A program made the translations under genes and the position numbers. From Mesodorylaimus sp. YZB2_4 (lineage: Eukaryota > Nematoda > Enoplea > Dorylaimida > Dorylaimidae), in NCBI GenBank assembly GCA_030248295.1, contig JASANH010000239.1:682001-746000 (forward strand): a stretch of 64,000 nt of DNA, written 5' to 3'. Below the pieces are notes generated by a model. It was not told the origin of the DNA. It saw nothing but the letters and a program-made list of their open reading frames with translations, and did no database searches. Of the stretch, positions 1 through 64,000 are shown piece after piece; the first letter of the stretch is position 1, and every line of letters begins with the position of its first letter.

Positions 1-1010
1 GAGGACTCGTAACTCATGTAATAAAATAGTTAATCAGTTGAAATTTGTTTAGTGGTGCTAAATCTGCGGAAAAAAACTTGGAAAATTCGAATTATTGTCT
101 GGAGAACCTGGAAAAATCATTTCCTGAAGCCTGAGAACAGATCTTCAGAGAAAGCGGGTAATCCAAAACTTAAAAACCTCAAATTGCAATTTATCACAGT
201 TTTTCCTGATATTGGCTGTAAAACTCTCGTCAGGCTTCATGCAATCAAAAAAGGGGAAATTAATTTTCCATGATTTTTCACAGGTTTTTTCACCTGATTT
301 TTCCCGCAAACTCAGGACTACTGAATTTCATTTGTTTTATCGCATGGGTAACAAGTCCTCAGAAAAAGTGGGTAATTTCAACCTTATTCGACCACAAAAT
401 TCGACCTCCCAGTTTTTCCTGACCTTAGTTAAAAAATTCTTATTTTCTCGAGTTTTCCAGAGACTTTTTTAGATTCTCTGACTTCTCCCAAGTTTTCCAG
501 CCTTGTATGAATCCTGTCTCAGAATTAATTTGAATTGGTTTTGTCATGCTGAGAAAGTGTGAAAAAAAGGGGAAAATCGAATTTTTATCTGAAGAGCCTG
601 AAAAATCGGGGAAAATCACTTCCAAATCCCTGCATGAACCAAGAGTGACTTACAGATCATCAGAAAACGCGGGTGATATAAAATTTTAAGCCTCAAAATG
701 TAATTTCTCACAGCTTTCCAAATTTTGGCTGTGAAACTCCCTCAGGATTCTTACAAAAAGAGAAAAATATTTCTCCCTGATTTTTTCCCGCAGGTTCAGC
801 ACTGCCCAACTAATTTCAACCGATTTACTGATTTACAGCATGGCTAAGAAGTCCTTAGAAAAAGTGGGTAATTCGAAATTTCAGACTTCAAAATGCTCAG
901 TTTTTCTCTGATTTTCGCTCCAAAATTCTCAATTTCCCCGAGTTTTCCAGAGACTTCTCGAATTCTCTGACTTTTCTTAATTTTCCAGCCTCCTATGCAC
1001 CGCGAGTCCC
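1..1010. repeat. Intronic interspersed repeat family A, several diverged copies
   Basis: This stretch is intron of the golgin and has no convincing coding sequence. It contains diverged copies of one unit recognisable by CAGAAAAAGTGGGTAAT followed by a run about TTTCCTGATNTTGGCT and then GAGTTTTCCAGAGACTT. Recognisable starts lie near 140, 345, 655 and 840. The same family recurs at 12885-13150, 14520-14800 and 41150-41260. Confidence 0.6.
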
Positions 1011-1016
1011 ACTTAC

Positions 1017-4000
1017 TTGTCAATTTTCGAATCTTTGACCCTTTGCAATTCGTTTAATTTCGACTGAAGCATGGCGCATTGATCATCTTTTGCATTCACT
1101 AAAATCAAAAAACTTTCATTTTGAATTAAAAAAAAAATCCATCAACCCTTACTTTGGGCTTTCAATTCGACCAGCAGTTTTTCTTTGGCCACCGCCTCTT
1201 CGGACAATGCCGATGTGGCATTTATGCTCGATTGACAATCAAAGAGTTGCTTCTTAAAAAGGGCATTTAATGCAGTTTTTATCACTCAGGCCTCGAGATC
1301 AAAATTTCGGGGTGTGGCTGCAATTATAGCTAGCTAGCACACTGGGGGCACCTAAGTATCAAATGAAGACCTATGGCACAACTCACTTTTACCGCATCAT
1401 TTACACTAACTATGGACCTTACCCGCAGCGACCTAGAATAGCTCCGTGGTCTAACGATAAATCTATGATAATAATCTCACTTTAGTGTGTTATTAGGGTA
1501 AAAAAGCCAAGTTGCTATAAGACCGCCTGAATTGAAGACAATTCTGGCAACTACTATGATCAAGTCACACACAGCTGTGCTCTAAGCATCACTCAACCGC
1601 GCCCCATGCAAGGAAACGAGTGACTTACTTGGACATCGCGTAGCTGCTGTTCCAACTGCCTTTTCTCCTCTCTGACCACATCAACTTCCCGTTTGTATCG
1701 TTTCACTTCGTTCGATATCATTGTATCACGTTCTGAAAACCCCTTAATTATTGCTACACATTTTAAGCCCCACTTTCACATGCTACCCTCCGCCGCTGAC
1801 TCAAACTCAGCCAGTATGCACCTAGTCTGGCTGGCACAGGAAAGATTGGGAACACTCCAACCGGAGCAGCAAGTCTTCCGCCTATACCTGCAGCTGAAAC
1901 ATCAACCCGACGGGTCGACATGATCGATAGTGGGCCGGTCGTGGTCAGCAGCTTCGCAAGGGTGCCAACATCACACCCGCTCCTTATAGGTCGGTGTCTG
2001 CCGGGCGTGTGGGGCGGCCTTCGGCGGTCACTCGATCCACACCCCCGGGCGAGACAGAACCTGTGACCAATTGGACTGGGAGGTCTGCTTGGAGTCCACC
2101 CACTTTTCTTCCAAGTCCCACCTTCCAACCTGTTAGAAGGGGGTACCCCCTCCAGTTCCCACGTGGCACTCACCCTGTTGCAAATGTTGCAAGACCGACT
2201 GCAAATTGGCCAATGCTTTCTGCTGTTTCTCCAACTCGATTTGACTATCGGCATATTGGAGTAGGGCGGCATCGCGTTGCTCGGCCATCGATTCCAATTC
2301 AATTCGAAGATCGGACAGTTGATCAGCCATTTTTCGACTGAAAAACCAGGCACTGTGCAGTTTGAGGTTCCTTCCTCAGCCAGACTATCCCGCACTGTGC
2401 TGACTTTTCATCTGCCCCATGCCCCACCCCCAGCCTTGACTTAATTTCACATCACTCCCAACGCCCACCCCACCCCGAGGAGGATTGACACAACGAGGAA
2501 TACTTTTGAACTTTGAACTTACCTAAAAAGACTGTTAAACACTTTGAAAAAATTTCCTCAACGAGAAAGACCCGCTCAAACATTCAAATTCAAAAAATTG
2601 GCGGGAAAGTATTCATCCCATGAATACCTAAAAACTTCAAATTCAAAGTAAGCACCACCAATCACCCAAAAAAATTTAAAGAATTTGGCGGGAAAATTTG
2701 AGCCTCTATCACCCTAAAAATTTCGAATTAAAAATTTGTACCCCTAACACTCTAAAAAAATATAAAAGCAAGAATTGACGGCAAAATTTACACCCTTATT
2801 TTCCTATTTCAACGCCTATCCACCTAAAAAAATTTAATCCAAAATTTGGCGGGAAAATTTTAATCTTCATCTCCCAAACACCGTCATATCCCTGAAAAAT
2901 TCAAAAAAAAATTTTAAAAAGCGGTGTGAAAATTTGGATCCTCATTTCCGTAAAAAATTTAATTCAAAAATTGGCGGGAAAATATTTACCCTTATCTCCC
3001 AAAAGTTCAAGATTTTTACACCGTCTTCCAAATTTCAAATGCGAAATTTGCACCCCAATCGTTAAAAAATTAAAATTTAAAATACGCGCCCTAATCAAAA
3101 AAAATTCAAATTCAAAATTTGGCGGGAAAATTTGAACCCTTACCTCCCTCAAGATTAAGATTCAAATTTTAAGCTCAAATCTCTCAGGTATTCAAATTGA
3201 AAATTTAAATCCTTTTCTCCTTCGCCTGTGTTTTCAAAAAATTCAATTCCAAAATTTAGCGAATAATTTTCTCAGCCCCCTCTTAACAGAAAATTTAACA
3301 TTAAAAAGTTGGAGGGAAAATTTGCACCACCATTTATTACTGTAATTCATGATTTAGATAAAAACTTTGTACCTAATCTCCAAAAAACATCGCAATCTCA
3401 CAAAAAATTCAAATCGAATACTGGCGGGAAATTTCCACCCCAACTTTCAAGAAAATTCGAATTCAAAAAGTTGGCTAGCGGAAATCAAAATTTAGCGGGA
3501 AACTTTTCTTTCTTATCTCTCTAAAAATTCAAATTGAAAAACTGGCGGGAAAATGTGCGCCCTTTCTTCCTCATTCCATCACGCATTCAACTCACTTTCC
3601 ATCTTTTGCATATTCCAAATCCGATTCCAATTGTTTCTCGGCTTCTCTCAATCGTTGCCTCAATTCCGTCTCCCTTTCTTCGGATTTCACGGCTTCTTGC
3701 GTATAAGCTTCTTCGATTTGCACCAAATGTCCTCTCAATCGTTCAATTTCCTTGGCTTGTTTTTGACACAATTCTTCGTTCGTACTCAATTTTTGCTGCA
3801 ATAATTGCGAATGTTCTCGATTGGCCACCAATTCGCCAACGGCTCGATCCTTGGCTTGGATAGCTTGTCCTAATTCTTTTCGAATAATCGATTCTCTTTC
3901 GATCATTTCATTTTTTAATCGATTTTCCATTTCCGATAATAATTTCGATTTTTCTTCCAATTTTTTTTCAGTTATTTCTAAAATCGATTCCATTTCTCCC

Positions 4001-7000
4001 AATCGTTTTTCCGTTTCATTTTCTTCCAATTCAGTTTGTATTTCCACATTTTTACATGATTTTTCCATTTTTCTACTCAAAATTTCATTTCTCGTTTTTT
4101 CTTCAGCTAAAATTTGCGCCAAGCGTTGATATTCTTGATGATAACGAATATTTTCTTGATGTTTTTCATTCAATAAAATAATAAGTTGCTGCTTTTCGTT
4201 TAATAATAAATCCAAATTTCCTGAAATTTCTCCAATTTTTTTCTCCATTTCATTTTTATAAATTTTATATTCGTTATCGTTTTTTTCAAATTTTTCCAAT
4301 TCCGATCGTAAATTCGACTCGAAATTTTTCCGTTCATTTTCCATTTCATTATTTAATCGTTTTAATTCCGATCGATCACGATCACGTATCGAATCGAAAT
4401 CGCTGATTTTTCGATTTTGAATTTGAGTTTCTTCCAACAATTTTTCTTTTTCTATTTTCAAATTTTCAAATTCTTGATGAATTTGGGTCGATTTCGAGCA
4501 GAATTCATCATTTTCTCTTTTCAGTTTTTGATATTCCTCACTGATTCGCGCCAATTCGCCTCTCAATCGATTATTTTCTTCAATTATCGATTGATCATCG
4601 ATTAAATTCGATCGTAATTGATTTAATTCCAATTTCAAATTTTCTTCCACATTTTGATTCAATTTTATTCGTTCTTTCATCATTTCCAATTCGTTTTCCA
4701 ATTTTTCTTTAGTCTCTTCAAGAATTATTTTCTCATTTTTCATATTTTCCATTTCTTTTTTCAACATGCTCAAATTATGTTCATTTTCTGTTTGTTTTTC
4801 ATCCATTTTTTCCGTTTCTTCTTTTTCTCGATGTAATTCGACGGTTAATTTATTCACTTCATTTTTCAATTCTCCTTCTCGTTTTCGATTATCGGCCAAT
4901 TGTAATTCTAATCCTTTCAATTCTGTGAAAACTTGTTGAACAAGTTCTTCTCTTTCTTTTACATCTCGTCGTTTTTGTTCCAATTCTTGATTTAATTTTT
5001 CGCATTCTTCAGTTTTTTCATTCAAAGCTTCTAAAATTTCTTTCAATTGAGGTTCTAAATTTTGTTTTTCACCAGTCGATATTTTCGATTTTGTCGATCG
5101 ATCGATATCGATCAAAGCCGATTGATCTTTTTTTTGTCGATTATCGATCGTTTCATCACCCCAATCATTCCATCCCCCATCATTTCCACTTTCGTCCCAT
5201 TCTTCCTTTTCTTCTTTCTCTTTTTCCTGTTCCGATTTATGATCGTCTTGGAAAACTGTTGGATTTTCGGTAGTTTGACCCAAGATTTGTGCTTTCAAGC
5301 GTCTGTTTTGCTCTTGCAACTGCTCGATTGTTCGACGTTGTTTTTCGACCACACTCTTCATTGCTGTGAATGTATAATGAAAAAAATGGATCACTCTCAT
5401 TTCTTGACATTTTTTCTCGACTTTAGTATATAGGCATCTCGATCTCACATTCCCCCCCCCCCCCCCCGGATGCCACAAGGTGACCTGAGCGATAGACCTT
5501 GGCACTGTCCATGGCACAGGATTTGCTAGACCCCCCAATGGGACCTAGGTGAACTGATGGTGAGACCAATATTATGTCAGTCAAGACGATGTCAGGTCAG
5601 TAGTAAAGTCTTATCCTGGTCTCACTGTCACCTCCTTCCCCAGGATGCCACAAGGTGACCTGAGCCATAGACCTAACCACTGTCTATGGCACAGGATTCG
5701 CCAGACCCCCTATGGGACCTGGGGGAACTGATGGTGGGGCCAATATCATGCCAGTCAAAACGATGTCAGGTCAGTAGTACAGTCTTATCCTGGTCCCACC
5801 ATCACTCCCCGCCCCAGGTACCACAGGGTGGGGGCCTGGTGAGTACCCGCCTGATCACCAACTATGGCCCAGGTCAGCCTGGCGAGTGACGATGAGACCA
5901 AGATAAGACTTTACTACTGACTTGACATGATATTGGTCTCACTATCACTCCCCTGAGGGGGATAGTGGTGCCCTGAGCCATCATAAGCTGACCATGGATG
6001 GTGGCCAGGCGGGTACTCTCAGACTGCCCACCTCCCTCCAGGTGACACCTTGAGACCCAATATGCATTTCCTTGGCTTGACATGGCTGGCTGCATGCAGC
6101 TTGGACACCAACCCGTGGGCTCTGATTGACCCAAACTTTTACCCCCCCACGCTGATGGATTTCGAAAAAAGTATTTCCACCGTCATCAAAAACTTGAATT
6201 CCCGCGACTACAGTAGCTTGACACTTTATAACAATTAGATACCAGTGAGCAAATCTGTTTAATTTATCGATCCAAATCGATAATTGAGAAAACTAGACAT
6301 GAATGAGGTATATGTTAAAAATGTTTTTGTCATGTTTTCATTGTCGATAAACTCGATCTTTTAATTATGTGCACCAAAAAATCGCGGACACATCTGCTTG
6401 ATCCTTGATATACTGTCGTAAACAGCAAAAGCGGGAATTTCAAATTCGGAGGTCTACTGACGATTTTCGAACCTTTGGTAAAAAGAGGCTCGAATTACAG
6501 CTTTTCATAAAAAAAAGCAGCCAACTTTGGACATTGCCAGAAAGCAAATCACCACCTGCCCCTTAGCGTCTGGATGGATTCGTATATTTAGTCTCACTAT
6601 GAATGTGCGCCCCAGTTCGCACCCACTTACCCTAATCATGATCCCATAGCAGCAGTTTCATTTGATTCGAGGACCAGCAAGCTACTATGCCCTGATGCAG
6701 GAAATAATCGGGAGATTTCAAGGGTTTTTTGGACAAGTTAGAGAGAACTTCGTGCCTGTAGACTACCCAACACCCAAACTGTCGTTATCTGCTAACTAGC
6801 GGAAGGGTTTCATGGCCTGCCGCAAAGTGACAATCTGGGCTTGATATTGCGAATAGCTGCAAAACGTTCCTTGTCGCCATAGAAAGTATTTTGGAAAATC
6901 TCAGCGGAAAATGGCCTGGTGGGTCAGCCATGGTTCCTATTAACACAGGGGCCAAACATCCGATAGACATTTGACCCCTCAATTGGAGACAGGCATTATT

Positions 7001-10000
7001 TCTGAGTTTTAAAAACGAATGATCAAGACAACCAATCCATATTGGTCATCATGATCATAAGCATGTTAATGGCCGATGGCTGACGGCCTGTTGGTCAGCC
7101 ATAGCGAACGATCAAAATGGTCATCTTGACCTGTCATGTGTTGATCATCTTGATCGCTCGCTATGGCTGACCAACAGGCCACCAACCATCAAGATTTCTC
7201 AAAATAAACCTCCCAAAGATTTCGCTATCATAAAAAAAACTAGCTGCCACTTCACCATATTGCCTCATTGACCCCAAATTTGGTGTCAGAATACTCAAAC
7301 ACCAAAACTCGCGCCCCCACCCCAGCTGCTGATTTTACTCACAATGCATTTCTTCATCGATCACAATCAATTCGTGACTTTCTCGCCTCTCCCCTGGTTC
7401 CACCAACAATCCACCACTTTCGTTGCTCTCAGGCGGCGATGGTTGTTGACCAATAACGCTCGTGGTTGTCATTTCGATATGCACATAGCTGGCCGATCCT
7501 GACGAGCAGGCCTCGCCACCACTGTCGCTCTCGCGTCCACTACCCGGCGTACTAGGCGTTCGAGTTTTCAACGTTTCATTCTCTTCTTTCAATGCTTCCA
7601 TTTGATCTCGCCAAACTTTTTCTTTTTTCAAAAATGTATCCTGATATTCTGACAAAGATCGACGTAAAATTTGTAATTCTTGATCAGTATCTTCGAAAAC
7701 GCGTCGAAAATCGTTTGGCGACGATGCGCCCGATGTGACGCGTAATTCTTCATTTTCACGACGTAATTGTTCATTTTCTACACGAAATCGTTGAATTTGT
7801 TGGTCAAATCGATCCACAACAATTTGAAAATCTTTCACACTTTTTACTAACTCTTCTCGTTTTTTTAAAGATTCTTCCAATTCTTTACTTAAACGAACAA
7901 TTTCTTTATGCCATTTCTTATTTTGTACCGAAGCTGAATTCGCGTTAAAATATTCCATTTTCAATCGTTCCAATTCATTCGTTAATAATTCCAATTGTTT
8001 CATTGCTTGCAAATTATCCAATTTACATCGTTCATATTTTTCTTCATATTCATTTAAGTCGCATTTCAAAGCTTCCAATTTTCTATGCAATTCTTGATTA
8101 CTACCAACAACGGCACCACTCTGAGCTTTTTCCATTTCGTATTGTCCATTCAAATCTTCATAAGCCACATTCAATTCCCGACACTGTACAGTCAATTGAT
8201 CGATTTGGTCATGAAATATCGATTTCTCATTTTCAACTTGATTTAAACGAGTTAGTAATTCGTTCATTTTCGATTCGTATTCGATTTTAATTTTTTCCAT
8301 GATTTCATGATTTTTCTCATCGATTGACTCTGATTGATTTGATCGATCAACCAGCTCGTAGTAAGATTTTTGCAAATCACGAAATTTTGATGTTAATTGA
8401 TCGAATTCAGTTGAAAGACTAGTCTTTTCATTTTCAGTTTGAATAAGTCGAGTATGAAGATCTTCCAATTGTGAGTTGTAATTAATTTTCAACTGATCAA
8501 GTGTCTGCTGGTGATCGACAGTGATCGACTGCAGTCGATTGGACACATGCGATATTTCATGTCGTAATTGATCGATTGTTACATTAGCTTTCTAAATATA
8601 AAAATGATTGAAACTTTGCGATTATCCAGAATGTATGTATGCATTTTCCTAGATCACTTATCGCATTTTGATGATCTAAAATTCAGATCATAAAATTCAG
8701 CATTGACTGATCCGCCGATCCAGCCCATTCCAAATCCAACCTGACTGCCGGATTAGCAATTGAAACTTTTGGCACCTTATCTGTTAGGGAATGATAATTT
8801 ATAGCATACTATGAGATAGCCTCATTTTGTCATCCCAAACTGGTGCAGTCGAGTTCACTTATGTATAGTCACACTGGATGATGTCACAATCCGGTTATTA
8901 TCACACGTTTTCCCGAAAGTCCTAAATTTTTCACCTACACTTTGTGTGCCTTTCGAGTTCGCTTATTATCACACTGAAAATGGCCCAGTCCGCTTACAGT
9001 CACATAAATTTCTTAGACAAGCGGAATAAGTTTGAGAAAAGAGTCGCATTGCAATCCTGGCAGTCCGAAACAAGTGCAAAATCGTCAAAACCTAGGATTT
9101 CTCGCAATAAAACGCCTAAATTTAGGAGCATGGCATCTCATGCTTCAAGCATTTAACTTGACTTTTCCTCATAATTAGGATTTCTTTGATTACAAAAACT
9201 ATTTGAAACGGCGTTGCGTCTTTTAAAATTTCAGGAATATGGGAAAATAATACGAAATAGCGATAAAACGCATAAAATTAAAGTTTCGGTCATTCTAGAG
9301 TGTACTTCGGTTTTAGTCACAGTCCAGATATTGTCACATTTTCTTCCCACCTGGAGCTGGTGATACTAAGCGGACCCGACTGTATTTGTTCTCCTGTGTC
9401 CTTTGCCGTGGTCTCATGGTGACAGCAAGGAAACAGCAGGTTGGAGAGAGCGTGGTGCCAAAAACATCATGCCAGCTGATATTTTATTTTTCAAGCAGAT
9501 TAGTCAGATCGGATCAGGATCGGGTCGATCCAGACGCTTGAATGAACAATGGCGATCCAGGCCTAGGGTCGAATCAGTCGATGCTGGCGTTAAACTACCT
9601 GACCTAATCTAAATAGATGCAGCTAATTGTCCAATAGACATCCAAAATAGGCTGCTGGACATACAGAATGCGCGGTTTTTAGGAGACGTGGATCCTTATA
9701 CTCTCATTTATAGACATCCGCTCATGCAAGACGCGTTTCTCATGGGATGCATTCGACCTATGAATTTCGCGAGGAAAGCAACCACAATGGGGTAGCCTCA
9801 AAAGACCACGCACAGCCCACCAAACCAACAAAAGTGTTGCATTTGAATTAAAAGACATCCAATCAGTCGATTGGATGTCCAGAAATGAGAACACAGGTGC
9901 CCAGGCCTGACATCATGTACCCGACTCTTACCCAGCCACATACACCAGACGCAAAAAGTCGAGTTTAGATCTGGGTTGGGTTGAGTTTTGATTCTGGAAC

Positions 10001-13000
10001 CCAGAAACAACTAGTTTTTATAACGCACACAGATGGACAAAAATTTTTCAATATACTGCAGCCATTTGGACCGCCTATTTCTAAGTCACTCAAACTTTTT
10101 TGCATCAATTTTGAAAACTTTTGGTTTAAGTTTTGTGTTTTTTCGTTCAGCAATTTTCCATTCTTTTCTGGGTTTTAACTAAAAATTAAATTTTTTGGTT
10201 TCTTCACTAAAAAAACTAAGATTTTTTAGTTTTCATATGAAAACTAGAAAAAATAATAGTAGAAACAGTTTTTCAGTTTTCCTTTGAAAACTGGAGAAAA
10301 CGAAAGTAGAAAAAAACGCAATTCGCAAAACGCAAAAAAACCGCTTTTCCTGCAGCTCAAGCTTTTTTACCTGTAATTCTGTTCGTAGTTCATCATTTCC
10401 CCGCGTTTTCTCATCGCCACTAGCCATTTTCTGATTTTCAATTTTCGCTATTTCTTCTTTGACTAATGTTAATTCATTTTTCAAATCATTTGCTGCTTTT
10501 TCAGCTAGTTTTCGATCCTCAAGTAATTTCTCAACAGCTGTTGCATGCTCAGCATCTAAAATTTCCAATGATCGTTGCAATTCAGTATTTTCATCTTGAA
10601 GACGTGATAATTCTGCATCATCTTTACGTAAATCATCAACTAATTTATGAAGACGTTTATTTTCAACTTGTAAAGAAGAAAGACGATTTTCCAATTCCAG
10701 CTTTTCATTTGGATCAATAAGAGGTTCAGATTTAGGTGATTCCATAGTTTTCGAAATCGTATCGTTTTGACCACGACCTTCATTCGCCGATGATGCATTC
10801 CAATCATCGTTTTCTAAAATTTCTCAATGAAGATCGATAAATCCACAAAAAATATTTTCTCACCCCAATCAGCATCAGCACCAGCACCCCATCCATCGTT
10901 TTCTTGTTGCTGACCCTGTTTATTTTCGTAGGATCGTACAATCGATGCTATTTGATTGCGATGCATTTCTTGCAATTCAGCCAACTCATTTTGATGATTT
11001 TCTACTAATTCATCCAATTTACGTTGTAACTCCTTGGAAAAAAAAACTTGATCATTTCCACCAAAAAAAATTTTTTAAATCGACTTACCATAACTTGAGC
11101 GCGTAATCGATTCGATTCGTCGCCATCGCTAGTTTCTTTTTGATCCTATAAGAGTGAATTTATGAATATAAAAAGCTAAAAAACAGCAGATTTTTCGAAC
11201 TAGACACACACCACAAGGAAACTATGAAGTTTTTTGAATTGGATATCAGAAGCTAAAAAGTGCAGAAACTGGAAAGAATCAACAGCTTTAACATACTTTT
11301 TCATTTTGTTCACGTTTAACCAATTGTTTCCAATGTTGGCATTCGGCTTTCAATTGTTTAACTTCTTCTTTCAATTTCCTCGTTTCGAATTCGTGAGCTG
11401 TCGGCGATGAAGGCGGAGAAAACGTGCTGTCGTCCAAGGAATCACGAATTCGTCTACTTCGAGTGGCTGACGATGTTGGAACGTCAGCCAGCGAGATGGA
11501 TTGCAAACGAAGGATTTCGGCCTAGAATTTGAAGGACATGGAAAACAAAACCGATTCTCCGCCGAAATGTGATCATGCTGCACCTCCTTCTGATCAAGAT
11601 CGTCCTTATGGCGTTCAGTCAGTTGACGTAGTTGATATTCGAATACGTGAGAGCGTTCCTCGAGTTCAGAGTTGCAAGCACGAAGTTTTTCTACCTGGAA
11701 TTAAATTACGTTTTTAAGGGAAAATTTGCAGCTGGGTTTCTGCAGAAAATACATGATGTTATGCGCAGAATGAAACTGCGTAGTTAAATGCTCTGGATAC
11801 AGGATCAGAAGAAAAACTGTTTTGATTCGGGGTCAGGCTAAAAATTCTTCCAAATCAGATGCAGGTCAGGTTTACAAGGGGACACACAGCATCTGCCAGT
11901 CTGACCCCCACCCGATCCACTTCGAAAAATAAAAGATTGATGGAGATGCCTTGTTAGGCACTGCGGCCTGACTAACCTGCTCTTTTTCCTTGCTGTCACT
12001 GTGTGTCCACTCCGAAGGACACAGAAGAGCTGACTAGCGCCTCAAGCGGGATTCATTGCTAGTCTGAGAGAAAAACGTGATTTCTTATTATTCCACGCGT
12101 TATCATTTTTCAGCAGATGAAGCGCGAAAGCTTTTAGTTACTGATCAGGCCGATTGAGCAGTCGGATCAGAATGGGAACCAATCCAGCCGTGAAATTGGC
12201 GGATTAGTCTATGTTGGCTGTCATGTTTGAGTTTTGCGCAAAAACTAGAATTTTATCAGGTCCCTGGCCTGGGTCTTAACACGAAACAACTAAGTCAAAA
12301 TGTGGTGAGTTTTAGAGAGTGACAGAGTGCATACATTGGTATTCGAAAGATGGTGTGCTATGCCTGAGCAGAGCGAAGGCTCGCAGCGGTTATGACGTGC
12401 AAATAGATCCTCCGATTTGGGTGTAAATTTGGTCTTATTTGGGCTGTCCTTACTCAGCTGAAGGTCAAGTTCTTTTTTGCCGGAGACCAGTGTCTCATAT
12501 TTCAGCATGGCAGTCGAGTCGTACATTTCAAGTTCTTATTTTATGTCACGAGCTAAGGGCAAAATCTTGTCGCAGGGATGTTTTAGCCATGAACCAGGTT
12601 GAAAAAAAGTGGTTGTGAACTCCCAACTTTCGCGATTGCGCAAAAGCTCAACTGGTGATCGTCCATTGCTGCCTCACGTGCCTCTGGCAAACTAATCGTA
12701 AAAAAACCCGAGCCATGGCGACCACAGGTCGAAAAATCAAGGTTTGGCTGCTTCCAACTTTCGCTGTTGCGCAAAAGCTCAAATAAGCACCCTGCATTGC
12801 TGTCTCGCAGACTTTAAAGACCCCAAGCCAGGCAGGTATATCGAACTGACAATGCATGCAGACGGGATGGGCGCAGGCGACCTTCAGGACGGGACTTGCA
12901 CATAGCGGAGAATAGTTTCCCCTGACTTTCCCAGGTTTTCCAGACTGGAAATTTGAAGTTTTTTATTTATTTTCGACTGATTCAATGACTTCGAGAATGA

Positions 13001-15012
13001 TCGACAGCTACATAGAAACTGCGGGTGATCCAAAATTTGGAACTTTGACATGCCATAGAGCCTCTGCTTAGCTTTCCCAGATTTTGGCTCCAAAATTCCT
13101 ATTTTCCCAGGTTTTCTCACATTTTTCAAACGCTTTTAAGATTTTCTGACTTTCAAGTTCTCCACATTAATTAATAGCTACAGGTAAAACGCAGGTGCAG
13201 TCAGTCCTAGCACGCGTAGGAGGGAGCGAGAAAAGAAACCCCGACTGGAGCAGGTAAGTCTTGCGATTATGCCCATGGCTACCTAATAGATCTAAAGCAG
13301 CTGGTGCGTCTAGAAAAAAGGTTATCGATTGACATGTCAGGTAGGTGCAGGGGGCGTAGCCACGCCCCCTCCACACCAACCAGCCTCTTGTAGCCCGACC
13401 GCGCAATCGTTCGCGGGATGAGGTTTTTGTCGAAGCTAGCAAAAGAATGATTACATATTCGGATTGAGCTCAAAAAGTTATGCGCACGATCTTCTTAACT
13501 CCAAAAAAGGGCACACTTCTAACACTATTCAAATGTTCCCGCTAAACTGATCTGCAAGTACAAACTAGGTAAAGTCTGCTCTGAGCGGGAATACGACAAA
13601 TCAGTTTTGCTTGTACTCGATACTAGCTGGTTCCATGCGCAATCTAATCTCATGGGTCTACAGAGCGTGGTACACCCTTATATTTGCGAAATGACGCGGC
13701 ACAAGTTTATGGCTACAGTATACAGAATTAGTGGCAAGGCCATCTGCGGGAAAGCCACATGACAGATACTCAATTGAAACGCCTCAACATGACGCAGCAA
13801 AAAGCTCTATTCTCTCTAGACGGCGCAGACAGCATTGTCAGGCTATCTTTCTCGACAGCAGGTTTCTTCTCAGTTTGTTTTCCGCTTCCCCTCTCGAAAC
13901 CACCAGCCGGCGACTTATTATCTGCCCTGGTGTAAAGTATAGGGTCAGCGAGGACTCAGAGTGAGGATGTGGTGCAGTGTGAACTATATTCGTAGGTAAC
14001 AGGTACACATACAGATCAGGGCTTGTTAAAATGAATGCTTTAGAGTACAGCCGGCCTGCCGTTGCAATTACCGCTCAGAGTAGACTTTACCTAGTTTGTA
14101 CTTGCAGATCAGTTTAGCGGGAACACTTGAATAGTGTTAAAAGCGTGTTTTTTTGAGTAAAGAAGATTTTGCGTGCACAATTTTGAGCTTTTTCCAAAAA
14201 TGCAATAATTTTTTTGATAGCTTCGATAAAAACCTCATCCCGCGAACGATTGCGCGGTCGGGCTACAAGAGGCTGGTTGGTGTGGAGGGGGCGTACTACC
14301 TGACATGTCAATCGATTACCTTTTTTCTATAAGAACCAGCCTGCTTTAAATCTATTGGGTAGACATGATTATGCCTGGCTGAAACCTCAACCCGAGGCGT
14401 TGACGTCTCCCAGCGAGGAGAGAGTATCGATTGCTTTCTCCCACTCGCCATAGCCAACCAGGCATGAGGGTTGCACAAAAGATCCACTATTTGGAATCTC
14501 ACCGCGCAATATAGCCAGTTAGTTTTCCACAGATTTTGGTCCGAAAATTCCTACTATCCCGCGTTTTCGAAGCTCATGTAAAATTTCTAACTTTCCAGGT
14601 TCTACGAAATGACCAACAGCCACGTAGAAAAGGCTGGGTGATCAAAATCTTGGAACCTCCAGATGCTGCCGCTCAGTTTTTCCCGATGTTGGCTCCAAAA
14701 TTCCTATTTTCTACGAGTTTTCCGAGCACATCTCCGATTCCTCGAGTTTTTCACGTTTTCCAGGCCTTTTATGACCCCTACAGCTCTGATGCGAGTCTAA
14801 CTCCATCGTCGCTTCCCCGACCTCCTCACCTCAGAATTCCTCGTAGCCAGCAATTGTTCCAATTCGGCAACACGTTTTTTAGCGACAGTCAATTCGGAAA
14901 CAGGATCGGCCACTTCTTGCGTCGATTCGTTTAAGACCTCGGTTGTAAATTCGGTCAATTGATTACGAATCGACGATAATGTCGACAAACCGGCGCCCAA
15001 AAATCGACTCAT
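1017..15012 (-). CDS. TRIP11: Golgi microtubule-associated protein 210 (TRIP11/GMAP-210) ortholog, 3' end beyond window
   Basis: Long coiled-coil golgin that tethers vesicles at the cis-Golgi. Twelve exons join in frame: 15012-14830, 11694-11584, 11521-11297, 11145-11089, 11032-10864, 10813-10371, 8591-7343, 5363-3596, 2337-2174, 1732-1629, 1252-1153 and 1098-1017 (4,655 nt, 1,551 codons). Residues 1-25 (MSRFLGAGLSTLSSIRNQL) form an amphipathic, Ser/Gly-rich helix like the ALPS curvature sensor of GMAP-210. Exon 3 holds VKQLKAECQHWKQL, matching the family's early conserved block. Exon 8 ends with RLRGHLVQIEEAYTQEA and exon 9 has ALANLQSVLQHLQQ, both close to the vertebrate C-terminal coiled coil. 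The last visible residues (KIDK) sit where the GRAB (Arf-binding) domain should begin, so only that domain and the tail are off the left edge. Acidic Trp-rich patches (GWNDWGDE, exon 8; DGWGAGADADWG, exon 5) interrupt the coils. The first base of exon 11 (1252 or 1249) is ambiguous by one codon. Confidence 0.9.
2590..3560. repeat. Cluster of TTGGCGGGAAAATTT motifs in golgin intron 8
   Basis: Intron 8 (2338-3595) is AT-rich and carries about ten copies of a short motif, TTTGGCGGGAAAATTT or close variants, each followed by a short C-rich run. Clear examples start near 2599, 2684, 2844, 2971, 3118, 3421 and 3543. Spacing is irregular (60-300 bp). The core matches the canonical E2F/DP site TTTGGCGGGAAA, but the flanking AAATTCAAA repeats suggest a degenerate satellite as the origin. 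Short ORFs here are chance. Confidence 0.6.
5440..6065. repeat. Tandem repeat of about 175 bp plus an inverted partial copy
   Basis: Lies in golgin intron 7 (5364-7342), next to a run of 17 C at about 5451. Two direct copies begin GGATGCCACAAGGTGACCTG at 5468 and 5642. A partial third copy follows near 5811, and an inverted partial copy lies at 5888-6000, containing the reverse complement of AAAGTCTTATCCTGGTCTCA. No coding signal. Confidence 0.7.
6165..6465. repeat. Dispersed MITE-like repeat, copy 1
   Basis: About 300 bp starting with TTGAATTCCCGCGACT and ending with AGCGGGAATTTCAAATTC, so its two ends are inverted relative to each other. The internal segment ATCTGCTTGATCCTTGAT is shared with a second copy at 61430-61740. 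It sits in the golgin's intron 7. The remainder of the intron up to 7342 shows only the hairpin at 7085-7180. Confidence 0.65.
7085..7180. repeat. 31-bp inverted repeat (hairpin) in golgin intron 7
   Basis: The left arm 7085-7115 (GGCCTGTTGGTCAGCCATAG...) is the reverse complement of the right arm 7150-7180 with one mismatch, with a loop of 34 nt. Short secondary palindromes around TGATCA flank it. It could be a small foldback element or a transcribed hairpin. Confidence 0.75.
8592..10370. other. Golgin intron 6 with degenerate repeats
   Basis: Non-coding. Around 8850-8990 and 9305-9385 there are recurring variants of GAGTTCGCTTATTATCACAC, suggesting an old short tandem repeat. At 9960-9995 lies a fragment of the GGGTTGGGTTGAGTTTTG family also seen at 42190-42310 and 47770-47915. 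The stretch 10150-10330 is A/T-rich with AAAACT runs. No gene is seen. Confidence 0.45.
12545..12800. repeat. Imperfect direct repeat of about 128 bp, two copies
   Basis: Within golgin intron 1 (11695-14829). CCAACTTTCGCGATTGCGCA near 12626 recurs as CCAACTTTCGCTGTTGCGCA near 12757. Both are followed by AAAGCTCAA and a block ending in CATTGCTG, and both are preceded by a block with CATG and CAGGT. No gene is seen in this part of the intron. Confidence 0.55.
12885..13150. repeat. Interspersed repeat family A copy
   Basis: Carries the family signature: GCGGGTGATCCAAAATTTGG, then CCAGATTTTGGCTCCAAAAT, then TTTTCCCAGGTTTTC. Related to the copies at 1-1010, 14520-14800 and 41150-41260. Confidence 0.6.
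13270..14365. mobile_element. Foldback/MITE-like element with inverted arms of about 300 bp
   Basis: The left arm (about 13270-13590) and right arm (about 14071-14365) are reverse complements over roughly 300 bp with scattered differences and a small palindromic insertion (GGGGGCGTAGCCACGCCCCC) in the left arm. Shared landmarks are ATCGATTGACATGTCAGGTA, CCGCGCAATCGTTCGCGGGA and CTGATCTGCAAGTACAAACT. The roughly 480-bp centre has no transposase. This is a non-autonomous inverted-repeat element inside golgin intron 1. The mobilising family is unknown. Confidence 0.8.
14386..14475. repeat. Interspersed repeat family B copy (ATCGATT core)
   Basis: Contains CAGCGAGGAGAGAGTATCGA, CTCCCACTCGCCATAG, then ACCAGGCATGAGGGTTGCAC. 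Related copies are at 19028-19110 and 34244-34340, with partial matches at 1880-1925, 26145-26215 and 59097-59240. The core is palindromic around ATCGAT. Confidence 0.6.
14520..14800. repeat. Interspersed repeat family A copy beside golgin exon 1
   Basis: Contains GGCTGGGTGATCAAAATCTT and GTTGGCTCCAAAATTCCTAT, the same order as at 12885-13150. It ends about 30 bp from the exon 1 donor at 14829. Confidence 0.55.
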
Positions 15013-15665
15013 TCCTCACAAACCCAATATCTTCCTTCTTTATTTAAAATACGAGTCTAATTTTCAAAAAAGCGAAGCAAAACTTAATTTTTTTGACAGG
15101 AATTCATCTACAGAAATTAGTAAATCATAACTTTCACTTACGATCGAATTTTTAAGTCCGAAATGAAAAGATTACTGTAATTCCACGTTTCGCTGCTCCG
15201 CGCGCCACCTGGCACCTCGGCAGGGCATTTTTGTTATAAGCAGTTGTAACATCCCAGCAAAGCGCGCCAATTCAAAATCTTATCGAACATACAAAATCGA
15301 AAATACGACTTACGACTGCGAATTTTACCTCTTCATTGAATTTTCTGAAAAAATAAGACAGATCGAAAGATTGTCGTGAAAAAATTGCACTCTTATCGGA
15401 AAAACGCGCTGTTTGAATTTTGAGCTCCCGCGCTAAAAACTAAAAAGTTTGTACCTGCGGATCACTAGATTACTGTGGTGTGCGCGAATGACGTTGGGAA
15501 CCGATTCGACCATTTGCGGACCTCCCCGTAGACGGAATGCGGATAATGAAAACTAGTTTTTTCCTACTCGAACATAGGAAAATTGGTGTCAATAGGCAAT
15601 GCGTGTGTGATCGCGTCGTTTTTTTGTATGATTTTGCATTTGGTTGATTTACAAAATTGAATGAA
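15013..15665. promoter_or_regulatory. Shared upstream region between divergent golgin and Pellino genes
   Basis: This 653-bp stretch separates the ATG of the golgin (minus, 15012) from the ATG of Pellino (plus, 15666), so the two genes probably share a bidirectional promoter or closely spaced promoters. No clear TATA box or known regulatory site stands out. It contains short G+C-rich blocks near 15190-15220 and no repeat family members. Confidence 0.5.
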
Positions 15666-18600
15666 ATGGACGATAATTTGGATTCAGATATTCGATCGAG
15701 CAAATATGGAGAACTTGTGGTTTTAGGGTAAATTTATTTCGAATTGTTCCTTTTGTTGCGGGTTTTGGGGGTTTTATCTTTTGTTTTTTCGAGATTGTTG
15801 CGGTTCTGTCTTTGCTTTATTTTCTTTTCGAATTTGTTTCGGCTTGTATGCTTTTTTCTGCTTGATTTGATCGTTCAGGGGATTTCTCTCTCTTGTTTTG
15901 CTGGTTTGGTTTTAACGGCTATCGCGCTCGGTTAAGAGAGAATTGGCTTGCGAAGTCAATAAGTTTTTAATAGATATTCGCTTGCTTATGCGATCGATAG
16001 GATGTGCCTGGGCGGAGGAATTTTCCAATTTGCAGGCTGAATCTGACTGGGGGCCGATAATTTTGGTGTGGTGCTTGTCCAAATCGTAAATCAATCACTA
16101 AGTTGAGCAGTGATTTCTTTAGGAGGTGGACAGTGATGTACCCGAAATTGAGGGCGGGTGTTGCCCTGGTGACCAGGGCTAGGACAGTGTTCGAGTGGGT
16201 CGAAAGTCGTGTTTGGATGAAAGATTCCGCTTGCATTCGGATCGTTGTCCCGCCGTTGTCTTTCCCACCTCGACCCACCCGTTTATTTGCTCTCCTGCTT
16301 CTGTTAAAGTGTGTCTTGCTGGAATGCGTGTTGCTACAACAGGTAAAATGACATTGAGACACCCACAAATGTTTGTTTGGTTTCAGGTACAATGGATTTA
16401 GCTCGATGCAAAGCGGCACTGATCAGCCGGCGGCTCGGTCCCGCAATCACGTGCAGATTCCTGATCATAAGTACAAATTCGAGTTGATGAAACGATCGCA
16501 ACCGAATGGAATTATAAAATCTCGTCATTTCACAGTTGAAGGGTCGAAAAGTGCACGAACTTCACAACTGAATCCGCAAAGTCATTCAGTTACGTACACA
16601 CTGAATCGAACGCAAGCCGTCGTGGTCGAATATGTGGCCGATGAGAGGACGGACATGTTTCAGGTGAGACTAGCTCGGTTTGGGTGAGGTGAAGGTAATG
16701 CAGCATATACCTGGGTACCTTCAGCAGGATCGTGGCCTAGTGGGTTAAGGCGTCTGTCACGCTAGGGGAGGGTTCGACTCCCACCAGGGTAAAAAATTGC
16801 CAAATATGTTCCCCAGCCCTTGATTGCACTGTGTGGTGCTTGGCTATGGATAAAGTATGACATGACATTTAAAGTATGAAACTCCTCTTCTTACATCCTG
16901 CGCGTATTCAGGCGCTAGCGATCTTGGACTCTGGGACTTCCAAGATGGGTTCAATTATCGATTTGTGTTAGCAGAATGGACATATGCCTGTAGTTCCCCA
17001 GCTGCATCGATGCGCATACAGACTGCTAATGCCTCTTGAGTGTGTGCAGATGAAATGGTGTATCCTGATTGCGCCTTGCATCGATCACTTAAAAGATTGC
17101 TGTTCTTGACCAGTGATGCTCAAGCATGAGCGGGAAATTTGAATGCATTACACAATATCGGCGATATGAGGTAATTTTTTAAATTCGTAGAAGTTTCTAA
17201 CGCTGATTTCATTGATGTCTGGGATTTTGCGATAGCTCTAAAACTGTGCAGACACCAATGCGTTAGATGCGGCTATCCGATTCGCCAGCGGGCGAGACTG
17301 ATGTTGCCACAGGCAGTCCTCCAACCAGTTTTCAACAGTGCGAGCCTGTAAACTTGATAAAAAAGCCATGTTCATGTTTTACCACATTACATCACCAAAC
17401 GCTCATGCGCACTCGAGGGTGAAGGGAAACATTTTACACGAAATGATTTACTGGCCCCCCGAGTCGAACACTCGCCCGCAGCCACGCTAGCCATGCTGTG
17501 GGTGCTGAGATGTGATGACACTTCCTAAAAACCCACTCCATGCGTACTTCACGATCCTGAACCTGTCAACATGCTGCAAGTGTTCGGCCGAGGGTGGCCA
17601 CCCTCGACCTCGAGGTTCACAAGCGAGATGCAATCAATAAGCTGTCTTCCAGTTTGGAGACAAGACGCACAATTCTGCTTGCTCGTCGCAGGCAAAAACT
17701 TATGCAATTTTTCTGCTGGCCCAAGAAAAGAATCACTGCTTCGTTATATCGCGTGCCTTTTTTTCACAGTGGGTGATTTATCTCTTGAAAATACAGTTAG
17801 GAAAGCATGGAGATGTGCTTAAATTTGCGGGGCACATCATGAAATAAGGTGAGACTATGAGCAAAAACCTCGACAAAAGTCGTCCTAGCCGAATACTACG
17901 CTAGTGTGATAGTGACAAGCATTCTGTCCATTGAAAGCCGAGCTGTCGAGACTGCAAAATTTCAGCATCTGAAACCTGCGATAGAATAGTTGCTGTTCGT
18001 CAACGCTGCGAGAATTAGTCTAGTCTTGACCATGGAACACAAGGCTATTACTGCATGCGTTCATCTTGTACTGTGGAGGAAGCACAAGGTGTGCTTTCAC
18101 TGGTGAGCAAGATTTCATGGCAGGAGCAGTGAATTTTGATAAAATAGTTGAAAGTGTAAATATTTGGCCACCAAGTCAGCTCCTTATCAGTTGACTATAA
18201 TCGCACTGTTTGTGGCATAGTGATCAAGTGTCAGCTGGCCTGCCTGAAAACACGAGTGATGCACTCTGGAAACGGTGGCAACATAGCGTTGAATTGTGTT
18301 TAAGATTGGCCGATCTTCCGAGCCGCAAATCGATTTCACAGTGGTCGACACGTGGTTGGGTCAGCAGCAGCCGCCATCTGTGCACAATCACCAGTCGGTG
18401 GTGCCGTCAGCTGGCCAGCAGTACTGTCACAATAATCAGAATAAGGCCCCGCAAAGTACGATCAGTCGATACGCTTGTCGGATATTGGTCGAACGCGATT
18501 CGCCTGAACCCGAAGCGAGGGTCTACGCGGCTGGATTCGACGCTTCGAAGAATATATTTTTGGGGGTGAGTTGCTGCTGGGAGGGTTCAGGGCACCTACA

Positions 18601-21044
18601 ACACTGCTATAGGTCCTATCCTGCATCACTGGAGTTGGTCATAAACTGTATGGCATGTACTAGCTGACTCCAGGCTGGGATAGAAAACGTTTTTAACGAG
18701 TGGCTTGTCTTGTCGAAGGGACCTTCGGGCCAGTTGCTGATGGTCGCACTCTCCTCATGCGCGAGTGTGTCACTGTAGGGGGGATGCGGGTGTGTGGACT
18801 CGAGTGGTAGGTGGATGCAGGGTGGTAGTTTTGATGTGTCATGAAATCCAGTTTTCCAGTTTGCTTGCGTCATTATCGTATGTTTGCGGATGAGATCATG
18901 GTGTTGAGAAATATGCGTGGGATGTGGTTTGGGAGTTCCCCCTGGTGTTACGTAATCGAACATAAATATTGGGGGGAATCACGGCTGAAGAACTAGTGGC
19001 GATTTTTCGGCCCCCTGACATGTGAAGGTTGATGTTTCAGCCAGGGAAGAGTATCGATTACTCTCTCCCGCTCGCCATGGCCTACCAGGCACGAGGGTTA
19101 CACTTGTAGATGACCTGTCCTGAGCACAGATCTAAGCTAAGTGGTGTCACGATCAGTAGCAAGTAGAAGTCTTGAGGGGATTGGATTTAGGAGTGGAGAA
19201 CTGTCAAGCCAGATTTAATGTTCTCTTTGAATGATGTTGTGTTCATTGTGTACAGTTGTGGGTGACATTAAGCTGACGGGTTCCTGCCTCGCCTAAAGAA
19301 GGCAAGCAGATACACTTCCTTTTTCACAGATAAACACACCTCACCTACTGCACTTGAATTGATAGGAAGTGATTCAGTGAATGAACTTGGTATCAGAGGC
19401 AGGGTACTCTCCCAAGAACATTTGTGGCATGCTCGTACGTTCCTGCCGTTAGGCTAGCCACAACATTAGTCGCTGACGTGTTTATTTGAAGGTGATCTGC
19501 TGATGGATAGGTACACTCTGCAGGGTAGTCTGTGGAAAAGTCAGCTGGTAGCCAAGATTAAGCCTAAGCCAGGGTTCGATCCCCGCCAGTGCCGACTCTT
19601 TGACATGTCAGTTTTGGGGATTCAACTAGGATAACACCATTGAATAACAATTCTAGACCTGAACCGTGATCAGGCTGTGTTTGGAGTTTGGGCACCAGTG
19701 CAGGGTCTAGGTTGAATCAGGCAGCTGGGAAGGCGTGGTTAATGAAGTGTATTTGATTTTGATAACATTGACTAATGGCCGTATTTTAAGGAGAAAGCGA
19801 CAAAATGGCGGAAGAAGAATGAAGAAATTGATGGATTGACTACGAATGGCGTCTTGATTTTGCATCCGACTTCAGTGAATGGAGAAGTGGATGGTAAGTT
19901 CTGCTTGAGGCTGGGTGGTGAGGGCAGAGTTGGCAACTTGTCAGGCCTGGGCTCAACTGCTAGCAGACAGGGAGAGCGGTGGCGAGTACCCTTCATCCCT
20001 CGTGGGTGTCCTGTCGCGGAGCTTGGGCTGGGTATGACTTGACTGGCGACATCCTGAATGGAGACTGGCCAATGGCGAGCCCTCTACCTCCAGACCTAGA
20101 AAGGGACCTGGGTCCTATGTTGGAGCGATCAAGACTGTTGAATGGTGTGATTACTTAGGGCCAGCGAATATGTTTCTATGGCGAGAGGTGTCTGTGGATG
20201 GGGACATCTATACGTTGCGTGAAACGCGTTCATCGACGAAACGGGGCGATCGAGTGGACTCGGCTACGAATTGTCTGCAAGATGGAACTTTGATCGATTT
20301 GTGCGGCGCGACGCTGCTGTGGCGATCGGCTGCCGGCCTTCAGACGTCTCCAGTAAGTGGGCAGTGTAACCAAGCTTGACAGAAACTCCAGTGGAGCAGG
20401 CTGATGTTTCGCAGCCAGAGGAGATGGACCACGCGCCAGGGTCACGGCAGGAAGGGCAAGAGTGGGTTTGGTTTCAGAGTCGTCACGAATTGGAGAGGCG
20501 TTTAGATGAGCTGAATGCTGGTCGGCCGCAGTGTCCAGTCAGTTTGAATACGTTGATCATACCAAAACGGAAGGACTCGTTGTGCCGAGAGCGACAGCCT
20601 TACGTGTATCTGAACTGTGGGCACGTGCAAGGCTACCACGATTGGGGGCATGCCAAGGACAAGCAGAAACACAAGTGTCCTATTTGCCACGTGGAGGTGA
20701 GGGAGTGGTCCTGGGTCAGTGTTCAGTGGACACGATTGTGTGTTTCAGTCTGGAGAAATACTTCAGTTGTGCATGGGCGTCGAGCCAGCCTTCCATTTGG
20801 ACTCGGATGCTTTAGAGTACGCCTTTAATCCGTGCGGGCACGTGGCGTCTGCCAAGACTGTTAGGTAAGTGGGGGTGGAAGTGTTGTGGATGTGAGGATG
20901 GGAGTGGACTGTTTCAGGTACTGGTCCCGAATTCCATTACCTCATGGCACCAATAGTTTCAATCCAGTGTGTCCATTCTGCACGACTATATTGTCCATTG
21001 ACAAACCATACGTCCGATTGATTTTTCAAGATCACTGCTTTTGA
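15666..21044 (+). CDS. PELI: Pellino E3 ubiquitin-protein ligase
   Basis: Scaffold and RING-like E3 ligase of Toll/IL-1 receptor signalling, cytoplasmic, acting on IRAK-type kinases in animals where it has been studied. Eight exons join in frame: 15666-15727, 16387-16663, 18305-18565, 19791-19893, 20159-20352, 20478-20696, 20749-20864 and 20918-21044, giving 452 aa, near the usual 420-450. The start fits the family N-terminus (KYGELVVLGYNG). The FHA-like substrate-binding domain follows: SVTYTLNRTQAVVVEY, DMFQIGRSSEPQIDF, STISRYACRI, ARVYAAGFDASKNIFLG. The C-terminal RING-like half has all expected Cys/His pairs: RPQCPV, YLNCGHVQGYHDWG, KCPIC, NPCGHVASAKT and PVCPFC, ending LIFQDHCF. The intron at 20697-20748 is only 52 bp. 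The exon 6 acceptor (20477) was chosen because it restores the spacing to RPQCPV; in-frame alternatives lie slightly upstream. Confidence 0.95.
16725..16870 (+). mobile_element. tRNA-derived SINE copy
   Basis: In Pellino intron 2. The RNA polymerase III A box-like GTGGCCTAGTGGGTTAAGGC is followed about 45 bp later by the B box GGTTCGACTCC, then a non-tRNA tail ending TGGATAAAGTATGACAT. The anticodon stem is not intact, so this is a SINE rather than a tRNA gene. Sister copies are at 23266-23392 and 29133-29268, with a truncated one at 61790-61885. Confidence 0.8.
16871..18304. other. Pellino intron 2, no recognised element
   Basis: Apart from the SINE, the intron between exons 2 and 3 shows no repeat family I recognise and no coding signal. 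Open frames at 17571-17822 and nearby are short and lack splice or homology support. Confidence 0.5.
19028..19110 (+). repeat. Interspersed repeat family B copy
   Basis: In Pellino intron 3. It carries CAGGGAAGAGTATCGATTAC, then TCTCTCCCGCTCGCCATGG and ACCAGGCACGAGGGTTACAC. Matches the copies at 14386-14475 and 34244-34340. A SINE B-box relic, CAGGGTTCGATCCCCGCC, lies further on at 19572-19589. The rest of intron 3 is unremarkable. Confidence 0.6.
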
Positions 21045-21370
21045 TCGCTCGCTGTCGAGGCTTGTGCTTTGGGCTTTATTTGGAAAGTGAGGGCAGAGTT
21101 CTTCTGGAGGTTCGTTTCTAGCGTTGGTTTAGAGAGCGAGGGTCCCTGCTTTATTTTGTAATTTGCACGAGCCTGTTTGTCATTGACCCAGCACATACCC
21201 AGAGCTGTGGCGGGAGATCCAAAACTTTGCTCCCATTCTATAGCTTCGAAGCGGAGTGGTTGTATTTATGAATTGAATGTGTGCGTGCTCGAGACAGGCA
21301 GTATTACTGATCTACCCAGCCATTGGTACATTTATGTGCTTGTCGGTTCTGGTCTCCCGCGATCCATTGT

Positions 21371-21775
21371 TTTGGTAAGGATGCACAAAATTTGAAATTC
21401 CCGCCATTTTACCTATGACAAAATGCAAGCAGCGGAGGGACATGAGGGTCCAAGCTGCATCCAAAAATGGACGCTGGCTGCTAACTTTTGTCATGGTAAG
21501 ATGTGCAAAATTTGAAATTCCCGCCATTTGACCTATGACAAAATGCAAGCAGCGGTGGACATGGGTGTGCGACGCTAACTGGTTGGGGGGGGGGGGTCCA
21601 CTCCGCACCTAAAAGTGGACGCTGGCTGCTAATTTTTGTTATGGTATAAGTGCGCAAAATTTGAAATTCCCGCCATTTGACCTATAACGAAATGCAAGCA
21701 GTGGAGGACATGGGGTTCAAGCTGCATACAAAAGTGGACGCTGGCTACTAACTGACCTATGACAAAAGGTAACAA
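21371..21775. repeat. Tandem repeat, three to four copies of about 120-150 bp
   Basis: Units begin with CAAAATTTGAAATTCCCGCC (starts near 21386, 21511 and 21655), then CCTATGACAAAATGCAAGCA, and end with AAAGTGGACGCTGGCTGCTA. A run of G (about 10) near 21587 lies in the second unit. The TTGAAATTCCCGCC head is the same motif that ends the repeat at 6165-6465. The rest of the 21045-22287 gap between Pellino and the next gene shows nothing else. Confidence 0.75.
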
Positions 21776-22287
21776 GTTTGGGTCTGCTTTTTTCCGAGAT
21801 TCCAATTTGCACTTTTTCTGTGGACACTGACTTTTTGTCATGGGCAAATGAAATTTCTCTGCTGGTTGTCTTATGCAATTTCCATGTTTGTGCTGTCGGA
21901 TACTGGACTAGGTTTGTGGGGCAATAAGTCTTACCTGTGGGCAGTGTGTGAGGATGCAGTCCATTCGTGGATGATGTATAGGGCTTAGTTTGTGTTCTTT
22001 TTTGTACTGGTTTTGCTTGTGGTAGTGTCTTATGGCCGACTTGGACTCGGGGTGCGAGTCGGTGTTTATGTCCATAGGCGTATGTACAACACCCGCATTG
22101 CTCAGCTGTGCGTAGTAAAGGGGCAACCGAGGAGTCACCACTGAGGGGGCTGTGATTTGTGCAGTGGACGGTGGGAGTGCACCTGGCCAGTGATGTTTGC
22201 GCACTCGAGTGACCACCTGTGTTCGGTGGACAAATAGGAGGGACGGTGGAGAAGTGACCATTGGTGGTGTGGTCAGTGGTCGAGAGA

Positions 22288-23765
22288 ATGTGCTTGGTGA
22301 AAGCTACGGCTTTATTTGTGGTCTTGTTTGGTGCGGAGCAGGTAAGAGAGGATTCAGTGGGGAGTCGATGGGAAACTAATGCATTGTTTAGGTGGTGGCC
22401 AGCTGTGCGTTTTATCAACGTGGCACGGATGGACTAGGCTCGTCATTGATGAGTTATCTGCTCGTTCAAGGACTTCGCAACGGAGGTGGTTTCCTGGGCA
22501 CGGGCAAGGACGTGCCTGTCGATGAGGAGCATGGATCAGCAGTGGGCACTCCGATCGTGGCCCGTAGTCCCGGTCTCCTGCTGCCCCTGTTGTTGTTGGG
22601 TGGGATGGGAGGGCGAGGTATGGGGGGCCTGGGCCTTTTGGGCCTGCCCCTACTGATGGGCATGGGAGGTGGGTTTGGACGCGGCATGGGCTCGTTGGCA
22701 CCCATCGCCCTGTTGGGCATGAGTGGCATGGGAGGGGGTGGGCTAGGAGCTATCGCCCCGCTGGCACTGCTGGGCATGGGCGGATTCAGACCATTTGCTG
22801 TGAAACGAGTGATCTATACAAATCGGGCTGGCACTGGCAATGATGCGAGGGTCAGTGCGAGTGGGGCAGCAACCAAGGACGCGGCCAGTGTCATGTGGTC
22901 ACCAATCGCCAGTGGTAAGTCAGGCCAGTCAGTTGTCAGTTTCAACGCTACCTCGTCATGATTTCTGCATGTGACAGGTCCTGGAGTAGGAGCCACAGCA
23001 AGGCTGTATATGGCGACGAGTATGGGATTATGTGCCGTTATTTGGATGAAAGCACAGTGATGCAGGGCATATACACATGACACACAAATTCTGGCTCTAG
23101 TGTCCTTGAAAAATATCTTTACTGGCTAGGCCTGCATTACTGTGCTGTCATACCCAATGGACAGTGCCTTATCCCATACTCCACAGTCCTGCTGTGGTTC
23201 CTACTCCAGGACCTGTCTCATGCAGAAATCATACGAGGTAGTGCTGAAACTGACACCAGTAGAACTCAGGTCATGGCCTAGTGCTTAAGGCTACTGCCTC
23301 TCACTCTGCGTACTGACATGGGCTTCGACTCCCGCCTGGGTGAAATGATTGTCAATCTATGTGTTCCTTGTATACTGCTTGGCACAACCAGCAAATATAC
23401 AAGTGTACGAGCACATTCACTCGTTTATGCTTTTCTCCCCCGCCCCCTCGAGAAAACTCAACATAGCTGTTCTTATTCACTTCATTGCAGCAAATCGTCT
23501 GCGTCAACATTTCGGCTACGGTTTCTTGTGGGGACGCAAACGAGCAACCTTCTTGAAGAAAGTTGTCGACGATCTGCGACAGCACCCTGGCAGCCTGGAC
23601 GGTGTGGCTGGTCGGGTATGGAGGCACAACCCCGTGGCATCATCCGAGGCCAACACCACCGACCGGCAATCAGGTCAGGGACGAGGCGTCGTGCTGGCTG
23701 GCAAATTTATGCGCTGGGTCAACAACATATCACGAAACAAGGCGATGGTGATTGGAAAACGTTGA
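22288..23765 (+). CDS. Secreted Gly/Met/Leu-rich protein of unknown function
   Basis: Three exons, 22288-22341, 22392-22914 and 23491-23765, join in frame to give 283 aa. Exon 1 encodes a signal peptide (MCLVKATALFVVLFGAEQ) and is joined through a 50-bp intron. The middle part (roughly residues 75-150) is low complexity: GG-M-GG, LLLPLLLLGGMGGRGMGG, LLGLPLLMGMGGG, IALLGMSGMGGG, LALLGMGG, a quasi-repeat of hydrophobic LPLL/IALL blocks and Gly-Met loops. The C-terminal part is basic and ordered-looking: RLRQHFGYGFLWGRKR, FLKKVVDDLRQHP, KFMRWVNNISRNKAM, ending GKR. I do not recognise the family. A structural extracellular or cuticle-like role would fit the composition but is inference. The G+C-rich composition of exon 2 differs from neighbouring DNA. 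Its second intron carries a foldback and a SINE. Confidence 0.7.
22935..23254. mobile_element. Foldback repeat, 65-bp arms
   Basis: The left arm 22935-23000 (GTCAGTTTCAACGCTACCTC...CCTGGAGTAGGAGCCACAGC) pairs with the right arm 23190-23254 as reverse complement with about five differences. The spacer is about 190 bp. Located 20 bp inside intron 2 of the Gly-rich secreted protein gene, so any unspliced transcript would form a long hairpin. Confidence 0.85.
23266..23392 (+). mobile_element. tRNA-derived SINE copy
   Basis: A-box-like CATGGCCTAGTGCTTAAGGC, B-box-like GGGCTTCGACTCCCGCC, then GTGAAATGATTGTCAATCTA and TGCTTGGCACA as tail. Immediately follows the foldback at 22935-23254 in the same intron. 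Confidence 0.75.
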
Positions 23766-24054
23766 AATTCATGTGTTTCATTTCTGTTTCTAGTATCAGG
23801 GAATTTTCAGGTTTTTCAATAAAGTTTCCCAAACTACTGAATCGAAAAAAGCTGGCTTACACGCTAAGTTAAGCACTGTTTCGAACGCACTTTACTCGTT
23901 ACTAATCCCCGACAATAAAAATTTGGATTCCCGCTACTTCTTAGCCGCTCACATTGCTGTCTGCTAGGAGCGCGTAATCAGCTTACTGTAACCGCAAAAC
24001 GGCTCCAGCTCAATTTTTCGGGTCAGACTCTTTAGTTGTCCTGGATTTGGCAAA

Positions 24055-26097
24055 ATGGAGCACAGTTTTAAAAAATTACATAAACTGTCAGCTTTTGCTG
24101 CATATAATGGATTGGAAAAGCGTCAGGTAAGTAAGAAAATGTCAACACGATAAAAACACAAATTTTGTGGAGTTTTCATGTCGTATTTTACGATCCTCTT
24201 GAAAAAATCACATGTACAGTTGTGGCGTTTTTAGTCACAAAATCTGCGTTCTGCGCAAAGTGATTTTTCTGTTGCATTCAAATTTTCGAAACAAGTTGTA
24301 TTTTTTGTTGTCAACGTTTAAACGTCTTTTTTAGACACAAATAGAAACACGAGCGATCGAGACGAATGACGGCAAGAAAAACAAGAAAAGGAAGCCGAAA
24401 AGAGTTTCTTTCGTGAATACTCCAATCTTTCGTCCCGAATACGATGAAGGACAGGATGTCGATTGGACAATTTTGGATGATGACGATGAAGAAATACCTC
24501 AACTAATTCCGATTACAATTGACGAGGAGGCATCGAAAAGAAAAAAACAAAAAGTATGCCAATTCTGTCTTTTTTTCCCACTCTTTGAAATGACAGTTGA
24601 CTAAAAATGACTTCCTGGAAGTCACCTTGGGTTGTTTTTCTGTTAGCCGTGCGGGTTTTCGCAACCTTTTGATTCTAAGTTTTTCCTCGGAGCGCACCTA
24701 GCTTATGAAATTGTGATGATGTTCTCGTTCTTTATGAATATCCACTCGGACAAAAACAAAGGCGGGAGCACGGCTAACCAAAAAACAGGATCGTTCTGAG
24801 ACAACGTTGACAAACATTGGCTTTTCAGACCTCGCATTTCGACCATGATCGAGAGGCTGTCACAAATGGGCTGAGCGGGCAGCGGAATAAGCGATCGAAT
24901 AGACACAAATCGCAGGCTTCCAGTGCCAGCTCGACTGAAACAGGGGTGAGTTATTTTCATTAGATTTTGAAAATTCCGAGTAGATTTCTACTTTTTACTC
25001 GAGATCAGTTTTCGTCTTTTTTGAAGTCAAATCACACATTTTTGTTTTGCTCAGTGCACTAGTACTGCATAAAATTTGTGTGAACATTAGGATTTTCTGA
25101 TCAGTGACTTTTCCTGATTTCATTCATTTTTTCATATTTATTTGCTCTTTTAGGAACGAAAAGGTGTTTGGAAATTTCTAAACACTCTGACCTACTCTAG
25201 CAGTGCCAACGATGCTCGGGCTGCATTCGCTTGGTTGATCGCTCCGATGACAATTGAGCATTTTTTTGAGTAAGTTAACATTTCTAGGTTTTCAAGGCAC
25301 TAAATTAGTTTTACATTTTTTCAAGGCAATATTGGGAGAAAAATCCCATGTTTCTTCGACGTGATGATCCCGAATATTATAATGGCCTGTTCAGTTCCGA
25401 TGAGCTGGACTCGATTTTGAAAGAGGTCAGGTCGGTTGTAGCTTTGTGAATCTTGCTGTATCTGAAACCATATTTTACTCATGAGTGAGTATAGTAATAG
25501 GATACCTGAGAGTCGGATGACAAACTGTGTGGTATTAAGGACCAGGCGCTTATTTTGGACAGAGATAGGCTTGGTGTGTAAAAGTTGGTTTCAGATATCG
25601 CTAACCTCAGGGTTGTGCAAAGGTGTTTCAATGTCTGTGTAAGAGTGGTATGGGTCTTGGGGGGGGGGGAGACACTGGATGCATATCAACGCTGCGCTGA
25701 GGTAATTGGCTGAAACTTAATTTTACCCGCCATAATACCAATTGTATGACACTGAATTAAAAATATAGTTGTGACTCCTATCCTGTTCGCAGCAGAGTTA
25801 GTGCCAGTTTCATGTCAGCGTGTAAAATGTGGTATGAGGTAGGCATTTTAATGTGCCGCACATGTGTCTTGCGCAGCTTGTATGCATGGCCAGCCTCTCT
25901 TCGTAGTTGCTCGTGCCAGCATCGACCGATCCGACCCTCCCTCCTCCTCTCCCTTCAAAATTTTTTTTTTTTAAATTTTTTTTTTTTTTCCTTTTTCTCC
26001 AAAAAAAATTTTTTTTATTTTTTTTTTCCTTAATTTTTATTTTATTATTATTATATTAAAAAAAATAATAAAAAAAAATTTTTTTTAAAAAAAAATA

Positions 26098-26134
<37 letters not shown>

Positions 26135-29100
26135 TGCTCGTGCTCGTCTGAGAGAATAATCGATTTCCCGAAATCGATTATTCTCTCAGGCGATTATTCT
26201 CTCTCGGGCTCAGGTTTGTCAACCCACCTGACATGTGCGGCCTTTCCCCAAACTGAGAGTCTCTATGGCCTTGAGGTGCTGTTAACGGCGAACTCAATAC
26301 GCGGACCACGTGGGATGTCTGTCCTAGGCCGACCCAAGGATTTCCCTCGTGCAAAATTCCAATAGGACTGGTTCTCGTTTGCAGCACGACATTCAGTACA
26401 CGGTCAATTTGGACATTACAAAGTACGAGAATGGTCAGAGGCAAACCTTGAATCCGACTGGGCGCGCCTACGCGTCGACAGTTTGGGACTTCTATAAGGT
26501 AGGAATGTGGTTATTGGTGCAAACAGCTGATGCCTGAGAATCGGCTAGTTTTACCCTGTAGGAACTAGTAATTTACTGATGCCATTTTTTGGTCCGGAAA
26601 GAGAGTGTAAATGACTCAGATTTACAACAACTAGTGATCAAACATAACATTTTGGCATTGGGAAATACAAAAATGCTTTGGTTACTTTTCAATAGTCTTA
26701 TTATCCTCGTGTAACTTTTCGCATGTTTTTAGCATAATTACACACGAATGGAGGAAAACTGCATTCAAAATGACAAATCAAAAAAACAGGCATAAGAAAA
26801 CATCAACTTGATTAAATTTTGCACAATCACTGTTTAAAATTTCTTTGATAATCCAGTTTTCTTAAATCTATACTCCAACAAAACTTGCGGTGCGCACACA
26901 TTTTCAAGAGCACGCGCGGTAAAAGTTGGGATTGGGATCAGATTTAGAACGGTTATGGGTGGAGAGAATTTTTGGAGTGAACAATTTATTGTGTAAGTGT
27001 TTTTCAGGATGGTTGTTCTATTCGTATGCTTAATCCGCAAACTTATTCAGAAGCCGTGTGGAAATTGGCATCGACGTTGCAAGAGTTTTTTGGAACTTTT
27101 GTTGGAGCGAATGTGTATGTTATTTGCTATTTCGGTGAGTTTGGTGACGGTTTGATTGATTCCAGGTACTTGACACCAGCCAATACTCAAGGATTCGCTC
27201 CTCATTACGACGATATCGAGGCATTTGTTGTACAGTTGGAAGGGGTCAAAACTTGGCGAGTTTATAAACCGTTGAATGACGAAGAGACATTGCCCCGATT
27301 TTCGAGTCGTAAGTCCACGATTTCTGCTCACAAAACAGTTTCCACCGTCGCAACAGGAGGACTTGAAGAGACCGGTGTCCCTGAGGGCAACTCCTACTGT
27401 AGTTATAAAAGTCTTGGGACTGTAGCTGTGGTTGGAACATCAACCGGACGGGTTAGCGAGTCCTAGCCAGGGGTTAATCGATCTCCCTGCCGCCAAGAAT
27501 GCTGATTATACGTTTTTTTGTTGTGCGGAATCACTAAGTCGCAGTTTTCTGAGGCGTGGCATACAATGTAATTTTTCTAGGTAATTACAAACCCGGCGAA
27601 GTGGGCGATCCTATGCTGATTGTGGATCTGAATCCGGGCGATGTGATGTACTTTCCTAGAGGGTTTATTCACGAGGTTAGTGAAGTTTTATTGTTTGGAC
27701 CCAGGTCCGACACAAGGCTATAGGCTTATCGGTATCAGTCGGTCCTGGATTCGCGCAGCAGTGGGTGTAGGTGTAGGCGCAGCATGGTGTAAAATATAGT
27801 TTCGGATGATGTGTTGTTTGCGCGGCAGTGTGTAAAATATGGTTTCAGAAAAATCATCCAGATATATAAAACCTGCATTTCACTTGAGATTTAAAGTCGT
27901 GAACTAGCTCACGCAAGAGTCGCTTAATAAACTAGCACCAGAACTGGACCTACATCAAGCTACGCTGAGATGCCGTCTGAAACTTAATATTACTTGCATG
28001 TGCGACATATCATCTCAGTCTGAGTTTCACTCTATCTGTTCAATTATATATTTTCTGTTTTATTGTCGGGTGTCACCATCTAGTCTCCTCATGTAATCCT
28101 GGTTTAACTACAATAGTATCTGGATGCCACAAGCATCTACACGAGGTAAAATATGGTTTCAGCCAAGGAGCAGCCAGATAAATAAAGTAGGATTTCAATA
28201 AGGATTTTGAAACTTGAACAAGCTCTACAGTAGATTCTGAATAAAACCGGTACCTGAACTGAATCTGCTTAAAGCTGCGCTGAGATGTCACCTGAAACTT
28301 GATATTACTCACATGTGCGACGTGCCATCTGAATCTATATTTTACCCTAGCCATTCCGTTTTTTTTCATATAATTATGATTTTAACTCAGTAGTATCAGG
28401 TGGCAACAGAAGTGCACATGGTGTAAAATATGGTTTCAGATTGAATATTTTCGAGTGCAAAAAAACAGCAGTGGGTTTTTATGTAACAAAGGGATACTTG
28501 TTACAGGCAGTGGCGTCGAAGGATCAGCATTCTTTGCATATAACCATCAGTGCAACACAGCGGAATACATTTGGCGAATTCCTACAAATCGTAAGTGGAC
28601 TTTTAGTTTTTGGTGTTGCTTTGTGCAGTAATTCTGTGTTGGAGTTTCAGTTGATGGCGCATGCAGTGGAGACGGCCATGTTGGAGAATGTCGAGTATAG
28701 ACGTGCACTGCCTTTGAATTACATGGAAATCGCTGGTACGGTTAATATGGACCAGGTGAGAGCCGAAAACTTTTTGGAGATTTTTGGCCTGAAATTTTGG
28801 TATTTGGTTTAAAGTCGAAGTTGAAATAGCATGAAAAAGAATCTGAAAATTTGCATTTCTGAATCTTACTCCAAAAAAATCTTGAGCGAATTTTTTGCAG
28901 AGGTAGGCTTAAATATCTGGGCGGTATCTGTCCCTGGGAATTTATGCAGAATGGTTTATTTTAGAAAAAGAAAGGGCGAAAAGACTTTTTGGCGACAGTG
29001 AAGAAGTTGATGGGTGGTTTGTTGGAGTATGGGACGAGTCTGATTGACGGGGCGGTGGATCAAATGGTCAAGGAGAAGTTCATGCAAGACGCATTGCCTC

Positions 29101-30910
29101 CTTGCCTCACTGACGGTGAGTGGCTGGTGAGTACCTCGGGCGTGGCCTAGCCGGTCAAGGCGTCCGTCTCTTGGGGGGGGGGGGGGAGGGTTCGACTCCC
29201 ACCTGGGAAAAATGATTGCCGATTTATGTTTTGTACAGTGTTTGGCTTTGAATAAAGTATGACATCGTGTAATGGGGCACCTTCTTCCAAGTCTGTTTTC
29301 CATAAAAGATAGCATATATTTGGTTTTTAGAGGAGAAACAAGGCTGCATTGTCGGTCGACGCAAAGATGCACCGGCTGTGTTCAAAGACGATACGAAGGT
29401 TCGGTTGTTAAGAAAGCATTGTTTGAGGTGAGTGCAGTGTTCCTGGGCAAGTTGGATTGTCCCCTATGACTGCTGGTGGCTATAGGCAAAACGGGTTGTA
29501 CCCACTAAAAGTTGCACCAAGCGCTGAAGCGCGCTAGAAAGTGTCTGGTCGTTGTAAAATAGCATAGCATAGCAAAACGTTTTTTAAAAGTTAGAGTGTC
29601 TTCAGCAGCTCAAAATCTTGCTGTTTGTGTCCACTAAGCTGGGCGAAGTTCAGGATCAGAGCATCAACCAGGTGCTGTCCTGACTAATTGTGTCAGTGAA
29701 AGCGAGTCTGAGTAACCCATTCTATTTCAGGCTGGTTATGGAGAACGAGTCGGATATTTCAGTTTATTACAACACCGAGAATAGTCGGGTATATCGAGAA
29801 AAGCCATTGCAGAAATTCGCAATCGATGGCGATGTAAGTTATTCGGTGTCTTCGTCTGATACTTTTCAATACAGTTCGGCTGAAGTATTAGTGGAGGGAG
29901 GACTGGTGGAGGTTTCGTACCTGTCCGAAAGACCCAAAGGAGCCAACCATGTCTTCTGATCTAGTCCATAGTTGAAACATGTACATTTTGCATCTTATTG
30001 CGGTTTAGTTGGCCCCGGGTATCGATTATTTGGTGGAAATGTACCCCAAATACGTGACAGTCAAAGACCTGCCTTTGGATACGACCACTGAGAAAGTAAG
30101 TCAGGCGAGGAGGATTCGTGGGGACTGGCTGGTACCAGCAACACACTCGCACTCACAGCTGGATGTTAGCGTGGTGGTGGAGTTTATGTCAAAACCTGTA
30201 CAATGCTTCCAAAGCTTCCAGCAGCCTTGGTTATTTCAAGCTGCACATAAAAAGGCGGTGTGTGCAAAATGTGGTATATTCTTTGTTGAAAAGCAGTCTT
30301 AAAACTCACAAATTATCGAATTAACTGCTGCTGAAAAGTCAGTTTGTTCAGAATTTTATGCTCTTTTGATTTAGCAATTTAATTGTTCAGATAATTTAAT
30401 TTTATTTGTGGAGAAGTGATACTTCGAATTCACTGCAGATCGGACGATGGTCGGACATAAGCAGCAAACATTTTTTAGAATGTAATTTATTTTAATAATT
30501 TTGAAATTTGAAGCAGTATCAAAGAATTAGCAATAATATAGTAAAAATTCCGCTTTTTGAACCTGAAATGTATCTTTCACTTCCCACTCCCCCAATCAGC
30601 TGCTTGAAAAAACAAGACCGCTAAAGCTTGGTGTAGATTTTTGGTGGAAACCCATAGTCGGCTTGTAGAATTTAATTAGTCGCTATAATAATTTTGCTAG
30701 GTTTCTTCCGTCCTGAAACAGCCTTTAAAAATCGTTGCACTTCGCCCGCACTAATTTTCAAGAATGGTGTCCATATAAGCCCCGTATTTGTAACTGGCTC
30801 AAAAGTGCTCCTTAATTGACTACTGTGTTGAAAAATGCGATCTTTTTTTCTAGATTCGGATCTGCCAGCTGTTGTACGAGAAATGTCTGTTAATGACAGA
30901 GTCGGTATAA
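24055..30910 (+). CDS. RIOX1: JmjC ribosomal/histone oxygenase NO66 (RIOX1) ortholog
   Basis: Fe(II)/2-oxoglutarate-dependent oxygenase of the NO66/MINA53 family, which hydroxylates a ribosomal-protein histidine in the nucleolus and has been reported as a histone demethylase. Sixteen exons join in frame to 588 aa: 24055-24126, 24335-24553, 24829-24945, 25154-25269, 25326-25425, 26385-26498, 27008-27114, 27166-27308, 27581-27675, 28507-28590, 28651-28755, 28965-29115, 29331-29427, 29731-29833, 30009-30095 and 30854-30910. The N-terminus (1-136) is Lys-rich and acidic, suited to nuclear targeting. JmjC motifs: [33 protein letters not shown] with iron ligands His295 and Asp297, [13 protein letters not shown], and [10 protein letters not shown] with His360. 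The dimerisation/winged-helix part follows ([42 protein letters not shown]). The donor after exon 5 (GAG|GTCAGG) is weak but required by phase. Intron 7 is 51 bp. Confidence 0.92.
25958..26133. repeat. Poly-T/poly-A low-complexity tract
   Basis: About 175 bp almost entirely of A and T homopolymer runs in NO66 intron 5. It could form a long T-to-A hairpin and is the part of the window most likely to be misassembled or of uncertain length. A poly-G run sits earlier in the same intron near 25660. Confidence 0.9.
26145..26215. repeat. Near-perfect palindrome around ATCGATT and family B fragment
   Basis: GAGAGAATAATCGATTTC is followed directly by GAAATCGATTATTCTCTC, then a third CGATTATTCTCTC. 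This is a hairpin with 18-bp arms and a loop of about 2 nt, related to the palindromic core of repeat family B. Confidence 0.85.
27740..28445. repeat. Two imperfect tandem copies of a repeat of about 310 bp in NO66 intron 9
   Basis: Copies at about 27780-28090 and 28110-28445 share, in order, GGTAAAATATGGTTTCAG-type starts, a CCAGATAWATAAA block, GCTGAGATG, TGAAACTT.ATATTACT and CATGTGCGAC. The TAAAATATGGTTTCAG boundary motif recurs across the window. Related GAAACTTAATTTTACCCGCC occurs at 25710. Confidence 0.65.
29133..29268 (+). mobile_element. tRNA-derived SINE copy with poly-G insert
   Basis: In NO66 intron 12. A-box-like GCGTGGCCTAGCCGGTCAAGG and B box GGTTCGACTCCCACCTGGG are separated by CCGTCTCTT and a run of 13 G. 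The tail has ATGATTGCCGATTTATG and ends GGCTTTGAATAAAGTATGAC, as in the copy at 16725-16870. Confidence 0.8.
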
Positions 30911-31460
30911 AAGTGGAATTTTAAGCAGGTTTGATTGAAAATGGTTTTGCTGAAGTAAAAAGTTGATTTTGTGGCTGGCTGATGTTTTGGGCGGGTGCGT
31001 GAGTGGACGAACATGCTGCCTCTACTGCATCGCCCATGCAGGTATTAGGGGTTTACCTGGCGGGTTCTAGTCTCTATTTATCACTGTTTGCCATTAAAAT
31101 CTGCATGTCTTTTCTTGTGTAAAATATGGTTTCTGATGTGGTCTCATTGACTGCGACCCATTGCTGAAACCATAGTTTACACACCTGGTGCAAGAGTGTG
31201 CCAGATCCTACTGAAATGTGGCCAATGATTTCGTTGGTTGTGGAGTGCCTACATTCGTGTTCAGGGTTCTTCTGATCCACATGTAGAGCACGGCTAACAT
31301 AAACACCGTGTTAGTGGTGAATTGAGGGATATGGTATCTGATAGCCTCCCTATGATGTGATATGATGCTGTAACAACATGAAATCTACAGTTATAAATGC
31401 CGTTTGTTGGAGGACTACCTGCCGTTAGCTATTTTAAACCACGGCTAACTTATGACATTT
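30911..31460. other. Convergent intergenic gap between NO66 and fucosyltransferase
   Basis: 550 bp between the 3' ends of two convergent genes. It holds an inverted pair of the dispersed motif: GTGTAAAATATGGTTTCTGA at about 31117 and GCTGAAACCATAGTTTACAC at about 31162, arms of about 20 bp with a 25-bp loop. No coding or clear terminator seen. Confidence 0.55.
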
Positions 31461-34400
31461 TTACTCCATAGGAATCCATTCTGGTAAAAAGAAATCTTCT
31501 TTCCTAAGCATAGTGGCCAATGGACTGTTGGTTCTGGGCCAGCCATTGTAGTAGACAGTGTCACCACCGGCCAAGTAGGCAGCCCACCAGGAGAAGGTGC
31601 CCTGACTCATGATGGTGTGGTTGCACATGGCCAAAACGCACATGTCCACTTCTCGAGTGTGGCTACTCGCAATTTGTACATCGGAGAAATGTCCTATGTT
31701 TTGCTTGGTCCAATAATAATCATCCGTGCAAGCAATAAAAAGTACGTGTTTGAATTTGTCTCTAAAATATTGCATGGCTTTGAGAAAATAGCCTTTTGTG
31801 GCCACTGTGTGCCCGTGCTGCTGATTGCGAGTATTCCAAGTCATATCCAGTCCGCGACGTACGTGGATACCGATCAATATCGGTCGATTATCGATCGATC
31901 GGTTGGTCACTGATCGCCATCTGATCAATGCCTTGTCTATACGTGTCCTAGCTTCGGATTCGATTTGTGGCAGGAATGTGAACTGGGCTTTAATGGCCTG
32001 TCGGAGTTGCATGTCTGCAGTATGGAAGTACTTGTAGGATTGGAAGTAGCCATAGAGGGCGAAATGGGTCCCGTTCTCCAAATGTTCCGTTTCTTCATAG
32101 TATCGACAGCATTGAGCATAAAAAACTCGTTTCCAATTTTTCAAGAAATACATGGATAATCGATAAGTGGCAACGATGGCATTGTCGAGGCGGAAGGCGC
32201 GTCTGATCAGCATGCCTTCGGGGATGACCAGGCTGGCGTTGTATCGCCAGGCCATGCCGAACAGGGACGCGTATTGGAACATGAGATTGCCCTGGCCAGG
32301 ACTCATGAAGAACTTCGTGGTCAGGTAGCGCGGGCTGGAGGCGCGTGTGGAGTTGTGGTCCAGGTGCCAGGGCTCGCTGACAATGGGCACTGTGGGTACT
32401 GACCAGGGTGGCGAGGAGGGAATGTCGTCGCCTGAAACACAAGGTTTGGCTTGTTGGCACTTGCAGTGACACTGTGCATGTGAACTTGTGATGTAGGTAG
32501 GAAGTGCATCAGACTGTACACTGCATTCATGTCAGCATCGCACAGCACATGCATTGCTGATCACACCAGGGTGACAAGGAGGCAATGTCGTCGCATGGAA
32601 CACAAGGTTTGGCTTGTTGGCACTTGCAGTGACCCTGTGCATGTGAACTGTGAGTAGGTAGTGCATCAGACTGTACACTGCACTGATGTCAGCATCCCAC
32701 AGCGCATGCATTGCTGATCACACCAGGGTGACAAGGAGGCAATGTCGTCGCATGGAACACAAGGTTTGGCTTGTTGGCACTTGCAGTGACCCTGTGCATG
32801 TGAACTGTGAGTAGGTAGTGCATCAGACTGTACACTGCACTGATGTCAGCATCCCACAGCGCATGCATTGCTGATCACACCAGGGTGACAAGGAGGGAAT
32901 GTCGTCGCCTGAAACACAAGGTTTGGCTTGTTGGCACTTGCAGTGACCCTGTGCATGTGAACTGTGAGTAGGTAGTGCATCAGACTGTACACTGCACTGA
33001 TGTCAGCATCCCACAGCGCATGCATTGCTGATCACACCAGGGTGACAAGGAGGGAATGTCGTCGCCTGAAACACAAGGTTTGGCTTGTTGGCACTTGCAG
33101 TGACCCTGTGCATGTGAACTGTGAGTAGGTAGTGCATCAGACTGTACACTGCACTGATGTCAGCATCCCACAGCACATGCATTGCTGATCACACCAGGGT
33201 GACAAGAAGGGAATGTCGCCGCCTGAAACACAAGGTTTGGCTTGTTGGCACTTGCAGTGACACTGTGCATGTGAACTTGTGATGTAGGTAGGAAGTGCAT
33301 CAGACTGTACACTGCATTCATGTCAGCATCGCACAGCACATGCATTGCTGATCACACCAGGGTGACAAGGAGGCAATGTCGTCGCATGGAACACAAGGTT
33401 TGGCTTGTTGGCACTTGCAGTGACACTGTGTATGTGAACTTGTGATGTAGGTAGGTAGTGCATCAGACTGTACACTGCACTGATGTCAGCATCCCACAGC
33501 GCATGCATTGCTGATCACACCAGGGTTACAAGGAGGGAATGTCGTCGCCTGAAACACAAGGTTTGGCTTGTTGGCACTTGCAGTGACCCTGTGCATGTGA
33601 ACTTGTGATGTAGGTAGGTAGTGCATCAGACTGTACACTGCACTGATGTCAGCATCCCACAGCGCATGCATTGCTGATCACACCAGGGTTACAAGGAGGG
33701 AATGTCGTCGCCTGAAACACAAGGTTTGGCTTGTTGGCACTTGCAGTGACCATGTGCATGTGAACTTGTGATGTAGGTAGGTAGTGCATCAGACTGTACA
33801 CTGCACTCATGTCAGCATCGCACAGCACATGCATTGCTGATCACACCATGGTGACAAGGAGGCAATGTCGTCGCATGGAACACAAGGTTTGGCTTGTTGG
33901 CACTGGCAGTGTTACTGTGCATGTGAACTTGTACTGTAAGTAGGTACTGCATCAAACTGCACAGCGCTGATGTCTGCATGTGATCCATGCCACTGTGCCA
34001 GTAAAGAGGGACTCGCCGCAGACGACAGAGACGCTTAGATGCCCGTCAGCACAACAGTGTCCTGAAGAAGTGCCACCGACGCCTCGTCTCCTCGCGAATT
34101 CCTCAATTTTACAAAATAAATGACGTGTGCATTGTATGACAGCTGTTCCAAACGAACATGGCAGGCTTAGGAGGAAGTGTGGGCGACCAAAGTCTGTGGG
34201 ACCAAAGCTTGGACTGGAACATGGCAAGTCTCGCGACTATACCTACCGCTGAAACATCAACCTGATGGACTGACCTTTCCCAGCCAGAGAAGATCGATTA
34301 CTCTCTCCCACTTTCCATACCAGCCAGACGCCAGGGTTACACACGATGCATCCTACTGCATGTGATCACACACTCAGCACAGCACATATAGTGCAGCACA

Positions 34401-34869
34401 TGCATTCACCACCTCACACTCTGGCGTGCATAACACCATGCATGTTTTATGACCATGGCAAGGAATGGCACTATGTCCATGCATAGCACCCTGATACCTT
34501 TGGCCACCTTTGGCCGTCGCACAATACTGTTGTTGCTCTACGGTACGCTCCCCCAAACCTTTCAGCTACAGCATCATTTAAAACCATGTGCCGCATCCAT
34601 CAAAAAAACCACACTCACCTCCAGGCATGGTCAAAACTTTGGTGAATGTGTAAAATTCCACACCATGTTTCTCATTTTCGTCATCCAGATTCGGACGAAA
34701 TTGAATCGATTGGAAAATGACTACCGCGCAGACGAGACACAGCAAAAGCACCATGGCTATACACCCTGCAAGAACGAGCAGCACTCCAGCATTCGATTGA
34801 CTAAAAACACTTCGTCATACCTTTTAGACACCGCACAACTAACCGCCTTCTAACTGGCACCATTTTCAT
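31461..34869 (-). CDS. GT11 alpha-1,2-fucosyltransferase, type II Golgi membrane protein
   Basis: Transfers fucose from GDP-fucose to a galactose in glycan chains, in the Golgi lumen. Exons 34869-34821, 34765-34619 and 32431-31461 join in frame to 388 aa. Exon 1 gives a short basic cytosolic tail (MKMVPVRRRLVVRCLKG) and exon 2 a signal-anchor (IAMVLLLCLVCAVVIF), the expected type II layout. The catalytic part has the GT11 motifs GQGNLMFQYASLFGMA near its start, GIHVRRGLDM (donor-binding, family consensus HVRRGD), and a CNHTIMSQGTFSWWAAYL block near the C-terminus. Several N-glycosylation sequons are present (NAS, NGT, NRS, NHT). Asp at HVRRGD is displaced by one residue (HVRRGLD). The family is strongly expanded in nematodes. 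Intron 2 (34618-32432) contains a tandem array that duplicates the exon 3 boundary. Confidence 0.9.
32421..33965. repeat. Tandem array, about ten 156-163 bp units derived from the fucosyltransferase exon 3 boundary
   Basis: Units begin at the segment AATGTCGTCGCCTGAAACAC (or ...GCATGGAACAC), at about 32421, 32584, 32740, 32897, 33053, 33210, 33375, 33539, 33702 and 33865. The first is the real exon 3 boundary on the minus strand (TTTCAG|GCGACGACATT). The others copy 20-30 nt of exon 3 plus the acceptor. Five copies keep TTTCAG (32897, 33053, 33210, 33539, 33702) and four have lost AG through the CATGGAAC variant. Unit length alternates between 156 and 163 through a 7-bp TGTGATG-type indel. 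Repeated 61-codon minus-strand frames inside are by-products. Confidence 0.9.
34230..34345 (+). repeat. Interspersed repeat family B copy in fucosyltransferase intron 2
   Basis: GCTGAAACATCAACCTGATG, then CCAGAGAAGATCGATTACTC and CCAGACGCCAGGGTTACACA. Same order as the copies at 14386-14475 and 19028-19110. The head GCTGAAACATCAACC also occurs at 1892. Confidence 0.6.
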
Positions 34870-36544
34870 GTCACTGGGATGATGATGCTGTTCCAACTTC
34901 CAAAATCAGCAACTTCAGAATCAGTTCATTCGTTCAGTACAGTCAATTTTTCTGGACTGCAAGACCAGACAGTGGAAAAAGGAAAGTTTTGAGGCGCTAC
35001 TTTCACGGCCAGCCGACCGACGGCGATGGCTGAGCGGGCGTATATAGAATGCAATATTTTTCTGGGTATAGTGCATAAACGTCAAACTGCGCGCCATGAC
35101 ACAGTTTTGTTCCAGTCAAACGGCCATAGACGGCGGCTCATTCAAGGTTGGAGACGGCGAGGGTGAAGTTTTTGTTGATTTTCCGAAGGAAGGCGGTGGA
35201 TGGGATGCGAGGACTACTTAATAAGGTGGACTCAAGCAGCCCATCATTGCACTCGAAATTGAGGCACGGGGTTTTGTGGGACAGTTTGAGGCAGGAGGGC
35301 ACATCAGCTGCGCTTGACCACGGCCCAGTTTGGCCAGAAATGGATCAAACGCGCTTGATATGACCTAGTGGACAAATTCTTGTCATCTCTGGATTATTTT
35401 TTGCGTGTCAGAATTTGTACTGGCTTCCTTGATATGGAACTTACTTCCATGCCAACGCGTGAGGTCGACCATTGATCGTTTTTGTGTCTGCGAATACCAA
35501 AAAATCTGAAACTATATTTTACACACCCTGTGCACGAATGTGATATCTGAAACCATATTTCACACACCCTGTGTACGAATGTGATATCTGAAACCATATT
35601 TCACACACCCCGTGCACGAATGTGATATCGGAAACCATATTTTACACACCCTGTGCACGAATATGATATCTGAAACCATATTTCACACACCCCGTGCACG
35701 AATGTGATATCGGAAACCATATTTTACACACCCTGTGCACGAATATGATATCTGAAACCATATTTTACACACCCTGTGCGCGAATATGCTATCTGAAACC
35801 ATATGTTACACACCCCGTGCACAAATGTTATATCTGAAACCATATTTTACACACCCTGTGCACGAATGTGATATCTGAAACTGTATTTCACGCACCTCAC
35901 TTAGGACTGTGATATCCATGTTATTTGCATCATCAGACGGGAATGATCACATTGTTTGCGTAAAATTTAGCTTAGATAAGTCGTTCCATGCCGCACAGAT
36001 TTATAAGATTGGGAAGACTCCAAAGTTGTCATTACTGGTTTTCACCCGCGCTGAAAATATACGAAGGCCAACTCGAATATACGAAGGCCATCTAGGAAGT
36101 GTGGCTGCCGCGTTTTCAAAACAAACGCGCAAATCACCTGCAGTGATTTAATGCAGTCAGATTCATTCATGGATTCTCTCTGTTCAATGTGCCACTTTCG
36201 AGAAAAAAATCAGCGAAAAAATCTATTCTAGGTCAGAAACGGCTTCGTAGCTGTTGTGAACTGATTGTGGCAGCCCACAAAATGCGAGACATGCACTGTT
36301 TTGTTTTCTGGTCCATGTTGTTGTCCTATGAAATACCTGTTTCCTCGCACAGTTAGGTTATGAGAGTCCACATAAGCTGCAAGGCTTCATGTCTAGTGTT
36401 TTCTGCAGGTGGGCAAAAGAAAGCATGTTTTGTTGCATCATTTGTAAGAAGACTTTATTGTTACCAGCTGCTGAAATGTTCCCTAAATCTTACTGCAGGA
36501 CATCACTCTACCATGTTGTCCTCAAGAAGCACAAATCTTCTGAT
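34870..36544. other. Intergenic region with a 41-bp minisatellite
   Basis: Upstream of the fucosyltransferase and downstream of the proline-rich gene. Apart from the minisatellite at 35500-35890 I see no gene; open frames such as 35909-36151 lack splice or homology support. Confidence 0.5.
35500..35890. repeat. 41-bp minisatellite, about nine copies
   Basis: The unit runs GTGATATCTGAAACCATATT then TTACACACCCTGTGCACGAAT, with starts spaced 41 bp (35540, 35581, 35622, 35663, 35704 and so on). It embeds the dispersed motif ATCTGAAACCATATTTTACA that is found singly at many other places in the window. Confidence 0.9.
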
Positions 36545-37722
36545 TCAAGCAGTTCCTTCCTCAACTTGCTCCGAGCTCGAGGACGAGTCGCCAGTTTCAG
36601 CTGAGTTGGAGGCTGATTCTGGGCCTTCTTCAGCTGGAGGTGGTGCTTGTCCATCGCTGGGTGGAGGTGGCGGTTGGCCCTCTGGAGGTGGTGGCGGGGG
36701 ATTTTGTTCTCCGTTGGCATCTTGTGGGGCACGACGGCGGCGAGCATGGCTCGGTTGAGGAGTTGGTGGGGCACCGCTGGGTGGTGGTGGGCGCGAGCCG
36801 CCGATCAGTGGTCGCGGGGAACCAGTGGGTGGTGGGGGTCGGGACCCTCTTGGTGGTGGCTGAGGTCGGGCGGCATCAAGCGCTGGTCGCGAGCCATCGT
36901 TCGATTCTTGTGGCCCAGGGCGTGGTTTGTCGGCGGGTGGAGTACGGCGAGGGGGTCGAGTACCCTCTTCACTGCTTTCAACGCCAGCTTTGTCTGAACC
37001 TTCCCAGGCTAGAGCGACGGCCAGACCTGCAATTAATTCATTTTCACTATTTTTGCTAACTGTGGTCAATGTTGTGCTACTTTTCCTAGCCGAGTGAGTC
37101 CATATCTGAAACCACATTTTACGCACTTCAGGAAGAATGACACTTTCAGGCATGAACAAATAGAATAGGTCAATTGAACTGAAGACCTGTACGACTTTTA
37201 CAAAACCCAGAAGAAAATGGTTCAAAAAGTGTTTAAAAACGAAGTTCATTTCTTCTCCCCTTGATATACTGAATCCTTGAAGACTTTTTTGACTTTGACC
37301 AGGGTTTTGACAGGTTTTCTGACCTTGACCTCAGTTCACACAGGGATCTGCTCAGTCAACCCCAACCAAGGGAACGTCACCAAGCGGCAACTATACAATA
37401 TCATGGGCCACATATCCAACGGACACTCGACCCCAAGATGAGAGATGCCACTTTGCTTAGCCATGGGCCACATGTCCGGCGGACAATCGACCCCATAAGA
37501 GATGACCATCTCCTTGTTCAGCTGTGGGCCGCGTGTCAAGCAGACACGTGACCCCACGATAAGGGATATCTCTCTGCAGAGTTGGCTCACTTCTGGCAGG
37601 TATCAAGGAACATTTCACAACCATTTGCACTATCGAGTCTGAGTGGTCACATTGTATGAATCTACCCGAGTCATAACCAAGACCTTACCTGCCACAAATA
37701 ATGCCAAGCCGAAGGCACGCAT
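36545..37722 (-). CDS. Secreted proline-rich low-complexity protein
   Basis: Two exons, 37722-37689 and 37026-36545, join in frame to 171 aa. The signal peptide spans both exons (MRAFGLALFVAGLAVALAWE), with likely cleavage before EGSDKAG. The mature chain is Pro/Arg/Ser/Gly-rich: RPPRRTPPADKPRPGP, QPPPRGSRPPPPTGSP, GGSRPPPPSGAPPTPQ, an RRRR cluster, NPPPPPPEGQPPPPP, then an acidic Ser-rich end (SSSSSEQVEEGTA). No Cys is visible in the mature part. No family recognised; the polyproline stretches suggest an extended extracellular or mucin-like chain. The many open frames on the opposite strand are shadows of this repeat composition. Confidence 0.75.
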
Positions 37723-38294
37723 TTTTCGAAATTGTATGTCGAGGCTAGAGTATCCTCTCATCCAATTCGCATGCTTTTATACATTTTCCTCCTTTTGTCC
37801 CCTGCTTTAGGCACTCTGCTCATTATTTTCATGAACCTTCGATAAATACGCATGAAAAAACTAGCATTAGTCTTTTGTACGGAATCCAAATTTTTATAAA
37901 CCGGTTTATAATTAAATCTGACGCAACTACGCTGGCCAATTTTATTTTCCCAATGCTATAAAAGCAATATCCAGATTCAAATTCCTGAATTCTATGACAA
38001 GGCTTTGTTCGAGTTATGAACGGGGGTGGTGAGGACGAATTAGCCTCCAGTGATTCGCAATTGAGCGAAACGTTCATCGAGCTTTGCGCAAATTAGTGTA
38101 CCGAATTCTGCCATTTCTATAGGCGTAGGCGTCAAGTTTAGTAAGCTTGGCTTTGGTTCCTTCTCTATGCCTGCCATACTAGCCTGTCTGACACGCTTTT
38201 ATTTTTCAGCCCACGTAGGCAACCATTGTTTGACAAAACTGCACACTAGAAAACTGAACACAAAAACATGATGTAATGAAACAACACAAAAAAC
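37723..38294. other. Intergenic gap, no element seen
   Basis: Separates the 5' end of the proline-rich gene from the 3' end of CENP-S. No repeat family and no supported coding sequence recognised. Confidence 0.5.
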
Positions 38295-41200
38295 TTATTT
38301 CCACCAACTGTCATCGAAACCAGCCAAATCGAAGCCGTTGTTGGCACTTTTTCTTCGACTCTCAATCTTTTCCTTGGTTATTTGCGAGGCACCAGGCATT
38401 GTAAAATCCTTGATCCATCCATCTTCATCCGATTCATTCACAACTTTGGCAGGTTCTTGTTGATTATTGGCCGCATTCCAATCCATGGCAGCGTGTTGAC
38501 TGTTACTCGTTGCAGCCTTGTCATCGTCCATCATCAATATGATATCGTCCAGATCGTCGTCCTCGATCACGATAGGCTGCTCATCCCTATCTGTGAGAGG
38601 TGGAGATCGAGTTTCTTCGTCGATCAAATCAACACCATCGCTCGGTTTCAGAAAATCAGCGACAGATTTGTTTAATTTGTTTGACGATCGTTTAGTTTGT
38701 GCCTGATTTTCGTTGGAAATGTTTCCAGTCGTTTCCAAATGCGTATCGTTAGTTTTATTCAAAAGTTCGAGAAGTGATGGAGATCGACGCGCGAGTAAGC
38801 GCACATCATCCGCGTTGATCACTGTGCGCTTTGCGTGCCTGCAGTGAAGATCGGTTGGGTTCGTCTGAGCAAAACTTGCAGTCTGACTTCTATCAGACGT
38901 TGGTTTCTCCTTACAGAATTCAGGTAGGAAGTATGCAGGAGATCACGACAATGATCCACAGCATGCATAATGAATCAGCCTTGTAAAGCCGCAGGAAAGG
39001 GTCAAGGGTCCCGTCAGAATGTTATCACTTCCCTCTTCTACTCCAAAAGTGAGGTCTGATTCAACCAGTTCACAATATCATATGCCCTTCATGTGATTGT
39101 CACGTGATCACTCCCACCAGAGTCACAGCGGGGGAAGGCATGATTCCCCTTGTCACGCCATGGGCGATCATCGCCCATAGTGTGACATGTCATCTTATGA
39201 TCATCACAGATATCTGCGATGATCATAAGATAGCATATATCCGTCTGTCATCACAGATATATGTGATCACGGATATCTATATATGTGATTATTATCTACA
39301 TATATGTATAGAATATGTGATTACAGATATCTGTGCGATAGCATATATCCGTCTGTCATCACAGATATATGTGATCACGGATATCTATATATGTGATTAT
39401 TATCTACATATATGTATAGAATATGTGATTACAGATATCTTCATAGCATATATCCGTTCATCACAGTATATTATCCATATCTATATATGTGATTATTATC
39501 TACATATATGTATAGAATATGTGATTACAGATATCTGTGCGATAGCATATATCCGTCTGTCATCACAGATATATGTGATCACGGATATCTATGTGTGTAA
39601 TTATTATCCACATATATGTATAGTATATGTGATTACAGATATCTGTGCGATAGCATATATCCGTCTGTCATCACAGATATATGTGATCAGGGATATCTAT
39701 ATATGTGATCATTATCTACATATATGTATAGTATATGTGATTACAGATATCTGTGCGATAGCATATATCCGTCTGTCATCACAGATATATGTGATCAGGG
39801 ATATCTATATATGTGATCATTATCTACATATATGTATAGTATATGTGATTACAGATATCTGTGCGATAGCATATATCCGTCTGTCATCACAGATATATGT
39901 GATCAGGGATATCTATATATGTGATTATTATCTACATATATGTATAGTATATGTGATTACAGATATCTGTGCGATAGCATATATCCGTCTGTCATCACAG
40001 ATATATGTGATCACGGATATCTATATATGTGATTATTATCTACATATATGTATAGTATATGTGATTACAGATATCTGTGCGATAGCATATATCCGTCTGT
40101 CATCACAGATGTCTGTGATTGTAGTAAGAGCACAGATATCTGTCCATTAAACCGTTCATTGGAAACCACATGAGGATAAGTTTGACGTGAGCGCCTCATG
40201 GATTTTGGGTCTCCAATCGGAACATCATATGGATCAGGAAGACAGAGAACATGCGTTTTTCAGCGAAAACCCCTCCGATCAAAAGTAGTTGCACTTACTT
40301 TGCAAAAGCCTCCAAATCCTTGGCCCAATGTCCTATCATGTCGTAGGTTACATTGGTCAACGCGGCAATAAACGGTTTCGAAAACTCTGCAGGCATACAT
40401 TGCGATTCTCTGCCACCGAATCGAAACAATTCTCTTTCTTGTCGATCAGCAGCCGCTTTCTGACTCAATTTTCCAACCGTGTAATGAAGAGCAGTTTTGA
40501 AACGCTTTAAAAAAGAGGTTCTCTCGCAAATTTTATTTTGGAGACCCGCTAATCTTAACTTTCTCTGAAAATCGTAGGAGAGGGGAAATTAGGCGCGACT
40601 GGAAGATCTTGCTGAGGAAAACACTGCGAACTTAAGAAAATAGGAAAAGGTTGCTTTAAAAACCCATAAGTGGGAAGAGAAGTTTCAAAAAACCTGTTTG
40701 ATGAAAAAGTGTGCTTCAGTGAGGAAAAAAGCTTGAAGGAAAAAACAATCTTGATCCTTATCGTGATCCCAATCAGGCTCGCCCTGATCATGATCCAAAA
40801 AAAGTGCCCTCGACCAATCGCTGAGTTCGCTATCCATTTTTCCCATATTTCCCGTTGCAAATGATTTCTCTCTGACCTCTGGCACTCATCCACGGAGACA
40901 ATGATTACTGCAGAGACCCCAAATTTCAGAGGACGTACCAAATTTGAGGAGGATAGAGGATTTAGGGCAGAGTATTGGAATCAGAGGTTTTTAAGGATTT
41001 AGAGGGTGGTGGGAAGCCTGCTTCCAGATTGTATCGCAGAAAGTGTAACAGTTCCAGATTGTAACGCGTGTTTTCCAAGCAGGATGCGCGGCATATTAGA
41101 AATGCCGATCTGGCAGTCGGATCGGATAGGATCCGATCCACCCCCCCCCCCCCCGATCGGTTGACGCTGGGTTTTGGGTCCAAAATACCCATTTTCCCAG

Positions 41201-41376
41201 GTTTTTCAGGCACTTCTCGAACTGCCTGAATTTCCCCGGTTTTCCAACCTTGTATTCGCGGTATCTCCCGAAACCAGCTAAACCCCGTCTTTTTTCTGGT
41301 ACCTAGTCCTCATTCATCTTCAAAATTGTAAGCTTACCTCCTTTTCTGCGACGAGAGATTCTTCATTCGGGTCCAT
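38295..41376 (-). CDS. CENPS: Centromere protein S / MHF1 with long acidic C-terminal extension
   Basis: Histone-fold protein that pairs with CENP-X (MHF2), acting at kinetochores and with FANCM in DNA repair. Exons 41376-41338, 40504-40299 and 38838-38295 join in frame to 262 aa. Residues 14-110 match the family: RFKTALHYTVGKL, FIAALTNVTYDMIGHWAKDL, EAFAKHAKRTVINADDVRLL, ARRSPSLLELL. Vertebrate CENP-S is about 140 aa, so about 140 residues are added after the histone fold. The added tail is acidic with QPIVIEDDDLDDIILMMDDD, then DEDGWIKDFTMPGAS and a C-terminal GFDLAGFDDSWWK. A short insertion (RFGGRESQCMPAEF) lies inside the histone fold between helix 1 and helix 2. The tail's function is unknown. 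The last intron (40298-38839) holds a satellite array. Confidence 0.93.
39170..40150. repeat. 108-bp palindrome-rich satellite, about eight copies, in CENP-S intron 2
   Basis: The unit contains ACAGATATCTGTGCGATAGC, ATATATCCGTCTGTCATCAC, AGATATATGTGATCACGGAT and TATCTACATATATGTATAG. Repeats are spaced 108 bp, except one shortened copy near 39440-39540. Because 108 is divisible by three, one plus-strand frame stays open for 348 codons; this is not a gene. Each unit has several overlapping self-complementary stretches (AGATATCT, TGATCA, ATATAT). A fragment of the unit recurs at 56512-56550. Confidence 0.95.
41150..41260. repeat. Interspersed repeat family A copy in CENP-S intron 1
   Basis: GGGTCCAAAATACCCATTTT, CCCAGGTTTTTCAGGCACTT and CCCCGGTTTTCCAACCTTG follow the family A order. 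A run of 14 C lies just before it near 41140. Confidence 0.55.
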
Positions 41377-43339
41377 ACTTCGCGTTATTACTGACAGAAT
41401 CCAACCGCCAAACAAAATTCTTTCTTTGACGAACTAGAAGAAACACAAAATTGGTTCCGTTCCGTATTATCAAATTCTTATATCGCCCTCCCGCGCCTAG
41501 CAGACAACTTGCGACATGCTACCTGAGCATCAAATTTAAAAATCGTGTTAGTTTTGAATTTTTTTGAATGCTGATAGTGTTTAAAACTAGTCACAAGTTT
41601 CCGAGTTCTTTCCGCACCTAATAAGCTTATCTGATATCGAAAATGAAAATATTCATATGTGTCGGCCCTTGAAGAATGGTTTCTGTAAGGTTCGACTCAT
41701 GGGAAACAAATATGGCCAACCCCCCATTTTTATGAACGAACTCGACGCGACTATGAGTGGTGATAGTGGCGTAACTCGACAAGATGCCCTGAACAAAATG
41801 TCATGGGGCTCAAATGTCCTGCCCTAAGATCAATTAAATGTCGCACACATTTTGTACCCGACATATATCCTGGACCGGAATGTCCCGCGCAAGATTGCAT
41901 GAGTCTGAATCGTATTTGACTTAAAAAAACTTTTATGGCAAAATATTGAGAACAAGATAACGGACAAATCAGATCAAAAAAGTGGTCGCACACGTCACAG
42001 TAGTTTTCAAGAATCTTATTTAAAAATTCAAGAATCGCAGAGTTTTCAAGAATCTTATCCAGTGCTTGTTTATGAGTGAATGATTCTTGTTACGCTGAGA
42101 TACACTTATCGTGAGCCGCTAAAGTGCATACTCTTTTTTCGAGTTCACATACTGTATCATACATATATCGCTAGAAATCCAACAGGCCAGGTCCGACAAT
42201 GGGTTCACAATTCGACCTAAGCCCATCCCAAAAATATTCTAGTCAAACCCAAAACCCAAAAGCCAACCCAAAGCCATTTTTGAAACCCATAAAAACCCAA
42301 ATTTTTTTGGCGATTTTGGATGAAACCAAAAAAAACCACTTTCGGTTAGTGAAGTTTACAGTACAGTAAATTGAGAGTATTTTGTGAAATTGCTATCATT
42401 CTTTACTAAGAAAAGCAATCATACAATTAGCATATCGATCACCACCTTATCGTGCCCAGGACCAGCTGCGAATCATATAAGCAGAGTTTTATTCATTTTT
42501 CAGTTTCATAATGGAATTATGTGCTTTTAGACATTGCATGGGGAACTTATTCATGGTTTCGCACTCATACTAGAATTTAGGCATGATTTTGCGTAATATG
42601 CCGTTTATTTGACTTATGTTTTCAAATTCGTGTTTCTTGGTCCTCGAGTGCACTGTCAAGTGTTTGATCGATGAATAAAGAATGAATGAATGCATATTTG
42701 CCTCACTCAAAAGTCTCCCCTGAGAACGAAGTCAGTAGGTTAGTAATAGTCTCCCCTGGTTCCCCCAGGGGCCTGGGCCACACATTCTGACAGTACTAAT
42801 AGCCCTGGAAAATGATCTAAGGATGAGTACATTTTTGAGCAGTTGAGGTACCCCACTCGCATCTTTCATCCACAATCAGAAGATCTCGAGGGATACCAGA
42901 AGCAAGTTATCTAGCAGGGGATTAAAATTAGCATGATCTGCTGTAACATGACAACGCTTTCGAATTTGCTTTTTGGAATCCTTCAAAAACCGATCTTCAA
43001 CCTGGGAAGTATCTCTTATCTCAATGACGACTCGCTTTCCGAGCTGCAAATTGCAAATAACATTACCCCAGCTAGAAAACCATCTTCACCAAGGCACTTA
43101 AATCTTACAAGCCCTATTCCCAAAAAAGACATGCTGGTCTGCCATCATATTCACCCGCCAAAGGGCGAAAAGACACAAGTTCTATAAAAAATAACTAAAC
43201 CAATGAAAAGGCCCCTGCAAGGCCTGCGAGCCTCCTCCTGACTCATAGAAAATCGCTCACAGGTATGGAGACTATGCTTTTTGTGAGAAAACTTTGTAAG
43301 CTGAAAACTTTCGAGTTCATGAATTTAGGTCGCGATAGT
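41377..43339. other. Intergenic region with three repeat fragments
   Basis: 41683-41773 matches 56570-56664 (GTAAGGTTCGACTCATGGGA, then CTATGAGTGGTGATAGTG). 42190-42310 is a degenerate AACCCAAA-type tract of the family also at 9960 and 47770. 42600-42697 is a retrotransposon 3' end. Between these no gene is seen; the frame at 42933-43187 is unsupported. Confidence 0.5.
42600..42697 (+). mobile_element. 3'-end fragment of a non-LTR retrotransposon related to the one at 43340-46965
   Basis: TCCTCGAGTGCACTGTCAAG, TGTTTGATC and a short tandem tail (GAATGAATGAATG) correspond to the 3' end of the neighbouring element, which on the minus strand reads TCCTCGAGTGCACTCTTACG, TGTTTGATC and a TTGATTGATTGATT tail. 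Only the last 60-100 bp are recognisable, as expected for a heavily 5'-truncated insertion. Confidence 0.65.
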
Positions 43340-44110
43340 TCTCGTTATAATACAATCAATCAATCAATCTTTACTTTTGATCAAACACGTAAGAGTGCAC
43401 TCGAGGATCAAAAGACATAGTCATAAAAATAAAACATGAGAAATTTACAAGCACATGTTGATATTACGGTAAAACCAACCACACGTTCCCCAGGTGACAT
43501 CCAGTGGCACATAATTCCAAAGCAAAATACCAGAATATGTAAAACATTGACGATAAGACTCAAAGTTTGGCTTAGGCACAATTAGATGATGATCGATATC
43601 ACAGCGCCTATCACTTGCACGTACATTACCATCTTTGTGAATAAAAAATCGATTACTGAAATCGTGATACCCGTGATAAAATTTATAAAACTGTACCACT
43701 TTCAGACGACGTCTACGCTCAGATAAAGACATCCAACCGGCACGCTCAAGACTTTCCTGATAAGAAATGGTAAAATCATTTAAGTACAACCGCAGTGCGT
43801 AAAACTGTACCTTCTCCAACTCATCAACATCAGATTGCAAAACAGGATCCCACGCAACACAGCTATACTCCAGTACAGAACGTATGCATGCATTATAAAC
43901 GGATCGAAATATACGTGGATGCACATTTTTACCGAGTCTGCGTCGTAAAGCACCAATCATAGCGTTGCATTTACGAGCAACAATGGACAAGTGTTCACTG
44001 AATTTGATGTCACCAGAAAACGTAATACCTAAGTAAGTTACCTGATCGACAAATTCCAGCTTGCTGCCCTGCAAAAACAGATTCGGGAGTTGACTGAGCC
44101 GGTTGTGACC

Positions 44111-45681
44111 CGGTACGCGACAACTAGGCGCCAGGTCAACTAGGCGATGGACAACTAGGCGACGTCAAGTAGGCGCCAGGTCAACTGGACGATGGTCAAC
44201 TAGGCGACTGCGCACTAGGCGCCAGGTAAACTAGGCGACGGACAACTAGGCGACATACCCGTTAACGTCATCTGGAAAGCGTTACATAGCGCTGTACACT
44301 ATCAATCACACAAATTTATCACGGACTACATACTTTATGTCATTAGCAAAAGCTGGACCTTCATTATTAACTAATCCATGTTGTAATTATGAGAGATACC
44401 TCGAAGGTATTCAATGACATTATCCCGATCGTACTGATTCACCTTGGTCAGGATTCGGCGATCGGCTTCCTCGTAACGTGGGCGCTTGCGCGGTGGATCA
44501 TGGCCAGCAACGAATGCTCGTACTCCACATCGTAAGCTTTCTGCACCTTGCGAAGTCCATCAATGAACTTCCAAATAGTTGGATGCGCAATGCCAGAACC
44601 AAATGCCAGCTGCAGTTTCTTGTGACTGGCCTCAGCGTAGTTGTTTGTGCGATCTTGGCCATCTATGGTGCGCTGGTTTACTGACCAAAGATCGATTGGG
44701 AAAAGCGGTGGAGCCCTCGTTCCATTGTTCCGTAATCGCCCAATGTATGTGTTCGTGAACCATTCCAGGATTGGCTCGAGCTCATCTGGCAGGTGATTTT
44801 CGAGTGCAGCCACAGCATGTAGAACATAAACCTGTGGTACAAACGCAACTGAAGTGACCATTTTAGCTTCTAGTGCGAATTGAGCGTCGGTGCTGTAGCG
44901 ACCCAAAACATGTATACCAGACAAGTGTTTGCGCAGATTTTGAACCAAGTGAAAGAAACAGCCTCGAATGTGCGCGTCAGGAAATTCCGCCCGTAGTGCT
45001 TGATGGATGGCGATTTCGTAGTCCACGTTGATGGTCTCTGGGCTCATTTGTGGCCACAGATCTTTGACCATTCGAAACACTTTGGCGTATGTCTCCGGCG
45101 TCTTGTTAGGCAACAAACAATAGAGCACGGGGATTTGAGCAGGCGTCTCCATAGTAGATCTGGCAATCTTCTTGGCATTCGTGCTGATACGCTGCATTTC
45201 AGCCCGAACTGCATCTCCAGTTGCCCGGCAGGTATGCTGAGCTTTTTCTGAGTGAACCCGTCGTGCACATTGGTCCAAATCCGCCCATTGCATCCATCGT
45301 TCTTCTTGTCGCATCGCCAAAACTGAATTTTTCCAGCTTTGTTCAGCTTGTCTTTGACGTACATACAGTATATCCACTGCGTGTATACTTCTCGTTATTG
45401 CGCTGCGTTTCAATCGGAAAATTGTCCATCTTGCTCAAAACTGTTTATTTAAACCAAGTGGCGCAGCCGCACAACAAACAACAAAAAGACTGCTGAACAT
45501 GGTAATAATATCGCCTACTCGTCCGTCGCCTAGTTAACCTGGCGCCTAGTGCGCAGTCGCCTAGTTGACCATCGCCTACTTGACCTGGCGCCTAGTGCGC
45601 AGTCGCCTAGTTGACCATCGCCTACTTGACCTGGCGCCTAGTGCGCAGTCGCCTAGTTGACCATCGCCTAGTTGACCGTGT
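44111..45681 (-). mobile_element. MULE-type DNA transposon with FLYWCH transposase, inserted in the retrotransposon
   Basis: Flanked by a 12-bp direct repeat, CCGGTTGTGACC, at 44099-44110 and 45682-45693, the target-site duplication (usual size 8-11 bp; a base or two may be chance). Both ends are long inverted regions built from tandem short units such as GGTCAACTAGGCGATGG and GCGCACTAGGCGCC: left 44111-44255, right about 45505-45681, the right end having three copies of a 56-bp subunit. The interior carries one decayed transposase gene. Confidence 0.9.
44448..45429 (-). pseudogene. FLYWCH/MULE transposase remnant
   Basis: From an ATG at 45429 a FLYWCH zinc finger is readable (KYTRSGYT, then FWRCDKKNDGCNGRIWT) but only by switching frame near 45369. 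A second frame switch near 45240 leads into the MULE part: PVLYCLLPNKTPETYAKVF, the acidic residue in NVDYEIA, and DAHIRGCFFHLVQNL. The segment expected to hold the first catalytic Asp (family DGTF motif) is missing between STMETPAQI and PVLYCLLP. At least two frameshifts and an internal deletion make it inactive. Confidence 0.85.
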
Positions 45682-46954
45682 CCGGTTGTGACCATAGCGA
45701 AAAATAATGGCTTGCGTTTTTTCCACGTTGATATTTAATCCAGCTTGACCAAACCACATCATGATAAAATCCAAGGCAGGCTGAATTAATTTCTCGGCTT
45801 CTTTAAGGTCTTTGAGCGGTGCAAATAACGACGTATCATCAGTGTAAGCAGGCAATAAAAAGTGCGGGAATCGCAATTTGAATTCGTGTAGAAGCGGATC
45901 AAGGAAGGCGATAAATAATGTCGGACCAAGAACACTGCCTTGGGGCACGCCTGACGACACATTCGCAGGTGAAGAAGCAGAACCGTCAACTACGACGTGT
46001 TGAGATCGATCAGATAAATAGGATTCCAACCACCTTATAATTTTCGATGGTATGCGACGATCGGATTTTAGGCGATTTAATAATAATTCGTGGGGCACAC
46101 GATCGAAGGCTTTCTTGAGATCCAAGAATATTTCAATAACGAATTTTGAATTTCTCGAGTTCAAAGAATCATGGATGAATTGTGTTGTAGATATTAGCGC
46201 AGTATTCGTGCCACGCCGCTTGCAGAAACCGTGCTGATTTGGAGATAATGACAAATATGAGCGAAGTAGTTTATCCATATGCCGCTCCAAAATTTTAGAG
46301 ACAATACAAAGCAGCGAGATTGGACGATACGACTTGACAGAATTTTTATTCCCAGGTTTCGGAATGGCAGTGATCTGGGCGCGCTTCCAATAATCGGGGT
46401 AAATGTCGTCATTGATTGATCGATTGAAGACAATAACCAGAGCCGGGGCGATACTCGGTGAAATTCGTTTGATAATAGGAACCGTCAGGCCATCGATTCC
46501 TGGGGCGCTTTTGTTCTTAAGCTGACGGATTTCTCGAGCAATAAGCGCCTTACTCACAGAATAATCACTAAAATCGTCTGTGTCAATAAAAGGGCTTTGA
46601 AATTCGCCATAATAAACATCATTGAAATTCTTGAAGAAATGTTGGTTCAAGGCGTCGGCTTTCTCAGCGGCGGTAATACATGGCCAATCGTTTTCGTCGG
46701 ACAACACAGGAATTTTTCGTTCGTCAGGCGACAGACCGCGATAAGCTGTCCAAAAGGAGGCCGGCGAGTCGACATTTTCGAAGGACGATTTGATAAAATT
46801 TGATTTCGCTTTTCGAATTGATATTTTGCATCGCGATCGTAGAGATGTAAAAATTCGGTGATCGACGACGGAGCCAGTCGATTTCCAAGCTCGAAACGCG
46901 GGGTTTTTCTGGCGAATGAGGACAAATAAATCTGCCGTTATCCAGGGGTTACAC

Positions 46955-47320
46955 ATATAATAACTAAATACATATAATACATACATATAATACATATAAT
47001 ACATAAAATACATATAATACACATAAATACATATAATACATACATATAATACGTATAATACATACAATACATATAATACATATAATACATATAATACATA
47101 CAATACATATAATACATATAATACATATAATACATATAATACATATAATACGTATAATACATACAATACATATAATACATATAATACATATAATACATAC
47201 AATACATATAATACATATAATACATATAATACATATAATACATATAAAACACACATAAATACATATAATACATACATATAATACATATAATACACATAAA
47301 AACATATAATACATACATAA
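46955..47320. repeat. Microsatellite, variants of ATACATATA
   Basis: About 365 bp of AATACATATAATACATATA with ACATACAATAC variants. On the minus strand it reads as a meaningless YVLYVLYVL-type open frame fused to the retrotransposon ORF, which explains the apparent 585-codon frame. Confidence 0.95.
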
Positions 47321-49135
47321 GTTCTGCACTCGTGGTCTCCTGGCGCAGATGTAATTCGTATCTTTTTCAAACTTAGCATATTTAGAATGTTGAGACATCA
47401 CGAGGACACATTCAAAAAGTGTTTCAGAAGGAAGGTAATAATTAGGCTTCCTAGTATTTCCAGTGACTGCCAGTCCGCAAGAAATAAGGTCAGAGCTCGA
47501 TATTATCATGATAAGACGATTTCTCAGTTTTGTCGCAGTGAGACAGACATGTCGAATTGGACTACTGTTGCAGGGGGGCACTGGGCATTCGAACGGCTGA
47601 GGTCTTCGATCACGGCAATGATCTCTGCGACTTCTGACTTTTGTACAGTACGCTTTTGTCACACGGATCTGTCGACTCGAAACCAAAAAAGTACATTATA
47701 TCGCAGTGGCTTCAATACGCCTAAATCTTATGCTCACGCTGACTAATAAGGCCGACCCCAAGTGGAAAAGTGGTTTTTTGAAGTGGGTTCGAAAAAAGGT
47801 GAACCTAAAACCACCCTGTCTAAAAACACGACCCTACCTAACCCAAAAACCCAAAAAATGGGTTAGGTTTTTGGTTAGATTGAGTTTTGGGACCCAATGT
47901 CGAACTTGGGCAACAAGAGTAATGCGTGAGAAAGATGCAGGAAAGGCAGCCGTCCTCAAAAAATTGCAAGAGTTTGAAAACGAAAATTAGAAATTATCAA
48001 AAATATTCGATTTTATGATTCCTCGAAGTCAATCCTTTGCATAAGGCTCACGAATTTCTTAGAATGTTGTTTAAAGCGAGACTTAAATATTTGCTCATGT
48101 TTTACGGTTACACAGTATAGAGTACTTTTATTATGCCAGCAAATAGTCTGGTAACTTTCAGCTGACAACGATGACGGATTTTTCAGGTTTGCCATTTTCT
48201 AATGTTAAGTACGATTTGCTGGCGCTTTAAATGGGTGTAAGCAGAAGGGGTTTACAAACTTATCGTTTCAATATTTTACAGTCGATTTGTGCACTCAATT
48301 AGAAGAAACAAATTTAAATAATTGTCGAGAAAACCCTCTGGAAACAGTGGCCACTACTTAAAAGTTCTTGTATACGTACCTTGTTAGGATTTGTCGCCAA
48401 GAAATCTTTCAAATTCCATTTATGACCATGTCAGCAAATATTCCAACAACTGTTAGCATTTCATGCCATGTACTAAGCCAAGCCCTACACAGCGCACTAG
48501 AGGGCAGGATCACATTGATTGACACACATGTCAGATGTGGTGGGTGATTGATAAACTGCACAGATACAATTATCACACTTTCTCATAGATGTTGGAAGTA
48601 TGAGACATCAACATGAACATTGAACAATAATTCGAGCGATAAGTGAATTTCGTGACACGTACATGTGAAAAACGTACTCTTTTCTTGTTTGTACTAACTG
48701 TGAATGCATGGGCGAAGGAATTTCTATCACGTAGCCTCGCCACCCAATTTTGAGAGTATTCTCTGCATGGCATTGGCCGTATGCGCTGTTTGCGAGTTGT
48801 GAGTTGTGGAGTTCTTGCTTCTGTCGGGTTTACTATACTTGCTCTAACTTCAGTGCTATTGCTGCCCAGCGAGCCTGTAACAAGTGCTTTGGTGGACCCG
48901 GTCCCTTTTTGGTCCCTTCTGTCGATATGATATGGCAGAAAATATAGAAATGGATATAAATTATGACAACATAAGAAAAACCGAGCACCAGCAACCAGCA
49001 TACCACACATCAGACAATGACAAAATGTTGAAAATCAAGTTTTTCTATCATCGATTAGATCCACCAGCGAAGGCAGCGAAGCAGTACATAAACTTTGCCA
49101 TAAAGTAGGCATGACTTGATAAATCACTCATGCTT
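47321..49135. other. Intergenic region with one GGGTTTTGG-type repeat
   Basis: 47770-47915 belongs to the degenerate AACCCAAA/GGGTTTTGG family (GGACCCAATGTCGAACTTGG here, GAACCCATTGTCGGACCTGG on the minus strand at 42190-42220). A short frame 48932-49108 with a true ATG (MAENIEMDINYDNIRK...) could be a small peptide gene but has no support. Nothing else recognised. Confidence 0.45.
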
Positions 49136-50137
49136 TTAATTTACGTTAGTCATATCCCTAACTTGAATCAACTGACTCGGTTGCACCCCAGATGTCATTG
49201 GGATATTTCTTCTGAATAATCGTCTTGCACACGATCGAAATTTCCGACTTCCCAAACTCAATGCAAAAGCTTCAGCCAGCGCGCTGGAAAGCTTTATAAA
49301 AGACGCGTAATAATACATTCTGGGTAAATAAGGTTTGCAAATGACTGATGCAGATGCCACAGAAACTAGGACTTCTCGTGCTGCGCAAGTGACAGCGTAG
49401 TAAGCCATAAGGAGCTTGACCATGGGCATGCAAGCGATTTGCTGTTTTATGAATGCATTACTGGCACTATTGCCGCCATCGATCATACGCCTTCGACGCC
49501 AGACCGCCAGCATAATTGCGTACAGCAAAACGCACAAGACAGAAAATGAAAGGTTATAGGTGCCATAAAATTGTAAATAACCTGCTGTGAATGGACTAAA
49601 AAAGACTGCGCAAATTTTTTTTTCTGCCGCACCTGCTGTTTTGATATCCAAAAGGCCAGCAATGGCTGCGAATGCGGCTAGTATATAGCAGAGTCTGATA
49701 AGGGTGTAGGCGTACCTTTTACCGAATAATTTATATTTTATTGGCCAAAGAATGCTGATTAGTCGATCCAAGCTTATACACCCAGCCAACACAACACTGG
49801 CCTCAATTGCCCAGGCTAAAACTAAGGTTCTGGACAGAAAACACCAAACTTGTGTTCGCTCGAGTGATATTATGCCAGTCAATTGTGCAGTTTCGTCGAT
49901 AGCATTTTCTAGGAAACCAATAGCAATAAATATTGAGCACACACTTTCGCCAGCAATCAGAAGAAAGCAAGGAGTTTGCAGCTCTTTGCTTTTACTGATA
50001 ACTGTCAGAATGACGATGTTGACTATTATACCAAAAATGCTGACCAAATGGATAGAAACCATGTTAAATAAAATATCATAAAGTTGAATATCGGTTGGCA
50101 AAGAAATATTTTCAGATAGATTTGTGAAGTTATTCAT
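49136..50137 (-). CDS. Orphan rhodopsin-class GPCR, srsx-like
   Basis: Single-exon seven-transmembrane receptor of 333 aa from the ATG at 50137. The N-terminus has three N-glycosylation sequons (NFTNLSENIS). TM1 has FGIIVNIVILTVI, TM2 CFLLIAGESVCSIFIAIGF, the TM3 end ISLDRLISILWPIKYK (LDRLI where most receptors have DRY), TM7 is weakly conserved, and the C-tail is short and basic (RKFRSCARRLFRR). The pattern KELQTPCFLLI plus DRLIxIxWPIKYK fits the nematode srsx chemoreceptor family, from recall of the family pattern. Ligand unknown. An upstream in-frame GTG was not used as start. Confidence 0.75.
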   Translation of the reverse strand: MNNFTNLSENISLPTDIQLYDILFNMVSIHLVSIFGIIVNIVILTVISKSKELQTPCFLLIAGESVCSIFIAIGFLENAIDETAQLTGIISLERTQVWCFLSRTLVLAWAIEASVVLAGCISLDRLISILWPIKYKLFGKRYAYTLIRLCYILAAFAAIAGLLDIKTAGAAEKKICAVFFSPFTAGYLQFYGTYNLSFSVLCVLLYAIMLAVWRRRRMIDGGNSASNAFIKQQIACMPMVKLLMAYYAVTCAAREVLVSVASASVICKPYLPRMYYYASFIKLSSALAEAFALSLGSRKFRSCARRLFRRNIPMTSGVQPSQLIQVRDMTNVN

Positions 50138-51849
50138 TCTTACCAAAAACGTTTTGCTAATGTCAGCTTGCACTCAACTTTTTCTCTTCTGAAATTCGCT
50201 CGATTGACTTGTGAGCAGGGTCAGGCAAGTTCTGATTTTATAGCGGAGCTTTTCGATTAAACAAGACAAAGTTCACGGAAAATTTCTAAGGAGTACTAAG
50301 CACCGAAAAAAGAAAAACTGGGCATGTTGCCGATGTTTTGAGAAACATAGTTTTAAACAATGGCAAGTTAGGCGTTCAAGACAGCGTGACCTCAACAATA
50401 CCCTTAATCGGAATGCCTTTACCTGGATTACTGTGAATAACCTCCATTAAGTGGAAAATATTGAGCCTATGCTTTTTCGCCTGGAGTCATCTAAAATTTC
50501 AAATGTACACTTCGAGCTAGGGATGACGTGAATAAGGATAAAAATAACAAAGCATGAAGCTTATTAGGCTAACTTGTCCTTTTGAGCCAATGCCCCTCCA
50601 TCCTCATAGAAGATTCCCCATCCATGACTGGCTGTTTTTAAGGCGGTTAGAACGAACGCCAGAAGGGCGAATGGTTGAAAACTGATTTTCCGGCAAGTAG
50701 CCTGGATAGACTGCAGACTGTAACGGCACAAAATTCACGGAGTGCACAATGTACGGTTGATAAGAGGAATAGTGTGCCCAGCCTTTGTCCTGCTTGTGGA
50801 ATATACATAGTTTTCGTAGAATCACTTAAAAGCTCGCAAGAACCAGACTTTATCAAATGTTCTTGCATAAATCAAAAAGGAAAACTGACTCAGCGAACTG
50901 ATCTCTCTGGGCAGCGTTCTTTTTGGAAGTTACTCGACTTTGCCAGCGATATGACTTTTAGAGCGAATGAAACAAAGTTCGCAGAAAGTTCCAGTCAGAT
51001 GATGAAAGAAATGAAAAATTTGAATCATTTCTCAAAATATCCACGAACGTGATTTAATCAATGGCATTTAAAGCAGGTGGGTGAGTGACCTTAGCAATAC
51101 CCTTCATCAAAATGCCGATATCAAAATTACAGTGAATAAGAACGCAAAGAGGGGGCCGGCGCTCTATGGTTAAAAGTGCGTTCTGAAATTACATGTATTC
51201 ACTCCGACCTGAAGATAAGAGCAAAATGACAAAGATAAGACAAGTGAAAAGTTTGTTAGGATCTCTTGTATTATCACCAGAAAGTCACCTCAATGCGGTG
51301 TGGTTTAAAATTTTCCTGCATCATTCGATAGAGCAGGTCAAAATGAAAACGCGGTTCAAACAGATAGGCAGCAGTGGATGACAAGCATCAGAATAATATA
51401 AAATAGGGAAAGTGCAAGAAAATCAAATTAACGTTGTGCCTAACCCGCCTAATACAAAAAACCAAGAAGCCAGTTTCCTTTTTCAACTAATCATCACCAG
51501 CCTTGACACTATCATTTAAAAAGTGATTATTTTCGTCTTTTAAACCATTTTTCGAAGAAATTCTGTAGCCTTGCGCGTTGAGCAGTTTTTCGCAGGCTTC
51601 AGGCTAAAATTTTTTGTCGCTGCTTGCTTCAGCTAACAGATTGCTCAAAGATGCTAACGCACTTTTAATTGTGTCTTTTTCAAGATCGGCTGCGCCTTGA
51701 CCACATTGTTCTGCCATGCGTGGCAGGTCAATGTGGTCAATTTCCATCCACTCATCCAATTCTGAGTAAATTTACAGACTCAGTCTCCATCATTCAAGTG
51801 AGTAAAAATACACAATAGAAAATCTTCTCACCTCATCCATCCTCCCTGC
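50138..51849. other. Intergenic region with a diverged direct duplication
   Basis: About 70 bp at 50370-50445 and 51075-51145 are imperfect direct repeats (AATACCCTTAATCGGAATGCC versus AATACCCTTCATCAAAATGCC, then ACTGTGAATAA or ACAGTGAATAA), 700 bp apart, suggesting a local tandem duplication. Open frames here, including 50675-51052, lack support. Confidence 0.4.
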
Positions 51850-52320
51850 CGAGTCAGTGACAATGAAAAAATCGTGCTCAGAAAAGGATAACTCAGGATC
51901 AGGAACGGCTCTCGCCACACAGCTAGAACTTCATATTCTCCAAAAGGACCCAAGCGGGTATACACACACCAATATATCATTATCACAACTGCGCTTTTCT
52001 ATGGAAAAACAACCACATCACTCAAAGAAATTCAGATTACATAATGGTCACAACTTCCAATCGATGACTCGGCATTTCAAAAGTTCGAAATAAGAAAGTT
52101 CTACCTTCACATTTAAATTTGCAAAAGCGTTGTCCAAAGCCTCCTCATAAATCACCAGGCAACAATTCGGATACTCCAAGCAACAGCTTGGAAGGTTGGG
52201 CCATCAAACTATTATCCAGAGTAACAAAGAATGACAAAAAATTAACTTTTGAAACATCAAGCACACAATTTACGCGTTTTTCACAAAAAGCGACTGGGAC
52301 ACCTGAAATAATTCATACAG
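51850..52320 (-). pseudogene. Decayed copy of the DEG/ENaC last exon
   Basis: The plus-strand string GATACTCCAAGCAACAGCTTGG at 52170 matches GATACTCCAAACGACAGCTTG at 52397 in the live last exon, and AACAAAGAATGACAAAAAATT matches GGCAAAAAATGACAAAGTATC at corresponding spacing. The corresponding minus-strand frame carries stops and frameshifts. A further weak match (TGGAGAATAT) lies near 51935. This looks like a partial tandem copy of the channel gene. Confidence 0.45.
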
Positions 52321-52334
52321 TAGAAACTTGATAT

Positions 52335-55300
52335 TTATGGCGTGACATTCTGGGCTGGCATAATCATTCTATTCCTTCGCACTAAACGCCAAGCAGCGAT
52401 ACTCCAAACGACAGCTTGAATAAAGGTGGGCAGGGACAAGCCGAGCATTAAGCTCATGCCATCTCCTAAAGTGGCAAAAAATGACAAAGTATCAAATTTC
52501 AGGACATCGCTTTCTATCCAATAATCCGAACTCATTGATATGACAAATTTATTGGAAAAAAATACAATGGAATCATTCCTTTCATGAACCAAGTCTACGA
52601 AACTGGTATCGGCGTCGTAATACCAAGTCTCGCAAAGTGGCAAGCATTCGCTTTGACGATTTCTCAAATTAATTAGCTAAGGAAGAACGAGAAATTTTTA
52701 AAAGATTGAAGCAACGAAAAGGCGTTAATATTACCAAGTCTTGATATTCTCCATTAGTCCCTTGCACCTTGACACTACTTTGAACACCACCATAATAACA
52801 GATGAACAAGTGGGCTGGAGTGCAAATTGTGCTGTCGTTTGGATGGAGGGTATCAAAATGTGGAATACAACCGCAGCTAGTCGACATTATCTCTACTACT
52901 TGGACTAAATTACATTTTGCAACGGTGTAGTTTTTTGGGATTTCAAATTCTTTGATATAGCTGTAAAAGTTGTGTAACTTAGCTTTCTAGTCGATGATCT
53001 CGTAAACGCAAGTTTTTGGCCGCTCTCCCTAAACAGGAAGAATTAAAAGTAAGGAGCATAGAGAATTTCAAAAAACTGAAAGAAAATTACGAAGAGAAAG
53101 ACACCCAAATTAATCATCCCATAAAATACCAAGGTGGGAACACGTGGGTGACATGTAGGCATGAAATCTTAAAATATCCAACTTAAGAAACGTGTCCCAA
53201 GTGTTCGCGATATGGGATGACACAGCTGTGATGAAGTGAATTGTGAACCCCAGCAAGTTGTGATAAAGTCGCGTTTCGTCCTTTGTCTGAAGAGTTTGAA
53301 TGTGGCGCCAATTTGTTGCGTGTGTCTCAAGTATGTCTGCTTGTGAGCGCGAGAATTTGATGTGGTGGCTGGCGTTGCAGAGCTTAGGCGAGTTCGCTCA
53401 CTCAGTCTCACGTGTGATGGCGGGTCTGGGTGGTTACTGTAGTGGTGACTTACTGTTGTAATTCTGGATGAATATTTGAATGTCGTTTTGCATCATAGAC
53501 ATATCGACTGATGCAATTATTTATCATATTTCGTCTCTTGCTAATCACTGTGACATAAGAGACTGTATCGCTGGGAATCTCGGTCATGCTATCAAATACT
53601 GTGGCGTATTGATTACCAAGCTTCAAAGTCAAGTCGGGGAATGTGCGGACATCCGCACTATTGATCGTGGTCTCAATCACTAATTGTGAATGCCAAATCG
53701 ACGAGGACTTCTTCTCTTTTAATAGCAACGAATTGACCTAAAAAAGGGACATTGGAAAACGTCCATGAGACATTGAAGTGAAAATTGGAGTTTATGGAAT
53801 TAGATGGATGAATGAAAGAGATGATGATGCTGATGCTGAGATCTTGAGCATCAGAAAGTATCTCGCTAGATTAGCAACCAGATAAAGGAAGTCGATTTTT
53901 GAGAGTGGAAGGCAGCACGACCAAAAAATTTTGTATCTGCTCATTTTGCCATGCAAAGCCGAGCTAACAGGGATGGGTTGACAGAAATTTAAAGATGTGT
54001 GCTGATGGGACCGATCAAAAGTGACATATATGTTCTAGTTTTGCATGCTGATTTCGAATCTACCATTATAAATTCCTTATGAACTAAAGTTTCCGAGCTA
54101 ATTGACTCCAGAATTCGAAATTTCAGAATCTAAAGCTTGCTAATGCTTCTTAGTTTTCCAGAGGAGACTATGTTTGGCAAACTGGCGTGATAGTAGACTA
54201 TGAATATTCTTATCCTACATAAAGCATAAGCTTGTTGTTGTGCCAATGACATTTGCACCACAATCCCCTCGTCACAGCGCCTATGCTGTCTAAACAACCT
54301 GAAAACATCATGAATCCTCGCGTCACCCAGGGAGATGTGATCAGAGTGATCGGATACTAATTAACTTAATAGACTATAGAGAGACCAAGCACGCTGTCAA
54401 TCAAAAGTGAAGTTCTCCTCCATGTCCCAATCTCAGTTCCAGGAAAGGTCGTACAGTCACAGGTTTGCTGTAGGTTGCACTGATATCAAATGCCAAGACA
54501 AATAATAAAGATAACCACGCGAACTCGACCTCCATCTCACTCTCAAATAGTCTGCAGCTAGGCATGGAAAGTGAGACATTATGCCTACTGAAACAATCCT
54601 ACCGACCTTCCAAACAACTGCCCCTAAAACAACCAATACTGAAGCCCCTTAATAGAAAACGCTTCTTATTTTCTGTCTTGCAGGGGATCCCGTCCAAACG
54701 AGAAAGATTCACACAGCACAGCCGACCTACCATATCCCGTTCGGTAATGATATGTTCCGCGTCGAACCTGAACCGGCAGTTTAAAATTTTTGTTGGCGCA
54801 TCAGTTTATGTCTGTAACCATGTCCCTGCGCGGCTAATTATGCAGATCTCAAAAAAATATCAGGCGAAAACCCTAATGTACATACTCACATTCAGCCCAA
54901 AGCACTTTGCTAATCCATGATCACGTTCTTGATCCTCGAAATCGCAACAGGAGAATTCGATACTGTTCAACTTGCACTTTTTCAGAAATTGGCGGCATTT
55001 GATCATGGCTTTTGAATAAAACGAGTCCATGCCTTTCCATTCTGCCCCAAACGCCTCGATTGCCTTATGTACGATTTCGTTGAGCGCCCAAGCGTATGGT
55101 TCGACCCAAGCCAAATCATCGTGCGGAGAGAAAGTTATGTAGTTTATGGTCAAATCGATCAATTCTTTAGTTGTCGTCTTAAACCGCGTGGCAATCAACT
55201 GCAGTCGGGTGTCCTTTTCTAACTTGAGTCTCACCTCGCCCAATTTTCTTTCAAAGAACGTATTGTTGATTCCAAATGCCATACAAACGTGCACTATGGG

Positions 55301-55699
55301 AAACGGGGCCTCATCCTCTATTTCGTACGCGATATCCATGACTTTGCTGAACTGACAGTACTTGATGACGGTGGGCACAACATAAGACAAAGTGCCACCA
55401 CTGGCCATCACCAGTACAATCACCCAAATCCACATCTCCTTCTTCCCTTTCGCGTGCAGCAGATTGTACAAACCAACGACGGGGATCCGCTCGAGGTAAC
55501 CACGAGCAGTCTTTGGCTTACTTGCTCCATGTTTGGAGTTCTCTTCTAAAATTTCGTCTTTTCTGCATCCAGCGTCGATTTGAATTTTGTGAATATCTGA
55601 TGCGTCATTTGACGTTTTGTGACAGACATTGCCGTTGTGTTTTGTTTGCGCTTGCGATGACTCCATATTCGCCGTGCGCTTGATGCTATACCCATACAT
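52335..55699 (-). CDS. DEG/ENaC family sodium channel subunit
   Basis: Amiloride-sensitive-type cation channel of the plasma membrane. Recognised exons: 55699-54890 (MYGYSIKRTAN to KCFGLN), 53737-53454, about 52997-52735 and 52676-52335. TM1 is WIWVIVLVMASGGTLSYVV, followed by FPIVHVCMAFGINN at the family's FPxVTIC position. The extracellular domain has NYTVAKC...CGCIPHF, ICTPAHLFIC and ECLPLCETWYY, typical cysteine blocks. TM2 is FFATLGDGMSLMLGLSLPTF with the G-x-S selectivity filter (GLS). The first codon follows directly on TTTTTCAG, consistent with trans-splicing. The join from 53454 (phase 2) to the third exon is not resolved: no acceptor found gives the right phase, so a small exon is missed or the gene is damaged there. 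About 560 aa. Confidence 0.8.
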
Positions 55700-57678
55700 C
55701 TGAAAAACAGGGTCTGTCACTCCGTCACATTCTTACTTATCGTTAGTCAAGTCACATCTTTCTGATGCTGACAGAGGCCTCTATGGAGTCATGAGGTGCA
55801 GTGCATCAGGCACTGTGGTGTGTCTGAAATCAAGACTTACCATATCAAATCAAACAAAATCGACTAACTCTGATTCACGTGTAACTTTTCTTCATTCACC
55901 CTCAATTAGGCCCTGGTGAAGAAAGAATAAAATGGCTGAAGGCATGATGGTGTGATTACGTTTACTTACATGCGAAACCTTAGCTTCTGTGGACGGCCAA
56001 AATGGGGACGAAAGCGATAGGAAATACAATAGTGGTCGTTAGTCGTTTTACTTGTAGACGACCAGACTTGGTGAATGCGATGATGACACTGACGATGAGC
56101 CTGAGCGCTGGCGCCCTCAGAGTGCAACTCAAAAAGTACGCGCGCTCCAGCAGACTTAACTGCTTACATCAAAAGTGCGCACCACTCAAATGACCTCACT
56201 ACATAGGCTGGAGTCACAGCTAAAGTTCGTCCGCAATCTGGGAAACCAAAACAACAACATGATAATACCACAAACATGTTAAGCCAATGGATCAAAACGC
56301 GCGTCACCTTAGGGTTTGTTCGCAAGCCCATGCGACCTTCGAGTCATCGCTGCAAGAACTGTGGTCTTGTGTAAATCTTCTTGGACGTCTTCTAGGACGA
56401 CGCCGCCTTTGTTCTCGAGGCTAGTATTGGAACAGCCAGGTTGGTCGCCATTGTTGGCTTATCATTAGTCGTGGTTGTCATGTGCTTGATCTTGCACGGC
56501 TATGACCAAATATACATATATGTGATCACGGATATCTATATTTATTCGATGTATTCGGATATCTAATCTGTAAGGTTCGACCCATGGGAAACAAAAATGT
56601 TCAACCCCCTCCCCCCATTTTCATGTACGAGCTCGATGCGCCTATGAGTGGTGATAGTGATGTAACAGTGCACTTTCGTGCACACGATTTTCACGGAATT
56701 ATCCCAAAAAACGTGTTTTTCGAAAGTGGTTGGGCGATATCAGTCATAAATCACTGATCTTTCGGTCTTTTTCGATCATCGATACATGAGCGTGTTCGCA
56801 AATAAATGAGGAATCGAATGCTACCCGCGAAAAGTCTCTAACTATAACCTATCTCGAGAAATTAGGCGCAAAAGTTGGAGATGCACTCAAAGTTAACGAC
56901 TTTCATATTTCTGCTCTTTTATTGTAAGTGGAAGACGGGGTTTGACCAGCCTGAAACATGCCCAGTCCATCTGGCCTTTCTATCCCTCATTGTATACACT
57001 TTGACTTCACATTTGATGTCCAAAGTTGCAAAAAACTGCAGCCGACTTCAAGTTTTCAGAAAAGTCTATGTTTGAAAATCTTGTAATACAGATCGTGCAG
57101 CCATAAGAATGGAATCGATTGGTTTTTCCCATTCCTGTTCTCGAGAAGCACATGGAAAGTGTGCGCGCAAAACATGCGCTCACATCGAGATTGGCAAGAG
57201 CATGATGCAACTTGGAGCAGGTAGAAATGAAAGGAGCGCACCGGCTAGTCATCCTGATCGTAGGTGTTCATTCCTGACAATTTAAACATAGCTGGGCTTC
57301 CGTGCAGGAAGTTTGGCGCACCCTGGCTCATAATTGCTGATCCGTCTCAGGCGGTGCTGATGATTGCTCTAATCACGAGTCTAGCACATTCGACAATTAC
57401 GGTTTATTTCGCTCGGGTACATCCTTCAGCCAGCGCACGCCAGTCGCGTGATGTGTTCACATTCTGTCCTCACACACACACCCTTCGCCCAAACAAAATT
57501 GATACAGCAGATGGCAGAAAGTGAATACAGTAGATATAGCACACAAAAAAACGAAAATCAGGAGCTCTAACATGCACTCCATGAAAACATCCAAGAAATT
57601 GCGCTTTTAGCGTTCTGTTTTTTGGAAATCTATCTTAAATACAGCTCGATCACAGGAGTTCGACGAACGATGGCCGTG
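55700..57678. other. Intergenic region with satellite and repeat fragments
   Basis: 56512-56550 carries TACATATATGTGATCACGGA then TATCTATAT, a piece of the 108-bp satellite of CENP-S intron 2. It is followed at 56570-56664 by a second copy of the repeat at 41683-41773. No gene supported in the rest; the 86-codon frame at 57264-57524 is unsupported. Confidence 0.5.
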
Positions 57679-57897
57679 TTAAAAGTATGATTTCTCGATA
57701 TTCTCGATCACCTTAACGGCGTCTTGGAGCGTTTGACCACGCAATTGAACTGTGATCGTCGAAACGTGGTATTCAGACAGGAAACATGACAGGCGTGCAT
57801 ACATGTCAGAGTCCAGCAGAAATCCTGCAAGGAACCTAGGGGCTGTGGCACATAGACCTACCTCATGGAAATACATCGTCCTCAGGAACGAAATGTC
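57679..57897 (-). CDS. Putative 3' terminal coding exon, unknown protein
   Basis: A 3' splice site (CTCCCCAG) precedes 72 open codons and a stop: FLRTMYFHEVGLC near the start, then YHVSTITVQLRGQTLQDAVK and VIENIEKSYF at the end. The sequence looks like a folded alpha/beta C-terminus rather than random, but I recognise no family. An internal GTAGGT would allow a shorter exon. It may belong with the exon at 60210-60483, with the intronless GPCR lying between them, but their phases (1 out, 0 in) need another exon. Confidence 0.35.
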   Translation of the reverse strand, partial: DISFLRTMYFHEVGLCATAPRFLAGFLLDSDMYARLSCFLSEYHVSTITVQLRGQTLQDAVKVIENIEKSYF

Positions 57898-57929
57898 CTG
57901 GGGAGGGGGAGTTGTTGAGTGAACTTTAC

Positions 57930-58874
57930 TCAGCTGCCTGCGCCTCGTCCACTGCTGTTGTGCAAACTGACAGTTATAACAGGAGTCGAAGGCTGCGTGA
58001 ACTTTTTGAACAAGCGGACAACCATTTTCCGATAATCTTTGACCACATAAATGGTGATGTAGGCGTTACTGGCCGGGATCAAAGGGAAAGGAGCGATCAG
58101 CGATCTGGTCAACCAAAGATCGAATTGTGTGGAAAAACTTTGAATCAATTTCAATAAAGCTGGTGGTACAGCGGTGATCAAGGGCAGGGCGGCGATAATG
58201 CTCATGACGATGATCAGCTCGCGTGATTCGTCGATCAGGCGACTCTGTAATTGAGATCTGGTCACAGCCTCCCGTTTGTGATTTCGGATCTTTGTGACCA
58301 CCTTGTAGCAGAGATAGACCGAGATGACGGTGATGATGACGCAGATGGCTTCCATGAATATTTGCACTGCGGCCAATTTCCAATTGCTGACCTGCGTGCC
58401 GCACAGTCCCAGGTCGTCCTGGCCGAGACTGTCCCCCGCGGCGAAGGGGATGATGAAGGAGAAACTGAATAGGAGCAGGCCGGTCCAAATGACGGCCACG
58501 TTGCGATTGGTGAACACTCTGGCGCACTTTTGGCTGTTGTGCAGGGCCAGGTATCGGTTGTACATGACCACGGGCGGGGTGAAGAAGGCCAGCATGCCCA
58601 GTCCGTAGTCCAGGCCACCCGCCAGCTTGCACAGGGGCTCGTCGAATCTGGTGATGAAGACGGACTCCAGGAATAGGTTGTTCAGGCACAACATCAGGTC
58701 CCCGAAGGCCAGGCAGAACAGCAGCCATTCGTGGGCTTTTCGCTTTTTATAGTCGGATAAAATCAGGCAAATGAGGAGTGTATTTCCTGGTACACCAACG
58801 GCACCTAGCAGGCCACTGACCACGGACAGCATTGTATTCGAGGGGTGTGTTATGTTGAACCGGTGCTGGTCCAT
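57930..58874 (-). CDS. Divergent orphan seven-transmembrane GPCR
   Basis: Single-exon receptor of 314 aa from the ATG at 58874. One N-terminal sequon (NIT). TM1 GVPGNTLLICLIL with the conserved GN, TM2 LLFCLAFGDLMLC (LAxGD), TM3 ends VVMYNRYLAL (NRY instead of DRY), TM4 VIWTGLLLFSFSFIIPF, TM5 AICVIITVISVYLCYKV, TM6 ELIIVMSIIAALPLITAVPP, TM7 PASNAYITIYVV (SNAYI where NPxxY is usual). Cysteines in ECL1 (PLCKLAG) and ECL2 (GLCGTQ) can form the usual disulfide. Rhodopsin-like class; closest family uncertain, perhaps a nematode chemoreceptor. Codon use is G+C-rich compared with the srsx-like gene at 49 kb. Confidence 0.75.
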   Translation of the reverse strand: MDQHRFNITHPSNTMLSVVSGLLGAVGVPGNTLLICLILSDYKKRKAHEWLLFCLAFGDLMLCLNNLFLESVFITRFDEPLCKLAGGLDYGLGMLAFFTPPVVMYNRYLALHNSQKCARVFTNRNVAVIWTGLLLFSFSFIIPFAAGDSLGQDDLGLCGTQVSNWKLAAVQIFMEAICVIITVISVYLCYKVVTKIRNHKREAVTRSQLQSRLIDESRELIIVMSIIAALPLITAVPPALLKLIQSFSTQFDLWLTRSLIAPFPLIPASNAYITIYVVKDYRKMVVRLFKKFTQPSTPVITVSLHNSSGRGAGS

Positions 58875-60209
58875 GGTTGCCACTACCCGACGATGAGATA
58901 GAGTGATGTTGTGCCGCTCATCGAGGTCGTCCTGTCTGACGTTTATTGATTACGGGTCTGAACGGGATGTTCATTAGGCGAGACGTGTCGAACTAGCAGC
59001 CTTCCTGTACGACGTCCACATTGCTGGTCAGGTGATCGGCGAGCCACATCTCTAAACTGCTAGAGTGTAGCCCTCTGCCGACGATGCTCGGCGAGTCGGA
59101 GAGAATGATCGATACCCTCACCCCGGCTGGGAGACTTCAACCTATCGGTTCGATGTTTCAGCCGCAAATATATCCGCGTGACTCACCCGTTCCGGCCGGA
59201 CTTTTTGTCCCATTCTCTCCTACGCCTGCCAGGCATAGCTGCAAAAGCCAGGCCTAGACAGTCTAGCAACCACGTCGGTCAGAGAGGCTGCCTGCCTGAG
59301 TCAGTTACAGTGCAGCGCACATGATCTGTGACTGCTGCGGTCTAAAACTAAGTGTGGCATATACTGCATCCATGCTGAATGGCGACTCATTGCGATAGGC
59401 TGAGCACTGGATCTCGTTTTTGGCACGCGAAATATATGGGCACAATATTTTCAGGTGAAACGTGTTATCTGTCGGCTGAAACTACCCCCTTTGGCGAACA
59501 TGTGGCCTCGCTGGTCTTTTCTACTTTCCATCTGCAATCGATTCGTTTCTTACTCAGAAGCCAAGAAACTAGAGCTCACTGACTGGAGCAAGCGTCATGG
59601 ACAGTTTTGAAATGCGTAAAATATGGTTTCAGATAGGGTTCCTATCGTGACCGGTTTTGAAGCGCCAAATAGTTGATAGGTAAAATATGGTTTCAGATAG
59701 GTTTTTCATAGCTGCTGAAATGGCTCAAGGTGCTGAATTTTCATAGCTGCTGAATTTGCTCAGGTGACTTATTTTCAGTAAACTGCACTCTTTCCAAGCT
59801 CTGATGTGCTTCTGACGGGCGCAGAACAAGAGACCTACAAATTCTTCGCCTTTCATTGTTTCACGACTTGCCAGCCAGTCCTACTCCCTCAGCAAAAAAC
59901 TAAAAGCCCGGATTTCTTCACAGATTAGTCACATGGGCATAATCTCATTTGTTGACTTCCTTGCCAAGTTTAGGGCATCATACACAAAACTGCACCACAG
60001 TTCTGATCTCTCTCTATTCTGCTCCATTACACTTTCCCATCACAACAAGTGCCAGACTCCTCGGTACAGTAAAAGCGTAACTGGAGTAAGCCTCTTTACT
60101 GAATTTATTTTGAATGTGAGATGATCATTTTACTCAAATAAAACCCTATTTTTAACAGGCTGTCTCACATTGAACTGCATGGATGTTAGGTAAAAATGAC
60201 ATCACATAC
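58875..60209. other. Intergenic or intronic region with family B and dispersed-motif copies
   Basis: 59097-59240 contains GAGAGAATGATCGATACC and GCCAGGCATAGCTGC, a diverged family B copy. Two direct copies of GTAAAATATGGTTTCAGATA lie at about 59617 and 59680. No coding sequence supported. Confidence 0.45.
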
Positions 60210-60483
60210 GTAGATGTTGTAATCTGCGCCAGAAACTGGCTTTTTCTTTGGCAGGCCTGTATGCTTGTTCGCCCCACTCACAATCAGCTTCCTTTTTAAA
60301 AGCATAATAACATAAAAACGAAGCCTGTCGATTTTCGATTATTCTAGCGTCGTGCAGCATGATCTTAGGGAGTAATTTTTCTGAAACATCGAGCGATGGC
60401 GACAAGATTCGATAAGTATTCCTTATCATTTCTATGGCAGCAGGTGGCCCCTCGCCTAGCAACAGCACACCTTGCGGACTCAT
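60210..60483 (-). CDS. Putative 5' coding exon of an unrecognised gene
   Basis: The ATG at 60483 opens 91 codons ending at a good donor (CTAC|GTATGTG, phase 1). The peptide begins MSPQGVLLLGEGPPAAIEMI and contains KLLPKIMLHDARIIENR and CYYAFKKEADCEWGEQAYR, a balanced, structured-looking composition. No family recognised. The next exon should be on the minus strand below 60210; the exon at 57679-57897 is a candidate for the gene's end. Confidence 0.45.
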
Positions 60484-60615
60484 TTATTGATCGTAGGTAG
60501 GCTTGGTTAGTCAGTCTATTACTCGTCCAGACAGGCCGACAGTCGGGTCTGAGCTCTTTCCCGTCAACTGCTCTCTCTTATTCCTCGATTTTGATTATTC
60601 GCATTCCTGATTATC

Positions 60616-62308
60616 ATGCCGAGTACGTTGTGTGACTGACTGGGAATTAGCATGGGCGGTGGAGATTTCTCTGTTAGCCGTGCCCTCGTTCGCAGCAGGA
60701 CGCCTTACAGCATGAATGCTATCAAGTCAGCGGGGAAGTAAAATATTTCTTACAAAATTTCAAAGGATAGTAACTTGGTCGCGGGGCTGAGAAATGTGGT
60801 CTAAGTGCAAGTGAGAACTGCACGGCTAACTGGGAAAGTCGAGCTACAAAACTAGGGTTTTCTTGCCTTGCTCTGGGGGAATCAAGTGACATCAGGACCT
60901 TGCGCTGGTTCCAGCCACTAAAGCTGAAATGCAGAAACATTTGGATGATTTGCACGCTAAGATGAAGACGGATTTCAAAGGCGTATATGATCACTTCGCC
61001 GACGACATCAAGTTTTTGCCACCGCACAACGCGGCCGTAGTAGGCAAAGAGGGTAAGAGCGTATTGACTGAGTGCCTGATTGTCAAGTATTGGGCCCGGT
61101 CTTGTAGCCATGGAGAAATACCACACTGCTAGGAAACAAGCTAATCCACAGCACGGCGAATTCGATGTCAAGTTCACTGTGGACGAGGTGATGGACTTGG
61201 GCGATGTGGTCATCGTGGATGGCACGACCCTCGTCTCCGTCGGTGGCAAGGAAGTCGATCATGGAAAGTGAGTTTTGTGAAAAAGTTGTTGCGTAAAAAC
61301 ACAAAGTTGTGGAGACCACAAGCAGGGCAGTACAGTGCAGTCTTCACCTCACATGCACTCAGGTCACACAGGCTTGCTAGAAATTCTCTTTACTTCTCAG
61401 ACTTTTCAGTGTTGACAGTTGACGTTTTTATCGTCGAAAAAATTTGAGTTCCCGCGCGCGCGGGCGATTCCTGTAGCTTGACAGCTTATGACAATTTGAC
61501 ACTTGGCGAGCAGATCGCGGGCGAGTGTTATATGAAATTCATTTTCCAATTTTTTGTGACAATTTCTCCTCGTGTTTTCTATCCTCGATAAGTTTTGTTA
61601 TAAATATGGAGTTTTTATCATGCCGACCGAACTTTGCATAAGATCGCGCCCGGATCTGCTTGATCCTTGATGTATTGTCATAAGCAACCTTGGCGGGAAT
61701 TTCAAATTCGAAGCGTTTGCAGGTCTGATACTGAGCTGACTGTTTGTGACCAGTTGGCAAAAGTTCAGTCTGTTGACTCAGTATTTTGACTCACGATCAG
61801 TTTCTGTCCTGCACGCTGCAGGGGAGGGTTCGATTCCTAGCTCGGTGAAAAATAATTGTCAATTTATGTGTTCCTGATCCCTCGAATGGGGTGGAGTGAA
61901 AACTTTGCAAAGCACACTTTCCGACTAGTTTTTGAGTGATTATTGAAAATATTGAAATTATTCGGAGGCATTGACGAAGTTATAAAATTTTTTCATCCCA
62001 ATTTTCTAAAACTCGAAATTTTTATCCTGTGTTTTCTAATTATAGCATTCTATTCGAAATTTCAGCTTCTATCTGTCAATTTTATTTTCAACCTCTGCGC
62101 ATTATACAAAACCCACGACAGAACAATCCGCGTGCACTCGCATCAGATCGACTGATTTTTATTGTTTTATAGCAGCACTCGCCATAAAATTTTAGTACTC
62201 GATAAGAAGTTTTGCAGGTTTTTGAACGTTTTCAAAAAAGTCGGTGGTGATTACAAAATCGTCCGAATGATGGGCAATTCGAGCAAGCCGCGCGAAGGTG
62301 GCCCCTAG
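60616..62308 (+). CDS. SnoaL/NTF2-like (DUF4440-type) small protein
   Basis: Cone-shaped alpha+beta-barrel protein of the NTF2-like superfamily; members without a known substrate are common in nematodes. Exons 60915-61052, 61108-61267 and 62218-62308 join in frame, and a 7-nt first exon 60616-60622 (ATGCCGA) with donor GTACGT supplies the phase; the total is 131 aa. The first exon is the least certain, and the alternative start is the ATG at 60929. Signature: HLDDLHAKMKTDFKGVYDHF, AAVVGKEAMEKYH, FDVKFTVDEVMDLGDVVIVD, then FLNVFKKVGGDYKIVRMMGN. The usual D.Y...V.W pattern near the end is partly kept (GGDYKIV). The function cannot be told from sequence. Its last intron holds a dispersed repeat and a SINE fragment. 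Confidence 0.78.
61430..61740. repeat. Dispersed MITE-like repeat, copy 2
   Basis: GAGTTCCCGCGCGCG at the left end, ATCTGCTTGATCCTTGATGT internally, and GGCGGGAATTTCAAATTCGA at the right end match the repeat at 6165-6465 in order and orientation. Confidence 0.65.
61790..61885 (+). mobile_element. Truncated tRNA-derived SINE
   Basis: Only the B-box half is kept: GGGGAGGGTTCGATTCCTAG, then GGTGAAAAATAATTGTCAAT and TTATGTGTTCC, matching the tails of the copies at 23266 and 29133. Confidence 0.6.
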
Positions 62309-62893
62309 GACGATATTTAGGCCACAAATGGTGTCACGATCAAGAATATCAGCACCAAGCACTAGATATCACGAACTGGTCGTGCCCATCGTGCAAGTCG
62401 GGAATCTTGTAGGTTAGGAATTCAAAAATTTAAATTTCCCGCTCTTTATTGTAGTAGCTAGTAATTGTGATTTAAAAAAAGTGGAAAAGTTTGTTATATG
62501 AAATAAACTTTGAGTTTCTTTTTTTGCATTTGCACCAAATTTGTGCTAAGAACTCGCAGAATATGTTAAAAATTGAAAACCCACCAACTTATGTCGTTCT
62601 GCGCCAAACCAGGCCAGAAAATGATTGGAAAGAGTCAGTTGTCTTCTATTCCTGACAACTTCTCGAATGTGCAATGCGGTTTGGGAAGCGGAGTATTGTC
62701 ACTGGTCGAGTGTGTCTCGTGGGCGAAAGCTAAGCTGCCTTTTGTCGTCTCGAATTACTTCTCTGGTTTACGAATCATCGAGTACTTGGTCAACCATTTG
62801 CTTGAATATATCTCGTTTCCAATAAGAAAACCATATTTTTTCTTCGAGCCTGTCATTTTATTTTGCCGCGGCCATCGATTTCTCTTCTCAGCA
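62309..62893. other. Upstream region of the one-Ig gene
   Basis: 585 bp between the SnoaL-like stop and the next ATG. An open frame runs through it in the same frame as the one-Ig gene, but it lacks an early ATG in context and is probably 5' flank. A strong acceptor, TTCTCTTCTCAG, ends at 62891, two bases before the ATG. Confidence 0.5.
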
Positions 62894-63954
62894 ATGGAGG
62901 ATCGAATGATAAGAGTTCGTTGCCGAGTGCTCCTTCTGCTCGTGTTACTTTGCTTGCATACACCGGAAATATATGCCAGACGTGGTCGAGGCAGGGGCAA
63001 AGCCAGGCAAAAGAAAATATTTATTTCTTTCAATAATGCCAACGAATTTTCCATGCTGCCATCTAATGGAACACAGGACCCGAGGGTATGCAATTTGTTC
63101 ATTTTTTTATCAACAGCGCACAAAAAAGGTGGGAGTATTTTCTTAGCTGCTGGGTTTCCCGCCCGCGTGTTTCCCGCCGCGCGGGTTAACCTTTTGCCAA
63201 AACACAGCAGGCAATTTCAAGAAAAATATGAAACGAGAGAAAACGATGCATCTGGGTAATTTCCTAACGAAAACTGCGACTTTTACACTGATTGGACTCC
63301 GTATTTATTTTCCAGCAGAAAAGCAGCGGGAAAGCTTCGGGTTTTTTTGCTGAACGCCAGCGGGAAGTGTTGCGAGGAAAATTTCTCGTTTTCCAGCAGA
63401 TCTTTTAATACAAAAATCAAATATGTTTTCTCGCTCATGCCCATGCTTTCGGTAATTTTTAATTCAAGAAACACCCGCAACAAAATTTGAGAAATTTACC
63501 CCCCTCCCCCCCGGATTTCTCGCTGAACGTCTCAGGGTAGTATTACCAGGAAAAATTTGGCATTTTTGTGTGAAACGCTTTGAAATTTTTTAGGTGAAAA
63601 TGTAGAGAAAAAAGCTCTTTTTTCCAGCATAGTAACATGTTTTTTTGCTTAGTTCCACGCAAGAAACACTGAGAAATTCACAAAAATTCAATCTCGTTGG
63701 GTTTGGTTGCTGAGAAGCAAATGTGGGATTCACAAAAAAACTGGAGCCACAAATTGATGAATCACGACTCGAAAAAACCTTTTATCACACATATTCCATT
63801 TTAGTCACCTCAAATTGTCAGAGCTTCTCATTTTATGATCGGATACCGATTGGGTGGAAAAATTCTGCTGATCTGCGCTGTGCAAGGCGACCCGAGGCCA
63901 CGAATAAAATGGTACAAGGACCTGCTAGAAGTGCCTATGAAGGACAGTGTGCAC
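62894..63954 (+). CDS. Secreted single-Ig-domain protein, OIG-4-like, 3' end beyond window
   Basis: Exons 62894-63088 (ending ACCCGAGG|GTATGC) and 63805-63954 (GTGCAC|GTAAGT) join in phase 0. A signal peptide (MIRVRCRVLLLLVLLCLHTP, cut near EIYA) precedes a basic linker (RRGRGRGKARQKK) and FISFNNANEFSMLPSNGTQD. The start of an Ig domain follows: GYRLGGKILLICAVQGDPRP with the B-strand Cys and RIKWYKDLLEV with the core Trp. The second Cys should be in the next exon, off the right edge. The basic linker plus one Ig domain fits OIG-4, which in C. elegans stabilises acetylcholine-receptor clusters at the neuromuscular junction; assignment from recalled family pattern. The acceptor two bases before the ATG suggests trans-splicing. 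Confidence 0.7.
63089..63804. other. Intron 1 of the one-Ig gene
   Basis: Contains several short GCGGGAAA and TTTCCCGCC motifs (63160, 63329, 63360) and a C-rich run near 63500. No element recognised. Confidence 0.5.
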
Positions 63955-64000
63955 GTAAGTCGCCAGTGCACACGCGATTTTCAGCCACTACGCATTACAA

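Follow-up and report, generated by a model that had tools for sequence, protein, structure and literature searches.

Minisatellites that lie across an exon-intron boundary and multiply its splice signal have been described in amphioxus in Adh3 and in the globin genes BflGb6 and BflGb9, and are called 'mirages', a term credited to Canestro et al. 2002 (PMC3087553). According to the sections of that report on which we draw, the unit sizes reported are 10–72, 150–160 and 157 bp, splice signals are present in many, not all, of the units and the cluster boundaries escape homogenisation. In BflGb6 the 3' end of an intron and the 5' part of exon 2 are duplicated in units of 150–160 bp, with 6 and 3 units in two haplotypes, and the extra AGs seem to leave regular splicing undisturbed, to judge by RT-PCR of this gene and by the data on Adh3. 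The same sections describe mirages in cephalochordates only (PMC3087553).

Duplicated acceptors have also been studied with constructs. The relevant parts of one such report state that, in vitro, both copies of a strong 3' splice site duplicated in a pre-mRNA can be occupied simultaneously and splicing is then poor, and that when the human beta-globin 3' splice site was duplicated exclusively the distal site, which we take to mean the downstream one, was used in vitro, very inefficiently (PMC5389562). Internal tandem repeats in human segmental duplications are described, in the portion of the study consulted, as altering gene structure, some of them at an exon-intron boundary (PMC2812944), and a minisatellite of C. 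elegans has been tied to alternative splicing through motif enrichment, which from the part of the paper drawn on here is a different matter (PMC4039745).

The DNA analysed here, a stretch of 64 kb referred to as the window, carries on its minus strand a predicted alpha-1,2-fucosyltransferase (GT11) gene whose three exons join into an open frame of 388 codons (Table 1). Residues 47–320 of the exon 3 translation matched the Pfam family Glyco_transf_11 (PF01531) with an E value of 4.3e-33 and 115.3 bits, above the gathering cut-off of 23.9 bits, which places the protein in GT11 and bears out the fucosyltransferase identity given in the preliminary description, its substrate specificity being a prediction from sequence. 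The gene appears to be maintained, because its frame is open over the three predicted exons and the GT11 match is present, and a hydrophobic stretch was seen by eye close to the N terminus of the protein. The exon 3 protein had no match among PDB chains at E values up to 1, and in viral contigs three stretches fitted a pattern derived from it and none was confirmed as a relative. The donor of intron 2 (last exon base 34619) agrees with the consensus at eight of nine positions and the exon frame reads across a phase 1 junction, both as claimed previously.

Tandem Repeats Finder (TRF) detected a single array at the end of intron 2 with a period of 163, 9.8 copies, 94% matches and a score of 2612, in which the anchor ACACAAGGTTTGG was found ten times at spacings of 163, 157, 157, 157, 157, 163, 163, 163 and 163. 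The preliminary description had counted about nine extra units of 156–163 bp; ten anchors and units of 157 or 163 bp agree with this, except that the outermost unit is partly homologous and the count is better given as about 9.8 units in all. Alignment of the ten units showed that each consists of the intron end, the acceptor and the first 29–30 nt of exon 3, at the upper end of the 20–30 nt proposed earlier. Five of the nine intronic copies have an intact TTTCAG/GC (the slash marks the splice junction) and four read TTCCAT/GC, the split that had been noted before, and with the tenth, intact copy at the predicted start of exon 3 the AG is kept in 6 of 10 units. Unit 10 shared 9 of 28 letters (32%) with the consensus of units 1–9 in alignment columns 1–30 and was 83–92% identical to it in the other three blocks. 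Further decayed units past unit 10 or on the exon side were not detected in the four stretches tried, where 50, 206, 237 and 192 of 300 shuffles matched or beat the score. Elsewhere in the window the array unit gave chance-level matches only (best E about 1, within-array matches filtered out), and thus there is no sign of a dispersed element. Rfam returned nothing at the gathering threshold in the window, and a 19-base unit pattern occurred in none of the viral contigs and once in the genome contigs, in a bacterial MAG contig, against about 1.9 occurrences expected by chance.

Table 1. Predicted exon structure of the GT11 gene and units of the tandem array (positions in the window).
Feature	Coordinates	Strand	Description
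Predicted exon 1, GT11 gene	34821–34869	minus	MKMVPVRRRLVVRCLK...; from reading frame and GT donor
Predicted exon 2, GT11 gene	34619–34765	minus	hydrophobic MVLLLCLVCAVVIF (by eye), stem; 3' donor GAG/GTGAGT
Predicted intron 2, GT11 gene	32432–34618	minus	2187 nt, of which the array makes up 1548 nt (71%)
Predicted exon 3, GT11 gene	31461–32431	minus	GT11 catalytic domain, 323 codons, then TAA
Tandem array	32402–33979	minus	lies across the predicted boundary of intron 2 and exon 3; about 9.8 units, 157/163 bp each; TRF and alignment
Unit 1	32402–32564	minus	predicted authentic acceptor TTTCAG/GC, exon start 32431
Unit 2	32565–32721	minus	dead acceptor TTCCAT/GC, 32594
Unit 3	32722–32878	minus	dead acceptor, 32751; identical to unit 2
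Unit 4	32879–33035	minus	intact decoy, 32908; differs from unit 3 solely at three acceptor-region columns
Unit 5	33036–33192	minus	intact decoy, 33065
Unit 6	33193–33355	minus	intact decoy, 33222; intronic part equals that of unit 1
Unit 7	33356–33518	minus	dead acceptor, 33385
Unit 8	33519–33681	minus	intact decoy, 33548
Unit 9	33682–33844	minus	intact decoy, 33711
Unit 10	33845–33979	minus	diverged edge unit; dead acceptor, 33874
Positions given for acceptors are those of the first exon-like base.

The overlap of the repeat with predicted exon 3, the minisatellite-like unit sizes, the retention of the splice signal in many but not all units and the homogenised interior with a diverged far edge all correspond to the published description of mirages, although the exon-side unit of the GT11 array is not diverged, unlike the cluster boundaries in amphioxus. 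Likened by that description (PMC3087553, in part), the array resembles BflGb6 in lying over the 3' end of an intron and the 5' part of an exon and in its unit size, and differs from it in belonging to a fucosyltransferase gene and in having about ten units rather than 6 and 3. By this analogy it may be read as a further, larger member of the amphioxus mirage kind. A minisatellite in the human interferon-induced gene 6-16 (G1P3) is said to give multiple splice donor sites, as Turri et al. reportedly found in 1995. The two cases are alike in that a minisatellite multiplies a splice site of a gene; those donor sites reportedly serve in a transcript, whereas the GT11 array multiplies candidate acceptors. 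With the repeats of human segmental duplications, as far as the portion consulted describes them, the array shares a minisatellite-type repeat that alters gene structure at a boundary, but those repeats may form novel introns (PMC2812944) and the predicted intron position in the GT11 gene is unchanged. It is possible that the first codons of GT11 exon 3 are repeat-derived. The engineered globin substrates likewise present duplicate acceptors on one pre-mRNA, although, in the parts of that report used here, these are artificial constructs with two sites in nuclear extract (PMC5389562) whereas the GT11 array is natural and has six live acceptors. Our literature search found no report of the GT11 array, which is not proof that it is unpublished.

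Comparison of the units indicated how the array has turned over. The dead and live types differ at the same three bases (columns 132, 135 and 147) in all four dead units, and these columns are the only differences between units 3 and 4, so that the two types are short haplotypes carried on different backbones. The dead copies had been described as mutated from the intact acceptor; TTCCAT/GC is indeed present in four copies, but the direction of change cannot be polarised here. A four-gamete test of units 1–9 agrees with this and gave incompatibilities that show recombination within units, which are recombinant mosaics. Unit 2 matches unit 3 at all 157 bp, and unit 10 at the far edge has diverged, most strongly in its outer part, as unit 1 next to the exon has not. 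Judged from the sequences, identical inner units with a diverged far edge are the usual minisatellite picture, in which turnover proceeds inside and the edge is left out. The interleaving of live and dead copies had been attributed to amplification from mixed higher-order units, an explanation that the data do not support, as the live/dead order of the ten units breaks into 6 runs where 5.8 would be expected (P 0.69 for this number or fewer, 0.60 for this number or more), a scan of unit differences showed no prominent lag (the means were 6.1 for a lag of 1 and 6.0 for a lag of 5) and recombination has occurred within the units.

Acceptor strength was scored with a matrix built from nine other acceptors in the window. 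The NO66-like gene supplied eight of them, placed by eye, and exon 2 of the GT11 gene the ninth, which makes a rough matrix in which two of the nine leave-one-out scores were negative. In intron 2 and the early part of exon 3 131 AGs were scored; the acceptor at 32431 reached 11.0 bits, as did each of its five copies, and the best of the other 125 reached 3.96. Of all 7098 AGs in the window, with the training sites counted, no more than 0.27% outscored 11.0 bits. This ranking, within the limits of a small matrix, supports the earlier placement of the exon 3 acceptor at 32431. No difference separates the six live acceptors between -39 and +3, or as far as +18 when unit 6 is set aside. Local sequence therefore cannot explain why the last acceptor should win, and the source of any preference for it has to be its position or the part of exon 3 beyond the repeat.

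Splicing to any copy other than the last would truncate the reading frame. From the copies at 33874 to 32594, in order, a stop is reached after 22, 7, 7, 22, 28, 28, 28, 28 and 22 codons. In every case this precedes the catalytic domain and falls within the limit of about 30 codons given in the preliminary description, and the predicted products of the five live decoys are 72 or 93 residues long, without the GT11 domain. The accompanying statement that distal copies keep phase is correct at the junction. Beyond it, a single live decoy out of five, the one at 32908 (477 nt upstream), is in the frame of exon 3, and even there a stop comes before exon 3. As the decoy stop sits in the predicted last exon, exon-junction-dependent decay would not necessarily follow. 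RNA structure that hides the decoys was also considered and rejected in a folding test of unit 4, which folded no better than shuffles (z 0.67; 149/200 as good), and of unit 1 with its exon flank, which folded weakly better (z -1.5; 13/200 as good).

We consider it likely, with a probability of roughly 0.8, that the array is a minisatellite of the mirage kind generated by tandem duplication and unequal exchange, and that the gene is spliced mainly to the last acceptor at 32431. A tandem duplication may once have covered the end of intron 2 together with the first 29–30 nt of exon 3 or, alternatively, a repeat at the intron end may have been incorporated into the exon. The copies would then have been multiplied and reshuffled through unequal exchange and gene conversion, each copy bringing its acceptor region with it and leaving an intron with five intact decoys and four copies without an AG. 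Most functional mRNA would result from joining 34619 to 32431, the sole acceptor leading into the whole of exon 3, and decoy use would yield a truncated protein without the catalytic domain. By analogy with the in vitro substrates, splicing could plausibly settle on the last acceptor, and could plausibly lose some efficiency; weighing against the last acceptor, proximity or a rule of first transcribed, first used would favour the decoys. We infer origin by duplication, splicing mainly to the last acceptor and no selected role for the array.

It is unlikely, in our estimation, that the array is instead wholly intronic, with exon 3 truly starting at 32398 (CAG/TA) or 32389 (ACAG/TG) and TTTCAG incidental to the repeat, or that it was so ancestrally, before the repeat came to provide a better acceptor. 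Both AGs lie just past the array edge (4 and 13 nt) and preserve the frame, a pyrimidine-rich stretch precedes 32398 by eye, and they stay in contention because a wholly intronic array would do away with the choice among identical sites. Their scores of -3.4 and -6.1 bits, however, compare poorly with the 11.0 bits of TTTCAG/GC, and 49% and 70% of the 7098 AGs, respectively, score higher, a comparison that rests on the same rough matrix of nine by-eye acceptors, two of them below zero when left out. It is extremely improbable that each unit is a cassette micro-exon made of the acceptor TTTCAG/, 28 nt and a weak donor CTG/GTGTGA. Such a donor-like site, matching 6 of 9 consensus positions, does follow the exon-like part, eight intronic units have theirs among the best 15 GTs listed, and exon 3 has CTG/GTCAGT (7/9) at the equivalent place, 32403; but 1057 of 7008 GTs in the window reach 6/9 or better and a single 28-nt exon would shift the frame. 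That the copy number was expanded or collapsed in assembly is very improbable: the identity of units 2 and 3 would fit such an artefact, but the other neighbouring pairs differ by at least one base, and several by many substitutions or a 6-bp indel, which disfavours a simple duplication error while leaving the exact copy number unproven.

The suggestion that the array serves as a splice-site trap or rheostat, in which identical acceptors compete or are co-occupied and lower the functional fucosyltransferase mRNA according to the number of live copies, rivals the preferred reading on function and not on kind, as a trap could hold for an array of the mirage type too. Its appeal is that the scores of the five decoys equal that of the predicted real acceptor, that use of the decoys would give the short products without the GT11 domain, and that in the parts of the globin study drawn on here a competitor oligonucleotide increased splicing several-fold (PMC5389562). 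We nonetheless regard it as improbable, given that amphioxus mirages with extra AGs appear, from the Adh3 data and globin RT-PCR in the sections cited, to be spliced regularly (PMC3087553), that the order of live and dead copies is not distinguishable from random, and that decoy transcripts need not undergo exon-junction-dependent decay. More specific, and distinctly improbable, is a copy-number-dependent rheostat in an animal outside the cephalochordates, in which co-occupation of the six identical acceptors would slow or divert intron 2 splicing and allele length would set fucosyltransferase output.

With six acceptors, about 40 nt of intron identity and one donor, the GT11 array is a natural counterpart of the hand-built test, and junction choice would tell position from downstream exon sequence and from random use, as well as the cost of the decoys. 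If the host lies outside the cephalochordates, boundary-spanning minisatellites would be more widespread than the cited sections describe (PMC3087553), and such a wider spread, if true, would bear on intron gain by tandem duplication.

The gene content of the window is that of animal DNA: apart from the GT11 gene it includes predicted GPCRs, fragments of an ASC channel and of a MULE transposase, and a JmjC gene most like NO66. One GPCR scored higher against Srsx, a nematode-named family (55.8 bits), than against 7tm_1 (34.7), and another was best in 7tm_1. An open frame at 20370–20825 had no match in PDB. In most of the predicted acceptors T predominates right up to the AG, somewhat like the C. 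elegans consensus UUUUCAG/R as given in the part of the source used (PMC4889670), and one predicted intron measures 51 nt. The Srsx match, the T-rich acceptors and the short intron are slight hints of a nematode or some other animal with small introns, and not of amphioxus.

Several other repeats were observed. Just upstream of the GT11 gene lies a 41-bp minisatellite (35504–35896, 9.6 copies), which looks like a dispersed repeat because similar sequence occurs at 27787–27849 (79% over 63 columns) and, by eye, at about 25455–25480. A dispersed short element, possibly a SINE or MITE, has copies at 34224–34343, in intron 2 outside the array, and at 14378–14477, 19038–19103, 1869–1913 and 59094–59212 (identity 68–84%), with a motif like GCTGAAACATCAACC and several copies that end near AGGGTTACAC by eye. 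ARAGORN called a tRNA-Pro (TGG) on the plus strand at 29135–29208, inside the predicted NO66-like gene; it contains about 14 consecutive G and is perhaps a pseudogene or a SINE head. On the minus strand, a coiled-coil exon has what by eye resembles its acceptor; a 174-bp repeat (5456–5830, 2.2 copies) stops some 90 nt upstream of this site and stays clear of that exon boundary. Finally, related minisatellites at 45511–45677 and 44119–44254, GTCGCCTAGTTGACC-like and its reverse complement by eye, flank the MULE transposase frame at 44448–45434 and are perhaps terminal repeats of that element.
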